From: an uncultured beta proteobacterium
GTDB lineage: Bacteria > Pseudomonadota > Gammaproteobacteria > Burkholderiales > SG8-39
Assembly: GCA_903859155.1 (NCBI GenBank)
Contig: CAIOLO010000019.1
Coordinates: forward strand, 1-64,000
Reading direction: 5' to 3'
DNA length: 64,000 nt
The position numbers and the translations under genes were made by a program. This document shows, piece by piece, positions 1 through 64,000 of this stretch (position 1 is its first letter; each line of letters opens with the position of its first letter). The notes under the pieces are model-generated. The model was not told the DNA's origin and did no database searches. It saw nothing but the letters and a program-made list of their open reading frames with translations.

Positions 1-20
1 GCATTTAACAACGGCTGAAT

Positions 21-1946
21 GTGAAATCGCCTTTCGCCCAATGGCTATTGCTCGTAGCCGTTTTGCTGCTCGTTGGCAGTGGAATGGGCGCACATCTTTA
101 CTCCGATCACAGGACCATCGACGCCGAGGAACGCGTGCGTCTGGAAAGCTATGGCAAGATCGTCGATGATAACCTCAGCCACCAACTGCGCTCGACAAGT
201 AATGTACTGAAGTCGATTCGCAGCGAGTTGCCCTACCTGGCCGCGCAAAAGGAGGGCGTCGCTTTTGTCAATCGCCGTCTTAAATCAATGAGCGACGTCA
301 TGCCGGGGGTGCGCACCCTGCTCGTACTTGACGCAACAGGCACGGTGAGCGCCAGCAATCGTGAGGAACTCATCGGGCAGAACTTCCGCGAGCGGGAGTA
401 TTTCCGCATTGCCCATGAGGGCGGCAACGCGGCTACGCTTTATGTTTCGCCACCATTCAAGACAGCGCTCGGAGTCTTTGCCGTCACCTTGGCGATGGTG
501 ATCACAGATGAGCGGGGGGCGTTTTCCGGAATTGTCACGGCGACCCTGGATCCGGAGTATTTCAGCACGCTGCTGGACTCTATACTCTACGCACCGGACG
601 CGCGAGCATCCATCATTCATAGCGATGGGACGGTTTTCGTGAGTTCGCCGCACCTGCCCGGGGTGGATGGCATGACTCTCGCAAAACCCGGCACTTTCTT
701 TATCCGTCATCAAGAAAGTGGTCAGCGATCCAGTTTATTCACCGGTACCGTCTACGCAACCGGCGATGAGCGCATGATGCATCAGAGGACAGGAGAGAAA
801 AATGGCCTCGCTTTGGACAGACCTTTTGTATTTGCGGTGAGCCGTGATCTGACGATGATTTTTGCAGATTGGCACCGTGATACCTACGCCCAGGCGGGAG
901 GATTTGGGCTGTTGGTCCTGATTGCAAGCTCGGGACTGTATTTATATCAAAAGCGGCAGCGCGCTTACGACCGTCTTTTGGCGATCCAGGAGGCGGAGCG
1001 CAAACAAGCCGACGAAGCCTTGCGAAAAAGCGAGGCCCGCTTCCGCCAGACCTTCGAGCGCAATGATTCGGTAATGCTGCTGATTGATCCTCGCTCCGGT
1101 GAAATCTCCGACGCCAACGCCGCGGCAGCCCAATTCTATGGTTATTCCATCGAACTGCTCAAGACAATGAGGATCCAACAGGTCAACATGCTCTCGCCAG
1201 ACGAAGTCGCCGATTCGTATGCTCAGATGGCGCGCCGTGAGCGCAACTTTTTCATCTTTCCGCACCGCCTTGCCGATGGAAGCGTGCGCACAGTCGAAGT
1301 GCGCTCATCGCCTATCGAGGTGGGGAATAGCTGCCTGCTGTTTTCCATCATTCACGACATCACAGAACGCAAACAGATGGAAGAACGGATTCGCGACCTG
1401 GCGTTCTTTGATCCGCTCACCCAACTGCCCAATCGCCGGCTGCTCAATGACCGCCTGAACCAGACCATGGCCGCAAACAAGCGCAGCGGCAGCTATGGCG
1501 CTCTGATGTTTCTCGACCTGGACAATTTCAAGCCGCTGAACGATGCCCACGGTCATGAAATCGGCGACTTGCTGCTGATGGAGGTATCGAACCGCCTCAA
1601 AGGCTGCGTACGCGATATGGATACCGTGGCGCGCTTCGGCGGCGATGAGTTTGTGGTGATGATCAGCGAACTGGTTGCGGACAAATCGGAGTCCGCAAGC
1701 CAAGGGGGGGTCATCGCTGAGAAGATCCGCGCGTCACTCGCCAAGCCGTATGTGCTTGAGGTTCGGCAGGAGGAAACAGCGAAAACGACAGTGGAGCATC
1801 ATTGCACGGCGAGCATCGGCATATCCTTGTTCAGCAAGAATGACAGCTGCCAGGAGGATGTTCTCAAGCGGGCGGACGCGGCGATGTATCAGGCGAAGGA
1901 GGCGGGACGCAATTTGATCCGGTTTTATGATGTTGCAGATGCGTGA
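21..1946 (+). CDS. Membrane sensor diguanylate cyclase (N-terminal TM/Cache-like region, PAS, GGDEF)
   Basis: 641 aa; hydrophobic N-terminus; PAS-like segment; RDMD-TVARF-GGDEF, i.e. I-site RxxD five residues before an intact GGDEF. GTG start. Confidence 0.9.
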   Translation: MKSPFAQWLLLVAVLLLVGSGMGAHLYSDHRTIDAEERVRLESYGKIVDDNLSHQLRSTSNVLKSIRSELPYLAAQKEGVAFVNRRLKSMSDVMPGVRTLLVLDATGTVSASNREELIGQNFREREYFRIAHEGGNAATLYVSPPFKTALGVFAVTLAMVITDERGAFSGIVTATLDPEYFSTLLDSILYAPDARASIIHSDGTVFVSSPHLPGVDGMTLAKPGTFFIRHQESGQRSSLFTGTVYATGDERMMHQRTGEKNGLALDRPFVFAVSRDLTMIFADWHRDTYAQAGGFGLLVLIASSGLYLYQKRQRAYDRLLAIQEAERKQADEALRKSEARFRQTFERNDSVMLLIDPRSGEISDANAAAAQFYGYSIELLKTMRIQQVNMLSPDEVADSYAQMARRERNFFIFPHRLADGSVRTVEVRSSPIEVGNSCLLFSIIHDITERKQMEERIRDLAFFDPLTQLPNRRLLNDRLNQTMAANKRSGSYGALMFLDLDNFKPLNDAHGHEIGDLLLMEVSNRLKGCVRDMDTVARFGGDEFVVMISELVADKSESASQGGVIAEKIRASLAKPYVLEVRQEETAKTTVEHHCTASIGISLFSKNDSCQEDVLKRADAAMYQAKEAGRNLIRFYDVADA

Positions 1947-2074
1947 ATGTCTGCTGCCGCCGCGAGCGGTCACGCGGTCACCGCAAACGTCGGTGACCGC
2001 TCCGGGTTGAAAGCGCCCCTCGCGCCGTCTTGCGGCCCGACGCATTTCTCCCGCATCACGACATCATAGCGGCG

Positions 2075-3028
2075 CTACTGCACGCGGGTGCCGGCCAGTT
2101 TGGCGAGCGTTGCGCCGTCCTTGCGATCGACGGCGAGGAATTTTGCAAATTCTTCGGGGGAATTGCCAATGGGTACATAGCCAAAGGGCACCAGCACCGA
2201 GGTATTGAATTCCGGAGTTTTGATCACCGCCTGCAATTCGCTGCTCAATTTCTGAATGGCATCCCTGGGCACGCCGGCGGGCATGAATACGCCCAGCCAA
2301 CTGCGAAAGCCGAACTGCGGCAGGCCGGCTTCAGCGAAGGTCGGGATACCGGGCAGCAGTTGATGCCGGTCGGGCATCGCCAGTGCGCGGATTTTGCCGG
2401 CTTTGATCTGTGCTGCCAGGCCGGCATTGCCTGCGGCCAGGTACATCACGTGGATGTCGCCGCTGAAAAACGCCTGCATCCCCGTGGGGCCGCCCTTGAA
2501 GGGGATGAAGGTCATATTCAGCCCGGTCTCGTTCATGATCCATTGCATGATGGCCTGCGCCGTGGCGAATGCGGTGTAGTTGAGCTTGCCCGGATTCTGC
2601 TTCGAATATTCGATCAGGCCCTTGAGACTGTCGATTTTCAGCGAGGGATGCACAACGATGACATTGGCCAGCCATACCAGTTGCGTGACCGGCTCCAGAT
2701 CGCGCGCCGGATCGAAGTCCAGTTTCTCCTGAAAGGGCACGATGGAAATCATGTCGCGCGGAACGATGCAGGCGGTATAGCCATCGGGCCGTGCCTTGGC
2801 ACAGGCACTCACGCCGATGGTGCCGCCCGCGCCGGGCCGCGTCTCGACGATGAAGGGCGGATTGCCGCGTTCCTGAAACGGCCTGCCAATGGCGCGGCCG
2901 AACAGTTCCGTCGGCCCGCCGGTTTCCTGGTTGATGATGAGCGTGATGGGGCGCGCAGGATAGGGCTGCGCATGCAGTGCCGGCACCAGAGAGAGCAGGG
3001 CAATAGCCAGGGTCAGTGTGTTTCGCAT
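2075..3028 (-). CDS. Tripartite tricarboxylate transporter substrate-binding protein (TctC/Bug family)
   Basis: MRNTLTLAIALLSLVPALHAQPYPARPITLIIN signal peptide plus Bug fold motifs; start chosen inside the longer 2075..3475 ORF; AAGGAAC upstream of ATG. Confidence 0.88.
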   Translation of the reverse strand: MRNTLTLAIALLSLVPALHAQPYPARPITLIINQETGGPTELFGRAIGRPFQERGNPPFIVETRPGAGGTIGVSACAKARPDGYTACIVPRDMISIVPFQEKLDFDPARDLEPVTQLVWLANVIVVHPSLKIDSLKGLIEYSKQNPGKLNYTAFATAQAIMQWIMNETGLNMTFIPFKGGPTGMQAFFSGDIHVMYLAAGNAGLAAQIKAGKIRALAMPDRHQLLPGIPTFAEAGLPQFGFRSWLGVFMPAGVPRDAIQKLSSELQAVIKTPEFNTSVLVPFGYVPIGNSPEEFAKFLAVDRKDGATLAKLAGTRVQ

Positions 3029-3039
3029 GCTTTGTTCCT

Positions 3040-4947
3040 TCAGGTCCAGTGGATAACGTGGCGGACGGTATAGCTTTTCATGCTGTCCGCGATGCTGCGC
3101 TCGAGCTCGGCGCGTGTTGCCGTATCGTCCGCCGTGTCGCCCGCGATGCTGACGGTGATTACGGTGGCTTGCGATGGGTCGGCCCCGGCCCTCACCGAAA
3201 ACCTCTTTCCCGCGCCGAGCACCGCGGCAAAAACCTCCGTGAACGCCCGCTCGGCCGCATCGTAACGCAGCTTCGGCTTGTCGGGCTTTTCCACATCGGT
3301 GAGCGGCATGGCCTCGAGGATGATGACCTCCTTGGGGGCCGCCGGCCGTTCGGGCACATGCTGGGCGGCGAATGCCGCCAGTTCCGCCGCCGTGGCCTTC
3401 GCGCCTTTGACCAGTTGCACGTACGCGATCGGCAATTCGCCGGCGTAGGCATCGGGCCGGGACACCGCCGCGCACAGCAGCACTTCGGGGTGCTTGAGCA
3501 GCGCATTCTCGATGCCGCCGGGCTCGATATTGTGGCCGCTGCGGATGATGAGATCCTTGGCGCGCCCGGTGATCCAGAGGTAGCCCTCGGCATCGAACCG
3601 GCCCAGGTCGCCGGATTTGAAGTAGCCATCGCGCGTGAACACGCCCATGTTCTGCCCGGCATTGACGTAGCCCGGCGTGACTCCGGGCCCTTTCACCGCC
3701 ACCACACCGGCTTCACCGCTGCTGCACTCGCGCTCGATTTCGCCGTCGCCGCCTATCACCACGGTCTTCACGCTCGTATAGGGAAAACGCAGCCCCACCG
3801 AGCCGTAACGCGGTTCGCCGTCGCGCGGCGCGGTGCAGACGTTCTGCGTGTATTCGGTGGCGCCGTAGGTGAGCAGGGTGCGGATGCCGATGACGCGCTC
3901 GAACTCTTTGGCAATCTCGACCGGCATGGCCGCCGAGCCCGCGGTGCCGTGCGGGCCCAGGCTGCTGATGTCCTCGCCCCTTGGCGGATTCTTCGCCAGC
4001 ATCGCCAGCATGGTGGGCACGCCGCCGAAATGGGTGATGCGGTATTTCTCCACCAGCTTCCAGTGATTGGTGATGAAGTTCTGGCCGCGCGCGCCCTGCG
4101 GGCCGGGGGAAACCAGGGTGACCCCCCAGGCCGTCGACAGAATGCCGCGGCCGAAAAAGCCGGCGATGTGGAAGTGGGGGTTGGCGATGAACAGCGAATC
4201 GCCCGAGAGCAAGCCGCTGACAACGGCATTGGACCAGCATTTGAAACTGAAGTTACGGTGGGTGAGTTTGACCAGCTTGGGCGAGCCGGTGGTGCCGCCC
4301 GAATGCACGTAGCCGGCCAGATCATCGGGGCCGATGTCGCGCTCGAACAGCAGCCGCTCGCCCGGTTGCGCCGCGCACAGATCATCGAAATCGGATTCCG
4401 CGATCTTCGCGCCGCCTGCCATCTGCACCGTCATGACGCGCACCCCGGCGGGCAGTTGAGCGCGGATGGACTGGATGTTTTCCCAGATGTTGTAGCCGGG
4501 CGTGGGCCCCGGCACCACCAGCACTTTGGTGCCGGCATTGCGCACCAGATCCAGGATCTGCGCGGGCATCAGCATCCAGTTGACCGAACAGGCCACGCCG
4601 GTGGCGATGGCGCCGAACTGGGCGTAATAAAGCTGCGGCACGGTGGGCAGCACAAACAGCACGGCATCCCTGGCGCGCACCCCCGATTCGTAAAACAGGT
4701 TCGCCGCCTGGTTGGAGCGGTGGCGCAGCTCTCCATAGGTGACCGACTCCGGGGTCTCTTCCGGATCGGCGTTCTGCAGGAAATGGATGGCGACTTTTTG
4801 CGGGTCCCGGTCCCAGCCGCGGCGGATCCAGTCATTGACGTTCCAGGAAAAGATATGCGATTCGAGCGGCGGCTGTTCCAGCGCTTCGATGTCCGCGAGT
4901 GTGTGGATGGGGGGATGCGAGGTCGGGAGGGGAGGCCAGGAGTGCAT
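3040..4947 (-). CDS. AMP-dependent acyl-CoA synthetase/ligase
   Basis: 635 aa; SGGTTGSPKLVKLTH AMP-binding motif, LLTYGATEYTQN, YFKSGDLGRFDAEGYLWITGRAKDLIIRSGHNIEP. Confidence 0.92.
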   Translation of the reverse strand: MHSWPPLPTSHPPIHTLADIEALEQPPLESHIFSWNVNDWIRRGWDRDPQKVAIHFLQNADPEETPESVTYGELRHRSNQAANLFYESGVRARDAVLFVLPTVPQLYYAQFGAIATGVACSVNWMLMPAQILDLVRNAGTKVLVVPGPTPGYNIWENIQSIRAQLPAGVRVMTVQMAGGAKIAESDFDDLCAAQPGERLLFERDIGPDDLAGYVHSGGTTGSPKLVKLTHRNFSFKCWSNAVVSGLLSGDSLFIANPHFHIAGFFGRGILSTAWGVTLVSPGPQGARGQNFITNHWKLVEKYRITHFGGVPTMLAMLAKNPPRGEDISSLGPHGTAGSAAMPVEIAKEFERVIGIRTLLTYGATEYTQNVCTAPRDGEPRYGSVGLRFPYTSVKTVVIGGDGEIERECSSGEAGVVAVKGPGVTPGYVNAGQNMGVFTRDGYFKSGDLGRFDAEGYLWITGRAKDLIIRSGHNIEPGGIENALLKHPEVLLCAAVSRPDAYAGELPIAYVQLVKGAKATAAELAAFAAQHVPERPAAPKEVIILEAMPLTDVEKPDKPKLRYDAAERAFTEVFAAVLGAGKRFSVRAGADPSQATVITVSIAGDTADDTATRAELERSIADSMKSYTVRHVIHWT

Positions 4948-5020
4948 CTAAATTTCCGTAAATTTAAAAAAATTATCTAATACCTGCGTACATTAATTAA
5001 CCAATTCAATATCAAAAGTG

Positions 5021-5797
5021 TTATTGCACATACCAGCCGGGCTTGCGCTTTTCGATGAAGCTCGTGCGGCCCTCGGCGGCTTCTTCACTGTCCATGGCGC
5101 CGGCGAAAAGCGGTGCCATCTCGGCAAGCACGTGGGCGGGCAGGGATTCCTTTCCCAGGCGCGCGGCCAGCAGTTTGGTCTTGCCCGCGGCGATCGGCGC
5201 CGAGAGCAGGATTTCGTCGATCTGCGCCGCCAGTGCGCTGTCCACCTGCGCCGGTTCGCACACCTGATGCGCCAGCCCGTTGCGCAAGGCCTCCTCGGCG
5301 CCGAACTTCTGCCCGGTCATCCCAAGGCGCCGGAACGCGCGCAGGCCCACCGCGCGGATGAACACCGGCGCCGAAACCGGTCCCGGCGGAAAGCCCAGCC
5401 GCGCCTCCGGAATCGCAAACACCGCGTCGGTTGCCGCGATCAGGATGTCGCAGCACGAGGCCAGCGCCAGCGCGCCACCGGCGCACACGCCGCGCACCAG
5501 CGCCAGCGTCGGCTTGGGCGTCGTATTGACCACATCGCAGATATCGAACACCGAAGGCACCGGCACGGGATTCTTGCGCTGCTCGGCATGCCAGCGCACA
5601 TCCGCCCCGGCCGAGAAATGCTCACCCGCGCCGCGCAGCACGATGGCGCGGACTTTCGGATCAGCGCCCAGCGTTTTGCAGTGATGCGCAATGCCGTCGA
5701 GCACCTCCTGGTCGTAGGCGTTGCGGCGCTCGGGGAAGTTGAAGGTGAGGGTGGCGATGCCGCGGGGGGAGAGGGTGAAGAGCAGTTTGGTAGTCAT
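5021..5797 (-). CDS. Enoyl-CoA hydratase/isomerase family protein
   Basis: MTTKLLFTLSPRGIATLTFNFPERRNAYDQ..., RGAGEHFSAGADVRW, crotonase fold; start trimmed from the longer ORF. Confidence 0.88.
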   Translation of the reverse strand: MTTKLLFTLSPRGIATLTFNFPERRNAYDQEVLDGIAHHCKTLGADPKVRAIVLRGAGEHFSAGADVRWHAEQRKNPVPVPSVFDICDVVNTTPKPTLALVRGVCAGGALALASCCDILIAATDAVFAIPEARLGFPPGPVSAPVFIRAVGLRAFRRLGMTGQKFGAEEALRNGLAHQVCEPAQVDSALAAQIDEILLSAPIAAGKTKLLAARLGKESLPAHVLAEMAPLFAGAMDSEEAAEGRTSFIEKRKPGWYVQ

Positions 5798-6090
5798 TGA
5801 AAGTCCCGATGATTGTTTTCCGGCAGCGGGATTATGAACGGAACAAGCAAAGGGCATTAACCGCTGTGCAATGGCACTGTGCCCAGCAGGGAGGGGTGAT
5901 TTTCGTCTACGGAATTTTGTATGTTTGACTATCGCGAGTTTGAGCCCCGCCAGGCCATGATAATCGGGTGCTGATGCGAGGTCTTTACTTTTAAACCTGC
6001 GAAATCGTGTTCCCGACCCGCTACCGCCGCCCGCGCCCACGCTGCCCGGCCGGCGGCTTCCGCCCGGAGCGGCCGTTCATGCGCAATCGA

Positions 6091-6486
6091 CTAGGCGGAT
6101 AGACGCACGCCCCGATTCGCCTGGGTAAGCGACTTGACGCGATCCAGCAAGAGCGCCGGACTGAAGGGCTTGGTGATGTATTCATCCGCGCCTCGGCTAA
6201 TGCCCAGATCGTAGTCCGCCTCCTGCCCTCGAGCCGTGACCAGGATGACTGAAGTAGCTTGCAGATCGGGGTCGGCGCGGACCGCATCGAGCACCTGCAG
6301 CCCGTCCATCTCGCCCGGCAAGACGATGTCGAGCAACACCAGGCACGGCCGGTCGCGACGGATGATCTCCAGCGCCGTTACCGCCGCCTCGGCTTCGAGG
6401 ACATTGTAGGCCTGGCTAGTGGTGATACGGATCAGTTTTCGTATATCGATCTGGTCTTCGACGATAAGAATTGTTTTGCGGTCCAT
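6091..6486 (-). CDS. Single-domain response regulator (REC)
   Basis: MDRKTILIVEDQIDIRKLI...LVLLDIVLPGEMDGLQVL...ILVTARG...GADEYITKPFSP; canonical DD/D/T/K pattern. Confidence 0.9.
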   Translation of the reverse strand: MDRKTILIVEDQIDIRKLIRITTSQAYNVLEAEAAVTALEIIRRDRPCLVLLDIVLPGEMDGLQVLDAVRADPDLQATSVILVTARGQEADYDLGISRGADEYITKPFSPALLLDRVKSLTQANRGVRLSA

Positions 6487-6675
6487 CTCGATCGTCCTAT
6501 TTTGCGCGCACGGCAAGACCTGCCGCGCACTGGCCCGCACTATCTCCGGCTTGAAGAGTTGTGCTGATGCATCCTCCCATCGCCCAATGAACAGGCGCTT
6601 TGCGGCAGCTCATTTTGAGTGGAACCTTTGTCACAGAATATACGCGGCAAGGGTCGCAGTGCAAGAAAGAAACTA

Positions 6676-6918
6676 TTAAGATTTATTGCTTTTGATTGAG
6701 GGATTGGAGCCCTTGCGGCTGGAGGTGAAAAGTGGTTTTCCCAGAGGGCCCGAGAACTGCGCGGGCATGGCCCCCGCAAGTGCGCCCGCTTCGTCGCGCT
6801 GCTGCTGCGGAGGACTCTCGGCAAGCACCGACAGTCCCGCTCGAATGCGAAACCAGAAACGCGACCCGCCTGCGGCTTTGCTCTCGACGCCGGCCTCGCC
6901 CCCCATCAAGCGGGCAGG
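6676..6918 (-). pseudogene. C-terminal remnant of a sensor histidine kinase (end of HATPase domain)
   Basis: In-frame PARLMGGEAGVESKAAGGSRFWFRIRAGL resembles the histidine kinase G2-box (LMGGxIGVESxxGxGSxFWFxI); the N-terminal domains are absent upstream, where the divergent tctC starts. Confidence 0.55.
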
Positions 6919-6957
6919 TGCACTACTATGCGGCAGGATTTTTATTTGGAGAAATAC

Positions 6958-7953
6958 ATGCGGTACGGTTTGACACCGGCAAGACTTGCGCGGGCCTGCG
7001 TCGCGGCCATTGCATTGAGTGTTTTGGGCGGCGGTGCGCTGGCTGCCGAACCCTATCCGGCGGGTCCGGTAAGGGTAATCGTTTCACTTCCAGCTTCAGG
7101 TGTGGCCGACACGCTGGCGCGCATCATGGCGCAGCGCCTGTCAGAGACCTGGGCCCAGCCGGTGGTCGTCGAGCCCCGCCCGGGTGGCAATCAGATCATC
7201 GGAGTGCAGCTGGTAACGAAGGCGCGTCCCGATGGCTACACTTTGCTGGTGGCCGCGGATGCCGCCGTTGTCACCAATCCGCATTTCTACGACAAGCTCC
7301 CGTACGACCCGGTCAAGGATCTCACTCCCCTGATCGTGCTTGGGCAACTCACGCCGATGCTGGCGGTCAATCCCGCGCTCCCCGTGAGCAATGTGCGGGA
7401 GTTGGTTGCGCTGGCGAAGTCGCAGCCCGGCGTGCTCAATTACGGGTCCTTCGGCAAAGGCACCTTCTCTCATTTAAGCACCGAAGACTTCAAGAGCAGG
7501 ACCGGCACCAATATCGTCGAGATTCCCTATGCCGGAGGGGCGCCAGCCGTCACGGCTTTGGTCAGTGGACAGGTATCGATGCTGTTGGTGAATTACAGCA
7601 GCATCCAGGCTCATGAGAAGGCGGGCAAAGTCAGGATCATCGGCGCGGCCGGCCCCAAGAGGGCTGTCATGCGGCCGGAGTTGGCGACTGTAGCGGAGTC
7701 GGGCGTGCCGGGCTTCGCCACGGGCGCCTGGTTCGGGTTGTTCGGCCCCGCCAACATGCCGCCGGCACTGGTGGCAAAGCTGCACGCGGACGTGTCTAAA
7801 GGATTGGATTCACCGCAAACACGGCAGTTTTTCGAGCAAAACAGCTTTGAGCGGGTGGAGCGATCACCGCAGGAGTTTGCCCACCTGATACAGGACGATC
7901 TCAAGCATTGGGGCGGGCTGATCAAGATGCTGGGTGTAAAGCTCGATCAATAG
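6958..7953 (+). CDS. TctC/Bug family substrate-binding protein
   Basis: MRYGLTPARLARACVAAIALSVLGGGALAAEPYPAGPVRVIVSLPASG; ARPDGYTLLVAAD; AESGVPGF. Confidence 0.9.
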   Translation: MRYGLTPARLARACVAAIALSVLGGGALAAEPYPAGPVRVIVSLPASGVADTLARIMAQRLSETWAQPVVVEPRPGGNQIIGVQLVTKARPDGYTLLVAADAAVVTNPHFYDKLPYDPVKDLTPLIVLGQLTPMLAVNPALPVSNVRELVALAKSQPGVLNYGSFGKGTFSHLSTEDFKSRTGTNIVEIPYAGGAPAVTALVSGQVSMLLVNYSSIQAHEKAGKVRIIGAAGPKRAVMRPELATVAESGVPGFATGAWFGLFGPANMPPALVAKLHADVSKGLDSPQTRQFFEQNSFERVERSPQEFAHLIQDDLKHWGGLIKMLGVKLDQ

Positions 7954-8063
7954 GTTTGCTTTTGTGCGTGGCGGCGGAGATTCGCTCCGCTGCCAGCGAG
8001 ATGTGCGCGACGAGCATGCGCTTCCGAGCGCCGGGCCTGTCTTCACATTCAGCTCCCCGGCGC

Positions 8064-8834
8064 TTATTTGAACCAGCCGGGCCTGCGCTTTTCGCGGAAA
8101 CTCGCCTTGCCTTCGCGCGCTTCGTCGGAATTCTGCGAAGCCGCAAATTCCGACTGGATGCGCTCGATCAGCTCGGGCGTGAGCGCGTTGCCGGCGAGCA
8201 GCGCGGAGGTCGCCTTGACCGCGCGCGTGGCCAGCGGGCCGGAGAGCATCAGCTCATTGAGCACACGCTGCAGGCCGTCCTCGAGTTTTTCCGGATCGCA
8301 AAGCGTCTGCACGAAACCCATGCGCTGCGCCTCCTCGGCGCCGAAGCGCTCGCCGGTCTGCGCGTAGCGGCGGAAGTTGTTCGCGCCGATCGCGCGCTGG
8401 AAATAGACACTCAGCGTTCCCGAAGTCATGCCCAGGCGCGCCTCGGGAATGGAGAAAAAGGCGCTGCGCGCGGCGAGCACCATGTCGCAGCAGGCGGCGA
8501 TCGCCATGCCGCCGCCGACGCAGCCACCCTGGATGAGGGCGATGGTCGGGGCCGGGCAGGTGTCGATGAGTTCGCAGATCTCGAAACTGTTGCGCACCTT
8601 CCCCGATGCCGGCACCGCGGAGGGTTCGCCGATCGCCGCACCTGCGGAAAAATGCCTGCCGGCCCCGCGCAGCACGATGGCGCGCACCTGCGGATCGCCA
8701 CCCCATTTTTCAATGTGATCGGCGAGCTCGTTGAACATGCCCATGGTGTAGCTGTTGGCCTTGTCCGGGCGGTTGATGGTCAGCGTGGCGATGCCGCGCT
8801 CGTCGATGCCGGCAAGAATGGATGGCTCGCTCAT
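8064..8834 (-). CDS. Enoyl-CoA hydratase/isomerase family protein
   Basis: MSEPSILAGIDERGIATLTINRPDKANSYT..., RGAGRHFSAGAAIGE; start trimmed (the ORF extension lies in the repeat). Confidence 0.88.
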   Translation of the reverse strand: MSEPSILAGIDERGIATLTINRPDKANSYTMGMFNELADHIEKWGGDPQVRAIVLRGAGRHFSAGAAIGEPSAVPASGKVRNSFEICELIDTCPAPTIALIQGGCVGGGMAIAACCDMVLAARSAFFSIPEARLGMTSGTLSVYFQRAIGANNFRRYAQTGERFGAEEAQRMGFVQTLCDPEKLEDGLQRVLNELMLSGPLATRAVKATSALLAGNALTPELIERIQSEFAASQNSDEAREGKASFREKRRPGWFK

Positions 8835-8835
8835 A

Positions 8836-8990
8836 AGGACCACCGCGCGGCCAAAAGCTCGCCGCGCTGCTTCCAACAGCCGGCGCGAGATTTAAGCGCC
8901 GGCGGTCTTATCCAGGACCACCGCGCGGCCAGAAGCTCGCCGCGCTGCTTGGAACAGCCGGCGCGAGACTTGTGCGATGGTGATCTCATC
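8836..8990 (-). repeat. Two tandem copies (about 78-bp period) of a ~76-bp quasi-palindromic intergenic repeat
   Basis: aggaccaccgcgcggccaaaagctcgccgcgctgcttccaacagccggcgcgaga (8836) repeated from 8914; reverse complement matches 29108..29256. Confidence 0.85.
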
Positions 8991-10155
8991 AGGGCAGGTC
9001 CAGTACGCGTTTTGAAATGATGTTGCGCTGAATTTCGGTGGTGCCACCGCCCACCACGCTGATGCGCGAGGCGAACAGGTCGCCGGCGATGTCGTGCAGG
9101 TCATTGCCGATCTGCACGCGCTGCAGCGACGGCCCGAGGGCGCCGGAGACCTGCATCACCAGTTCGGCCGCGCGGTGGGACAGGTCGCCGCCGAAAACCT
9201 TCATCACCGGTCCCATCGATTGCGGCGCTTTTCCCGCGGCATGCAGCGCGGCGCCATGGTGGTAGAACGCGGAAAAGGCGAGCAGCTCGATTTCCATATG
9301 GGCCAGTTGCTGCCGGAACAGCGCATCGTCGTAGGCGCCGGACAGGCGCGCCACCTCGCGCGCCTTGTTCAGGCGCAGCGCCGCGGCGCGCGGGCTGCCG
9401 GTGGTGAAGCGCTCGTTGCCAAGGACGATATTGGCCAGCTTCCAGCCGCCGTTGAGCGTGCCCACCAGATTCTCGCGCGGAACTTTCACGTTGTCGAAGA
9501 ATTCCTGCGCGAATTCCGCGTGGCCGGTGAGGCTCTTGATCGGTTGCACCGTGAGGCCCGGTGATTTCATGTCGATGAGCAGCATGCTGATGCCGGCCTG
9601 CCGCGGCCCCTCGGTGTCGGTGCGCACCAGCGCGAACATCCAGTCGGCCCACGGTCCGTTGGTGGTCCACATCTTGTGGCCGTTGACGACGAAATGGTCG
9701 CCCTCGAGAACCGCGCGCGTTTTCAGGCTGGCCAGGTCGGATCCCGCGCCGGTTTCCGAATAACCCTGGCACCAGACCACATCGCCCGAGAGTATTCCCG
9801 GCAGGTGCCGCGCTTGCTGCGCGGGGGTGCCGGCCTGCATGATGATCGGGCCGGCCAGATTCAGTCCGTGCTGGAACGGTGTCGGCGCGCCGGCGCGATT
9901 GATTTCCTCGTAGAGGATGATCTGTTGCTTGAGCGTGGCACCCATGCCGCCGTGCTCGCGCGGCCAGTGCGGGGCGATCCAGCCGCGCTCGAACAACCTG
10001 CGATGCCACGGTTTTATTTCAACCGGATCGACGCGATCGGGGCGGTTGAGCAGGTCGGCCGGGCAGTGGTCGGCGATCCATCCGCGCACCTCGTGCCGGA
10101 ACGCCGCATCTTCGGCGTTGTCGTCGGAGAACAGTGTGGTGTTGTCCCAGTTCAT
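8989..10155 (-). CDS. Acyl-CoA dehydrogenase
   Basis: 388 aa; CQGYSETGAGSDLASLKTRA, WTTNGPWADWMFALVRT, ISVVGGGTTEIQRNIISKRVL. Confidence 0.93.
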   Translation of the reverse strand: MNWDNTTLFSDDNAEDAAFRHEVRGWIADHCPADLLNRPDRVDPVEIKPWHRRLFERGWIAPHWPREHGGMGATLKQQIILYEEINRAGAPTPFQHGLNLAGPIIMQAGTPAQQARHLPGILSGDVVWCQGYSETGAGSDLASLKTRAVLEGDHFVVNGHKMWTTNGPWADWMFALVRTDTEGPRQAGISMLLIDMKSPGLTVQPIKSLTGHAEFAQEFFDNVKVPRENLVGTLNGGWKLANIVLGNERFTTGSPRAAALRLNKAREVARLSGAYDDALFRQQLAHMEIELLAFSAFYHHGAALHAAGKAPQSMGPVMKVFGGDLSHRAAELVMQVSGALGPSLQRVQIGNDLHDIAGDLFASRISVVGGGTTEIQRNIISKRVLDLP

Positions 10156-10185
10156 CGGTACCAGGCCGGATGCATGCGCCGCCTT

Positions 10186-11772
10186 TCAGCCTTTGGTGTT
10201 TTTGGCCTGCGGTTTCGCCGCGGGCGGTGCGGAGGTTTTGCGCGTGCCACGCGGCGCGGCGGCCTTCTGGCGTTTGGCCGGCGCGGCTTTGCGCTTCCAG
10301 GTGGATACGGCCACCTGCTGCTCGATGGTGAGTTTCTGGCCCGACTGCAGCCGTCCGACGTTATTCCAGCGCCGCAGATCGTCGATGGAAACCTTGTAGC
10401 GCGCCGCGACGGTGGCGAGCGTGTCACCGCGCTGCACGGTGTGGATGATCCTGCGCGTTTCATTGCGGGTGGCGCGCTCGTACAGGATGGGCGCGGCGTA
10501 GCCCACCGGCAGCGGTTCGGCAGCGGCATCGGAACCCTTCACCGGCAACAGTATCTGGAAGCCCGGCCCGACCCTGGTTCTTGGCGTTATGCCATTGGCC
10601 GCCTTGAGTTTTGCCACCGCGATGCCGCGCGCCGCAGCCAGTTTTTCGAGCTGGTCGCCTTGCTTGAACGTGTAGCTTTCCCAGGAGGTCAGCGGCTCGC
10701 TGTGATTTTCCAGATTCGCCAGGAATTTATTGGCGTGATCGGCGGGCAGCACCAGTTTCTGCGTCTGCGCGGCCGAGAGCACCAGGCGGTTGTGCGCGGG
10801 ATTGAGCGCCACCAGTTCCTCCACCGACATCTCCGCCAGGCGCGCGGCCAGTTTGATATCGATATCGCGGTTTTTCTCGACAATCACGAAATAGGGCTGA
10901 TTCGGGATCGGATCCAGGTTGATGCCGAACAGTTCCGGCTTGGCGATGATGTTTTTCAGGGCTTGCAGCTTGGGCACGTAGTAGCGCGTTTCTGTCGGCA
11001 TGGTGAGGCTGGCGTAATCGGTGGGCAGGTTTTTGGCCTTGTTGCGCTCGATGGCCTTCGCCACGGCATTCTCGCCCCAGTTGTAGGAGGCCAGTGCCAG
11101 TTGCCAGTCGCCGTGCATGGCGTAGAGGAACTGCAGGTAATCCAGCGCCGCGGTGGTCGAGGCGAGAATGTCGCGGCGTCCGTCGTACCACCAGTTCTGC
11201 TGCAGTTCATAGCGCTTGCCGGTGGAGGGAATGAACTGCCACAGGCCCGAGGCCTTGGCACTGGACAGGGCCATGGGATTGAACGCCGATTCCACCATCG
11301 GCAGCAGCGCCAGTTCGGTGGGCATGCCGCGCTTTTCGAGTTCGTCGACGATGTGGTACAGGTAGCGGCGGCTGCGTTCGGCGAAAATTTTAATCATCTG
11401 CGGCCGGCTCGCATACCAGAGCTGCTGGCTGTCCACCAGCGGTCCGTACAATTGCTGCATGGAAAAGCCGGTGCGGATGCGATCCCAAAGGTCGTCCTGC
11501 GGCGTGGTCAGATCGATGGTCCGCGAAATTCTCAGCGGTTCCTTGATTTCGCGGATATCGTCGATCGGGTCACCGCTGGCGGCCGGAAGCTCAGGCGGCG
11601 CATCTGCGTTGGCCACGCCCCTGGATGTGACGGCCGTCTGCGGCGCGACGCGGACCGCTTCCACCACCGGCGCCGGCTGCCCGAATGCCGGCAACGCCCC
11701 GAGAAGCAAGACAATCAGGGCGGCATGGAGCGCATATTCTCGAAAAAGGGTCTGTATTGGGAAATCAGGCAT
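10186..11772 (-). CDS. mltD: Membrane-bound lytic murein transglycosylase D with LysM domains
   Basis: ELALLPMVESAFNPMALSSAKASGLWQFIPSTGKRY, LysM repeats (HTVQRGDTLATVAARYKVSIDDLRRWN); synteny with gloB. Confidence 0.92.
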   Translation of the reverse strand: MPDFPIQTLFREYALHAALIVLLLGALPAFGQPAPVVEAVRVAPQTAVTSRGVANADAPPELPAASGDPIDDIREIKEPLRISRTIDLTTPQDDLWDRIRTGFSMQQLYGPLVDSQQLWYASRPQMIKIFAERSRRYLYHIVDELEKRGMPTELALLPMVESAFNPMALSSAKASGLWQFIPSTGKRYELQQNWWYDGRRDILASTTAALDYLQFLYAMHGDWQLALASYNWGENAVAKAIERNKAKNLPTDYASLTMPTETRYYVPKLQALKNIIAKPELFGINLDPIPNQPYFVIVEKNRDIDIKLAARLAEMSVEELVALNPAHNRLVLSAAQTQKLVLPADHANKFLANLENHSEPLTSWESYTFKQGDQLEKLAAARGIAVAKLKAANGITPRTRVGPGFQILLPVKGSDAAAEPLPVGYAAPILYERATRNETRRIIHTVQRGDTLATVAARYKVSIDDLRRWNNVGRLQSGQKLTIEQQVAVSTWKRKAAPAKRQKAAAPRGTRKTSAPPAAKPQAKNTKG

Positions 11773-11892
11773 CTCACATGGTAGCCAAGGCAGGCAGGGC
11801 GGGTCAAATAGGAGAGGTAAAACCGGAAAGCTTCAGAACAGGGGGAGAGGGGGTCCCCCTCCCCCCGTTACCCCCTACGCCCCGCGTGTGGA

Positions 11893-12672
11893 TCAGAAAC
11901 TATTTTTCCATTCGCGTATGGCGCCGAAGGTTTCGGCGGCGTTGGCAGGAGGATGGCCCAGACGCGAAGCGGCTGCGGCGATGACTTCGGGCTCCGAGCA
12001 GCGGAAAAAAGGGTTGGTGGCCAGTTCCCGGCCGATGGTGGAGGGCACGGTGGGAATATCTTGCGCGCGCAGCGCGGCCTCGCTTTGCGCGCGCTCCTGC
12101 AGCGCCCGGTTGCCCGGCTCGACCGCGCGCGCGAAGGCGATGTTGGCCAGGGTGTATTCGTGCGCGCAGTAGAACCTGGTGTCGACCGGCAAGGCGGCCA
12201 GTTTCTGCAGCGAAGCGTGCATTTGCGGCGCATCGCCTTCGAACATGCGTCCGCAGCCGCAGGCGAACAGCGTATCGCCACAGAACAGCACTTTTTCCCC
12301 ATAATAGGCGATGTGAGCGCGCGTGTGCCCGGGAACTTCGATGACCCTGAACGAGGCGCTGATATCCGGCAATTCGACCCGGTCCTCCTGCGCAACGCGG
12401 CGGGTGGCCGCTTCGATGCGTTCGTCATTCGGCCCGAACACCGGGACAGGGAATCGTTTCAGCAATTCGGGCACGCCGCCGATATGATCGGCATGATGAT
12501 GGGTGAGCAATATGGCCTTGAGCAGCAGCTTTTCCCGGTCGAGGTAGGCGAGCACCGGCGCGGCGTCACCGGGATCGACAACCACGGCGGCGGCGTCCTT
12601 GCGCAGCACCCAGAGGTAATTGTCCTTGAAGGCGGGCACGGGAACGATCTGATAGTCGGCGGAGTGGGTCAT
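11893..12672 (-). CDS. gloB: Hydroxyacylglutathione hydrolase (glyoxalase II)
   Basis: THHHADHIGG, GHTRAHIAYYGEKVLFCGDTLFACGCGRMFEG, FYCAHEYTLANIAFA; start trimmed from the 441-aa ORF. Confidence 0.93.
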   Translation of the reverse strand: MTHSADYQIVPVPAFKDNYLWVLRKDAAAVVVDPGDAAPVLAYLDREKLLLKAILLTHHHADHIGGVPELLKRFPVPVFGPNDERIEAATRRVAQEDRVELPDISASFRVIEVPGHTRAHIAYYGEKVLFCGDTLFACGCGRMFEGDAPQMHASLQKLAALPVDTRFYCAHEYTLANIAFARAVEPGNRALQERAQSEAALRAQDIPTVPSTIGRELATNPFFRCSEPEVIAAAASRLGHPPANAAETFGAIREWKNSF

Positions 12673-12736
12673 GGGACCTGGGGCTTTGCGGATGGCGGCG
12701 ATGCATGCAGTGTATTGATTCGGAGCGGAGACGGCA

Positions 12737-13486
12737 ATGTTGGCAAGATGGCTTGAGAGCGAGCAGGGCAGGTATGTGCTGGACTGGGAGTTGGCCCAGT
12801 TCGACAACGCCGTGGATGACATTTTTGGATACCACGCGCTGCAGATCGGTCTCCCGGAGCACGATTTCCTGCGCGAGAACCGCATCCCGCACAAGACCAT
12901 CATCGGCAGCGATGTCGGCGTCGCGGTGCGCGCACGGGCCTGGGAACTGCCCATAGCCACCAACAGCGTGGATCTGGTGGTTCTGCCGCACGTGCTGGAA
13001 TTCAGCGAGCACGCGCACCGCATCCTGCGCGAGGCCGATCGGGTGCTGATGCCCGACGGCTCCATTGTGATCTCCGGATTCAACCCCTTGTCCTTGTGGG
13101 GCGCCAAGCACGCCCTGGGATATGCCCGCGGCGAGTATCCCTGGGAGGGCAGGTTGATCGGGCTGTCGCGCCTGCGCGACTGGCTGTCGCTGCTCAGCTT
13201 CGAGCAGAACGGCGGCAAGTTCGGCTGCTATGCGCCTCCATTCAGGAGCGCGAAGTGGCTGGAGCGCTGGAGTTTCATGGAGAAAGCGGGCGACCGCTGG
13301 TGGCCGATTGCCGGCGGAGCTTACGTGGTACGTGCCATCAAGCGCACCGTGGGCATGCGCCTGGTGATGCCGCCCTGGCGCGAAAAACGCACCTCGGCCA
13401 AGGCGCTTGCTCCGGTGGCGCAGCGCGGCAATGCCAGCCGCGGACTGTCCGCGCGCAATTCCGGCGAGGTCAAGCTTGAGCGCTAG
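12737..13486 (+). CDS. SAM-dependent methyltransferase (YafS-like position in the gloB-rnhA-dnaQ block)
   Basis: [52 protein letters not shown]; type 11 methyltransferase pattern. Confidence 0.88.
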
Positions 13487-13943
13487 CGGGTTGCCTCAGG
13501 CGGGGGCAAAGCAGGTGGTGATTCATGCCGACGGCGCCTGCCGCGGCAATCCCGGCCCCGGCGGCTGGGGGGCGATCCTCAGTTGCGCCGGTCAGGACAA
13601 GGAAATCTTCGGCGGCGAACCCGCGACCACCAATAACCGCATGGAACTGACCGCCGTGATCCGCGCGCTGGAATCGCTCAAGGAGCGTTGCGAGGTCAAC
13701 GTCTATACCGACTCGCAGTACGTGCAGAAGGGCATCAGCGAATGGGTGCTTTCCTGGAAACGCCGCGGCTGGCGCACCGCCGACAAGAAGCCGGTCAAGA
13801 ACGTCGATCTATGGCAGCAGCTGGACGCGCTTGCCGCGGGGCACTCGGTGCGCTGGCACTGGGTGAAGGGACACGCCGGCCATGACGGCAACGAGCGTGC
13901 CGACGTGCTGGCCAATCGCGGCGTGGACAGCTTGCGCCCATGA
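13476..13943 (+). CDS. rnhA: Ribonuclease HI
   Basis: [67 protein letters not shown] start overlapping the end of the upstream gene. Confidence 0.93.
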
Positions 13944-14659
13944 GCCGCCAGGTCGTTCTCGATACCGAAACCACCGGGTTGAACGCACGCCTCGGGGATC
14001 GCGTCCTTGAAATCGGCTGCGTCGAGATTCTCGACCGGCGTGTCACCGACAACCATTTTCATCACTATGTGAATCCGGAGCGCGACAGTGACGAAGGCGC
14101 GCTCAAGATTCATGGCATCACCAGCGAGTTCCTTGCCGACAAGCCGAAATTCAGCGAGATCACGCAGGAACTCCTCGCTTACCTGGATGGCGCTCAAGTC
14201 ATCATTCACAATGCGGCCTTCGACGTGGAATTCCTCAACGTGGAACTGGGCAGGCTCAAGTTGCCGCCGTTCGAGGAGCACTGCGCCAGCGTGTTCGACA
14301 CGCTCAAATTCGCGCGCGAGCTGCATCCGGGCAAGCGCAATACACTGGATGCGCTGTGCGAGCGCTACGAGATCGACCACTCGCACCGCACGCTGCATGG
14401 TGCGCTGAGCGATGCGGCGCTGCTGGCCAATGTGTATCTGATGATGACGCGCGGCCAGGACAGCCTGGCCATTGAAATGGAAGCGCCTGCGGGCAGCGGG
14501 GGCGGCGGCGCAGATGACGACGCGGCGCGGCCGCAGCTGCGCGTGCTTGCGGCAAGCGCCGAAGAACTCGCCGCGCATGAAAAGGTGCTCGATGGAATCA
14601 GCAAGGAAAGCAAGGGCAAATGCCTGTGGCGGCAGAATGCCGCTTCGGCCCCACAGTGA
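13940..14659 (+). CDS. dnaQ: DNA polymerase III epsilon subunit
   Basis: [61 protein letters not shown] overlap with rnhA. Confidence 0.93.
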
Positions 14660-14689
14660 TCAACGGCGACGCGAAATGAAAGGCAATGC

Positions 14690-15235
14690 ATGAGTTCACC
14701 CAAACGGCCCGATGCGCAGATCACCCATGTCGGCATTTTCGTGCGCGACATGGACCTGATGATCGAGTACTACATCCGCATGCTGGGCATGATGGTCACC
14801 GATCGCGGGCCGTATTACCGCGGCGGCGAAATCGCCTTCCTGAGCCGCAAGGCCGACGAGCACCACCAGATTGTGTTTGCCTCAGGGCGGCCGGCGGGCG
14901 AGAGATCCTCGATCAACCAGATCTCGTTTCTGGTTGCCGACCTGGAGACGCTGCGCAGCTTTTACGCGGCTTTCGCCGCCGAAGGCCAGCAGGGACTGGA
15001 CCCGATCAATCACGGCAACGCCTGGAGCCTGTACTGGCCCGATCCGGAGGACAACCGCCTGGAGGTCTACACCTATACGCCCTGGTATGTGCAGCAGCCG
15101 TTTGCCGACTTGCTCGATCTGACCGATCCGGTCGATGTCATCCACGCCAAGACGCTGGCGATGATCAAGGAGGATCCGAGCCACCGCCCGCGTGACGTAT
15201 GGGTCGACGGCCAGAGGGCGAAGCTCGCCAAATGA
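14690..15235 (+). CDS. VOC family (glyoxalase/bleomycin-resistance/dioxygenase fold) protein
   Basis: ITHVGIFVRDMDLMIEYYIRMLGMMVTDRG...NAWSLYWPDPEDNRLEVYTYTPWYVQQP. Confidence 0.85.
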   Translation: MSSPKRPDAQITHVGIFVRDMDLMIEYYIRMLGMMVTDRGPYYRGGEIAFLSRKADEHHQIVFASGRPAGERSSINQISFLVADLETLRSFYAAFAAEGQQGLDPINHGNAWSLYWPDPEDNRLEVYTYTPWYVQQPFADLLDLTDPVDVIHAKTLAMIKEDPSHRPRDVWVDGQRAKLAK

Positions 15236-15359
15236 GCGGCGAGGCCAAAGCATGGCCTGCAATCTGCGTCTTCCCGGCGCGGCGCAGGGCATCGATGCCC
15301 TCCCGGGCAGGCGCAAGCCGCAAGGGCGCGGCTGAAGGGGCCTGCGGATCGGCGCGGCG

Positions 15360-15623
15360 TCAATCCCGCGCGTAAGGCCGGGTGACGGTCGCTCGCACCG
15401 TCAGATCCAGACGCTCGGCGATGTCCATCAGGCGTTCCAGGCTGAAATGCGTGGTGTCCGCGCGCAGCAATTGACTGACTTTTGACTGGGTCAGGCCGAC
15501 CTCGTCGGCCAGTTCCTGCTGCTTGCGCTGTTCGTCATCCGCGGTGCGCAGATGCTCAAGCCGCGTGGCGATCGCCTGCGCGAGTTGTTTGCGGACGGTT
15601 TCGCTTGCTCGACGCGTGGCCAT
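15360..15623 (-). CDS. XRE-family HTH protein, HigA-like antitoxin/regulator
   Basis: 87 aa; QQELADEVGLTQSKVSQLLRADTTHFSLERLMDIAERLDLTVRATV. Confidence 0.75.
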   Translation of the reverse strand: MATRRASETVRKQLAQAIATRLEHLRTADDEQRKQQELADEVGLTQSKVSQLLRADTTHFSLERLMDIAERLDLTVRATVTRPYARD

Positions 15624-15761
15624 GTTTGTCTCCTGACAGAATAATTACCTCAATGATATACCGTGAATAGGATGGCAACTTGAGGAAATCGTAGGTTGAT
15701 GCTTGATAAGTAAAGTGGGAAGACAGGAAATTGAATCCGTAATCAGGCGCGCCCCGCCCTG

Positions 15762-16742
15762 CTACTCGGGTTCGATTCCAGCGGCGCGCATCACCTTGGT
15801 CCAGACGGGGAGTTCCGAGCGGATGCGTTCGGTCATCTCCTCCGGGGTGCCGGGCAGGTACTCGTAGCTGGATGCGGCAAATTTCTCCTGGGTCGCCGCT
15901 GAGCGCAGGTAATCGCCGGTTTCGCGGTTCAGCCTGTCGATGATCGGGCGCGGCACCCCCGCGGGGGCGGACAGGCCGAACCAGGTCGCAATATCGAATC
16001 CCGGCACGCCGGATTCTGCGACAGTGGGCAAATCGGGCATTGCGCGGGAGCGCGTGCGGGCCGAGGTGGCGAGCGCCCTGACTTTGCCGCTCTTCACATG
16101 CGGCAGGATCGACGGGCCCTCGAGCATGACCTGCACCTGTCCTGCGAGCAGGTCTGTTTGCGCCTGGGCATTGCCCTTGAACGGGACATGCACCATGTCT
16201 ATGCCGGTTCTGGTCTTGAACAGTTCCGTGGCCAGGTGGTGGCCGCTGCCGGTTCCGATCGACGCATAAAAAAGCCTGCCCGGCTGCGCTTTGGCCAGCG
16301 CGACCAGTTCCTGGATGGAACGCGCGGGGACCGATGGATGCACGGTGACGATGAAAGGCGTTGCGATCAACGTGGTGATGGAGATGATATCCCGCAGCGG
16401 GTCGTAAGGCAGCGTCTTGCGCGCCGCGGTCAGAAACACCAGTCCCGACTGCGTGCCCAGCACCAGCGTGTGTCCGTCAGGGGGCGATTTTGCCGCGGCA
16501 TCCAGTGCGATGGCCTGGCTCGCGCCGACCCGGTTCTCGACCACCACCGGCTGGCCCAGGCGCTCCGTAAGATGCTGAGCGAGGCCGCGCGAAAACACGT
16601 CGAGGGCGCCTCCGGTGGTGTAGGGCACGATCAGGCGCACCGGGCGGCTCGGGTAGTTTTCCGCGGCACCTTGCGCCAGCACGGGACCGGCAGGCAGGAA
16701 CAAGGCACAGCACAGCAACAAGGCGCAATGTCGGACTCGCAT
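15762..16742 (-). CDS. TctC/Bug family substrate-binding protein
   Basis: MRVRHCALLLCCALFLPAGPVLAQ...YPSRPVRLIVPYTTGGALDVFSRGLAQ; PDGHTLVLG; AESGVPGFD. Confidence 0.9.
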   Translation of the reverse strand: MRVRHCALLLCCALFLPAGPVLAQGAAENYPSRPVRLIVPYTTGGALDVFSRGLAQHLTERLGQPVVVENRVGASQAIALDAAAKSPPDGHTLVLGTQSGLVFLTAARKTLPYDPLRDIISITTLIATPFIVTVHPSVPARSIQELVALAKAQPGRLFYASIGTGSGHHLATELFKTRTGIDMVHVPFKGNAQAQTDLLAGQVQVMLEGPSILPHVKSGKVRALATSARTRSRAMPDLPTVAESGVPGFDIATWFGLSAPAGVPRPIIDRLNRETGDYLRSAATQEKFAASSYEYLPGTPEEMTERIRSELPVWTKVMRAAGIEPE

Positions 16743-16968
16743 GCTACGCTCCGCGTCAGGATGAGGGGGTGCAGCGATGCTAGCACAGGGGAAAGCGGTT
16801 GATATTTGAACAACAAGATGGTGCCGCCGCCGCTGAGCCATGGCCAGATCTTTATCCATGATGCGACCACGGGGCGCGACTGACACGCCGTCCCGACAGT
16901 GGCTATGATACGGACCGCACCGTCAGGCACCGCCTGGCAGCGGCGCTAAATTTTCCAGGAGAATCACC

Positions 16969-17472
16969 ATGGCTTCGATGTACCAGATTTCCATTCCCGT
17001 ATACGTCCGCAAGCTCAACGGCCTGGCGGGCTGCCTGAAAAAGGCGCAGGCGCACTACGCCGAGAAGAAGTACGACGAGACCTCGCTCATGCACCAGCGC
17101 TTTTTCCCCGACATGTTCATGTTCGTCAAGCAGGTGCAGGCGGCGACCGATCACGCGCGCGCAAGCGGCGCGCGCCTGGCAGGGCTGGAGCCGCCGGTCT
17201 ACGAAACGGACGAAAAAGGCCTTGCCGATCTGATCGCACGCGTCGAGAAGACCGTCGCCTTCCTGGAAACGCTCAAGCCCGCGCAGATCGACGGTTCCGA
17301 GGACAAGACCATCGCCTTCAAAATGCGCGGCAACGACATGAGCTACAAGGGCCTGGATTTTCTGATCAATTCCAACATGCCCAACTTTTACTTCCACCTG
17401 ACCACCGCCTACGCGATCATGCGCTCCAACGGCGTCGAGATCGGCAAGCGCGATTTCATGGGACCGGCCTAG
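16969..17472 (+). CDS. DUF1993 family protein
   Basis: MASMYQISIPVYVRKLNGLAGCLKKAQAHY...NMPNFYFHLTTAYAIMRSNGVEIGKRDFMG. Confidence 0.8.
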   Translation: MASMYQISIPVYVRKLNGLAGCLKKAQAHYAEKKYDETSLMHQRFFPDMFMFVKQVQAATDHARASGARLAGLEPPVYETDEKGLADLIARVEKTVAFLETLKPAQIDGSEDKTIAFKMRGNDMSYKGLDFLINSNMPNFYFHLTTAYAIMRSNGVEIGKRDFMGPA

Positions 17473-17665
17473 GTGAATTGCGCCAAGGCTTGATCGGGAT
17501 TAATAAATTCGGCCGACGTTTGTGGGATCATGCTCCGGTGGCGGCCGGAATTCACGCTTGCCACGGAAATCAAGCCCTCATATCCGGGGGCGATAGGCCG
17601 CAAAGGCCTGCTGCCCGGGTTTTGTCGGCGCCCGCCGTTATGCAAGGCCTCTGCTGAATCCGGAA

Positions 17666-18742
17666 ATGAACATGGCCGCGAACACCGCAGCGAACACACC
17701 CGCGACCGAAGACCTGAATGTCGCGGGCTTTGAGTGCATGCCCTCGCCGCGGCAAATCAAGGAACGGCTTCCGCTCGACGAGGGCGCAGCGCGGACCGTG
17801 CTCGATGCGCGCCGCACCGTCAGCCGCATCCTCGACCGGCAGGACAAGCGCCTGTTTGTCATCGTCGGGCCGTGCTCGATCCACGACCCGCAGGCGGGGC
17901 TCGAATATGCCCGCCGCCTGCAGGGACTTGCCGAGCGGGTGCGCGAGCGCCTGTACGTCATCATGCGCGTCTACTTCGAGAAGCCGCGCACCGTAAACGG
18001 ATGGAAGGGTTTCATCAACGATCCGCGCATGGACGACTCGTTCCACATCGAGGAGGGCATCGGCCGCGCGCGCGAGTTCCTGCTCGACCTGGCGCGCATG
18101 GGAATGCCCACCGCCACCGAGGCGCTCGACCCGATCTCGCCGCAGTATCTGGGCGACCTGGTTGCCTGGTACGCCATCGGCGCGCGCACCAGCGAATCAC
18201 AGACGCATCGCGAGATGGCGAGCGCGCTGTCCGCCCCGGTCGGTTTCAAGAACGGTACCCAGGGTGATATCGCGGTCGCGATCAACGGCATCCGCTCGGC
18301 GCGCGCCCCGCACAGTTTTCTCGGCATCGACCCGGAGGGCGCCACCGCGGTGGTGCGCTCGCGCGGCAACCGCTACGGCCATGTGGTGTTGCGCGGCGGG
18401 CAGGCACCCAACTACGATTCGGCGCAGGTTGCGCTGTGCGAGCAGGCGCTGGCCGCGGCGGGACTTACGGCGAATATCGTGATCGATTGCTCGCACGCCA
18501 ACTCGTTGAAAAAACCCGAGCTCCAGCCGCTGGTGTTCCACGACTGCATCCACCAGGTGATCGAGGGCAACCGCTCGATCGTCGGCTTGATGCTGGAGAG
18601 CAATCTGGTTGCGGGCAATCAATCGATTCCCGAGGATCTGTCAAAGCTCGTCTATGGCTGTTCGGTCACCGATTCCTGCATCGGCTGGGAGGCGACCGAA
18701 AAAACCCTGCTGGAAGCGGTTGCCGCGCTGGACAAGAGGTAG
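17666..18742 (+). CDS. 3-deoxy-7-phosphoheptulonate synthase (DAHP synthase, class I)
   Basis: VIVGPCSIHDPQAGLEYARRL, MRVYFEKPRTVNGWKGFINDP, GARTSESQTHREMASALSAPVGFKNGTQGD, CSHANSLKKPELQ. Confidence 0.95.
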   Translation: MNMAANTAANTPATEDLNVAGFECMPSPRQIKERLPLDEGAARTVLDARRTVSRILDRQDKRLFVIVGPCSIHDPQAGLEYARRLQGLAERVRERLYVIMRVYFEKPRTVNGWKGFINDPRMDDSFHIEEGIGRAREFLLDLARMGMPTATEALDPISPQYLGDLVAWYAIGARTSESQTHREMASALSAPVGFKNGTQGDIAVAINGIRSARAPHSFLGIDPEGATAVVRSRGNRYGHVVLRGGQAPNYDSAQVALCEQALAAAGLTANIVIDCSHANSLKKPELQPLVFHDCIHQVIEGNRSIVGLMLESNLVAGNQSIPEDLSKLVYGCSVTDSCIGWEATEKTLLEAVAALDKR

Positions 18743-18783
18743 CCGCGCCGCTGTTTTCACGGCCGGTTGCGCTTCACATTCAA

Positions 18784-20196
18784 TTACGGAAGCCGTCGTT
18801 TCGCGTCCCAGTTGCGCTCGAGGTTGGCGATGAGCGCCGGGCTGAAGTGGCACCAGGCCTGCTCGCGGGCGTACACCGACATGTAGCGGCGGAAGGCATC
18901 GAGCGGTTCCTCGGCGATGCGCAAGGCGCGCCGGTTACCCGCAGCACTGACCACTCCTGATGAGGTGAGGCCGGCGATGGCTGCGTCGATTGCCGCATCT
19001 ATTTCCGCAGGCGCCACGATCCGGTCGCAGATGAGGCGTCCCTCGGCGCTGTCGCAGTCGATGCGCCGCTCGAACAGAATCGCCTGGCGCGCCAGCCGAT
19101 TGCCGACAAAGCGCGGCAGGCGCAGATTGGCCGCCCCGGGAATGATGCCCTCCTTGCGCGCGGGCAGCGTGAGATAGGCATCGGTGGCGGCGATGTTGTA
19201 GTCCGTGGTGAGCAGCAACTGGCAGGCACCGCCGATGGCGAAGGTGTCTACCGCCGCAATCCAGAGTTTGTCGAGCGACATTCCGGCAAGTTCGAGTTCG
19301 GGGTCGTCGGTCCCGGCCAGGCCCCGGTAGAGCTTGTTCACCAGCCCCAGGTCGCGCGTCAGGTACCACAGAAACGGGATCTTTCCCTGGTAGAGGTGCG
19401 TGAGATTGATGCCCGCGCCGAATACGCGGCGCTGCGCGTATTTTTCATGCGTGACGCGATCGCCGCGCAGCACGCAGATCTCGCTCGCCGGGTCGAGCAG
19501 GGCGAGGTCGATCGCCATCTCCAGGCCGTCGAGGGTGGAGCCGTCCTCGGCGTTCAGATAGCGGGGGTTGCAAAGCGTCACGAAGGCAGCCTTGCCGTGC
19601 CTCTCGATGCGTGCCCCGGCCAGTTCGGCGCGCCCTGAGCGCGCGAATTCCGCGGCCATTACAAGCGAATCGTCGCGGGCAAGCAGCATCGAGTGCAGCA
19701 GGTGCCGGCCGGCGGCCGGATCGGCAAGAACGTGGGCGATAAACAGGCCCTGGTCGATCTCCAAGCCTTCCTTGTCACGTTGCAGCAGGTGTTTTTCGGC
19801 GGCGACCTCGGCGCGTTGCGGCACCAGTCCGGGGAAGGATGCTGCCGCGGCGTAACACAGCTCCTCGGCCCGCACATGCCGCGTCATGCCCTCGGTGAGC
19901 GCGCCATAGATTGCGCTGAGGTGAGTCAACAGAAAGCGCTCGCGCGTCGCGCATGCCAGCCGGCACAGCCGGTTGGCCAGTTCGGTTTGGGCTGCGCTGC
20001 GCGCCGGCCTTTTCGGCAGCTGTTCGAGCAGCGCAGCGCTGCGCTTCCAGAATTCCCCGAAATGCAGGGTATCGCCGTGCAGATCGGCGACGCCTTCCGG
20101 ACACGCGGCGCGCCAGGCATCTACCGTGCCGGACGCATAACCTGCGGCGCTCAAGACTTGTGCGAACTCGTTGACGGAGCGTGCTATTGATTGCAT
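18784..20196 (-). CDS. DpgC-like (3,5-dihydroxyphenyl)acetyl-CoA 1,2-dioxygenase / crotonase-superfamily protein
   Basis: 470 aa with helical N-terminal domain plus crotonase core: NPRYLNAEDGSTLDGLEMAIDLALLDPASEICVLRG, RRVFGAGINLTHLYQGKIPFLWYLTRDLGLVNKLYRG, FAIGGACQLLLTTDYNIA, KEGIIPGAANLRLPRF. Confidence 0.75.
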   Translation of the reverse strand: MQSIARSVNEFAQVLSAAGYASGTVDAWRAACPEGVADLHGDTLHFGEFWKRSAALLEQLPKRPARSAAQTELANRLCRLACATRERFLLTHLSAIYGALTEGMTRHVRAEELCYAAAASFPGLVPQRAEVAAEKHLLQRDKEGLEIDQGLFIAHVLADPAAGRHLLHSMLLARDDSLVMAAEFARSGRAELAGARIERHGKAAFVTLCNPRYLNAEDGSTLDGLEMAIDLALLDPASEICVLRGDRVTHEKYAQRRVFGAGINLTHLYQGKIPFLWYLTRDLGLVNKLYRGLAGTDDPELELAGMSLDKLWIAAVDTFAIGGACQLLLTTDYNIAATDAYLTLPARKEGIIPGAANLRLPRFVGNRLARQAILFERRIDCDSAEGRLICDRIVAPAEIDAAIDAAIAGLTSSGVVSAAGNRRALRIAEEPLDAFRRYMSVYAREQAWCHFSPALIANLERNWDAKRRLP

Positions 20197-20306
20197 GTGT
20201 GCCTTGCGGGGAGGGGAGGGGCGGAGAGCGGATTTTGTTGCCGATGCGCAAAAGTGTACTGCTACGCTCTATGATTGACACTTCATATAGATCGAGGAGA
20301 ACGGGC

Positions 20307-21293
20307 ATGGCCCCAGTAGTGGACGTTCATACGCACATGTTGAGCCGGGAATGGATGAAGTTGCTCGAGAAGCACGGCATGCCGCGCTATACGGTGAAAC
20401 CCGTGGAAGGCGGGTTGCGGGTGATCCATTTCGACGGCGCGCCGTTCATGTCGCCGATTCCCAACATGTTCGACTGGGAGGCGCGCATCGACAACATGAA
20501 CAAGGCGCGCGTCGATATCGCCGTGGTCTCGCTCACCTGCCCGAGCGTCTACTGGGGCGGGGAGAAGGTCAGCGTTTCCACGGCCAGGCTGATGAACGAC
20601 GATTTTGCGCAGGCGCAACGCGCCCATCCGGACCGCATCCGCTGGTTCGCCTCGCTGCCCTGGCAGTATCCGCAGGCGGCGGTCAAGGAATTGAAGCGCG
20701 CGGTCAAGGCCGGCGCGGTCGGCGTCATGGTGATCGCCAATGTCACCGGACGGCACCTGACCGACCCGCTTTTCGATCCGATCTGGAAGGCCATCGACGC
20801 TGCCGGATTGCCGGTGCTGGTGCATCCGGGCTCGCCGCCGGGATCCAAAGAGCTCGGGTTGGAAGAATTCTACCTGGCAGCCTCCATTGGCTTTACCTTC
20901 GACACCACGCTGGCCGTTAGCCGGATGATCCTGTCGGGTTTTTTCGACCGGCATACCAGGCTCAAAATCATTGCCGCGCACGGCGGCGGAGCGCTGCCGT
21001 TTCTCGCCGGACGCCTGGACATGTGCTGGGACAACATCCCGGCGGTGCGCACCAGGACGCTGGAAAAGCCGAGCAATTATCTGCGCCAGGTGTACGCCGA
21101 TTCGGTGGTGTTCCGCCAGGACGCGCTCAACATGGCGGTGTCGACCTTCGGCACCGACAACGTCATGTACGGCTCTGACTACCCGCACAACATCGGCGAC
21201 ATGAAGGGTTGCCTGGCGCGCGTGGATGCGCTTCCCGACGGGGTGCGCGACAAGGTGCGCGGCGGTAACGCCGCGCGCATCTTCAAGCTGTGA
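20307..21293 (+). CDS. Amidohydrolase family protein (ACMSD-like, amidohydrolase 2)
   Basis: VDVHTHMLSREWMKLL, LPVLVHPGSPP, IAAHGGGALPFLAGRLD, YGSDYPHNIGDM; GAGGAG upstream of ATG. Confidence 0.88.
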   Translation: MAPVVDVHTHMLSREWMKLLEKHGMPRYTVKPVEGGLRVIHFDGAPFMSPIPNMFDWEARIDNMNKARVDIAVVSLTCPSVYWGGEKVSVSTARLMNDDFAQAQRAHPDRIRWFASLPWQYPQAAVKELKRAVKAGAVGVMVIANVTGRHLTDPLFDPIWKAIDAAGLPVLVHPGSPPGSKELGLEEFYLAASIGFTFDTTLAVSRMILSGFFDRHTRLKIIAAHGGGALPFLAGRLDMCWDNIPAVRTRTLEKPSNYLRQVYADSVVFRQDALNMAVSTFGTDNVMYGSDYPHNIGDMKGCLARVDALPDGVRDKVRGGNAARIFKL

Positions 21294-21315
21294 GTGCAGC
21301 GGGCCGGACCGGCCC

Positions 21316-21891
21316 TTAGCGGGCAAGCGCTGCGGCGGACGCGGTGCTTGCCTGTTCGCCCAGCGCAAAGCCTGCGCCGAGTGCATCGAGGTTGATTTCG
21401 AGAAAACTCTTCGGGGTTTCCGCGCGCACCGCCTGCTCCAGGGTGTTGCGCGGGCACAGCCGGGCGAGGGCGACCAGCGCGCCCAGAGCCACCATGTTGG
21501 CGACGCGTTCACTGCCCAGATCAATCGCGGTCCGGCTAAGCGGCAGCGCGTAGGCCTGGATGTTGGCGTGTGGCGGCAATTCCGGACACAGCCGGGTGTC
21601 GTGGATCACCAGCGCCCCCGGTTTGAGCAACGCCCAGGAGGGTTTGATCGCGAGGCGGTCGAGCAGCACCAGGCAGTCGAGTTTTGTCGCCAGCGGGTAG
21701 TCGACTTCGGTTTCGGATACCACCAGGTCGGAGTTGCAGAATCCGCCGCGCGAGGTCGGTTCATAGGTCTGCGACTGCGCAATGTGCCTTCCCAGGGTGG
21801 CGAGTGCTTCGGCGAGCATCTTGCCCGAGAGGATCAGCCCCTGGCCGCCGGTTCCGGCGATGCGCAATTCAATACGGTCGCCGGGCTTCAT
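21316..21891 (-). CDS. 2-oxoacid:acceptor oxidoreductase gamma subunit (KorC/PorG-like)
   Basis: ELRIAGTGGQGLILSGKMLAEALATLGRHIAQSQTYEPTSRGGFCNSDLVVS. Confidence 0.88.
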   Translation of the reverse strand: MKPGDRIELRIAGTGGQGLILSGKMLAEALATLGRHIAQSQTYEPTSRGGFCNSDLVVSETEVDYPLATKLDCLVLLDRLAIKPSWALLKPGALVIHDTRLCPELPPHANIQAYALPLSRTAIDLGSERVANMVALGALVALARLCPRNTLEQAVRAETPKSFLEINLDALGAGFALGEQASTASAAALAR

Positions 21892-22742
21892 TTGCGGCCT
21901 TTCTTCGCGGCGGCGGCCTTGATTGCAGCGGCGGCCTTGCGATACGCCGCGCCATACTCGGGACGCGCGTTTTTCGCCAGCACCCCGGTCGGCAGTTCGT
22001 TGGCGCGGAAGGGCGTGTCGACCGTGTCGCGGTACGCCTCCGGTCGCAGCTCGCTTTTCTGGCGCAGGATCATCTCCGACGAGGAGCCCATTTCATTTTT
22101 GCGACCGAAGATTTCGGTGCAGTCGGACAGCACTTCGATGAAGGAAAAACCAGGATGCTCCAGCCCCGCGAGCATCAGTTCGGCCAGCTTGGGCACGTGC
22201 CGGGTTCCCTCGCGCCCGACGAATCCGGCACCGGCTGCCGCTGCCAGCGCGCAGGCGTCGAAATGCGGCTCGGAGTTGCCCAGCGGTGTGGTGGTGGTCA
22301 CCCGCATCTCCGAGGTCGTTGGCGAGACCTGTCCGCCGGTCATGCCGTAGACCTCGTTGTTGAGCATCAGGCAGGTGATCTTGAGGTTGCGCCGGCAGGC
22401 ATGAATCAGGTGGTTGCCGCCGATGGCCAGGCAGTCGCCATCGCCGCTGATCACCACCACGCGCAGATCGGGTCGGGCGAGCGCGAGACCGGTGGCGTAG
22501 GCGAGCGGCCTGCCGTGGGTCACGTGAAAGGTGCTGGCATCGATATAGGCCGACAGGCGCCCGGCGCAGCCGATGCCCGATACCACCGCGAGCTTGTCCT
22601 TGTCGACCTTGAGTTCGTGCAAGGCCCACAACAGCGCGCGCAGCGCAATGCCGTGCCCGCAGCCCGGACACAGGAAATGCGGCATCATTTCCTTGCGCAG
22701 ATATTCCCTGACGTCAAAGGCGGGGGCGGAGTCGACAATCAT
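21888..22742 (-). CDS. 2-oxoacid:ferredoxin oxidoreductase beta subunit (TPP-binding, KorB-like)
   Basis: FLCPGCGHGIALRALLWALHEL...VSGIGCAGRLSAYID...VVVISGDGDCLAIGGNHLIHACRRN...MLNNEVYGMTGGQ. Confidence 0.92.
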   Translation of the reverse strand: MIVDSAPAFDVREYLRKEMMPHFLCPGCGHGIALRALLWALHELKVDKDKLAVVSGIGCAGRLSAYIDASTFHVTHGRPLAYATGLALARPDLRVVVISGDGDCLAIGGNHLIHACRRNLKITCLMLNNEVYGMTGGQVSPTTSEMRVTTTTPLGNSEPHFDACALAAAAGAGFVGREGTRHVPKLAELMLAGLEHPGFSFIEVLSDCTEIFGRKNEMGSSSEMILRQKSELRPEAYRDTVDTPFRANELPTGVLAKNARPEYGAAYRKAAAAIKAAAAKKGRK

Positions 22743-23902
22743 GGTGTTCCCTTTGCCAGCGATTCCGCACGCGCGGCAATCTGCTCCGGTGCGATAGGTT
22801 CGCCGTCGATGCGGTGCAGGCCTGCAACCCGATCCCTGCCGAGCAGGCGTTCGACTTCCAGGCGCAGTTGTCCGGTGTTCAATTCAGGAACCAGCACGCT
22901 GCGCGCATGCGCCGCGGCTGCCTGCAGGGCGTTTTCCGGAAACGGCCAGAGCGTAAGCGGTCGAAACAGGCCCACGCGCAGGCCGCGCGAGCGACACTGC
23001 TCGAGCGCACGCCGCGAGGCCCGGGCGCTGATGCCGATCGCCACGATGAGCACATCGGCATCCTCGCAGTCAATGCACTCCCACGAGGCGATCTCCTCGA
23101 GATGAGAGTCCAGTTTGGTGAGCAGGCGGCCCAGATTGCGCTCGACCGTTTCCGGATGTTGCGTCGGGAAGCCGTCTTCGGCGTGATTCAATCCGGTGGT
23201 ATGGCTGCGATAGCCGTCGCCCGGACGCGCCATTGCCGGAACCGCGCCCGGTGCCGCAGCGTAGGGGCGGTAGGCCTCGCGTGCGCCGCTTGCCCAAAGG
23301 CGTTCGGCGCATGGCATGCCGTCGCCGAGTTGGACGGTTTCGGTGAGCTGGGCGATCGCCTGGTCATAGAGCAGGATCACCGGCGTGCGGAATTTCTCCG
23401 CGAGGGCGAAGGCGCGGATGGTTTCGGTGTAGATTTCGCGCACCGAGGCCGGTGTCAGCACGATGATCGGATAGTCGCCATGGCTGCCCCAGCGCGACTG
23501 CATGATGTCGGCCTGGGATGGGCGGGTGGGCATGCCGGTGGACGGACCGCCGCGCATCACGTTGACGATGACGCAGGGAATTTCGGCCCCGGCCGCGTAA
23601 CCGAGGTTCTCCTGCTTGAGCGAGAAGCCCGGGCCGCTGGTTGCGGTCATTGCCTTGACGCCGCCCATCGAGGCGCCGATGACCGCCGCCATCGAGGCCA
23701 GTTCGTCTTCCATCTGCACGAACACCCCGTCGACTTCGGGCAGGGCGCGGCTGAGCCGCTCGGCAATCTCGGAGGAGGGCGTAATCGGATAACCGGCGAA
23801 GAACCGGCATCCGGCGGCCACCGCGCCCAGAGCGCAGGCGTGGTTGCCCGAGACCAGTTGCACGGCGGGCCGGGCGGCAAGCGGGCTGTCTGCTGCGTTC
23901 AT
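22739..23902 (-). CDS. 2-oxoacid:acceptor oxidoreductase alpha subunit (KorA-like)
   Basis: GNHACALGAVAAGCRFFAGYPITPSSEIAERLS...MEDELASMAAVIGASMGGVKAMTATSGPGFSLKQE. Confidence 0.92.
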   Translation of the reverse strand: MNAADSPLAARPAVQLVSGNHACALGAVAAGCRFFAGYPITPSSEIAERLSRALPEVDGVFVQMEDELASMAAVIGASMGGVKAMTATSGPGFSLKQENLGYAAGAEIPCVIVNVMRGGPSTGMPTRPSQADIMQSRWGSHGDYPIIVLTPASVREIYTETIRAFALAEKFRTPVILLYDQAIAQLTETVQLGDGMPCAERLWASGAREAYRPYAAAPGAVPAMARPGDGYRSHTTGLNHAEDGFPTQHPETVERNLGRLLTKLDSHLEEIASWECIDCEDADVLIVAIGISARASRRALEQCRSRGLRVGLFRPLTLWPFPENALQAAAAHARSVLVPELNTGQLRLEVERLLGRDRVAGLHRIDGEPIAPEQIAARAESLAKGTP

Positions 23903-24852
23903 GATCTGCTGCCCTCCAGCGCCACTTCGTCAAAATGCACGCGGATCGCGAAATCCGGGCACAACCATTCGCACAACCGGCAGCCGGTGCATGTTTCCGC
24001 GTCGGCGAGTTCGACGATGCGATCGGCGTTCAGCCGCAGGCAGCGTTCGGGACAGAGCTTGACGCAGATGTCGCAGCTCTTGCACCACTCCTCGGTGATC
24101 TCCAGGCGCACCTTGCCTGGCGCGTTCGTCAGGGGCTGTTGCGCCTCGACCGGCGCCTCGGCAACCGGGGTCATGAGACGGGCCTGCTCGATCCAGTCGC
24201 GACCGCTGCGGAACGCTTCCAGATTCACCGTCAGGGTCTTCTTCGGCACGAACTGCGCAACCGCCGCCTCCCAATCCGCGATGGGAAAGTCCAGCGCCGT
24301 CGACAGCGCGCCAAGCAGCACCACATTTGCCGCGCGTTCGTTGCCGAGTGCTTCGGCAATTTCCGTGGCGGCGATGGCGTAGCCTTCGCCGACATGCTCG
24401 CGGATCTCCGCCGGAGTCTCGCGGGAATAGCGCATCGGCGCGCCCGGATGCCGGTTCAGGCAGGCAAACGGCGGAACGATGCGCTTGGTGTCGCACAGGA
24501 ACACCCCGGACTCGGGCCGCAGGTAGGGCAGCCAGCGCATGCCCTCTGCCCATTCGAGCGCAATCAATATGTCGGCCTCGCCCATCGCGATGGTGGGCGA
24601 CCAGACCTGCGGTCCGAAGCGCACATGACTGAACACGGTGCCGCCGCGCTTGGCCATGCCGTGGACTTCGCTTTGCTTCACCTCAAAGCCCTTGGACTGG
24701 GCAAGCCAGGCCAGCGCCTTGGATACCATGATCACGCCCTGTCCGCCGACGCCGACGATGAGCACGTTCATCGGTTCGCGCGCCTTGGCGGCGGGTGCCG
24801 CGGGCACCGGGCCCGGCGCTGCGGTGCTGTGGGTGGCGCGGCGGCCGTTCAT
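23899..24852 (-). CDS. Indolepyruvate oxidoreductase beta subunit (IorB) fused to a C-terminal 2[4Fe-4S] ferredoxin domain (KorD-like)
   Basis: MNVLIVGVGGQGVIMVSKALAWLAQ...HGMAKRGGTVFSHVRFG then EEWCKSCDICVKLCPERCLRLNADRIVELADAETCTGCRLCEWLCPDFAIRV. Confidence 0.85.
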   Translation of the reverse strand: MNGRRATHSTAAPGPVPAAPAAKAREPMNVLIVGVGGQGVIMVSKALAWLAQSKGFEVKQSEVHGMAKRGGTVFSHVRFGPQVWSPTIAMGEADILIALEWAEGMRWLPYLRPESGVFLCDTKRIVPPFACLNRHPGAPMRYSRETPAEIREHVGEGYAIAATEIAEALGNERAANVVLLGALSTALDFPIADWEAAVAQFVPKKTLTVNLEAFRSGRDWIEQARLMTPVAEAPVEAQQPLTNAPGKVRLEITEEWCKSCDICVKLCPERCLRLNADRIVELADAETCTGCRLCEWLCPDFAIRVHFDEVALEGSRS

Positions 24853-26684
24853 GCTTTCACCGGCACGTGGAGGCCGCCATCGATCGACTTGATGGCATCC
24901 GCGGTGCAGACCTGGGCGCACAGCGTGCAGCCGATGCACAGTGAGGTGTCGATTTTCACCTTGTGCCGCCCCTCGAACTGTGTGTCACCCCAGGTGAGCG
25001 CGGGGCAACCCAGGTTCATGCATGACTGGCAGGCATTGCAATGTTCGCTCTGGACCTGCAGGGCAGGCCCTTTGATCTTGACCGGATCGAGTACGCAGGG
25101 CCGGTTGGAGATGACTACGGAAACGCCGCGATGGGCAATCGCCTCGCGCAGCGTCTGGTACACCTGGGCGAGGTCGTAGGAGTCCACGGTGCGCACCCAG
25201 CTCACCCCGCAGGCGCGCACCAGGGCCTCGTAGTCGATCTTCGGTGCATCCTGTCCCCTGAGGGTCTTGCCGGTTCCGGGATGGTCCTGGCCGCCGGTCA
25301 TCGCAGTGATGTGATTGTCGAGCAGGAATACCGTGATGTTGGCCTGGTTGTAGACCGCATCGATCAGGCCGGGTATTCCCGCGTGCAGGAAGGTCGAATC
25401 GCCGATGGTGGCCAGCACCGGCTTGGTGTCGCCAGCCTTGGACATGCCGATCGCATTGCCGATTGACGAGCCCATGGCCACGGTGGTGTCCATGCCGCGC
25501 AGGGGATCGAGGCAGGCGAGGGTGTAGCAACCGATATCCCCGGCGACACGCACTTGCGCGGCGCGCACTGCCATGAAGCAGGAGGTGTGCGGGCAGCCGG
25601 CGCACAGCACCGGCGGGCGGGCCAGCGGCTCCGGGGTCCAGACCGGTTTTTTCACGCGGGGCGCGAGCACTCCGGCCGCCTCGAAACCCGAACGCACCAC
25701 CTCGGGGGAAAATTCACCTGCGCGCGGAAAGAATTCCTTTCCCGCGACCTTGAAGCCGAGCGCGCGCACTGCGCGTTCGATCACCGGTTCGAGTTCCTCG
25801 ACCACGAAGACGCGCTCGACCGATTCGCAATAGCGGCGCAGCAGGTTCTCGGGCAGGGGCCAGGAGGCGCCCAGCTTGAGCACGCTCGCCTCGGGGAGCA
25901 CTTCGCGCACATACGGGTAACAGGTGCCGGCGGTGATGATGCCGAATTTGGGCTCGCCCGTCTCCCAGCGGTTGATCGTCGCGGTTTCCAGGTAGGCCTG
26001 CAGTTTGGCCTCGCGCTCGAGCACCGCCAGATGGCGCAGCTTGGCGTGCGCCGGGATCATCACGTTTTTTTTCGGATTCTCGTTGAAGCCGCGCGACGGA
26101 TGCTCCTTGCGCGGCCCCACCTTGACCGGGCTGCGGGTGTGCGACAGGCGCGTGGTGCAGCGCACGATGACCGCCGTGTCAAAGGTCTCGGACAGGTCGA
26201 ACGCGAGCCTGGTGTAGTCCAGGGCCTCCTGGGCATCGCTGGGCTCGAGCACCGGGACGGTGGCGAGTTGCCCGTAGATGCGGGTGTCCTGCTCATTTTG
26301 CGAACTGTGAATGCCGGGGTCATCGCACACCGCCATGACCAGGCCGCCGTTGACGCCGATATAGGAATGCGACATGAAGGCATCGGCGGCGACATTGAGC
26401 CCCACGTGTTTCATCGCGGCCAGCGCGCGGCGCCCGGCGAAGGACGCGCCGATCGCCACGTCCAGGGCGACCTTTTCGTTGGTAGACCATTGGGCGTGCA
26501 GGTCTTCGACGGGATATTGCGCCAGCGACTCGAGGATCTCGGTGCTGGGCGTGCCCGGATAGGCGGCCGCGACCGCAACCCCGGCTTCCCAGGCGCCGCG
26601 CGCAATGGCCTCGTTTCCGGTCAAGGGCCGGGATTCCTGCGACTGACCCTGCTTTGGCTCCGTTTTTTCCGGCGTTGCATGCAT
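24849..26684 (-). CDS. iorA: Indolepyruvate ferredoxin oxidoreductase alpha subunit
   Basis: LTGNEAIARGAWEAGVAVAAAYPGTPSTEILESL...CAGCPHTSCFMAVRAA...IGDSTFLHAGIPGLIDAVYNQANITVFLLDNHITAMTGGQDHPGTG, C-terminal 4Fe-4S motifs. Confidence 0.92.
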   Translation of the reverse strand: MHATPEKTEPKQGQSQESRPLTGNEAIARGAWEAGVAVAAAYPGTPSTEILESLAQYPVEDLHAQWSTNEKVALDVAIGASFAGRRALAAMKHVGLNVAADAFMSHSYIGVNGGLVMAVCDDPGIHSSQNEQDTRIYGQLATVPVLEPSDAQEALDYTRLAFDLSETFDTAVIVRCTTRLSHTRSPVKVGPRKEHPSRGFNENPKKNVMIPAHAKLRHLAVLEREAKLQAYLETATINRWETGEPKFGIITAGTCYPYVREVLPEASVLKLGASWPLPENLLRRYCESVERVFVVEELEPVIERAVRALGFKVAGKEFFPRAGEFSPEVVRSGFEAAGVLAPRVKKPVWTPEPLARPPVLCAGCPHTSCFMAVRAAQVRVAGDIGCYTLACLDPLRGMDTTVAMGSSIGNAIGMSKAGDTKPVLATIGDSTFLHAGIPGLIDAVYNQANITVFLLDNHITAMTGGQDHPGTGKTLRGQDAPKIDYEALVRACGVSWVRTVDSYDLAQVYQTLREAIAHRGVSVVISNRPCVLDPVKIKGPALQVQSEHCNACQSCMNLGCPALTWGDTQFEGRHKVKIDTSLCIGCTLCAQVCTADAIKSIDGGLHVPVKA

Positions 26685-26771
26685 CACGTTATTCCCCCAG
26701 CAATAAGAGCCGTTGTTGTTTGTGTTGGAGTATGTCGCGAGCGATCGTACGCAGAAGCATCGCCGGCTTCT

Positions 26772-26785
26772 TTGATCCGGATCAA
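26772..26785. promoter_or_regulatory. FNR/ANR-type palindrome TTGATCCGGATCAA upstream of iorA (divergent iorA/livK region)
   Basis: Exact TTGAT-N4-ATCAA; ~88 bp upstream of the iorA start. Confidence 0.65.
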
Positions 26786-26838
26786 CGGTGTGCGGAACTC
26801 CGGCCCGCAGGCCCTGGAGGGGGCTATCGGCACAAAAG

Positions 26839-26852
26839 CTGATCTTGATCAA
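26839..26852. promoter_or_regulatory. Second FNR/ANR-like site CTGATCTTGATCAA (one mismatch)
   Basis: Matches TTGAT-N4-ATCAA except the first base; same intergenic region. Confidence 0.45.
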
Positions 26853-27014
26853 AGAAACGGCACTCAGTGCCATGAATAATCCACAGCGGCCTGTGCCGGG
26901 CTTGTACCGGAGCATTCATCTCAGTCAGGCAGGCATGCCTTTTGGATAGCAGTAGGGCCGCTCAATGCGCGACGATAGTCGCCGGCCGCGCCAACAACCA
27001 TACTGGAGGGGACG

Positions 27015-28187
27015 ATGATGTCAACGCTGGCAAGATACGGAATTACCCGCGGCCTGGCCGCAACAACCGCAGTTTTCCTGGCTTGTGCCGGCGCCGCCTT
27101 TGCGCAGGGGCAGGGGCCGATCAAGATCGGCTCGGTCCTGTCGATCACCGGGGCGGCGTCGTTCCTCGGCGACCCGGAGGCCAAGACAATCGAGTTCTAC
27201 GTCGAAAAGATCAATGCCGCCGGCGGCGTGCTGGGCAGGAAGCTGCAGCTCATCACCTACGACGACGGTAGCGACGCCGAAAAGGCGCGCACTTTTTCCA
27301 AGCGCCTGATCGAGCAGGACAAGGTCGATGTGCTGCTGGGCGGTTCGAGCACCGGAACCAGCATGCCGGTGATGCCGCTGGCGGCCGAGGCGCAGATCCC
27401 GTTCATCTCCTTCGGGGGCGCGGTGGGGATCATCGAACCGGTGCAGAAATGGGTGTTCAAGACGCCGCATACCGACCGTATGGCCTGCGAAAAAATCTTC
27501 GTCGACATGCAGTCGCGCAAGCTCACCCGGCTGGCGCTGATCTCCGGTGCCGGCGGCTTTGACAAATCGATGCGCACCGAATGCCTGAACGTGGCCAAGA
27601 AAAGCGGCGTGGAAGTGATCGCCGATGAGAATTACGGCGCAGGCGACACCGATATGACCGCGCAACTCACCAAGATCAAGAATACGGCCGGTGTGCAGGC
27701 GGTGCTCAATGCGGGCTTTGGCCCGGGGCCCGCGATTGTCACCAGGAACTTCCGCCAGCTGGGCATGACCGTGCCGTTGTACCAGTCGCACGGTGTCGGC
27801 TCGAAGGAGTTCATCAAGCTGGCAGGCGCGGCAGCCGAGGGCGTGCGTCTTCCCGCCGCCGCCCTGCTGGTCGCCAAGGACCTGCCCGCCAAGGACCCGC
27901 AGCGGGCGGTGGTGGTGAATTACACGCGCGAGTACGAAGCCAAGTTCAAGTCCGAAGTGTCGACCTTCGGTGGCCATGCCTATGACGGCCTGATGCTGGT
28001 GGTCGGGGCATTGAAGAGCGCCAAGAGCAGCGACAAGGCCAAGGTGCGCGATGCTCTGGAGAACACCAAGGGTTACATGGGAACGGGGGGCGTGGTCAAC
28101 ATGTCTCCCACCGATCACCTGGGCCTCGACCTGAGCGCATTCCGCATGCTCGAAGTCAAAGGCGGCAACTGGACGCTGGTGAAGTAG
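27015..28187 (+). CDS. Branched-chain amino acid-type ABC transporter substrate-binding protein (LivK-like)
   Basis: Signal peptide; IKIGSVLSITGAASFLGDPEAKTIEFYVEKINAAGGVLGRKLQLITYDDGSD. Confidence 0.92.
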   Translation: MMSTLARYGITRGLAATTAVFLACAGAAFAQGQGPIKIGSVLSITGAASFLGDPEAKTIEFYVEKINAAGGVLGRKLQLITYDDGSDAEKARTFSKRLIEQDKVDVLLGGSSTGTSMPVMPLAAEAQIPFISFGGAVGIIEPVQKWVFKTPHTDRMACEKIFVDMQSRKLTRLALISGAGGFDKSMRTECLNVAKKSGVEVIADENYGAGDTDMTAQLTKIKNTAGVQAVLNAGFGPGPAIVTRNFRQLGMTVPLYQSHGVGSKEFIKLAGAAAEGVRLPAAALLVAKDLPAKDPQRAVVVNYTREYEAKFKSEVSTFGGHAYDGLMLVVGALKSAKSSDKAKVRDALENTKGYMGTGGVVNMSPTDHLGLDLSAFRMLEVKGGNWTLVK

Positions 28188-28220
28188 CGGTACTCTGCTG
28201 CGCCGGGGAGGCCGGGCGAC

Positions 28221-29108
28221 ATGAGTGCGCAGTTCATGCCGCAGTTCATGCAATATCTGCTCAGCGGTCTGACCGTGGGCGCGATATACGCACTGGTGGC
28301 GTTGGGCTTCTCGATCATATTCAACGCCAGCCATGTCATCAACTTCGCGCAGGGGGAGTTCGTGATGATCGGCGGCATGGCCACGGTGTCGCTGAGCGCG
28401 GCGGAGGTGCCGCTCGGACTGGCCATCCCGCTCGCGGTCGCGGCGGTGGTTCTGGTCGGCCTTGCACTGGAGAAATTTGCGGTTGAACCCGCGCGCGGCG
28501 CCTCCGTGATCACGCTGATCATCATCACCATCGGGGCGTCGATATTCCTGCGCGGCCTGGCAACCCTGGTGTGGGACAAGCAGCTGCACGTGCTCAAGGC
28601 ATTCTCCGGCGATGCCCCGATCGCAGTGGCGGGGGCGACGCTGTTGCCGCAGAGCCTGTGGGTGTTCGGCATTACGCTGGCGATCGTGCTGGCGCTGTCC
28701 TGGTTTTTCGGCCGCACCCTGCTCGGCAAGGCCATGCTCGCCACTTCGCATAACCGCCTGGCGGCGCAACTGGTCGGCATCAACGTGCGCCATGTCCTGT
28801 TGCTCTCCTACGGAATGTCGGCCGCGCTCGGCGCCATTGCCGGCATCCTGATCGCCCCGATCTCGTTTACCACCTACGACGTAGGTGTCATGCTCGGGCT
28901 GAAAGGGTTTGCCGCGGCGATCCTCGGCGGCCTGGGAAGCGGTGTCGGCGCGGTGGTGGGGGGCATCGTGCTCGGTGTCGCCGAGTCGATGAGTGCCGGC
29001 TATGTTTCCTCCGCCTACAAGGATGCCATCGCCCTTGTGATCACCCTGGCAGTGCTCTTTTTCATGCCCAGCGGACTGTTCGGCAAGCGCGGCGGAGAGC
29101 GGGTATAG
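28221..29108 (+). CDS. Branched-chain amino acid-type ABC permease (LivH-like)
   Basis: YLLSGLTVGAIYALVALGFSIIFNASHVINFAQGEFVMIGG. Confidence 0.92.
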   Translation: MSAQFMPQFMQYLLSGLTVGAIYALVALGFSIIFNASHVINFAQGEFVMIGGMATVSLSAAEVPLGLAIPLAVAAVVLVGLALEKFAVEPARGASVITLIIITIGASIFLRGLATLVWDKQLHVLKAFSGDAPIAVAGATLLPQSLWVFGITLAIVLALSWFFGRTLLGKAMLATSHNRLAAQLVGINVRHVLLLSYGMSAALGAIAGILIAPISFTTYDVGVMLGLKGFAAAILGGLGSGVGAVVGGIVLGVAESMSAGYVSSAYKDAIALVITLAVLFFMPSGLFGKRGGERV

Positions 29109-29256
29109 ATGAAGGCACCGTCGCATAAAGCTCGCGCCGGCCGTTCGAAGCAGCGCGGCGAGTTTTTGGCCGCGCGGTCGTTGATGAGACCGCCGTCGCA
29201 TAAATCTCGCGCCGGCTGTTGGCAGCAGCGCGGCGAGCTTTTTGCCGCGCTGTCCT
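29108..29256 (+). repeat. Two tandem copies (about 75-bp period) of the same quasi-palindromic repeat as 8836..8990, opposite orientation
   Basis: gatgagaccgccgtcgcataaatctcgcgccggctgttggcagcagcgcggcgagctttttgccgcgc and a diverged copy from 29108. Confidence 0.85.
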
Positions 29257-29274
29257 AGGCCTCCTCCCCCAACC

Positions 29275-30261
29275 ATGCGCCAGAATTTCGCCTCGCCCCG
29301 GGTCGGTGGCATGGTCGCGCTGGCGCTGGTGATTGCGCTGCTCCCGGTCGGCCTCTCCAACAACTATTTTTACGACGTCGCAATCCTGGTGGGTCTCAAC
29401 GCCATTGTCTGCGTCGGCCTCAACCTGCTGATCGGCTACGCGGGGCAGATCAGCCTGGGCCATGCGGGTTTCTACGGCCTGGGGGCCTACGGTTCGGCGA
29501 TCCTGTCCTCGCGTTACGGATGGCCGCCGCTGCTATCGATGCTCAGCGCGACTCTGGTGGTTGCCGCGCTCGCCTTTGTCGTCGGCCGTCCGATTCTGCG
29601 GCTGAAGGGACATTATCTGGCCATGGCGACGCTCGGCCTGGGCGTCATCATCTTCATGGTCATCGCCACCGAGGACAAACTCACCGGCGGCCCTGACGGC
29701 ATGTCGGTGGTGGCCTTCAAAATCGGTTCATTCGCACTGCGTGAGGCGCAACTCTGGTACTGGGTGGTCGGTGCCCTGCTGCTCGCGGCGGTGTGGCTGG
29801 CGCTCAACCTTATCGACTCGCCCGCCGGGCGCGCCCTGCGCGCACTGCACGGCTCCGAAGTGGGTGCGGAAGTGCTGGGCATCGATGCGGCGCGCCACAA
29901 ACTCATGGTGTTCGTAATTTCGGCCGTGTTCGCCTCGGTGGCCGGGAGCCTGAATGCCCACTTTTCCGGTTTCATCACCCCGTCCAAGGTGACCTTTCTG
30001 CATTCGATAGAACTGGTCACCATGGTGGTGTTCGGCGGCATGGCATCCACTTTCGGCGCAGTCGTCGGTGCCGCGGCGCTGACGGTGCTGCCGCAATTCC
30101 TGACCGTGCTGAAGGATTACGAGATGATGGTGTTCGGCGCCCTGATGATGGGCACCATGATCTTCATGCCGCGCGGCGTCGTGCCCAGCCTGGCAAGGCT
30201 GTTCGCGCCGCGCCGGCGGCCCGAAGGCGAGCGCAAGCCGGGCAGCGAGGGGGCGGCATGA
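29275..30261 (+). CDS. Branched-chain amino acid-type ABC permease (LivM-like)
   Basis: NAIVCVGLNLLIGYAGQISLGHAGFYGLGAYGSAIL; LivM pattern. Confidence 0.92.
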   Translation: MRQNFASPRVGGMVALALVIALLPVGLSNNYFYDVAILVGLNAIVCVGLNLLIGYAGQISLGHAGFYGLGAYGSAILSSRYGWPPLLSMLSATLVVAALAFVVGRPILRLKGHYLAMATLGLGVIIFMVIATEDKLTGGPDGMSVVAFKIGSFALREAQLWYWVVGALLLAAVWLALNLIDSPAGRALRALHGSEVGAEVLGIDAARHKLMVFVISAVFASVAGSLNAHFSGFITPSKVTFLHSIELVTMVVFGGMASTFGAVVGAAALTVLPQFLTVLKDYEMMVFGALMMGTMIFMPRGVVPSLARLFAPRRRPEGERKPGSEGAA

Positions 30262-31124
30262 GCCTGTTGCGCGTCGAGAATCTCAGCAAGGAATTCGGCG
30301 GCGTGCATGCGGTCGAGGGTCTGAACTACGAAATCCAGCCGGGTGCGGTGCATTCGATCATCGGCCCCAACGGTGCCGGCAAGACCACGCTCCTCAACAT
30401 GCTCACCGGGGTTTACATCCCGTCGGATGGGCGCATCATTTTCGAGGAGCACGACCTGACCGGCCTGGCACCCTTTGAATATGCCGCCCACGGTATTGCG
30501 CGCACCTTCCAGAATCTGCAGGTGTTCTTCAACATGAGCGCGCTCGAGAATGTCATGGTGGGCCGTTACCTGCACGAACGCTGCGGCCTGGCCTCGGCGC
30601 TGCTGCGCTTTCCGCGCCTGGCGCGCGCAGAACGCGCCTGCCGCGACGAAGCGGCCGAATTGATGCGTTATGTCGGCCTGCAGGATTACCTCTCCACGGC
30701 TTCGACGGCGATGCCCTACGGCGCGCTGAAGCGCCTGGAGATCGCCCGGGCGCTGGCGACGCAACCCAGGTTGATCCTGCTCGACGAGCCGGCCGCGGGC
30801 CTGAATCCGACCGAAGCGCTCGATCTGGATGTGCTGATCGGCAGGCTCACCGAGCGCGGCATTACCGTGGTGCTGGTCGAGCACAACATGCGCCTGGTGA
30901 TGGGGGTGTCGGATCACATTCTGGTGCTTGACTACGGACGCAAACTGGCCGAAGGCGCGGCCGCCGCGGTGCGCAATGATCCCCGTGTGATCGAGGCCTA
31001 TCTGGGCAGCAGCGTCGCAAGCGATGGCGCCGCGGCAAGTGCCGGCTCCGCGGCAAGTGCCGCCTCCGCGGCAAGTGCCGCCTCGGGCGGCGGCCAGGCG
31101 GACCTGCGCGGGACCTCACACTGA
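30258..31124 (+). CDS. ABC transporter ATP-binding protein (LivG-like) with repetitive Ser/Ala C-terminal tail
   Basis: IIGPNGAGKTTLLNMLTG, YGALKRLEIARALATQPRLILLDEPAAGLNPTE; tail AGSAASAASAASAASGGG. Confidence 0.93.
   Translation: MSLLRVENLSKEFGGVHAVEGLNYEIQPGAVHSIIGPNGAGKTTLLNMLTGVYIPSDGRIIFEEHDLTGLAPFEYAAHGIARTFQNLQVFFNMSALENVMVGRYLHERCGLASALLRFPRLARAERACRDEAAELMRYVGLQDYLSTASTAMPYGALKRLEIARALATQPRLILLDEPAAGLNPTEALDLDVLIGRLTERGITVVLVEHNMRLVMGVSDHILVLDYGRKLAEGAAAAVRNDPRVIEAYLGSSVASDGAAASAGSAASAASAASAASGGGQADLRGTSH
31031..31084 (+). repeat. Three tandem copies of an 18-bp unit (cgcggcaagtgccgcctc) within the livG-like 3' end
   Basis: Direct reading: 31031-31048, 31049-31066, 31067-31084. 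Confidence 0.85.
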
Positions 31125-31828
31125 TGATGCTCGAAGTCCAGGGACTCGCCAGCCGCTACGGACGCATCCCGGCGCTCAAGGGGGTGGACATCCAGGTCCG
31201 CCAGGGCGAACTGGTGGCGCTCGTTGGTGCCAATGGCGCCGGAAAAACCACCTTGCTGCGCGCTCTCTCCGGGGTGCAGCCGGTCAGTGCCGGACGGGTG
31301 CTGTTCGAGGGCAGGGACATCACCGCTGCGGCCCCTGACAAGCGCGTGCGCCTTGGCATCGTCCAGGTGCCCGAGGGGCGGCAGGTGTTCGCGCCGCTCA
31401 CGGTGGAGGACAATCTGCGCCTGGGTGCCTACCTGCGCAGCAAGTCCCAGGCGGCGCAGACCTGCGAGCGGGTCTACGCGATGTTCCCGGTGCTCAAGAG
31501 CAAGCGTCGCGAGGCCGCGGGCATGCTCTCGGGCGGGCAGCAGCAGATGCTCGCCATCGGCAGGGCGCTGATGGCCGAACCCAGGTTGTTGTTGCTCGAC
31601 GAACCGAGCATGGGTCTCGCCCCCAGGCTGGTGGAGGAAATTTTTGCCTGCGTGTGCGCGCTCAAAGAGGCCTCGACAACAATATTCCTGGTCGATCAAA
31701 ATGCCCGTGCCGCGCTGGCCGTGGCCGACCGCGCCTACGTGCTGGAGACCGGCCGCGTGGTGCTCACCGGCAGCGGTGCGGAACTGATGGAGAACGAGCA
31801 GGTGAAGGAGGCCTACCTCGGGCTGTGA
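31124..31828 (+). CDS. ABC transporter ATP-binding protein (LivF-like)
   Basis: LVALVGANGAGKTTLLRALSGV, VPEGRQVFAPLTVEDNLRLGA, LSGGQQQMLAIGRALMAEPRLLLLDEPSMGLAP. Confidence 0.94.
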   Translation: MMLEVQGLASRYGRIPALKGVDIQVRQGELVALVGANGAGKTTLLRALSGVQPVSAGRVLFEGRDITAAAPDKRVRLGIVQVPEGRQVFAPLTVEDNLRLGAYLRSKSQAAQTCERVYAMFPVLKSKRREAAGMLSGGQQQMLAIGRALMAEPRLLLLDEPSMGLAPRLVEEIFACVCALKEASTTIFLVDQNARAALAVADRAYVLETGRVVLTGSGAELMENEQVKEAYLGL

Positions 31829-31856
31829 GGCAAGGCAAAAACCAAGAGGATGAAAA

Positions 31857-33254
31857 ATGGGCAAAGCGAAAGTGAAAGTGAAAGTGAAAGTTAAAGTGAA
31901 AGTGGAAGCCAAGAAAGCACCCCGCCGGTCGACGCGCGCGTCGCGCGCGTACAAGTTCGACCCTGCGGCGGAAACCATGCCGCTTGAGAAAATCCGCGCA
32001 CTGCAACTGCGACGGCTGCGGGCGAGCGTGAAAAGCGCCTACGAGAACGTGCCTTTTTACCGAAAACGGATGACGGCACTGGGCTTCGAGCCCGGCGACC
32101 TGAAACGGCTGGAGGATCTGGCCGCGCTGGAGTTCACGGTGAAGGCCGACATGGCAAGGAATTACCCGTTCGGTCTGCTCGCCAGGCCGCGTACCGAACT
32201 GGTGCGGCTGCACGCCTCTTCGGGCACCACCGGCAAACCGACGGTGGTGGGTTATACCGCGAAAGACATCGCCACCTGGTCCGACCTCATGGCACGATCG
32301 CTCGCCTGTGCCGGGGTGCGGCCTGGGGATGTGGTGCACAACGCCTACGGCTACGGCCTGTTCACCGGGGGGCTGGGCGCGCACTACGGCGCCGAACGGC
32401 TGGGCGCGACCGTCGTGCCGATGTCCGGCGGCGGGACCGAACGCCAGATCCTGCTCATCCAGGATTGCGGCGCGCGCGTGCTCGCGTGCACCCCGTCTTA
32501 TGCGCTTGCGATCGCCGAGGCTGCCGAACGAGAGGGCGTGGACCTTCGCAAGTCCAAGCTCGAGATCGGTACTTTCGGTGCCGAGCCCTGGAGCGAGGCG
32601 ATGCGGCGCGAAATCCAGGTGCGCCTGGGGCTGAAAGCGGTGGACCTCTACGGCCTGTCGGAAATCATGGGCCCGGGCGTCGCCTGCGAATGCGAGGAAG
32701 CGCAGGCGGGACTGCACGGCTGGGAGGATCATTTCCTGTTCGAGATCATCGACCCGGACAGTGGCAAACCGGTGGCCGAGGGCGAGGCGGGCGAGATGGT
32801 CATCACCACGCTCACCAAGGAGGCGCTGCCGATGATCCGCTACCGCACCCGCGACATCACGCGTCTGAGCCGGGAGCGCTGCGACTGCGGCCGCACGCAC
32901 GCCCGCATCATGCGCATCACCGGGCGCAATGACGACATGCTCATTATCCGCGGGGTCAACGTCTACCCCTCACAAGTCGAGGCGGCGCTGGTGGGCCTTC
33001 CCAACGTGTCGCCGCACTATCAGCTGGTGGTTGAGAGGCAGGGCACGCTCGATCATTTGACGGTGGAAGTCGAAGCGCTTCCCAGTGTGGCCTCGACTCC
33101 CGAATTGCGCAGCGCCGTGGGCGACTCGGTGCGCCATCACATCAAGTCGATGGTCGGCGTGACCGCCGATGTGGTGGTGAAGGAACCCGGGGAAATTCCG
33201 CGTTCCATGGGCAAGGCGGTGCGCGTGCGGGATCTGCGGCCGAAACTCCTGTAG
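31857..33254 (+). CDS. paaK: Phenylacetate-CoA ligase family protein with (KV)n N-terminal extension
   Basis: YKFDPAAETMPLEKIRALQLRRLRASVKSAYENVPFYRKRM, HASSGTTGKPTVVGYT, YGLSEIMGPGVACEC, RGVNVYPSQVEAAL. Confidence 0.9.
   Translation: MGKAKVKVKVKVKVKVEAKKAPRRSTRASRAYKFDPAAETMPLEKIRALQLRRLRASVKSAYENVPFYRKRMTALGFEPGDLKRLEDLAALEFTVKADMARNYPFGLLARPRTELVRLHASSGTTGKPTVVGYTAKDIATWSDLMARSLACAGVRPGDVVHNAYGYGLFTGGLGAHYGAERLGATVVPMSGGGTERQILLIQDCGARVLACTPSYALAIAEAAEREGVDLRKSKLEIGTFGAEPWSEAMRREIQVRLGLKAVDLYGLSEIMGPGVACECEEAQAGLHGWEDHFLFEIIDPDSGKPVAEGEAGEMVITTLTKEALPMIRYRTRDITRLSRERCDCGRTHARIMRITGRNDDMLIIRGVNVYPSQVEAALVGLPNVSPHYQLVVERQGTLDHLTVEVEALPSVASTPELRSAVGDSVRHHIKSMVGVTADVVVKEPGEIPRSMGKAVRVRDLRPKLL
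31868..31904 (+). repeat. GTGAAA hexanucleotide tract (about 6 units, one imperfect) encoding KVKVKVKVKV
   Basis: gaaagtgaaagtgaaagtgaaagttaaagtgaaagtgg. Confidence 0.85.
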
Positions 33255-33304
33255 GCGGGGGGGCTGGCCGCTGATGTGGCGGACCAGTGCTAATATATGA
33301 CCAT

Positions 33305-33320
33305 CTAAATGACTATTTAG
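33305..33320. promoter_or_regulatory. Palindrome CTAAAT-gact-ATTTAG upstream of antitoxin gene (candidate autoregulatory operator)
   Basis: 6-bp perfect arms, 24 bp before the antitoxin ATG. Confidence 0.4.
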
Positions 33321-33343
33321 ACAGGAACTCTCGGGAGATAAAC

Positions 33344-33595
33344 ATGGGCGCCTACAGCATTGCCGAAGCCAAGGCTCATTTGAGCGCGTTGCTGGATCAG
33401 GTGGCGCGCGGTGAGGTGATCACACTGACCAAACGTGGCAAGCCGGTTGCACGCATCGTGCCCGCTGATCAGTTTCCCAGCAAGCCCAAGCTCGATCTGC
33501 GCGCCCTGGAACAATTCCGCTCCAAACTGCCCAGGTCCCCCATCAGTTCCGCGACGATGGTGCGAAAGATGCGCGATGAAGAGACGGGTTGGTGA
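33344..33595 (+). CDS. Type II antitoxin, Phd/YefM-like
   Basis: MGAYSIAEAKAHLSALLDQVARGEVITLTKRGKPVARIVPAD. Confidence 0.88.
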   Translation: MGAYSIAEAKAHLSALLDQVARGEVITLTKRGKPVARIVPADQFPSKPKLDLRALEQFRSKLPRSPISSATMVRKMRDEETGW

Positions 33596-34023
33596 TCTAC
33601 GCGGATACCAATGTTCTGCTTTCGATGTTCTGCCCGGACAGTTTGTCCGCCGTGGCGGCGAAGTGGTATGCGAATAGCAGCGGACCGGTGTGCATCAGTG
33701 CATGGACGGTCATTGAATTCCGGGCGAACATCGGCTTGCGCGTGCGCAAAGGCTTGCTTTCGCGCCCCATCGGCTTGGCGGTAATGAAGCAATTCGATGC
33801 GGCAGCCATGGCCAATTTGCATTTGCTTGCGCCCGCGCAAGAGCATTTTCTTCAGGCAGGTGAGTGGTTGGCGAAAACGGAATGTGCCTTGCGCGCGGGC
33901 GATGCGCTTCACCTTGCCATAGCGTTCGGGCATCGCTGCGAACAATTTGTCAGTTTTGATCAGCCCCTGGGGGCCGCGGCGAAAAAGCTGGGCTTGCCTT
34001 TCCTGACACTGAAGACAAGATAA
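33589..34023 (+). CDS. PIN-domain toxin (VapC-like)
   Basis: VIYADTNVLLSMFCPD...ALRAGDALHLAIAFGHRCEQFVSFDQPLGAAAKKLGL; overlaps the antitoxin end. Confidence 0.88.
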   Translation: MVIYADTNVLLSMFCPDSLSAVAAKWYANSSGPVCISAWTVIEFRANIGLRVRKGLLSRPIGLAVMKQFDAAAMANLHLLAPAQEHFLQAGEWLAKTECALRAGDALHLAIAFGHRCEQFVSFDQPLGAAAKKLGLPFLTLKTR

Positions 34024-34029
34024 TCGGGA

Positions 34030-34169
34030 GCACGCCGATCAACGTTGCGGGGAATGGCGTTGCGCATCAAGCGTTCGCTGGCGTTCTGGGTAATAAACCC
34101 CGCCTGCACGCCGCTGTTGAATACCATATCGAGAATGCCAATGGTCTTTTTATGTACGCCAAGTAATGC
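34030..34169 (-). pseudogene. Possible C-terminal fragment of a LOG-family (TIGR00730-like) protein
   Basis: Minus-strand reading ALLGVHKKTIGILDMVFNSGVQAGFITQNASERLMRNAIPRN resembles the LOG C-terminus (LGLHxKPxGLLNV...AVxEGFI). Confidence 0.35.
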
Positions 34170-34217
34170 GATAGAAAAAATAATTTAACCAATTGGCGTT
34201 TTTGAAAGAGCGATGCG

Positions 34218-34664
34218 ATGATGAGTGATGCAACCAGCGTGAGCGAGCGCATGAAACGCCTCGCCGCGCGCGACCCCTTCCCGGCGAGCCTCGGCATCGA
34301 ATGCCTGGAGGGCGCGCCGGGGCGCGCGGTGGTGCGCATGCAGGTGGGCGAGCGCCACCTCAACCTCAACGGATCCTGCCATGGAGGCGCGATATTTTCT
34401 CTGGCCGACACGGCGTTCGGCCTGGCTTCGAACGCGTACGGAGTGGTGGCCGCCGGCATCGACGTGCACATCACCTACATCGCCGCCGCGAAATTAGGCG
34501 ACGTGCTGACCGCGACGGCAACCGAGGTTTCGCGCAATCGCAAGCTCGGCGTCTACAGAATCGATGTGAGCAATGCGGATAATGTTCTGATCGCCGGCTT
34601 CACCGGCACGGCGTACATCACCAGCCGGTCCAACGACGGCGCGGTCGCAGGCGGCCAGGAATAG
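34218..34664 (+). CDS. paaI: Hotdog-fold thioesterase (PaaI-like)
   Basis: FPASLGIECLEGAPGRAVVRMQVGERHLNLNGSCHGGAIFSLADTAFGLASN. Confidence 0.85.
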   Translation: MMSDATSVSERMKRLAARDPFPASLGIECLEGAPGRAVVRMQVGERHLNLNGSCHGGAIFSLADTAFGLASNAYGVVAAGIDVHITYIAAAKLGDVLTATATEVSRNRKLGVYRIDVSNADNVLIAGFTGTAYITSRSNDGAVAGGQE

Positions 34665-34685
34665 CGCCTGAGGTTAAAGGAATTT

Positions 34686-35933
34686 TCAAGCGCCATATTT
34701 TCGTGCCGCCGCGAACATGGTCCGCACGTTTTCCGGTTTGGATTCATCGGGGATCCCGATTGCGCCATCGAGCATGAAGCCGCCGTTGCGGCCAACCTTT
34801 TCGATGAGCATGCGGCAATAGGCATCCACTTCCTCCGGCGTGCCGGTGGTCAGGAGCGATGAGGGCACGTTGCCGCGCAAGCACACGGTATCGCCGAGAA
34901 CCTCCTTTGCGCGCACCAGGTCTGTGCGTTCGAACCAGTAAACAGCTTTTCCTCTCGGGATGTCGCCGATGACCTCGAGCCGCGTGCCGCAATCGCCCTC
35001 CCATAGCGGCACGGGAATGAGACCGGCATCGATAATTGCCAGCAGAACCTTGCGGAACGGCGGCCAGTACACGGTTTTGAACAGTTCCGGCGACATGAAG
35101 CCGTCGAAGCACCAATGGCAGGGGATGAATACGAATTTGCTCGGGCTGGCCTTGCCGATCTGGATCGCCTGCCGGGTGATGAAAATGGCAGCGCGATCCA
35201 TCGCCTCCAGCAGTTTGTCCCGGCGGCGGAACAGGTCCAGCATGATGCCGCGCGACCCGCGCAGGTAATCGCCGAAAAAATCGTAAGGCGAAATCGATAC
35301 CGCCCCGTGGGCGGGCGGGAAGCCCAGGCGCGCAGCCTCCTGCATGAATGCGATCGAGTGCTGCATGAGTTGCCGTGCTGCTTCCCCCGCTTTTTGCATG
35401 GCGGCAAATGCTTTCACCACACCGGGACTGGCGAACTGGCCCGCGGCCATCATGAGCCGCGTGTAATGAAGGGCAGGGAATTCCGGTAACTCCTCCAGGC
35501 CCTCGAACGCTCCACTGACGCGGGGCAGATATTTCGAGAGGAAGAAACCGGTGGGATCTAGCAGGTAGTCGTCGTACTCCTCCGGCTTCATGTATTCGCG
35601 GTCAAGGTACTGGTAGGAGGCATTGTCATCGACACCATGCCCAGGCCATTGCTGCTGCTTGTAGTCGAGGGCATCCTGGATCGGCCCGAGCAGCACCAGC
35701 TGATGCGGTGGCGCGTACAGATCAGGCTGCAACTCCAGCAGTAACCGCCGCGTTACCTCTGCCACGCGATCGTAGTCGTACATCGCGTCCCGGTATGTCA
35801 TTTTCCCTTCCCGGGCAAGCCAGAAGCGCGAGAAAAACACCGTCGGCACGCGGTCCGGCTGACGCAATTCGACCGCGTCCATCACGCGCTTCATGCGGGC
35901 GGCGAAAAGGCTCGCGCCATCGATCGATGTCAT
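34686..35933 (-). CDS. Uroporphyrinogen decarboxylase (URO-D)-family protein (methyltransferase-like)
   Basis: RVMDAVELRQPDRVPTVFF...FIPCHWCFDGFMSPELFKTVYWPPFRKVLLAIIDAGLIPVPLWEGDC...LRGNVPSSLLTTGTPEEVDAYCRMLI. Confidence 0.8.
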   Translation of the reverse strand: MTSIDGASLFAARMKRVMDAVELRQPDRVPTVFFSRFWLAREGKMTYRDAMYDYDRVAEVTRRLLLELQPDLYAPPHQLVLLGPIQDALDYKQQQWPGHGVDDNASYQYLDREYMKPEEYDDYLLDPTGFFLSKYLPRVSGAFEGLEELPEFPALHYTRLMMAAGQFASPGVVKAFAAMQKAGEAARQLMQHSIAFMQEAARLGFPPAHGAVSISPYDFFGDYLRGSRGIMLDLFRRRDKLLEAMDRAAIFITRQAIQIGKASPSKFVFIPCHWCFDGFMSPELFKTVYWPPFRKVLLAIIDAGLIPVPLWEGDCGTRLEVIGDIPRGKAVYWFERTDLVRAKEVLGDTVCLRGNVPSSLLTTGTPEEVDAYCRMLIEKVGRNGGFMLDGAIGIPDESKPENVRTMFAAARKYGA

Positions 35934-35960
35934 GCTGATTTCTCCAGTTTCAACCATTTT

Positions 35961-37013
35961 TCAAGCCGGCCGCACGATCTGCGGGAGGCTGGCGTGCGAC
36001 CAGATCAGGCGGTCGGGTTCGCACAGCGACAACTGTGCGCTGTCGGCGGCGCCGCTGAGCACGGCGACCGCATGCATGCCGGCTGAGCGGCTGGCCTGGA
36101 TGTCCACCTGCGTATCGCCGACGTAGGCAGCCTGACCGGCATCGATGTGCAATTTGGCGAGGCATTTCAGCAACCCTTCGGGGTCGGGTTTGCGCCGCGC
36201 GACGTCTTCACCGAGTACTACGGCATCGAAACGATCCAGAACGCCATCCTCGCGCAGCAGTTCGAGCACTTCAGCGCGGGCGCCACTGACGATGCCGAGC
36301 AGCATTCCCGACTGTTTCAGCGTGTCGAGAGTCTGCGCGAGTCCGGCGAATACCCTGGCGTGTTCACGAAGTATCTTCGGCCACGCGCGCGCGGCATGCG
36401 CGGACATCTGCCGCATCGCCGCTTCTCGCTTGGGAAAATCCTCCGGCAGCACCTGGTCCCAGAAGCGGCCATTACCGCCGAGAGAACTGCGCACCTGTTG
36501 CGCGCTGATTTCGACACCGAATGGAGCGCTTGCCAGGCGCGCCACTTCGAGATACGCACCGAGCGAGTCCACCATGGTGCCGTCGATGTCGAATATCACC
36601 GCCCTGGCCGGGTACGGTCGGCACAGCTCGACGCTGACCAGGCCTCCCTCGGCAAGCGCCAGGTGGCTGCGCACCGCAAGGGCGGCAACCAGCTCGAGTT
36701 TGTCATGCGGGTAGCCAGGCACCTGCGGAACCACCACGGCGGCCGGAATTCGAGAACCGATGCGCACCGGATAACAGCGGGCGCTGCAGAAGTCTGCTTC
36801 CCCGGGGGCGAGCGCGATGCCCGTGGTGCTGCACCAGTCGCGCCAGTTCTCCAGACTCGCGGAATCCTCGAGGCGCAGATTGACCGTGCCCGGATGCGGA
36901 TCTATCCCGGTCTTCTGGTGCAACTGGCGTCGCACCCATTCGATGCTGGTGAAGTCGGCAGCCTTGCCCAGGCCGGCGAAGAGGCTTCCTTCGATTAGCG
37001 ACATGGAGTCCAT
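35961..37013 (-). CDS. DUF120 (CTP-dependent riboflavin kinase-like) domain fused to HAD-family phosphatase
   Basis: N-term FTSIEWVRRQLHQKTGIDPHPGTVNLRLED...YPVRIGSRIPAAVVVPQVPGYPHDKLELVAALAVRSHLALAEGGLVSVEL; C-term AVIFDIDGTMVDSLGAYLEV...GIVSGARAEVLELL...RKPDPEGLLKCL...AYVGDTQVDIQASRSAGM. Confidence 0.75.
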   Translation of the reverse strand: MDSMSLIEGSLFAGLGKAADFTSIEWVRRQLHQKTGIDPHPGTVNLRLEDSASLENWRDWCSTTGIALAPGEADFCSARCYPVRIGSRIPAAVVVPQVPGYPHDKLELVAALAVRSHLALAEGGLVSVELCRPYPARAVIFDIDGTMVDSLGAYLEVARLASAPFGVEISAQQVRSSLGGNGRFWDQVLPEDFPKREAAMRQMSAHAARAWPKILREHARVFAGLAQTLDTLKQSGMLLGIVSGARAEVLELLREDGVLDRFDAVVLGEDVARRKPDPEGLLKCLAKLHIDAGQAAYVGDTQVDIQASRSAGMHAVAVLSGAADSAQLSLCEPDRLIWSHASLPQIVRPA

Positions 37014-37050
37014 GTTTAGTGCCGAGTGCTGGATCGGTGACGGTGTGCGC

Positions 37051-37881
37051 TCATGCCGCAATCCCCTGTGCAGGATTCGCGCGGTCGTCGCGATACCCGA
37101 TGCGCCGCGACACGCTCTCTGCGGTTTCGCGCAGCACCCGGGCCACCTTGCCCTGGGGTGAGGCATCGAAGCGGCGTGCGTCGCCGATTGCGGTGATGGC
37201 CAGCACCACCCGGCCGCGATGGTCGAACACCGGGGCGCTGATTGCATTGACCCCGGTGAGGAGGTCGCCCGAGACGCTCGCAAGACGCGCCCGCCGCACC
37301 TCGGCCAGCATGGCATCGATTTGCGTGCGCGAGCCCAGGTCGCCCGCCCGGGCGCTGCGCGTGCTTCGTTTGAGTTCCTGGTCGATGAACGGGTTCACCA
37401 TCTCGGGCGCAAGAAACGCGGCAAAGATGCGACCGCTCGCGGAGCTCAATACCGGGACGACCGAGCCCACGCGCACGTTGGTGGCAACCGGATGCGGTGC
37501 TTCTTCCCAGCGCACGAAGACCGGTCCCTGATTGCCCCAGACCGCCAGCACGACGGTCTCGTCCACGCGCTGGCACAGTTCTTCAAGCGCACCGCTGGCC
37601 ACGCGCACGTGATCGAGCCGCGCCAGGCAGGCGAGGGCGAGATCGAGGGCATACGGGCCGAGGTCGTAGCGTCCTCCGGTGCTCTCCTGCTCGACCAGCC
37701 CTTCTCGAGCGAGGCTCACCAGATAGCGGTGCGCCTTGGCCGCCGGCATGCGCGCGCTGGCGGCAAGGTCGCGAAGCATCATGGACTTTCCCGCATCCAC
37801 CAGCACCCGCAGCAATCCCAGCGCGACCTCCGCGGATTGCACGCCGCGCTGGCTTTTTACCGGTCTTTTCGCTTTGACCAT
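37051..37881 (-). CDS. IclR-family transcriptional regulator
   Basis: SAEVALGLLRVLVDAGKSMMLRDLAASARMPAAKAHRYLVSLAREGLVEQ...GRYDLGPYALDL; IclR effector domain. Confidence 0.92.
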   Translation of the reverse strand: MVKAKRPVKSQRGVQSAEVALGLLRVLVDAGKSMMLRDLAASARMPAAKAHRYLVSLAREGLVEQESTGGRYDLGPYALDLALACLARLDHVRVASGALEELCQRVDETVVLAVWGNQGPVFVRWEEAPHPVATNVRVGSVVPVLSSASGRIFAAFLAPEMVNPFIDQELKRSTRSARAGDLGSRTQIDAMLAEVRRARLASVSGDLLTGVNAISAPVFDHRGRVVLAITAIGDARRFDASPQGKVARVLRETAESVSRRIGYRDDRANPAQGIAA

Positions 37882-37898
37882 GACTGGCTATCTCCGCT

Positions 37899-37912
37899 TT
37901 GATCCTGATCAA
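37899..37912. promoter_or_regulatory. FNR/ANR-type palindrome TTGATCCTGATCAA
   Basis: Exact TTGAT-N4-ATCAA between divergent iclR and the molybdoenzyme operon. Confidence 0.65.
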
Positions 37913-37950
37913 GAAAGTGTTTAATAAACCGCGGTTACGAAATTGACAAT

Positions 37951-37973
37951 CAAGTTACGTATATTGTAACTTG
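37951..37973. promoter_or_regulatory. Inverted repeat CAAGTTAC-gtatatt-GTAACTTG, candidate operator
   Basis: 8-bp perfect arms, 7-bp spacer, 58 bp before the 38032 start; adjacent TTGACA at 37943-37948. Confidence 0.6.
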
Positions 37974-38031
37974 CATCGTCCCGCCGCGGAGTCGCTGCGG
38001 GCGAAAGTTATCCTGACAGGAGGAGAAACCG

Positions 38032-38370
38032 ATGTCGAGAAAAGGCTTGCTGATCGATTACGACCAGTGCTCCGGATGCCATAGCTGCGCCGTGGCCTGC
38101 AAGCAGGAGCACAAGTACCCAGAAGGCAAGTGGGGCATCAAGGTCGAGGAGAAGGTTTTCGTCGATCCCAAGCGGCCCAACAGCAGCGTGCGCATCGACT
38201 ACATTCCGTTTCCGACGGAGTATTGCGATCTGTGCGCCGCACGCGCCAAGCGAGGCGAGCGGCCCGCTTGCGTGAAAGCCTGCCAGTCCTGGTGCATGTA
38301 CCAGGGCACGCTGGCGGAGATGACGGTACTGATGGAAAAAATGCCGCGCGCAGTGCTGTATTCGCGCTGA
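38032..38370 (+). CDS. Small 4Fe-4S ferredoxin-type subunit of molybdopterin oxidoreductase
   Basis: 112 aa; CSGCHSCAVACKQEH and CDLCAARAKRGERPACVKACQSWC; strong SD GACAGGAGGAG. Confidence 0.85.
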   Translation: MSRKGLLIDYDQCSGCHSCAVACKQEHKYPEGKWGIKVEEKVFVDPKRPNSSVRIDYIPFPTEYCDLCAARAKRGERPACVKACQSWCMYQGTLAEMTVLMEKMPRAVLYSR

Positions 38371-38491
38371 TCGACCCGGGGCTTGCGTTGAGCTGACGGG
38401 TGGGCGGGTGTAATGCCCGCACAGATATACACATGGGCCGCTGGCTGGCCGGCACGCGCGAATGATCGCGCAAACGATTGAGGAGCGGGAA

Positions 38492-40735
38492 ATGGACCAA
38501 AAAGTATCGGACGTCAAGGTTCACAAAATGGGCGCCTGGTCGCCGGGACCCGGTTGCCATGGCGGTTGCGGCGTCGAAGTGAGCGTGAAGGACGGCAAGG
38601 TTGTCAACGTGGAGGGGATGGACGACCATCCCTGGTATCAGGGCAGAGCCTGCGCACGCGTGCTCGCCATGACGCAGTACATGTATCACCCGGACCGCCT
38701 GAAATGGCCGCAGAAGCGGGTCGGCAACCGGGGCGAAGACAAGTGGCAGCGCATCAGCTGGGACGAGGCCTTCGACATCTGCGAAAAACGCATGAAGGAA
38801 ATCGCCGAAAAGTCCGGCCCCGAATCGATTATCTTCACCCAGGGCACCGGCCGCGATGTGGGCGGCATGATCTCTTTTCTTGCCTATGCCTACGGCAGCC
38901 CGAACTGGACCATGCTGGGCCTGTCAGGGCACTCGTGCTTCACCCCGCAACTCGCGGCGGGCTATGTCATGCAGGGCGACTTCAGCTTTCCCGACGCGGC
39001 GCAGTTCTTGCCCGATCGCTATGACGATCCGGAATGGAAGGCCCCCGAAATCGCCATCAGCTGGGGGTCGACCCTTAACCGCGGTTGCGTCGATCATTAC
39101 TGGTCGGGGCACTGGTTTCAGGACCTGATGAAACGCGGCACCAAACTGATCGTCATCGATCCGCGCTGCACCTGGGAGGCCACGCGCGCGGTGCTGTGGC
39201 TGCAACCGCGGCCGGGTACCGACGGCGCGCTGGCGCTGGCGTTCCTCAATGTGGTGACCAGCGAAGGGCTGGTCGACAAGGCATTTATCGACAAGTGGTG
39301 TTCGGGCTACGACCAGCTCGCCGAGCGCGTCAAGGAATTTACTCCGGAATGGGCCGAAAAGATTTCCTGGGTACCCAAGGAAAAGATCATCCAGTGCGCC
39401 CGCATGTACGCCAAGGCCAAACCGGCGTCGATCGAGATCGGCCGCCCGGTGGAGGGCAACCCCGAGGGTAATCAGGTGATCATGAACATACACCGCCTGA
39501 TCGCCATCACCGGCAACCTCGACATACCCGGGGGCAATGTGATCTGCCGTCCGGCCTACCAGGTCACCACCTACCCGTACTCGACCGAGGAGGTGATACA
39601 GCTCTATGGTGCCGACCTGCACCGCAAGCTCAGCGAAAAGCGCATCGGCGCGGACAAGTACCCGCTGGTGAAGCAGTTCCGCGCCTGGGCGCAGGAGGAC
39701 TGCATCATCGACCAGATGGAGACGGGCAAACCCTATCCGATCAAGGGGCTGTGGATCCAGGCGAACAACTTCCTTGCCAACCAGGCGCAGGACACCCGCA
39801 GACACTACGAAGCCAGCAAAAACCTCGATTTTGTCTGCGTGGTGGACACCTTCATGACGCCGACGGCGCAACTGCTCGCCGACATCGTGCTGCCGGCCGC
39901 GAGCTTTCCGGAAAAGGATTCGATCTATTGCATCGGCGGGCCGCTCAATGTCATCCACAAGGTGGTGGAGGTGGAGGAGTGCAAGTCCGATTGGGAAATC
40001 AACTTCACCCTGGCCAAGCGCCTGAACCCGAAGGCGGTACCCTGGGGCAGTGTGCGCGAGATGCTCACCGACCGCATGCAGCCCTCGGGATACACCTTCG
40101 AGCAGATGGTCGACAAGGTCTGGGACCTCGCTCCCAAGGGACACAAGTGCGGCAGCCGGCCCTACCGGCGCTTCGAGAAAGGGGAATTGCGCAAGGACGG
40201 CAAGGAGGGCTTCCGCACACCCACCGGCAAAGTCGAGCTGTTCAATACCAGCTACGAGGGTTGGGGCCTTGATCCGCTGCCCTATTACAAGGAGATCACC
40301 CCGCAGGGGCCGATCACCACGCCGGAACTGTACAAGGAATACCCGCTCATCATGATGACCGGGCGGCGTTCTCCGGTGTTGTTCCACAGCGAGCACCGGC
40401 AGATTCCGTGGTTGCGCGAATGCGATCCGGATCCGGTGGTTGAACTCAATCCCGAGACCGCCAAGGAGAAAGGCATTTCCAACGGCGACCTGGTGTGGAT
40501 CGAGGGCACCATGGGTCGGTTCAGACGCAAGGCCAAGGTGACGCCCATTGTTCATCCCAAGATGATCATGGTGCCGCACGCCTGGTGGTTGCCCGAGACC
40601 GAGGGCAAATCGCCCAACAGCTACGGCATCTGGGATCTGAACTGCAACCAGACCATCCCGATGGGGCATCAGGATTCCGCCGGTTTCGGCGGTGGTCCGA
40701 TCTCGGGAATGCTCTGCAAGGTCTACAAGGCCTAG
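38492..40735 (+). CDS. Molybdopterin-dependent oxidoreductase, DMSO reductase superfamily, catalytic subunit
   Basis: HKMGAWSPGPGCHGGCGVEVSVKDGKVVNVEGMDDHPWYQGRACAR, LIVIDPRCTWEAT, GNLDIPGGN, MMTGRRSPVLFHSEHRQIPWLREC. Confidence 0.9.
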   Translation: MDQKVSDVKVHKMGAWSPGPGCHGGCGVEVSVKDGKVVNVEGMDDHPWYQGRACARVLAMTQYMYHPDRLKWPQKRVGNRGEDKWQRISWDEAFDICEKRMKEIAEKSGPESIIFTQGTGRDVGGMISFLAYAYGSPNWTMLGLSGHSCFTPQLAAGYVMQGDFSFPDAAQFLPDRYDDPEWKAPEIAISWGSTLNRGCVDHYWSGHWFQDLMKRGTKLIVIDPRCTWEATRAVLWLQPRPGTDGALALAFLNVVTSEGLVDKAFIDKWCSGYDQLAERVKEFTPEWAEKISWVPKEKIIQCARMYAKAKPASIEIGRPVEGNPEGNQVIMNIHRLIAITGNLDIPGGNVICRPAYQVTTYPYSTEEVIQLYGADLHRKLSEKRIGADKYPLVKQFRAWAQEDCIIDQMETGKPYPIKGLWIQANNFLANQAQDTRRHYEASKNLDFVCVVDTFMTPTAQLLADIVLPAASFPEKDSIYCIGGPLNVIHKVVEVEECKSDWEINFTLAKRLNPKAVPWGSVREMLTDRMQPSGYTFEQMVDKVWDLAPKGHKCGSRPYRRFEKGELRKDGKEGFRTPTGKVELFNTSYEGWGLDPLPYYKEITPQGPITTPELYKEYPLIMMTGRRSPVLFHSEHRQIPWLRECDPDPVVELNPETAKEKGISNGDLVWIEGTMGRFRRKAKVTPIVHPKMIMVPHAWWLPETEGKSPNSYGIWDLNCNQTIPMGHQDSAGFGGGPISGMLCKVYKA

Positions 40736-40752
40736 AGATAAAATCTCAAGAA

Positions 40753-40783
40753 GGGACCGGGGCAGTTCTCCGGTCCCTTTTTT
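40753..40783 (+). terminator. Rho-independent terminator
   Basis: GGGACCGG-ggcagttct-CCGGTCCC followed by TTTTTT, 17 bp after the molybdoenzyme stop. Confidence 0.9.
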
Positions 40784-40940
40784 CGGGCTTGTTTTCCCGG
40801 TGGCCTCAGTCAATCAGTGTCGGTCGCCCGAAGTTGAACTAAATCAGCTTAGAGCAACAGGTCATTGCCAAGCCTGTGATGCAATCCATTTGAGAAATTC
40901 AGATACCAGTGTTTTTGAATTCTGGCAAGGGCCAGCGTTG

Positions 40941-41067
40941 TCCAATTGGGTTTGAGTCTGAGCGGAGGGCGTGATTCCAACGGGGTTTGAGTCTGAACGG
41001 GCAACTGCGGTCGATCATGATGCGGAGCATGGCGATCGAAATGAACGACGAACAGTTGCAGACCTTG
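40941..41067 (+). mobile_element. Possible remnant of an insertion-sequence end
   Basis: Direct repeat tccaa-tggggtttgagtctgarcgg at 40941-40964 and 40976-40999, then a short MRSMAIEMNDEQLQTLA reading that resembles an integrase-type transposase N-terminus; recalled, not searched. Confidence 0.3.
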
Positions 41068-41181
41068 GCGTGCTCCTGCTCGCCCAGACCGATAGCCTGC
41101 ACGGCATCCTGTCGGCGTTGGCTACCAGGAAGCTCATGGAACGTGCCTTCGATCTGTACAGGGACCTTGCTCGACTGCGTT

Positions 41182-41615
41182 TTCGCGGCAAAGCCGCCCG
41201 AGGCCTTCGGGCGGCATCCCGACGTGGTGCGGCTATTTCCAGGCACTACTCGGGTGATGGACGAGTCATTCTGGCCTAGCGCCGAGCCCACCCGATCATG
41301 CACGTCAATGCCGTGCGTTAGGATCTTTTGCGAGCTAATCCCTGGATCGTCCGGAACCTTTATCTCGCTTTCGACGAGGCAAAAAATGCAGCCTCGTGCG
41401 CATCAAAGCAGGTCTCGATTTCCCCGTTCCCTGGTTCGCGCAACGCGCAGCGATGCTTGCTGGCAAATTCAGCGGCGACTTTTTTAGCTACGGGATCGAA
41501 GCCAACCGGCCGCCGCTTTCGCTGTTCATGCGTTACGCCTACGAGCAGGGTGTCGCTCACCAGCTGGCAGCGACCGTAGACCTATTTCCCAAGGGCATTG
41601 TGATCGCCGTCAGGA
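41182..41615 (+). pseudogene. Frameshifted fragment of a 4,5-dihydroxyphthalate decarboxylase-like protein
   Basis: Pieces in different frames: FAAKPPEAFGRHPDVVRLFPGTTRVMDESFWP; IMHVNAVR*DLLRANPWIVRNLYLAFDEAKNA; FPVPWFAQRAAMLAGKFSGDFFSYGIEANRPPLSLFMRYAYEQGVAHQLAATVDLFPKG. Confidence 0.6.
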
Positions 41616-41689
41616 TCTGAACGGCGGTATCAGAAAGCCGCATCGCTCGACTCCCCGGAAGCACCAGCCACGCGCGGGCTGCACCCGAC

Positions 41690-41703
41690 TTGATCTGCAT
41701 CAA
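41690..41703. promoter_or_regulatory. FNR/ANR-type palindrome TTGATCTGCATCAA
   Basis: Exact TTGAT-N4-ATCAA upstream of the tctC-ubiD cluster. Confidence 0.6.
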
Positions 41704-41911
41704 TACATTTTTCATATTTCTGCATCATGGTGTCGGGCGCGCAAACAGCTCTTCCAAGGGGGAAACCGTGGATACATGGCCTTTCGCAATGAATCTCTTT
41801 TCATTTGCCGGCGCGGGACTAGCCATGTATTTATTTTTCCGACCGTCTTGCATCGGGCGCCTGATATGCGGTGCCCGAGCGTGTCAAAGCTCGCGCAAGT
41901 CGCTGGTAATA

Positions 41912-42907
41912 ATGACCGCCCGCGGGAATATGGGGTTCGTAATCGGAGTTCTCGCCCTCCTGGCGTCGTTCGTATTGCCGCTCGCAGCCACAGCCCAGCA
42001 ACAGCCCTGGCCAAGTCGCGCGGTGCGTATTGTCTCGACCAGCCCGCCTGGAGGATCGGTTGATCTGTTTGCCCGAATCGTCGCGGAGGAATGCAGCCGA
42101 AGTTTCGGCCAGGCCTTCGTGGTGGAGGCGCGTCCGGGGGCCAACGGCAACATCGGTGTGGAACTGGTGCTGCGCTCTCCTTCTGACGGGGGCATGTTCT
42201 TCGTGGCACCGGCCGGGCCGTTCAGCATCAACGCGACCATGATGAGTTCGATGTCCTTTAATCCGGAAACGGATATCGCTCCGGTCGCCATGCTCGGGGT
42301 GTCACCTATGCTGCTGGTGATTCACCCTTCGGTGCCGGCAAAAGATCTGCGCGAATTGCTCGAGTGGATGCGCGCCCAGCAAGGTAAAGCAAACTACGCC
42401 TCTCAGGCCATCGCTTCGACTGGTCATCTCGCCATGGAGTTGTTCAAATCGCTCTCCGGAGTCGAAGCGACGCATATTCCCTACAAGGGTTCGGCGGCGG
42501 CGGCGACCGCGGACCTCATTGCCGGGCGCGTCGCCCTGAGCTTCGTCAACACCAGCACCACACTGCCATATGTTCGCAACGGGCAACTGCGGGCGATTGC
42601 TGTCGCGGAAAGCAGGCGCATCGCGGCAGCCTCGGACGTTCCGACAGTCGCGGAATCGGGTGTGCCGGGATTCGAGGCGACCTCCTGGTACGGGATAGGT
42701 GCCCGCGCCGGGACCCCGCGTGACATTGTCCAGCGCATGAGCGATGCCGCCGCGCGCGGCTCAAGCCGGCCGGAGGTTCTCGCGCGGCTTTCCGAGATTG
42801 GCATCGAGCCGCGGCCGATGGGCCCCGATCAGTTTGCCCGGTTTGTGCGCAGCGAATCCATTAAGTGGGGGGACATCATTCGCCGCACCGGAGCGAAAGC
42901 GGATTGA
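41912..42907 (+). CDS. TctC/Bug family substrate-binding protein
   Basis: MTARGNMGFVIGVLALLASFVLPLAATAQQQPWPSRAVRIVSTSPPGGSVDLFARIVAEE; AESGVPGFEATSW. Confidence 0.88.
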   Translation: MTARGNMGFVIGVLALLASFVLPLAATAQQQPWPSRAVRIVSTSPPGGSVDLFARIVAEECSRSFGQAFVVEARPGANGNIGVELVLRSPSDGGMFFVAPAGPFSINATMMSSMSFNPETDIAPVAMLGVSPMLLVIHPSVPAKDLRELLEWMRAQQGKANYASQAIASTGHLAMELFKSLSGVEATHIPYKGSAAAATADLIAGRVALSFVNTSTTLPYVRNGQLRAIAVAESRRIAAASDVPTVAESGVPGFEATSWYGIGARAGTPRDIVQRMSDAAARGSSRPEVLARLSEIGIEPRPMGPDQFARFVRSESIKWGDIIRRTGAKAD

Positions 42908-42977
42908 GGAAAGCGCGCTTCTCGATCCAGTTTGCCATATCCGGATTTGAACAATTCAATATCAACAGGAAAACCCA

Positions 42978-44396
42978 ATGCCTTATGCTGATTTGCGGGA
43001 ATTTATGGCCAAGCTCGAAGCCGTGGGCAAGCTCCACCGTATCAAAACACAGGTGGACAAAGACTGGGAGATCTCTGCGGTGTCGCGCATAGCCTTCGAA
43101 TCCATTCCGGAATCCAAGCGGCCCGCCGTATTATTCGAGAATGTGAAGGGCTTTGATATCCCGGTGGTGCTGGGCGTCAACGGTGCCTCACGTGCGGTCT
43201 ATTGTCTGGCGCTGGAATGCGGGATCGGCGACGTGCAAAATAAATGGAGCAACGCCGAACTCGATCCTATTCCCCCGGTTCTGGTACCCGGTGGTCCGGT
43301 GCAGGAGAATATTTTCAAAGGGAACGACATCGATGTCACCCGCCTGCCGATGCCGACCTGGACGGTCGGCGAAGACCCTTCGCCATATATTACCGCCGGT
43401 TGCGTCGTCACCAAGGACCCGGAGTCAGGCGTGCGTAACGTGGGCACCTACCGCCTTCAGGTGAAGGGACCGAGAAAACTTGGCCTGTTCATCAATTACC
43501 TGCAGGGAGGCAGGGATCACATCGAAAAGAACAACAAAGCGGGCAAGCCGACGCATGTGGCGATCGTCCAGGGCACCGACCCGGTGATCGGATTGGTTTC
43601 GGTAAGCAGAGTGCAGGCGGACATGGACGAATACGCGGTCGCCGGAAGGCTGCGGGGCGAGGCGGTGCAACTGGTGCGCTGCCAGACCGTCGATCTGGAG
43701 GTGCCTGCGACCGCCGAGATCGTGATCGAAGGCATCGTCAGGGCAAACGAACTGGAAGACGAAGGCCCGTTCGGTGAATACACGGGTTACATGGGCCCGG
43801 CGGCAATGTCTTATGTGGTCGACATCACTTGTATCACGCACCGCAACAAGCCGATTCTCCAGGCCTTTCTTTCGCAGATGCCGCCCAGCGAATCCAGCTG
43901 CATCCGCGGCATCGGCAGGGAATCGACGCTGTACAAGCACCTGGTGGAAGACCTCAGGCTGCCAGTTCGCGACGTGCATCTGCTGGAGCACGGCGGCGCC
44001 GCGGCCTATCTGGTGGTTTCGATCAAGAAGACGCATCCGGCACAGCCGCGCACCGTCATGTTCGCCTGCTGGGCCTATGCGCCGCAGTTCGGGAAAATCA
44101 CCGTCATCGTCGATGACGACATTGACGTGCGCGACCCTTATGACGTCAACTGGGCTTTGTCCTTCCGGGTCCAGCCGGAAAACGACGCGTTTATCATTTC
44201 GGGCACCGCGGCGGTGTCCCTGGATCCCTCGCAAGCGGCAGCCGATGTGCGCCAGGAGGAATCCACGCGCCGCCTGTCCTCCAAGATAGGCATCGATGCG
44301 ACACGCAAGCACAAGTTTCCGCCGATCGCGCTCCCGCCGAAAGAGCACCTGGCGCGGGTGCGCCAGGATTGGAAAAAGTACGGATTCCATGACTAG
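42978..44396 (+). CDS. UbiD-family decarboxylase (prenylated-FMN dependent family)
   Basis: MPYADLREFMAKLEAVGKLHRIKTQVDKDWEISAVSRIAFE...PAVLFENVKGFDIPVVLG...EDEGPFGEYTGYMGP...FGKITVIVDDDIDVRDPYDVNWALSFRVQPENDAFI. Confidence 0.92.
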   Translation: MPYADLREFMAKLEAVGKLHRIKTQVDKDWEISAVSRIAFESIPESKRPAVLFENVKGFDIPVVLGVNGASRAVYCLALECGIGDVQNKWSNAELDPIPPVLVPGGPVQENIFKGNDIDVTRLPMPTWTVGEDPSPYITAGCVVTKDPESGVRNVGTYRLQVKGPRKLGLFINYLQGGRDHIEKNNKAGKPTHVAIVQGTDPVIGLVSVSRVQADMDEYAVAGRLRGEAVQLVRCQTVDLEVPATAEIVIEGIVRANELEDEGPFGEYTGYMGPAAMSYVVDITCITHRNKPILQAFLSQMPPSESSCIRGIGRESTLYKHLVEDLRLPVRDVHLLEHGGAAAYLVVSIKKTHPAQPRTVMFACWAYAPQFGKITVIVDDDIDVRDPYDVNWALSFRVQPENDAFIISGTAAVSLDPSQAAADVRQEESTRRLSSKIGIDATRKHKFPPIALPPKEHLARVRQDWKKYGFHD

Positions 44397-44456
44397 CTTT
44401 TACCGGGGCAAAACGAGCAACGCAGCCGATTCCCGCCACTCCAGGAGACACAGTTC

Positions 44457-46268
44457 ATGACCGACATCGATCCCATCACCCTTTCCACGGTCTGGCATTC
44501 GTTTCAGACGCTGGTGAGGGAAATGCGCCACATGGTTACGCGCACCTCGCAAAGCTACCTGATGTCGCAACTGAAGGATGTGTCAGTAGGGCTGTGGCTT
44601 GCGGACGGATCGACGGTCGCGATGCCGCAGGGCCTCTTGTGCCAGTTCATGGGTACCAAGTTTGCGATCCAGGCCGTCAAGGAGCAATTCGGTGACGACC
44701 TGCATCCGGGCGATGTCATCCTCACCAATGATCCCTACAAGGGTATGACCGTGCACCTGCCGGACTGGGGGTTCATCCGCCCGATCTTTTTCGAGGGGGA
44801 ACTGCTGTTTTTCACCCTGGTGCGCGGCCACCAGCAGGACACCGGCGGGTCATTTCCCGGGGGTTATTTCCCGAACTCCATCGATATTCACGCCGAAGGC
44901 CTGTGCATTCCGCCCACCAAGGTGTTCGAGAACGACAAGGAACGCACGGATGTCATGAAGCTTATCTGGAACAACGTGCGCTGGCCCGAGGCGGTGCGAG
45001 TGGACAACTACGCGATGGTGGCCACCACCCGCTTTGCCGAGAAACGGGTGCATGAGGTGCTGCGGCGATATGGAAAAGAGACAGTGATGGCCTGCATCAA
45101 GGAGATGCTGGACCGCTCGGAGCGCGCCGTGCGGGCAGAGATTTCCGCCATCCCCGATGGCACCTATTCGGGCCAGGCTGCGACCGATGACGATGGCACG
45201 ATCCTCGATGAACCGGTCTGGGTGCGCGTCGATATCACCGTCAAGGGCGACGCCATTACCGTGGACTTCTCTCGCAGCGATGCGCAGCGCAAGGGCTTCG
45301 TGAACTGCCCATTTGCGGCGTCGTACGCGATTGCAGTGGGGTCGATGATGCTGCTGTTCGACCCCGCTCTGGCCGATTACCACAACGAGGGATCATTACG
45401 GCCCATCACCGTTATCACCCCGCCGGGCAGTGTGGTCCACCCCTTGTACCCGGCCACCGTGGGTGCCGCGCCGGTCAATGTCGGCCACCAGATCGCCACC
45501 TCCGTGCACGATGCGCTGGCCAAGGCGAGACCCAACCGGGCCATGGCCGCTTGGGGCAAGCGGCGCGGCGATTACGTGTCTTCGATCGATCCGCGCAGCG
45601 GCCGGCCCTATGTGCGCACCACCTTCGACTATGACGGATCCGCCGGCGCCGTGACCGGCCACGACGGACCGACCGGGCCGCTGTCGATAGGCTCGCTTGC
45701 GACCGTTATGCGCAGCAATGCCGAGGAAATGGAAATCCGCTTTCCGTGGCGCTTGCTGAAGTGGGAGGCGGCCACAGACCTGATGGGTGCGGGTCGCTGG
45801 CGCGGCGGTGGTGGCATCGAATGGCGCGCCACCAACGAAGGCAGCGACGGCCGCATGGCGACCGGCAGTTCCGATGGCGACATGACACCCGGGGACGGCA
45901 TCCAGGGCGGTTATCCTTCACCTTTTTCGCGCACCTTCGTATTGCGCGATGGCAAGCCGATTCGGGTCAAGCCGCATCGCATGGTCGAGATCAAAACAGG
46001 CGATACGGTGGTGAAAATCAGCGGCGGCGGCGGCGGCGTGGGCAACCCCACCGATCGGTCGCCCGAACTGGTGGCGCTGGACGTGAAAAACGAGATGGTC
46101 TCAGTGGACAGCGCGCGCAAAGTTTATGGCGTGGCCGTCGATCCGGTCAGTTTCGCCGTAAATGAAACCGAAACCAAACGGCTGCGCGCGCAGCCCCCCG
46201 GCGCATGGGAAGTCAGTATCGACGAGCAGAAGCTCACCGTCGAAGTGATTCCGGCACATTCGCATTGA
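44457..46268 (+). CDS. Hydantoinase B/oxoprolinase family protein (HyuB; acetone/acetophenone carboxylase-type subunit family)
   Basis: DIDPITLSTVWHSFQTLVREMRHMVTRTSQSYLM, HPGDVILTNDPYKGMTVHLPDWGFIRPIF, ISGGGGGVGNPTDRSPELVALDVKNEMVS. Confidence 0.92.
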   Translation: MTDIDPITLSTVWHSFQTLVREMRHMVTRTSQSYLMSQLKDVSVGLWLADGSTVAMPQGLLCQFMGTKFAIQAVKEQFGDDLHPGDVILTNDPYKGMTVHLPDWGFIRPIFFEGELLFFTLVRGHQQDTGGSFPGGYFPNSIDIHAEGLCIPPTKVFENDKERTDVMKLIWNNVRWPEAVRVDNYAMVATTRFAEKRVHEVLRRYGKETVMACIKEMLDRSERAVRAEISAIPDGTYSGQAATDDDGTILDEPVWVRVDITVKGDAITVDFSRSDAQRKGFVNCPFAASYAIAVGSMMLLFDPALADYHNEGSLRPITVITPPGSVVHPLYPATVGAAPVNVGHQIATSVHDALAKARPNRAMAAWGKRRGDYVSSIDPRSGRPYVRTTFDYDGSAGAVTGHDGPTGPLSIGSLATVMRSNAEEMEIRFPWRLLKWEAATDLMGAGRWRGGGGIEWRATNEGSDGRMATGSSDGDMTPGDGIQGGYPSPFSRTFVLRDGKPIRVKPHRMVEIKTGDTVVKISGGGGGVGNPTDRSPELVALDVKNEMVSVDSARKVYGVAVDPVSFAVNETETKRLRAQPPGAWEVSIDEQKLTVEVIPAHSH

Positions 46269-46303
46269 GCGATACAGCAGTTATTTATCAGGGAGGAGAT
46301 ACC

Positions 46304-47329
46304 TTGAAAAACTTGGGCGTCGCTGATCGCGTGCTGGCCATGCTGCGCATCCGCCGGTTTGAAGAGCAGTGCATCCGGCTGTCCGCGGAAAAGAAGCTGG
46401 TCGGGCATTACCACGTGTACATCGGCCAGGAAGCGACCGCTGTGGCCGCTTGCACCCTGCTGGATAAAGACGATTTTATTTTCAGCACCTGGCGCAATCA
46501 CGGGCACCTACTCGCACGCGGCGCGGACCCCCGCCGCATGATGGCGGAGATCCTCGGCAAGTCCGGTGGCTATGCGGGCGGCCGCAGCGGCACACTGCAT
46601 CTTTCCGTCGCGGCGCTCGGCGCTCCGGCCACCTCAGCGCTGGTGGGCGGGAACCTGCCCCTAGCTAACGGCGCCGCGCTGGCGTGCAAGCAGCGCGGCT
46701 CGGGAATGGTGGTGAATTTCTTCGGCGACGCCGGCATGGAAGAAGGCGCATTTTACGAGGCAATGATCCTGGCCTCTGTGTGGAAGGTGCCCATTCTGTT
46801 CCTGTGCGAAAACAACAGCATTCCGCCGGCGCTGCGCAAGCGAGGCCAATTCACTTCGTCCACGTTGCCGGCAAAACAGCTGGTGGATGTGCCGAAATCG
46901 TTGAATATTGTCACCGAGATCGTCGATGGCGCCGACGCCGATGCGCTGGTCGAATGTTTCACCCGACTCACGGCCGAAATACGCAGTGGCGCGGGGCCGC
47001 GTTTTGTCGAGGTGCGCTGCACCCGCTGGCCGGGTAGTTTTCCCTTGTTTCCAGAACTGCCCGATGGCGAGTGGCAGGTGGCATGGGCGTTCGGCCAGAA
47101 ACCCGACCGCCAGGACCTGGCGGTGTGGCTCGAGCACAGCGATCCGCTGCTGCTGCACATACGCAAGGCGGTGGCCTCGGGAGAACTGGATCGGAGCCAG
47201 GTGGAAGCCATAGACGCGCAAGTGCGGGCGGAAATGGCTGCAGCGGTGCGTTTTGCGCTGGACAGTCCCTACCCGGACCCGCAGGAAGCGTATCGGCACG
47301 TTTTGGCACAAGGAGGACAGACCCGATGA
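46304..47329 (+). CDS. Dehydrogenase E1 component alpha subunit-like protein (TPP family)
   Basis: LAMLRIRRFEEQCIRLSAEKKLVGHYHVYIGQEATAVAACTLL, TWRNHGHLLARGADPRRMMAEI, NFFGDAGMEEGAFYEAMILASVWKVPILFLCENNSI; TTG start after GGGAGGAGATACC. Confidence 0.88.
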   Translation: MKNLGVADRVLAMLRIRRFEEQCIRLSAEKKLVGHYHVYIGQEATAVAACTLLDKDDFIFSTWRNHGHLLARGADPRRMMAEILGKSGGYAGGRSGTLHLSVAALGAPATSALVGGNLPLANGAALACKQRGSGMVVNFFGDAGMEEGAFYEAMILASVWKVPILFLCENNSIPPALRKRGQFTSSTLPAKQLVDVPKSLNIVTEIVDGADADALVECFTRLTAEIRSGAGPRFVEVRCTRWPGSFPLFPELPDGEWQVAWAFGQKPDRQDLAVWLEHSDPLLLHIRKAVASGELDRSQVEAIDAQVRAEMAAAVRFALDSPYPDPQEAYRHVLAQGGQTR

Positions 47330-48306
47330 AGATCACTTTTGCCGAAGGTCTCGCCAGGGCGATTCACGAGTGCCTGGCTGCCGACGAGCGGGTCATGCTC
47401 ATCGGCAGCGGTTTCATGGGCCTGAACCCTGTGGCACAGAAAACCATGGAACCGGTGCTGAAGGATTTTGCCGCACGCATTTCCGTCACGCCGATCTCGG
47501 AACTGGGGCTTGCCGGCGCCGGCATCGGCGCGGCGGTGGCGGGGATGCGGCCGTTGGTGGATCTCTCCACGGGAAGCTTCATCTTTCAGGCGTTCCCTCA
47601 AGTGGTCAACGAGGCCGCCAATATCCATTACATGAGTGGCGGCCAGACCACCGTTCCGGTGACCTTCTATTCACTGGCGGGAATGCGCGGGAGCGGCGCG
47701 GCCCAGCACTCGCATCGTCCCCAGGCGATGCTCGGCCAAGTGCCGGGGCTGCAGATCCTGATGCCCGGCGGCGCCGAGGATGCCTATTACCTGATGAAGT
47801 GGGCGCTGCGCGAAAGCCGGAACCCGACGGTGTTCATCAGTCATGGACTACTGCTCGGAGAAACCGCAGAACTGGACGCCGATGCGCCGATGATTCCGGT
47901 GGGCAGGGCCCGCATCCGCCGCGACGGCGGTGACGTGAGCCTCATCGCCAATTCCATCACGGTGCCACGCGCGCTGGCGGCAGCCGGCATCCTTGAAAAG
48001 GAGCACGGGATCTCCGCGGAAGTCGTGGATCTGCGCAGCATCGCTCCGTTGGACCGGGAAACGGTGTTGCGCTCGGTGGCCAAGACCGGGCGGGCAGTGA
48101 TTGCCGATGAATGCCATCGCAGCTTCGGCGTCGCCGCGGAAATAGCCGCGACACTGGCGGAGGAGGGACTGGCGTCGCTGAAGGCTCCGGTGTGTCGGGT
48201 GAACACCCCGGACGTGCCGATTCCCTTCAGCACGCAGCTAGAGGCAGAGTTGACAGTGACTGCCGACAAGATCGTCGCCGGCGCGTTGAGGACGTTGGGC
48301 CGTTGA
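47326..48306 (+). CDS. Dehydrogenase E1 component beta subunit-like protein
   Basis: MKITFAEGLARAIHECLAADERVMLIG...SELGLAGAGIGAAVAGMRPLVDLSTGSFIFQAFPQVVNEAANIHYMSGGQ; ATGA overlap. Confidence 0.9.
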   Translation: MKITFAEGLARAIHECLAADERVMLIGSGFMGLNPVAQKTMEPVLKDFAARISVTPISELGLAGAGIGAAVAGMRPLVDLSTGSFIFQAFPQVVNEAANIHYMSGGQTTVPVTFYSLAGMRGSGAAQHSHRPQAMLGQVPGLQILMPGGAEDAYYLMKWALRESRNPTVFISHGLLLGETAELDADAPMIPVGRARIRRDGGDVSLIANSITVPRALAAAGILEKEHGISAEVVDLRSIAPLDRETVLRSVAKTGRAVIADECHRSFGVAAEIAATLAEEGLASLKAPVCRVNTPDVPIPFSTQLEAELTVTADKIVAGALRTLGR

Positions 48307-48406
48307 ACCGTGCCGGATAGCCGGGCAGCGGAACTCGATGCCCCGGCGCTAACCGCAGCGAGCCGGATACACGCAACCAGCATGCAGATTTAACGGAGAA
48401 AGACAG

Positions 48407-50470
48407 ATGAAGCAGTTGACCATAGACGTGGGCGGTACCTTCACCGATTGCCTGGTTCTGGAGGAATCGGGACAGTTGCAGCGCTTCAAGGCATCCACCA
48501 CGCCGGACGATCCGACCCAGGGGTTTTTCGCCTCCGTGGGCAAGGCGGCGGCGCATTTTGGCCAGAGCCTGAACGGATTCCTGAGCGAGGTGGAGCAGAT
48601 TGTTCACGGCACCACCCTCGGCACCAATACCCTGATCACCGAACGCGGTGCCAAGGTCGGCATGATCACCACCAAGGGGTTTCGCGATTCTGTCGAGATG
48701 CGCCGCGGCATCAAGAATCTTCACGGCTCGATGTTCGACGTGTTCATCCCGCCCTACAAGCCGCTGGTGCCGCGCTACCTGCGGCTGGGCGTGGAAGAAC
48801 GAACCCTGTACACCGGTGAACTGCTCACGCCGCTGGACGAGCAGGAACTGCGCACCGCGGCGAAAAAACTGCTCGATGACGGTTGCACCGCCATCGCGGT
48901 CTGCTTCCTGCACTCCTACGCCAACGGCGCGAATGAACTCCAGGCCAAGCGCCTGGTGCAGCAGATGGCACCGCAGGTGTATGTCACCGCCTCGCACGAG
49001 ATACTGCCTGTCTGGCGCGAGTTCGAGCGTTTCTCCACGGCCGTGGTGAGCGCCTATATCGGCCCGGTGCTGACGCGCTATGCGAGCCGGCTCCAGTCGG
49101 GGCTTGCCGATCACGGGTTTCACGGCCGCTTGTTGATGATGCTCGCCAATGGCCTGGTTCAGGTGGTGGACGAATGTGTCGACAGGGCGGTGTACCTGCT
49201 CAATTCGGGACCCGCCGCAGCGCCTTCCGCGGCCACCTATCTGGGCGCGTTGCATGGCAGGACCAACTTGCTGTCGGTGGACATGGGGGGCACCAGTTTC
49301 GATGTGTGCGTCATCAAGGACGGCGAAATTCCGACGACCTCCGAATCCTGGGTCGGCGAGCACCGGGTGGCCATCAAGATGGTGGACGTACCCACCGTGG
49401 GGGCGGGCGGCGGGTCGCTCGCCTGGGTTGACTCATTGGGACTGTTGCGGGTCGGGCCGCAGAGCGCCGGCGCCGATCCCGGTCCCGCAGCCTACGGCAA
49501 GGGCGAGCAGGCCGCGGTCACCGACGCCGATCTGGTGCTGGGTTACATACCGGCAGATTATTTTCTGGGCGGGGACATCAAACTCGATGCGGCGCGCGCG
49601 CATCAGGCAGTGGCGGCGGTGGGAGCCAAGCTCAAGATGAGCGTGGAGAATTCAGCGCAGGCGATCTACACCACCATCAATACGGTGATGGCCAATCTGG
49701 TCACGGAGGTATGTACCAAGCAGGGCCATGACGTGCGCGACTTCACGCTGGTGGCCGGCGGCGGCGCGGGGGGCATACACGCGGCGTCGATCGCGCGGCA
49801 GTTGTCCATCCCGATGGTGATCGTGCCGCGAGTGGCGGCGCTGATGAGCGCTTTTGGCATGTTCGCCAAGGACCTCGGTTTCGAATATGCACGCTCGTGC
49901 TTCCGCAGCCAGGACCGGCTGGATTTTGCCGAGGTGACCGGCCTGTACGCGGACATGCGCGCCCAGGCGCTGCGTGATTTTGCGCGCATCGGATTTACCG
50001 AATCGCAATTGTCCTTCCAGCCCACGGTCGAGATGCGCTACGCCGACCAGTTTCACGAAGTGGAAATCGACATGCCCTCGGAAACGCTGAATGCGCAATC
50101 CATGCAGGAACTGCTGCGGATATTCCACGCACGCTACGAAAAAATGTACACCTACTCGATGAACTGGCGCCCGGTGGAGTTCCTGACCTTCCGGCTCAAG
50201 GTCACCGCGCCACGGCGACCGGTGCAGATGGCCGCAAGCCAGAGCACCTCGGCCGGCGTGGAGACGGCGCGGCGCGGTTCCCGCTCCTGCCTGTTCCAGG
50301 GCGGCAGCCTGCGCGTGGACACGCCGGTGTACGACTGGGACCGCATGGAACCGGGCCACAAGGTGGCCGGGCCGGCGCTTGTCGATGACAAGACGACCAC
50401 CGTGCTGGTGCCGCCGGGTTTCAACTGCGAAGTCGACCCCTACCGCAATCTGGTCCTGCTGGCGACTTGA
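48407..50470 (+). CDS. Hydantoinase/oxoprolinase family protein (HyuA)
   Basis: IDVGGTFTDCLVLEESGQLQRFKASTTPDDP, VHGTTLGTNTLITERGAKVGMITTKGF, SVDMGGTSFDVCVIKDGEI, VPTVGAGGGSLAWVD. Confidence 0.93.
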   Translation: MKQLTIDVGGTFTDCLVLEESGQLQRFKASTTPDDPTQGFFASVGKAAAHFGQSLNGFLSEVEQIVHGTTLGTNTLITERGAKVGMITTKGFRDSVEMRRGIKNLHGSMFDVFIPPYKPLVPRYLRLGVEERTLYTGELLTPLDEQELRTAAKKLLDDGCTAIAVCFLHSYANGANELQAKRLVQQMAPQVYVTASHEILPVWREFERFSTAVVSAYIGPVLTRYASRLQSGLADHGFHGRLLMMLANGLVQVVDECVDRAVYLLNSGPAAAPSAATYLGALHGRTNLLSVDMGGTSFDVCVIKDGEIPTTSESWVGEHRVAIKMVDVPTVGAGGGSLAWVDSLGLLRVGPQSAGADPGPAAYGKGEQAAVTDADLVLGYIPADYFLGGDIKLDAARAHQAVAAVGAKLKMSVENSAQAIYTTINTVMANLVTEVCTKQGHDVRDFTLVAGGGAGGIHAASIARQLSIPMVIVPRVAALMSAFGMFAKDLGFEYARSCFRSQDRLDFAEVTGLYADMRAQALRDFARIGFTESQLSFQPTVEMRYADQFHEVEIDMPSETLNAQSMQELLRIFHARYEKMYTYSMNWRPVEFLTFRLKVTAPRRPVQMAASQSTSAGVETARRGSRSCLFQGGSLRVDTPVYDWDRMEPGHKVAGPALVDDKTTTVLVPPGFNCEVDPYRNLVLLAT

Positions 50471-50524
50471 CATCCGCAAGGCAGGCGAGCGGCGCGAAGT
50501 CAAATAACAAGGAGCGAGGAAACC

Positions 50525-51514
50525 ATGGACAGGAAAGCAATTCCCGGATTGCGGATGCTCAAGGCATGCGCCGCTGCGTTTGTGTTCTCTCTGGGCTGTG
50601 CCGCAAATCATTCGATGGCGCAGGATTTTCCCTCCAGGCCGATCAGGTTGCTGGTGGGATTTCCGCCGGGGGGCAATGCGGATGTCGGGGCGCGCATCGT
50701 CGCCCAGAAGATGTCCGACGGATTGGGCCGCCAGGTGCTGGTGGAAAATCGCGCCGGCGCCGGCGGTGTGGTGGCGAATTCCACCGTCGCGAAGTCCCCG
50801 CCGGACGGCTACACGCTGCTGCTGGTGATCGGGGGATTTGTCACGCAGGCGGCGACCATGAAGAAGCTGCCCTACGATTCGATACGGGATTTTTCGCCGA
50901 TCTCACTGTTGATGACCTACCCGATCGTCATCGCAGTGAGCGCGGATTCCCAGTACCGCACGCTCGCCGATCTGATCGGCTACGCCAAGAGCAATCCGTC
51001 CAAGCTCAACTACGGCGCGCCGATCGGCACGCTGTATCACCTGGTTGCGGAGATGTTCAATTCGATGGCGGGCGTCGAACTGACATTTGTTCCCTATCGC
51101 GGCGGCGCGGAACCGCTGGCTGAGGTGATCGCCGGACGCATGAACGTGGCATTCGAGGCGATCACCACCGCTTCGCCGCAAATCCAGGGCGGCAGGCTGC
51201 GCGCCCTCGCCGTCACCTCGGCGCAACCGTCGCCCTCGCTGCCGGGCGTGGCGACCGCCACCCAGACGTTGCCAGGCTTCGAGACCATTTCGTTCCTCGC
51301 GATCTCCGCGCCGCCGGGTGTGCCGCGCCCGATCGTCAACCGGCTGAATGCGGAGGTGCGTCGGGTACTGGCCTTGCCGGATGTGGCCCAGCGCTTTGCC
51401 GAATGGGGCGGACAAACCGCGCCCACCAGCCCGGAGGAGATGCAGCGTTTCATGGAGGCGGAGATCGCCAAGTGGACCCGGGTGGTCCAGCAGCGAAACA
51501 TCGTGCTCGATTAG
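50525..51514 (+). CDS. TctC/Bug family substrate-binding protein
   Basis: DFPSRPIRLLVGFPPGGNADVGARIVAQKMSDGLGRQVLVENRAGAGG. Confidence 0.92.
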   Translation: MDRKAIPGLRMLKACAAAFVFSLGCAANHSMAQDFPSRPIRLLVGFPPGGNADVGARIVAQKMSDGLGRQVLVENRAGAGGVVANSTVAKSPPDGYTLLLVIGGFVTQAATMKKLPYDSIRDFSPISLLMTYPIVIAVSADSQYRTLADLIGYAKSNPSKLNYGAPIGTLYHLVAEMFNSMAGVELTFVPYRGGAEPLAEVIAGRMNVAFEAITTASPQIQGGRLRALAVTSAQPSPSLPGVATATQTLPGFETISFLAISAPPGVPRPIVNRLNAEVRRVLALPDVAQRFAEWGGQTAPTSPEEMQRFMEAEIAKWTRVVQQRNIVLD

Positions 51515-51625
51515 TTTGCCTGGCGTGATCAGGTTGCGGATGCGCCTTTGGGAAGGGCAGGGGAAGGTTCGGACCATCCGTGCCAGAATCGCGGCAGGAT
51601 CGCGGGAAACTGAAAGGAGCAAACG

Positions 51626-52609
51626 ATGACAATCATCACCAGGTGCGCTGCAGTCGCACTCGCCGGCTTTGCGCTGACGCTGTCGGTGCCGCCGGCGTAT
51701 GCCCAGGGTTACCCCTCCAAGATGGTGCGCATCACCTCGCCGTTTCCCTCAGGATTGACGCCGGATGTGGTGATCAGGGTGGTGGCCGACAAGCTTGCGC
51801 GCGCCTGGGGACAGCAGGTGCTGATCGATGCGCGCCCTGGAGCAAACGGCTTCATTGCCATCGGCGCGGTCAAGAAGGCCGCACCCGACGGGTATGACCT
51901 GCTGCTGGTGTCCAACGCGCAGCTCACGCTCAATCCGCATCTCATCAAGTCGATTCCCTATGACCCGGAAGTCGATTTCGTGCCGGTGACCATGGTGTAC
52001 CGGACGGCATTCCTGGTGGCGGTGTCGGCTGCGGGACCGTATCGTTCGATGCCCGAGCTTGTCGCGGCGGCACGCAACAATCCCGATCGCATCACCTATA
52101 GCTCGCCGTTTGTCGGCAGCGCGCCTCACCTTGGCGGCGCGATGCTGGCGTATCTCACGGGGACGAGAATGGTTCCGGTGCATTTCAAGGAAGCGGCGCA
52201 GATGTTCACCTCGATAGTCAATGGCGACGTCGCCTTCATCGTCTCCACATCGGGGTCGGCGGCCTCGCTGGTCAAGGCCGGGCGCATCCGCTATCTCGCC
52301 GTGGCCGGACCCTCGCGCCTGGAGTCCGACCCCGACGTGCCCACGAGCAGGGAGGTTGGCGGGCCGGCGGATTTCGAAATCGATGCCTGGGGGGGCATAC
52401 TAGCGCCGCGAGGCACGCCACCCGAACTGGCGCGCCGCATCGCGGCCGACATCGCCAGGGCGATGGCCGAGCCCGATGTGCGCGAGCGCTACCGCGCCGT
52501 CGGTTTCGAGGCGAAGTCAAGCACCCCTGCGGAAATGGGCGATCTGACCAGAACCGAATTGCGCCGTTACGGCGACATGGTCAAGCGCATCGGGATCACG
52601 CCGGAATAG
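51626..52609 (+). CDS. TctC/Bug family substrate-binding protein
   Basis: GYPSKMVRITSPFPSGLTPDVVIRVVADKLARAWGQQVLIDARPGANGFIAIG. Confidence 0.9.
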   Translation: MTIITRCAAVALAGFALTLSVPPAYAQGYPSKMVRITSPFPSGLTPDVVIRVVADKLARAWGQQVLIDARPGANGFIAIGAVKKAAPDGYDLLLVSNAQLTLNPHLIKSIPYDPEVDFVPVTMVYRTAFLVAVSAAGPYRSMPELVAAARNNPDRITYSSPFVGSAPHLGGAMLAYLTGTRMVPVHFKEAAQMFTSIVNGDVAFIVSTSGSAASLVKAGRIRYLAVAGPSRLESDPDVPTSREVGGPADFEIDAWGGILAPRGTPPELARRIAADIARAMAEPDVRERYRAVGFEAKSSTPAEMGDLTRTELRRYGDMVKRIGITPE

Positions 52610-52621
52610 CAAAGGAAAGAC

Positions 52622-53707
52622 ATGGAACGCGAACAAGTAAAAGACGGGGAACCGGATCAGCTCTCGGGCTACGAGAAGATGATCCGCCATTACCAGACCT
52701 GGTCGGACCAGATGAAAAACGGCAAGCTCCTGATTCGCGGCGACGAGCGCGAATACCAGGTGTCACGCCAGGGATACCTGAAGTACTACCTCAATCCGCT
52801 GGTCACCGACACCGCGATCAGCAGCTGGGCGGTGTTCGAGCAGCTCATCAAGCGCCAGTCGGGCAGGCACAAGCATCAGGGCGGGGTGATCATCTACGTG
52901 CTCGAGGGCGAGGGCTATACCGAGACCAACGGCGAAGTGCTGGAATGGCAGTCGGGCGACCTGCTGCTCCTGCCGATTCAGCCCGGAGGATGCAACCATC
53001 AGCACTGGAACAAGGACGCCTCGAAGGGTTGCCGCTGGGTCGCGTTTCGCGACCTGATGGTGGCGCGCTACATTGCCAACGCGATCGACCAGGTGTCCGA
53101 GATGCCGGACATGCGCGGTGCGGCGGCCAGCGGACCCGAGGGTCACCGGCGCGGGGAATGGAGGGCCACGGTGGGCGTGGAGCAGGTGCCGCTGGTGTCG
53201 AATCCGGACGAACTGGCGAATGTGAACCTGATGGACCGGCTGATCAAATTGCGTGATCTGCAGCGGCAGCGCCTGGCGCAGGCGACGTTTCTGATCCGTG
53301 GCGCGGAGTTGCCCTGGGAGCTCAATGCGCACGGCCGGATGCAGTGGTATCTGCACCCGTGCATTGCCTACACGGCGGTGCAGACCAATCTTTTTTATCG
53401 CCAGGAAATTGCACCGGGCAGCCGCAGCGGCGTGCAGCGCCACGCCGGCGATGTGATCTTCTACATGCTCGAGGGCGAGGGCTACACCGAACTGGATGGG
53501 GTGCGTCATGTCTGGAAGGCGGGCGATGTCATGACCTTGCCGATTTTTCCCACTGGCGTGGTTTATCGGCACGTAAACACCGGCGCCGTGCCGGTGCGGC
53601 TCATCTGCATGGAGCGCAATCTGGTTCACACCACGGGCGTGGACCGGCAGTCCGGATTCGAGCAATTGCAGCCCTGCCCCGAGTACCGTGAGGCGCAGGG
53701 GGGCTGA
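52622..53707 (+). CDS. Bicupin protein (gentisate 1,2-dioxygenase-like fold)
   Basis: Two cupin motifs: HKHQGGVIIYVLEGEGYTETNGEVLEWQSGDLLLLP and QRHAGDVIFYMLEGEGYTELDGVRHVWKAGDVMTLPIFPTGVVYRH. Confidence 0.82.
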   Translation: MEREQVKDGEPDQLSGYEKMIRHYQTWSDQMKNGKLLIRGDEREYQVSRQGYLKYYLNPLVTDTAISSWAVFEQLIKRQSGRHKHQGGVIIYVLEGEGYTETNGEVLEWQSGDLLLLPIQPGGCNHQHWNKDASKGCRWVAFRDLMVARYIANAIDQVSEMPDMRGAAASGPEGHRRGEWRATVGVEQVPLVSNPDELANVNLMDRLIKLRDLQRQRLAQATFLIRGAELPWELNAHGRMQWYLHPCIAYTAVQTNLFYRQEIAPGSRSGVQRHAGDVIFYMLEGEGYTELDGVRHVWKAGDVMTLPIFPTGVVYRHVNTGAVPVRLICMERNLVHTTGVDRQSGFEQLQPCPEYREAQGG

Positions 53708-53786
53708 GCGTCAGAGCCTGACTTCGCTGACACCCGAGCGGCGCGCAAGCCCGATTGAATCAAGGCAGGATTCTTGGAGGAGAGCC

Positions 53787-54797
53787 ATGATGGGTAAGGC
53801 AAGGAAATGCAATGCGGCACGCCGGTCGCTTCCAATTGCGGCTGTGCTCGCCGGACTGGCGCTCGGGGGCCTGTTTCCCCAGGCGGCTTGTGCCCAGTAT
53901 CCGACACGGGCGGTCAGGGTGGTGGTGACCGTATCCCCTGGCGGTGCGCCGGACACGGTTGCACGCGTGCTCGGCGACCGCCTCTCGCCGCTGCTGGGCC
54001 AGCCGGTGGTGATCGAGAACCGTGCCGGGTCGAACGGCAACATCGCCATGGAACTGGTCGCGAAATCCGCGCCTGACGGTCATACCCTGGTGATGTGCGC
54101 CGACAGCATGATCGTCATCAATCCGCACATGTACGCGAAAATGCCGCTTGACGTGCTCAAGGACCTCGCGCCGGTTGCTCCGGTGGCCGAGCAAAGCAAT
54201 TTCTTCCTGTCGGTGCATCCTTCGCTGCAGGTGAAGAACTTTCAGGAGTTTCTCGAGTTCGCGAAAACCGCCAATCCTCCCATGGCCTACGCCTCAGCCG
54301 GCAACGGCAGCCAGCACCAGATGGCCATGGAAATGCTCAAGTCGCGCGCCGGCATCAACCTTATACATGTGCCCTACAAGGGTGGCGCCCCGGCCACCGC
54401 GGCGACATTGGCGGGGGAGGTGTTGGCGATGTTTTCCGCGGCCTCGAGCGTGCCGCAGATCCAGGCCGGAAAATTGCGGGGCCTCGCGGTGACCGGACGC
54501 AAGCGTTCGCTGCTGCTTCCCGACCTGCCGATGGTCGGGGAGTTCTATCCGGGCTATGAGTTGTCCACCTGGATCGCCCTGTTTTCACCCGCCGGCGTGC
54601 CTGACGCAACGCTGATGCGCCTGCGCAGCGAGATCGGCAAGGCACTGGCGGTACCGGATGTCGCCAAGCGATTCACAGCGGCCGGCGGTCTCGATCCTGC
54701 CAACGCAACCCCGCAGGAATTCGCCGAGCGTATCCGCGCTGATTACGAGAAATACGCCAAGCTGGTGAAACTGATCGGGGCGACGGTCGACAATTGA
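53787..54797 (+). CDS. TctC/Bug family substrate-binding protein
   Basis: AQYPTRAVRVVVTVSPGGAPDTVARVLGDRLSPLLGQPVVIENRAGSNGNIAMELVAKSAPDGHTLVM; start trimmed to the SD-preceded ATG. Confidence 0.92.
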   Translation: MMGKARKCNAARRSLPIAAVLAGLALGGLFPQAACAQYPTRAVRVVVTVSPGGAPDTVARVLGDRLSPLLGQPVVIENRAGSNGNIAMELVAKSAPDGHTLVMCADSMIVINPHMYAKMPLDVLKDLAPVAPVAEQSNFFLSVHPSLQVKNFQEFLEFAKTANPPMAYASAGNGSQHQMAMEMLKSRAGINLIHVPYKGGAPATAATLAGEVLAMFSAASSVPQIQAGKLRGLAVTGRKRSLLLPDLPMVGEFYPGYELSTWIALFSPAGVPDATLMRLRSEIGKALAVPDVAKRFTAAGGLDPANATPQEFAERIRADYEKYAKLVKLIGATVDN

Positions 54798-54883
54798 CCC
54801 GGTACGGTTTCGGCGGCTGCATGTCGCCGCCGACGTGCAGTGAGCCATATCAACCCTGGCGACCCGCTAACGGAGGAGCGTCC

Positions 54884-56539
54884 ATGCTGCAGCACGATTT
54901 CGAATACCGTTTTCGCGGGCCGCTTTCCGAGCCCGAAGAACTGGGCGGGCGCGCGCCGCAATATCGGCGCAGCGTGGACCAGGGCGCGATCATCGAGCAC
55001 GACCTCGCCGTGACCATGCGCGACGGGGTGAAGCTCTACGTCGATCTGTTTCGGCCGGCTGATGAAAAACCGGCGGCGCCCCTCATTGCCTGGGGGCCTT
55101 ACGGCAAGCACAGCCCGACAAATTACGCCAGGCAGTTTCCGGCATCCGGCGTGGATACTGCCAGGCTCTCGCGGTACACGGCCTTCGAGGCTCCCGACCC
55201 GATCTACTGGGTGTCGCGCGGCTATGCGGTAATCAATGTGGACACGCGCGGCATGTGGTTTTCCGAAGGAACGGCGACGTTCCTTTCGCCCGAAGAGGCG
55301 CTCGACCAGTACGACATGATCGAATGGGCGGGCACGCAGGCCTGGAGCAACGCCAGGGTGGGGCTCGCCGGTGTTTCTTATCTTGCCAGTTCGCAATACC
55401 AGGTTGCGGCGCTCAATCCGCCCCACCTTGCGGCTATCAATCCCTGGGAAGGCTGGAGCGATTTTTATCGGGAGGTCGCCCGCCACGGCGGTATTCCCGA
55501 AACTGAATTCTGGGGCTATCTGCCAACCCGCTGGGGGCGCAGCAAGACCCGCATCGAAGACCTGCGCAAAGAAACCGAAGAGCACCCGTTCCATGACGCC
55601 TTCTGGGCCTCCAAGGTCGCCGATTTCTCGAAGATCACGGTTCCCTCCTATGTGGTCGCGAGCTGGAGCGACCAGGGTCTGCACACGCGCGGCACGCTCG
55701 AGGCTTACAAGAAGATCGGCGCGGCGCACAAGTGGCTCGAAGTGCATGGCCGAAAAAAATGGGCTTACTACTATGAACCGCAGAGCGTGCAGCGGCAGCA
55801 GGCATTTTTCGACCATTTCCTCAAAGGAATGCCGAGCGAGATCGCGACCTGGCCGAAAGTGCGCCTGGAGGTGCGGCAGAAATATTATGCTGGTGTCACG
55901 CGCGATGAACGGGAATGGCCGCTCGAGCGCACCCGCTACACCAGGCTTTATCTCGACGCCGGGTCGGCCGCGATGCGGCGCGAACCGGCGGAGGTTGAGA
56001 CCTCCTGCCGCTACGCCTCCGGGGAAAAGGATTCGCGCGCCGTGTTTGATTTCCGCTTCCCGCGGCAAGCCGATCTCATCGGCCACACCAAGCTCAGGGT
56101 CTGGATGGCAACGACCGACTCGGACGACATGGATATCTTCGTCGGGCTGCACAAGCTCGACGCTTCGGGTCATGTCATGCCGTTTCCGTATTTCGCGCAG
56201 TTCGAGGACGGACCGGTCGCGCTGGGATGGCTGCGCGCGTCACATCGAGAGCTCGATGCAGAGAAATCCACCGACTACCAGCCGGTGCTGGCGCATCGCC
56301 GCGAGCACAAACTCTCCCCTGGCGAGATCGTGCCGCTCGATATAGAAATCTGGCCCTCCGGTACGCGCTTTGAAGCAGGCGAATCGTTGCGACTGGTGGT
56401 GCAGGGCGGTGACATCTGTCCGCATCCGCGACCTTGTGTGCAGGACCTGCACGAGCAGACGGTGAACCGCGGCGAACACCGCCTGTTCACGGGAGGGCGC
56501 TACGATTCCCACCTGCTGGTGCCGGTGGTCGAGGATTGA
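54884..56539 (+). CDS. CocE/NonD-family (X-Pro dipeptidyl-peptidase S15-like) hydrolase
   Basis: AVTMRDGVKLYVDLFRPADEKPAAPLIAWGPYGKHS, NVDTRGMWFSEG, VGLAGVSYLASSQYQVAALNPPHLAAINPWEGW. Confidence 0.9.
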   Translation: MLQHDFEYRFRGPLSEPEELGGRAPQYRRSVDQGAIIEHDLAVTMRDGVKLYVDLFRPADEKPAAPLIAWGPYGKHSPTNYARQFPASGVDTARLSRYTAFEAPDPIYWVSRGYAVINVDTRGMWFSEGTATFLSPEEALDQYDMIEWAGTQAWSNARVGLAGVSYLASSQYQVAALNPPHLAAINPWEGWSDFYREVARHGGIPETEFWGYLPTRWGRSKTRIEDLRKETEEHPFHDAFWASKVADFSKITVPSYVVASWSDQGLHTRGTLEAYKKIGAAHKWLEVHGRKKWAYYYEPQSVQRQQAFFDHFLKGMPSEIATWPKVRLEVRQKYYAGVTRDEREWPLERTRYTRLYLDAGSAAMRREPAEVETSCRYASGEKDSRAVFDFRFPRQADLIGHTKLRVWMATTDSDDMDIFVGLHKLDASGHVMPFPYFAQFEDGPVALGWLRASHRELDAEKSTDYQPVLAHRREHKLSPGEIVPLDIEIWPSGTRFEAGESLRLVVQGGDICPHPRPCVQDLHEQTVNRGEHRLFTGGRYDSHLLVPVVED

Positions 56540-56544
56540 CGCGG

Positions 56545-56580
56545 GTGACTGCGGCGGGGTGTTTCCCCGCGCCGCGTCAC
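56545..56580. terminator. Strong GC hairpin between convergent genes, probable bidirectional terminator
   Basis: GTGACtGCGGCGGGG-tgttt-CCCCGCgCCGCGTCAC; no clear U tract. Confidence 0.5.
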
Positions 56581-56585
56581 ATCGG

Positions 56586-58757
56586 CTAAGGGCTGACGCG
56601 CTTGGCCAGGATTATCCGCGCGTCAACCGCGATGCCGCCATCGTCGTCCGGAAGAAACGGGTTCAGGTCAACCTGTTCGACCAGAGGTTGCTCCTCGAAC
56701 AGCCGGCCCAGTGATACCAGCGCGGCGGCGATGGCATCGACGTTCAGTTTCTTTCTGCCGCGCGTACCCTCGAGCAGCGCGGTGGGCAGTGTTTCGCGAA
56801 TCAGGGCCGCGGCATCGTTGATCGCCAGCGGCGCCAGGCGGAAGTTGACGCGTTTGAGGACCTCGATGTAGATGCCACCGAGGCCGAACATGATGGCCGG
56901 CCCGAACAGCTTGTCGCGCAATCCGCCCAGCACCAGTTCTGTCGTGGGCGGCAGCATCTTCTGCACCAGCACATTCGGCCGGGTAATCTGCGGCGCGGCC
57001 TTGCGTATGTTTTCGACGAGCCTGCCCCAGGAATGCTCCAGAACGCTGTCGGAGATGACCCCGAGCATCACGCCGCCCATATCGGTCTTGTGCAGAATTT
57101 CGGCCGACACGACCTTGAGAACGACCGGGTATCCGATCTCGTTGGCGGCGCTTTTGGCGGCCTCGAGCGCATCCACCATCCTGAAGGGCGGCACGCGGAT
57201 GCCATATTGCTTGCAGACTTCATAGGCCTCGGGCTCGAGCAGGCTGATGCGTCCCTGGTCGGCTGCCGTGGCGATGATCTTGGCCGTGGGGCCACGGGTT
57301 GGCGTGGATGTATCCGCGGTCGACTTTGCCGCCTGGGCCGCAGCCGATTTCCTTGCCGATCCGTAGGCCGCGAGGTTGGCCGCGACCTTGGCCACCATGT
57401 CCGGAAAATCAAAGGTCGGCAGTCCCGCATCTTCAAGCGGGTCGCGCAGCTTGTCGGCGAAGTCGCCGAAGGTCACCACATTGAGCAGCGGCTTTTTGAG
57501 GGCACCCTGGGATTCGTAGGCGCTGATGATCTCCTTGGCGAGCAGCGGCTGGTCAAGAAATGCGCTCGGTGCCAGTATCTGGATTACGGTGTCGACGTTG
57601 TCGTCCTTGAACAGCAGGCGCAGCACCTGGTTGTGCAGTGTTTCCCAATGTGCGGCGGTCAGGTCGACGTAGCCGGGAGGGTGGCCGATGTTCGCCGACG
57701 GAGAGAGAATCTTCTTCAATTCGTCGTGGGTTTGCGGAGCCAGCTGCGCCATGGTCAGGCCCGGAAGGGTGGAAATTTCGTCGATGCACATGGTGCCCGG
57801 GCCGCCCATGTGGGTCAGCACGCTGACACGGTTTCCCCGGGGAATCGGTTGCTTGGCGAATGCCCGCAGCGTTTCGTAGAAATCCGCGACGGATTTGGCG
57901 CGAAACAGGCCGGCCTGCCGGCAGGCGCCATCGTAGATGTTGTCGGCCCCGGCCACCGATCCGGTGTGTGACAACGCCGCCGTCGATCCCATCTCGCTTC
58001 TGCCGCTCTTGAGGATCACGATGGGCTTGGCCAGCGCGACGTCGCGGGCGACCGCGAAAAATTCCCTCGGGTCGGCGAGGCCTTCCAGGTAGATGCCGAT
58101 AACCCGTGTCGAGTCATCGGTCTTCAAAAAAGTGAGCAGTTCGGACATCTGCACATCGGCCGAGTTGCCGATGGAGAGGTATTTGTTGAGTCCCAGCCTG
58201 CCTTTGGTGCCCGAACCGAGCAGCAACGAGTTCCCGAATGCGCCACTTTGGGTGAGAACGCTGATACCTCCGCGCGGATAGGTGGGAATGTCGAAATTCG
58301 TGTTGAGTCCGCTCACCGTATCCATGACACCCAGGCAGTTCGGCCCGACCAGCCGGATCGAGGCTGAGCGCAGCGTTTCCACCAGATCGTGCTCGCGTGC
58401 TTTGGCTTCGCTGGTGTTCAGTTCTCCGAAACCCGCGGACATGCACACCACCGCCGAGACATCGTTGAGGCGCCGTTTTCTTTCGGCGAGTTCTTTGGCG
58501 ACCGCCACCGTGTAATCAGCGGCCACCAGCAGCACGCACAGATCCAGGGGGGCGGGAATGTCCAGCACGCTTTTGAAGCATGGCAGCCCGAGAATCGAAT
58601 CCTCGCGCGGGTTGATCGGATATACCTTCCCCTTGTAGCCGAAGGAAGCCATGTTGCGCAGGGCTATGTTGCCGGGCTTCTTGGGGTCCGTGGATGCACC
58701 GACCACCGCGACGCTTCGCGGGTTGAAAAATGTGCTGAGGCTGGAGGCGTTCTGCAT
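56586..58757 (-). CDS. Acyl-CoA synthetase, NDP-forming (acetate--CoA ligase family: CoA-binding plus ATP-grasp)
   Basis: SVAVVGASTDPKKPGNIALRNM...GPNCLGVMDTVSGLNTNF...VLTQSGAFGNSLL...YPVVLKVVSAEILHKTDMGGVMLGV. Confidence 0.92.
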   Translation of the reverse strand: MQNASSLSTFFNPRSVAVVGASTDPKKPGNIALRNMASFGYKGKVYPINPREDSILGLPCFKSVLDIPAPLDLCVLLVAADYTVAVAKELAERKRRLNDVSAVVCMSAGFGELNTSEAKAREHDLVETLRSASIRLVGPNCLGVMDTVSGLNTNFDIPTYPRGGISVLTQSGAFGNSLLLGSGTKGRLGLNKYLSIGNSADVQMSELLTFLKTDDSTRVIGIYLEGLADPREFFAVARDVALAKPIVILKSGRSEMGSTAALSHTGSVAGADNIYDGACRQAGLFRAKSVADFYETLRAFAKQPIPRGNRVSVLTHMGGPGTMCIDEISTLPGLTMAQLAPQTHDELKKILSPSANIGHPPGYVDLTAAHWETLHNQVLRLLFKDDNVDTVIQILAPSAFLDQPLLAKEIISAYESQGALKKPLLNVVTFGDFADKLRDPLEDAGLPTFDFPDMVAKVAANLAAYGSARKSAAAQAAKSTADTSTPTRGPTAKIIATAADQGRISLLEPEAYEVCKQYGIRVPPFRMVDALEAAKSAANEIGYPVVLKVVSAEILHKTDMGGVMLGVISDSVLEHSWGRLVENIRKAAPQITRPNVLVQKMLPPTTELVLGGLRDKLFGPAIMFGLGGIYIEVLKRVNFRLAPLAINDAAALIRETLPTALLEGTRGRKKLNVDAIAAALVSLGRLFEEQPLVEQVDLNPFLPDDDGGIAVDARIILAKRVSP

Positions 58758-59116
58758 GCTTTTCCCTGGTGTGAACTGACTGCGGTGCCTGCCGAATGCG
58801 GGGCGGCGGGTCAGTATAGGTAAGCAGCAATGACGGGATTTTGGGCTAGATCAAGGAAATTCCAATTCGCCGCTGATCCGAGGTTCGCCATGCCCAGGCA
58901 ATACAGGTTTCCTGTATTTCTCGAACGGCCCAGCGCGACGCCGATGCTCAAATGGACCCCGATCGTCAAGGCGGCGGGACTGAAGCCGGATCAGGCTGCC
59001 GGGTCATGGCGGTTGCGGGAGTCAATTCATGGCGATCGATGGCGATCGCCGCTGTTGCGGCGGCGGGGCACTTGCCCCTACACTGTTCCCGACCCATTCG
59101 ATCTGGAGCAACCGCG

Positions 59117-60106
59117 ATGATTTCAGCGAACTTGTTTTCCTTGAGAACGATCCTTGGCTTTCTGGCGGGGCTGGCGCTGCTGTCGGCTCCCTTGCACCAG
59201 GGTTTTGCGCAGTCTTATCCCAAGGGCGCGATCACGCTGGTCATTTCTCAGGCCACGGGGGATGCGACCGACATCGCCGGGCGCGCGATGGCAGAGGAAC
59301 TCTCGAAGCTTCTCAGGGTGTCTGTGGTGCCGATAAACCGGGCTGGAGCCGGCGGGGCGGTGGGTACCGAAAGCGTGGTCAAGGCGCCCAAGGACGGCCA
59401 GACGATCCTGCTCGCGAACAACGCATCGCTCACCTACCGGCGCGTGCTCGAGCCGGAGAATGTCAGTTACGATCCCGCCAGGGATTTGACCCCGCTGGGG
59501 GTTTCGACCCGCATCCCGAGCATTGTCGCGGTGCGCGGCGATGCGCCGTTCAAGACGCTCGGCGAAGCGCTGGCGTATTCGAAGGCCAACCCAGGCATGC
59601 TGCGCGTGGGCACCGTTGGTGCCGGATCGGTGGGCGACTTCACCGTGCAGATGATCAATACGCTCACCGGCGCGAATTTCATCATGGTGCCTTTCAAGGG
59701 AGCGGCGCCCGGCGTCGCCGCCCTGCTCGGCGGACATGTGGAGGGCGTGGCAGTGGCCCTTGGTGCGATCGCGGGCCAACTCAAGAGCGGCGCTTTGAGG
59801 GGCATCGCCATTTCGACCCGCTTTCCGGACTTTCCGGCGGTTCCCACCATGTTCGAGATGGGGCATGCGCAAAACATCCCCGGGGTCTGGTTCGCTTTTT
59901 TCGCCCCCGCCGCGATTTCGCCCGAGGTCAACTACACGCTGGTGAGCGCCCTCGAGCGCGTGATCAAGGATCCGGCTATTGCCGCCAAACTGCTGACACT
60001 CGGGATGGTGCAGGACTATGGGTCGCCGGAGAAGCTTCTCGCCGAACTGCGCGACGAACATCTGGCCGTGGAGCAGCTTGCCAGGCGCGCGGGGCTGGTG
60101 AAGTAA
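59117..60106 (+). CDS. TctC/Bug family substrate-binding protein
   Basis: QSYPKGAITLVISQATGDATDIAGRAMAEELSKLLRVSVVPINRAGAGGAVGTE. Confidence 0.9.
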   Translation: MISANLFSLRTILGFLAGLALLSAPLHQGFAQSYPKGAITLVISQATGDATDIAGRAMAEELSKLLRVSVVPINRAGAGGAVGTESVVKAPKDGQTILLANNASLTYRRVLEPENVSYDPARDLTPLGVSTRIPSIVAVRGDAPFKTLGEALAYSKANPGMLRVGTVGAGSVGDFTVQMINTLTGANFIMVPFKGAAPGVAALLGGHVEGVAVALGAIAGQLKSGALRGIAISTRFPDFPAVPTMFEMGHAQNIPGVWFAFFAPAAISPEVNYTLVSALERVIKDPAIAAKLLTLGMVQDYGSPEKLLAELRDEHLAVEQLARRAGLVK

Positions 60107-60262
60107 GTCAGGTTCCCGGATTGATTTGCTTACTATGTCGCCGACTTGCAAGCCGCTCGAAAACCGCGGTCGCAATCAGATGCAACTGATTGCCTCCGGG
60201 CTCGACAAGTCCGCCTGCGCAGGCGAGCGCGAACCCGCGCATCTGATGCGAGAACACCTGTC

Positions 60263-60892
60263 ATGAAGCGCCTGCTCGTCGCCAACGCCAAGGGGGGCAG
60301 CGGCAAGTCCACGCTCGCCACCAATCTTGCCGGGATGTTCGCGGCCAGGCGCCTGCGCGTCGTGCTGGCCGACATGGACCGTCAGCAATCGGCCGCGCGC
60401 TGGCTGGCGCGGCGTCCGGCAGGCTTTCCCGCGATCCATGGCTGGCTGCCGGATTCGGATCGCGATGCGCTCAAGGCATACGATCCGCAGTGGGTGGTCT
60501 ACGATTCCCCCGCAGGACTGCACGGCAACAAGCTGGAAGAACTCATCAAGCGCGCCGACCTGGTGCTGGTGCCGGTGGTGCCTTCGGTGCTCGACATGGA
60601 TGCATCGGTCGACTTCATCGAAGCGCTCGCGGCGCAAAAGGCGGTCAGGCGCGGCGATAGCAGCATTGCATTGGTGGCCAATCGCGTCGCCCCGCAGACG
60701 CTGGCTGCGCGCGAACTGGAGAATTTTCTCGCGGCCTGGGACCTGCCGGTACTGACCCAGCTGCATGACGCGCAGGTGTATGTGCAGTGCGCGGCCAGCG
60801 GCGCCAGTCTCTTCGACCTGCCGCGTTCACGCGCGGCGCCCGAGATCGAGCGCTGGGATCCGCTCCAGCACTGGATTGCGCAGCACCTTTGA
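60263..60892 (+). CDS. ParA-family ATPase (orphan)
   Basis: MKRLLVANAKGGSGKSTLATNLAGMFAARRLRVVLADMDRQQSAARWLARR: deviant Walker A; no ParB neighbour. Confidence 0.88.
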   Translation: MKRLLVANAKGGSGKSTLATNLAGMFAARRLRVVLADMDRQQSAARWLARRPAGFPAIHGWLPDSDRDALKAYDPQWVVYDSPAGLHGNKLEELIKRADLVLVPVVPSVLDMDASVDFIEALAAQKAVRRGDSSIALVANRVAPQTLAARELENFLAAWDLPVLTQLHDAQVYVQCAASGASLFDLPRSRAAPEIERWDPLQHWIAQHL

Positions 60893-61109
60893 GCGCACGC
60901 AACGCTGTAAGATCGCGCCGTTATCGAGGCAGCACCATTGCCGATGGGGAATCCCATTAACGGAATTTAAAATAACCAGAAACGTCCGTCAACGCTATAT
61001 TCTGTCGGTAGAATTATCATGATGTTGTTTTATTGGCGCGCCGCTCAAGGGGCCGGTGGGTGCTGGCGGAACTTCCTGTCCATGCGGCCCTTCGCGCCAC
61101 GCGCTTCGG

Positions 61110-62282
61110 TCAGGGCGCGTATTTGCCGTCATGCGAGGCCACCGACACGATTGCCGGTTTGTCGGAGCGGTTGCTCCATGCATGATTGGTGCCGCGCTGG
61201 ACCACGATGTCGCCGGCCTCGAGACTGACTTCCTGCGTATCGAGCACCAGAGTGATTTTGCCTTCCAGCACCACGCAGATGTCCAGCGAGCGAACCTTCT
61301 GCATATACGGATGCGGCGCCTGCGGCGACCAGGTCGATGCGCCGGGCGAACCCATGGCCCTGAAGTAGGCCTCCACTTCAGCTTTTCCCACCTTGCCCTG
61401 CCAGGTTTTGTCGGGCGGAAAGTTGTAGACGCGCAGCACCGAACCCTTGGGCGGCGGCTCGATGGTGTGTGGCAGGTGCAGTGTTTCGCAGACGATCTTC
61501 GCGGGCGTCGAATCGGTCACCCACAGGCGTGACACCATGAATCCCGGCCGCGCCGGGTCGCTGCGGATGTCGGGGGCGGGGCCGTCGCAGAGGCGTATGC
61601 CCTTGCAGGCTTCGCGATCGATGGTCACCAGCCGCCGTGCCGGCTTGGCGCCGGGAGGCAGGGCGCGACCGTCGTATTGCATCACCGGGTCGTTGCCCTG
61701 TGCGAGGCCAGACGGCCCGTCGACGAATTCCGCGTCGAACATGTCGTACATCATGGTCGAGACATCGCCCTCGCGCACCCACTGATGCCACGCGCCCACC
61801 TGCACCACGATGTCGCCGGGCCTGATGGTGTATTGGCCGTCGTCCAGACCAAGGTCGCGGCTGCCCTGGATTTCGATGGCGTAGTCGATCGACTGGGTCT
61901 TGTGCATGTCGGTGGTGTAGGCGTTGCGCCCGCCGCGATCCCAGGTGCGGCCCGAGGGCAGGGGTTTGGGCGCGTGCCGGGGAACCGCATGGGTGTCCTT
62001 GGCCGGGTCGTAGTTCGCCGGCTTGCCGACGCTGCGTATGGTGCGCACGTGGCCGCCGCCAGGCGGGCAGGGAAATTCATAGGGGATGAAGCTGTCGTCA
62101 GCGTCGCCGCTCAAGGGAGCGGGCATTTCCTTCCACACCCAGATGTCCGAGAGCAGGCTGGGATTGTCGGGGTCCATCCGGCGACTGTTCGGCGCGGGGC
62201 CGTCCCATACGACCCTGGAGCGTCCCTGTGCGTCGATGCCGGTGACGACGCGCCTCAATGCCGGTGCATCACTTGTTGCCAC
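61110..62282 (-). CDS. Cupin-domain protein
   Basis: GDIVVQVGAWHQWVREGD and VRSLDICVVLEGKITLVLDTQEVSLEAGDIVVQRGTNHAWSNRSDKPAIV; GTG start after AAGGAG. Confidence 0.8.
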   Translation of the reverse strand: MATSDAPALRRVVTGIDAQGRSRVVWDGPAPNSRRMDPDNPSLLSDIWVWKEMPAPLSGDADDSFIPYEFPCPPGGGHVRTIRSVGKPANYDPAKDTHAVPRHAPKPLPSGRTWDRGGRNAYTTDMHKTQSIDYAIEIQGSRDLGLDDGQYTIRPGDIVVQVGAWHQWVREGDVSTMMYDMFDAEFVDGPSGLAQGNDPVMQYDGRALPPGAKPARRLVTIDREACKGIRLCDGPAPDIRSDPARPGFMVSRLWVTDSTPAKIVCETLHLPHTIEPPPKGSVLRVYNFPPDKTWQGKVGKAEVEAYFRAMGSPGASTWSPQAPHPYMQKVRSLDICVVLEGKITLVLDTQEVSLEAGDIVVQRGTNHAWSNRSDKPAIVSVASHDGKYAP

Positions 62283-62405
62283 GTTCACTCCTTCGAATCG
62301 ATTCGACAAGGGGGACGAAACACTCGAAGCATCCCCGGAATAGCAGACGATGTGCTGGAGATGCCCATTGCGCGGGAACCTCCAGCCAATTGGCGGGCGT
62401 TGCCG

Positions 62406-64000
62406 TTATTTCTTCGCGCCTTCCCATTTCGAATGCAGGCTGCCCGCTGCGCGGCTGGTGATCACTTCGAGCACATAGAAGGAGCCGCCCTTTACTTCCG
62501 CGATGGCGGTTTTCAAGGCTTCACGCAGTTCCGCAGGATTTTCCACCCGCGCCGATTTTGCACCGAGAGCACGCGCCACCAGGTGCGGGACCACGCCGTT
62601 GCCTTTGAAGCGTGTCTTCGCAAGATGGGGGCTGATGCCGGCATCGGTGGCCGGTATGGCACGGTTGTTCTTGACCACCAGCAGCACCGCCACCTCTGAG
62701 CGGATGGCGGTTTCGATGTCGATGGCGGTCTCCGCAAACGCTTCCTCGCCGATGACGCTCACCACGGTTTTTTCGGGCGCCGCCTTTTTCGCGCCGATGG
62801 CCGCGCCTATCGACCAGCCCATGGCGCTTTGCACGCCAAAGCCCAGGAACGAGCGGGGCTTGGTGGCGATGTAATGCTGGCAGGTGGTGCCGCGCACCGA
62901 ACCGGCATCGTGCAGCACGATGCTCTCGTCGGGATTCAGTGCCTGCGTCAGCTCATAGGTCACGCGGTAGGGGTTGATCGGCGTGCTGTCGGCATGAAGC
63001 AGGGGAGTGGATATCTCAACCCAGCGTGCGCGCAGGCCCGCGAGTTCTTCGATTCGCGCTTTTACCGGCGCGAGGCGCTCTTTGCCCAGACGCGCGCGCG
63101 CCGCGTCGATCAGCTGGCGCAGCACCACCGAAGCATCGCCGCAGATGCCCACATCGGCGATCTGCTCCTTGTGCAATTCGTCAGCGTCCACGTCCACCTG
63201 AATATGTTTGGCACCCTTGGGCAGGGCCTCGGTGGTGGCATGCTGCTTGAAGCCCGCGCCCACGGTAAGCACCACATCGGCGTTGGAAGCGGTAATGGTG
63301 GCGGCGAGCGAACTGTAGACCGCGCGGCTGAAACCGCCGATGCCCAGCGACAGCGCATGGTTTTCGGGGAAGGCGCTTTTGCCGTTCAGCGTGGTCGCCA
63401 CCGGCAGGGTGAGCAGTTCTGCGAGTTCCAGCAGTTCGGCGCTCGCCTGGCTGCCGAGAACGCCCGAGCCGACGTACACATAGGGGTGCTTGGCGTTGCC
63501 GAGCATATCGATCGCCGCCTGCACCGCCGCCGGGTCGCCGCCTGAACGAATGCGCGGACGCGAACTCACCGGCTCATAGTGAAAATTCTCGATGGGCATC
63601 GAGGTCACGTCGTAGGGCACGCCGATCACCACCGGTCCCGGGCGTCCGGAGCGCAGCTTCACGTAGGCGCGGCGAATGATATCGGCCACCTGGGAAGGGT
63701 CTTCGATCATCGCCACCCATTTGCTCACCGGGCCGAACACCTCGGCCAGCGGAATCTCCTTGGTCTGACGCCGCGGCGAGGAATAGCGGTTGTTGTGGCC
63801 GGCGAAGAACAGCACCGGTGTCGAGTCGCCCCAGCTGTTGACCCATCCACCCAGAAGATTGGTGGCGGCCGGGCCTGCGTCGGTAAAGACAATGCCGGGG
63901 TTGCCGGTGACACGCGCGTAGCCGTCGCAGATGTCCACGGCGACGCGCTCCTGGCGCACGTAGATCATCGACATGTTGGGATTCATCGACAGTGCGTCGG
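62406..64000 (-). CDS. Thiamine-diphosphate enzyme of the acetolactate synthase/benzoylformate decarboxylase superfamily (5' end beyond window)
   Basis: VRQERVAVDICDGYARVTGNPGIVFTDAGPAATNLLGGWVNSW...RPGPVVIGVPYDV...VVLTVGAGFKQHA...SFLGFGVQSAMGWSIGAAIGAKKA; in frame to the window edge. Confidence 0.85.
   Translation of the reverse strand, partial: DALSMNPNMSMIYVRQERVAVDICDGYARVTGNPGIVFTDAGPAATNLLGGWVNSWGDSTPVLFFAGHNNRYSSPRRQTKEIPLAEVFGPVSKWVAMIEDPSQVADIIRRAYVKLRSGRPGPVVIGVPYDVTSMPIENFHYEPVSSRPRIRSGGDPAAVQAAIDMLGNAKHPYVYVGSGVLGSQASAELLELAELLTLPVATTLNGKSAFPENHALSLGIGGFSRAVYSSLAATITASNADVVLTVGAGFKQHATTEALPKGAKHIQVDVDADELHKEQIADVGICGDASVVLRQLIDAARARLGKERLAPVKARIEELAGLRARWVEISTPLLHADSTPINPYRVTYELTQALNPDESIVLHDAGSVRGTTCQHYIATKPRSFLGFGVQSAMGWSIGAAIGAKKAAPEKTVVSVIGEEAFAETAIDIETAIRSEVAVLLVVKNNRAIPATDAGISPHLAKTRFKGNGVVPHLVARALGAKSARVENPAELREALKTAIAEVKGGSFYVLEVITSRAAGSLHSKWEGAKK

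Follow-up and report, generated by a model that had tools for sequence, protein, structure and literature searches.

The E1 components of 2-oxoacid dehydrogenases (pyruvate dehydrogenase and acetoin type, TIGR03182-like, with human 1ni4 as structural reference) are two-subunit enzymes with a common fold, a thiamine diphosphate (TPP)-Mg motif GD..NN, and a catalytic Glu and His in E1beta. An outer-loop histidine of E1alpha serves lipoate acylation, and this residue has been removed in laboratory mutants: E1p H271A of Geobacillus was reported to behave like I206A, being active in the DCPIP enamine-formation assay and poor in the whole complex, and E. coli E1p H407A has lost the same histidine (PMC2663715). 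The caprolactamase CapAB, hydantoinase HyuAB and 5-oxoprolinase (6yra) likewise have two subunits, with ATP motifs in A and an Asp-His-Asp-His metal site in B (PMC8453981), and the adjacency of hydAB has been described as conserved (PMC5214803). The locus considered here, from an uncultured beta proteobacterium, resembles both systems and departs from both: its HyuA and HyuB genes are separated by an E1 pair, and its E1alpha carries a Ser at the histidine position and an RWPG motif, with no E2, E3 or lipoyl partner nearby.

Layout of the cluster

The window, that is, the whole 64,000-nucleotide stretch analysed, belongs to a 205-kb contig (C19) of a 5.26-Mb genome. Pfam and NCBIfam scans confirmed all gene families in the cluster, and with them the one-strand order of the initial annotation (tctC, UbiD, HyuB, E1alpha, E1beta, HyuA and more tctC), including the separation of HyuB from HyuA by E1alpha-E1beta at 46304-48306. 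Junctions are short or overlapping, and the features are as follows.

41690..42907, + strand: TctC/Bug periplasmic solute receptor (PF03401, 202 bits)
42978..44396, + strand: UbiD-family prFMN decarboxylase (TIGR00148, 321.5 bits)
44457..46268, + strand: HyuB, metal-binding subunit, hydantoinase/oxoprolinase family (PF02538, 451 bits)
46304..47329, + strand: E1alpha, WPG-E1 clade (PF00676; 1ni4 alignment; start from the ribosome-binding site)
47326..48306, + strand: E1beta (PF02779 and PF02780)
48407..50470, + strand: HyuA, ATP-binding subunit, hydantoinase/oxoprolinase family (PF01968, PF05378, PF19278)
50525..51514, + strand: TctC/Bug receptor (PF03401, 222 bits)
51626..52609, + strand: TctC/Bug receptor (PF03401, 182 bits)
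52622..53707, + strand: bicupin, distantly gentisate-dioxygenase-like (PF07883, two cupin stretches)
53688..54797, + strand: TctC/Bug receptor, overlapping the bicupin (PF03401, 226 bits)
54794..56539, + strand: S15/CocE-type hydrolase (S15 peptidase; PF02129, PF08530)

The first tctC reading frame opens with TTG, and the start of the secreted protein is probably near 41910. The full E1alpha frame spans 46205-47329 (46292-47329 was used in searches), and its likely start is the TTG at 46304, behind GGGAGGAGA; E1beta begins in an ATGA overlap with E1alpha and has the ribosome-binding site AAGGAGGA. Since the core intergenic gaps are short (in order 60, about 35, -4, 100 and 54 bp), the core genes look like one predicted transcription unit; no sigma-70-like promoter site above chance was found before tctC. 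The bicupin is a same-strand neighbour of uncertain pathway membership, and membership is also uncertain for the S15/CocE-type hydrolase, whose start overlaps the preceding tctC stop by 4 bp. A molybdopterin enzyme, whose best solved relative is acetylene hydratase, is encoded 950 bp upstream.

An E1 clade without the lipoate-acylation histidine

The main result is a clade of E1 enzymes, as judged from aligned sequences, that is devoid of the lipoate-acylation histidine. The window E1alpha and E1beta match the 2-oxoacid dehydrogenase E1 family and share its GD..NN motif and its fold, the predicted E1alpha model (pLDDT 87.6) superposing on 1ni4_A with a Z score of 35.4 and an rmsd of 2.7 over 310 residues. 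The pair belongs to a well-supported clade of 73 sequences, hereafter WPG-E1, which is set apart from 28 ordinary E1alpha sequences by a single change on the tree (100% SH-aLRT). In the window protein, S249 (46292-47329 translation) aligns with His263 of human pyruvate dehydrogenase E1alpha (1ni4), the equivalent of Geobacillus H271. This column holds S, N or G in 72 of the 73 WPG-E1 sequences (S 41, N 26, G 5 and H 1), whereas all 28 ordinary sequences have H. The residues for decarboxylation are retained, including, by alignment, the E1beta catalytic Glu (in PISE) and His (in QHS), which correspond to E59 and H128 in Geobacillus.

The loss of the histidine is accompanied by the loss of E2. 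The initial annotation had recognized no E2 or E3 gene in the window, and the absence extends further: a genome-wide domain scan placed no E2, E3 or lipoyl domain anywhere on C19, so that neither partner is encoded alongside this E1. The three E2 domains of the genome are on contigs C24, C82 and C102, the E3-type domains on C82, C102 and C130, and the lipoyl/biotinyl domains on C24, C82, C102, C130 and C156. A same-strand E2 lies near 2 of 43 WPG-E1 loci, compared with roughly half of the ordinary loci, and both of these WPG-E1 loci also carry a second, ordinary E1 pair beside the E2. None of 30 further WPG-E1 loci from an independent class-wide sample has an E2, giving 2/73 overall (43 + 30).

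WPG-E1 therefore appears, from residues and gene context, to be a TPP enzyme independent of lipoate, and is probably mislabelled when automatic annotation calls it 'pyruvate dehydrogenase E1'. In contrast to the E. coli and Geobacillus mutants, the loss is natural, fixed and clade-wide. An entire lineage appears to have the alteration that uncouples decarboxylation from lipoate acylation in laboratory mutants, and this allows a long-studied catalytic switch to be tested in enzymes whose evolution took place without E2. Because the same histidine also shapes active-site loops in ordinary E1, its loss could signal an altered substrate and not lipoate independence alone. WPG-E1 was also sought in plasmid records of cultured taxa and rejected there, the histidine being present in all five E1 loci examined, of 391 matching records.

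HyuAB and UbiD

HyuA retains the ATP motifs DVGGTFTD, DMGGT and GADPGP (pattern DxGGTxTD, DxGGT, GxxPGP), and HyuB retains the metal tetrad (D in QLKDVS, H and D in HLPD, H in RGHQQ) when aligned to the CapB ligands named in PMC8453981. Among solved structures the closest relatives are the two caprolactamase subunits 6yra A/B (444 and 248 bits), and the gaps between the cluster genes leave no room for one encoding a small gamma subunit. HyuAB is accordingly assigned, at the level of motifs and family scores, to the two-subunit hydrolase type. Closer identities were rejected. As a caprolactamase CapAB the pair scores 622 and 310 bits, against an NCBIfam equivalog cut-off of 1000; as an acetophenone carboxylase it reaches 307 (ApcC) and 116 (ApcD), against 1500 bits each; and for acetone carboxylase it is far under the cut-off, the gamma subunit being missing in both carboxylase cases.

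UbiD is a full-length family match (TIGR00148, 321.5 bits, above the cut-off of 244.85). Its best solved relative is the UbiD-family decarboxylase 6h6v, which we take to be the furan dicarboxylate decarboxylase HmfF. Relatives of the window UbiD with at least 69% identity often sit directly before HyuA-HyuB, and UbiD-HyuA-HyuB sets without E1 are seen among them. The genome has 20 UbiD copies and, for prFMN synthesis, one UbiX, on C7.

Proposed function and alternatives

Our preferred reading, with a probability of about 0.5, is that three activities of the cluster cooperate on an imported carboxylate: E1 would be a TPP-dependent decarboxylase or lyase that needs no lipoate, HyuAB a hydrolase driven by ATP, and UbiD a decarboxylase. 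The cluster would be an operon for the catabolism of an organic anion taken up from outside. In it, UbiD would remove a carboxyl group from (or add one to) an acid that is conjugated or heteroaromatic. HyuAB would then spend ATP on activating a carbonyl, most likely the amide of a ring, before hydrolysis, giving a 2-oxo acid or a related alpha-dicarbonyl compound. TPP on E1alpha-beta would attack this product and cleave it, after which the TPP-bound enamine would be protonated and leave the enzyme as an aldehyde (or be handed on to some small acceptor) instead of passing to lipoyl-E2 and CoA. Aldehyde release is proposed because the clade has lost the lipoate-passing E1alpha histidine and has no E2; we infer it, as we do the order of the steps, the lactam-type hydrolysis, the 2-oxo acid and co-transcription. 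The substrate may be an aromatic or oxo acid, as first suggested, and the cluster points to an unstudied breakdown route for small organic acids. An open-literature search returned nothing on a UbiD-Hyu-E1 cluster, a hydroxybenzoquinone-cleaving E1, or HyuAB with TPP enzymes.

It is possible, if unlikely, that E1alpha-beta instead uses TPP to cleave a ring or an acyloin in an aromatic pathway, with UbiD acting upstream on an aromatic acid and HyuAB opening a later cyclic intermediate. TPP-dependent ring cleavage has precedents in BqdLM, which acts on hydroxybenzoquinone, and in cyclohexane-1,2-dione hydrolase. The position of UbiD beside WPG-E1 or HyuAB in the window and at four other loci (L149, L152, L200 and L159) and the molybdopterin enzyme upstream would both suit such a pathway. 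However, the operon yielded no ring hydroxylase of a recognised type, and the match of the molybdopterin enzyme to pyrogallol hydroxytransferase (46 bits) is too weak for a resorcinol hydroxylase or transhydroxylase, an assignment that was rejected.

Rather less probable is that HyuAB is an ATP-dependent carboxylase of the acetone or acetophenone carboxylase type, E1 acting on the resulting keto acid. The superfamily is the same and UbiD can also work in the carboxylase direction, but the gamma subunit is missing, 6yra A/B outscores the carboxylase subunits (at most 282 and at most 107 bits), and the scores fall far under the NCBIfam cut-offs for Apc subunits.

It is very unlikely that the pair forms part of an ordinary 2-oxoacid dehydrogenase and that the E2 gene has moved elsewhere in the genome. 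The genome does have a candidate partner E2 on C24, but that E2 already adjoins its own ordinary E1 pair, and the missing histidine and the lack of E2 at nearly all WPG-E1 loci, across several phyla, argue against such a partnership. A further, highly improbable proposal joins WPG-E1 and HyuAB in one functional system: HyuAB would use ATP to activate a carbonyl and so feed the TPP enamine of E1 directly; if true, this ATP-coupled carboligation or cleavage would be chemistry undescribed for either family.

Recurrence of the E1-HyuAB neighbourhood

Direct E1-HyuAB adjacency is found at 17 of 73 WPG-E1 loci and at none of 28 ordinary E1 loci (Fisher p = 0.003, a value that treats related sequences as independent). 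The 17 loci represent nine genomes and four arrangements, and on the tree the adjacency must have been gained or lost at least five times (forced label changes). One further HyuB-E1alpha-E1beta-HyuA set occurs in a different genus of this family (L143), with no UbiD next to it; other relatives have HyuB-HyuA-E1alpha-E1beta, HyuA-HyuB-E1alpha-E1beta or E1alpha-E1beta-HyuA-HyuB. The exact order UbiD-HyuB-E1alpha-E1beta-HyuA was found in this genome alone in the samples searched, and its conservation as a unit, raised initially as a check, is rejected. The idea that WPG-E1 requires HyuAB as its partner is rejected too, because HyuAB is absent from the stretch read at all 30 loci of the class-wide sample.

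HyuB is abundant in the bearer genomes (23 copies here), which raises chance adjacency, taken as about 2% per locus (an assumed value); a chance grouping of E1, UbiD and HyuAB from different pathways, in a genome that contains catabolic paralogues by the dozen and has a five-gene order of its own, is nevertheless the least probable explanation, being unlikely because the E1-HyuAB neighbourhood recurs elsewhere, and does so beside WPG-E1 and at none of the 28 ordinary E1 loci. This recurrence in nine genomes supports the initial view that the genes form a catabolic cluster, uncharacterised so far, which includes Bug/TctC receptors, and the repeated partnership is a starting point for finding a catabolic route, as yet undescribed, in bacteria of groundwater and sediment.

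Several WPG-E1 genes adjoin a Zn-ADH, an aldo-keto reductase or a second TPP enzyme, neighbours that fit aldehyde or oxo-acid chemistry. The cluster at L190 also has an allantoinase/hydantoinase-like cyclic amidohydrolase.

A hydrolase-type HyuAB pair split by E1 genes

The TctC, UbiD, HyuB, E1alpha, E1beta, HyuA, TctC and TctC genes listed in the initial annotation are all present on one strand at the positions it gave, and a bicupin, a TctC and an S15-type hydrolase gene follow the second post-HyuA TctC on that strand. Core junctions measure 60, about 35, -4, 100 and 54 bp, with an ATGA overlap joining E1alpha and E1beta.

Features of the window
35961-37316, reverse strand: fusion protein of a CTP-dependent riboflavin kinase domain with a HAD hydrolase; the fusion is unusual and lies near the gene of a prFMN-dependent enzyme
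38017-38367, forward strand: 117-aa ORF without Pfam match, upstream of the molybdopterin enzyme gene
38462-40735, forward strand: molybdopterin enzyme (best solved relative acetylene hydratase, 281 bits)
about 41690-56539, forward strand: cluster from the first TctC gene to the S15-type hydrolase gene
46304, forward strand: probable TTG start of E1alpha, preceded by GGGAGGAGA

Relatives of the molybdopterin enzyme and of the 117-aa ORF are found together again, with UbiD genes close by on the same contig (locus L228).

HyuA keeps the motifs DVGGTFTD, DMGGT and GADPGP, and HyuB keeps the Asp-His-Asp-His metal residues that are essential in caprolactamase (PMC8453981); the caprolactamase pair 6yra provides the best solved relatives of both subunits. 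There is no space between the cluster genes for a carboxylase gamma subunit gene. UbiD belongs fully to its family, with 6h6v as its best solved match. As a whole, the cluster can best be classed as an E1-type TPP enzyme joined to hydrolase-branch HyuAB. Because hydAB gene order is described as conserved (PMC5214803), the splitting of HyuA and HyuB by the E1 pair is unusual.

An E1 clade mostly lacking the lipoate-acylation histidine

The predicted model of the window E1alpha (pLDDT 87.6) superposes on human PDH E1alpha with Z 35.4 and rmsd 2.7 over 310 structurally aligned residues at 29% identity. Ser249 falls opposite His263 of the human enzyme in the sequence alignment, the place to which the GH of an ordinary E1alpha (L227) also aligns. 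Across 101 E1alpha sequences, this column holds H in 28/28 ordinary enzymes versus S in 41, N in 26, G in 5 and H in 1 of the 73 members of the clade that includes the window protein (WPG-E1). Within the RWPG motif, all 73 carry an aromatic residue (W or another) and a G that never varies. The split between the two groups is a single change on the tree (SH-aLRT support 100), and likewise on a tree of a smaller sequence set. The sole clade member with His at the lipoate-acylation position (L208, 9648-10679; WPGHS) lies on a long branch.

Human position 263 corresponds to Geobacillus position 271 through the conserved GH(S/T) loop, as established for the family. Geobacillus E1p H271alpha, corresponding to E. 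coli H407, is reported to be central both to how the loops are organised and to the reductive acetylation of lipoate; H271A is reported to resemble I206A, retaining activity when the first half-reaction is followed by DCPIP but performing poorly in the whole complex (PMC2663715). E1beta keeps its Glu and His in the alignment. Given the behaviour of H271A and the loss of His from the 263 column, the WPG-E1 clade looks like a natural form of the H271A-type separation of the first half-reaction from lipoate acetylation. Unlike a dehydrogenase-complex E1, the window enzyme fails two defining features of that class.

A whole-genome domain search of the window's own genome (5.26 Mb, 172 contigs, 98.7% complete) located E2 domains only on contigs C24, C82 and C102, E3-type domains on C82, C102 and C130, and lipoyl/biotinyl domains on C24, C82, C102, C130 and C156; none of these was found on the window's 205-kb contig, C19. 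Within 6.5 kb, an E2 on the same strand is present at 2/43 WPG-E1 loci of the first set (L141 and L199, where an ordinary E1 pair adjoins it) and at 0/30 further loci. About half of ordinary E1 loci have an E2 nearby. On Sphingobium sp. MI1205 plasmid pMI2 (L293), the gene after E1alpha-beta encodes a separate lipoyl-domain protein; no E2 is present, and an AMP-binding protein is encoded next to them.

Recurrence of the E1-HyuAB neighbourhood

The genome carries 23 HyuB and 20 UbiD matches and a single UbiX; with such dense HyuB and UbiD paralogy, adjacency alone is weak evidence, and recurrence of the neighbourhood was therefore examined. At E <= 1e-60, E1alpha relatives occur in 1/399 genomes of the order sample and 1/398 of the phylum sample, each time the window's own genome; within the family, 9/98 genomes have one. 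At E <= 1e-45, a limit that also admits ordinary E1s, they occur in 29/34 genomes bearing a relative of the window UbiD, including Deltaproteobacteria, Tectomicrobia and Bacillota MAGs. Flanks of E1alpha loci were read and neighbours named by comparison with window proteins and Pfam.

Gene orders at E1alpha loci of relatives
HyuB-E1alpha-E1beta-HyuA: L143 (another genus of the same family)
HyuB-HyuA-E1alpha-E1beta: L142, L190
HyuA-HyuB-E1alpha-E1beta: L151, L155; also L153, L156 as far as contigs extend
E1alpha-E1beta-HyuA-HyuB: L146, L147, L149, L152, L194, L196
E1alpha-E1beta-HyuB-UbiD-HyuA: L200

The exact UbiD-HyuB-E1alpha-E1beta-HyuA order, for which the initial annotation proposed a neighbourhood search, was found in the window only among the loci read. 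HyuA or HyuB directly adjoins the E1 pair (<= 400 bp, stop to stop) at 17/73 WPG-E1 loci, in nine genomes, versus 0/28 ordinary loci (Fisher p = 0.003, kinship ignored), and the tree requires eight changes of this label, at least five of them forced by starred branches. In an independent sample, the class of genome G851 (148 genomes), HyuAB was found at 0/30 WPG-E1 loci from their flanks, the neighbours being an ordinary-type E1 pair, alcohol dehydrogenase, aldo-keto reductase or NMT1-like receptors. WPG-E1 is therefore the wider entity, with HyuAB as one of its recurrent partners.

Among closer UbiD relatives, UbiD immediately 5' of HyuA-HyuB without E1 is common. Deltaproteobacteria MAGs have HyuA/HyuB directly 3' of UbiD with no E1 pair between at L040, L043, L045, L046, L047, L059, L063, L065, L069 and L102.

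A putative pathway

We infer a route in which Bug/TctC receptors would import an organic anion, UbiD would decarboxylate it, ATP-dependent HyuAB would open a ring or amide to give a 2-oxo acid or alpha-dicarbonyl, and E1 would carry out TPP cleavage, releasing an aldehyde rather than transferring the product to lipoate. The allantoinase-like cyclic amidohydrolase of the L190 cluster and the dehydrogenases or reductases near other WPG-E1 loci agree with this mechanism; they fit but do not prove it. The initial annotation stands in its observations (genes, strand, positions and absence of E2/E3), and its interpretation is partly right.

Tandem WPG-type and ordinary-type E1alpha-beta pairs without E2 occur at L203, L210, L211, L259, L260 and L271-L275. 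Most of them adjoin an NMT1-like receptor gene, and several a Zn-alcohol dehydrogenase or aldo-keto reductase gene.
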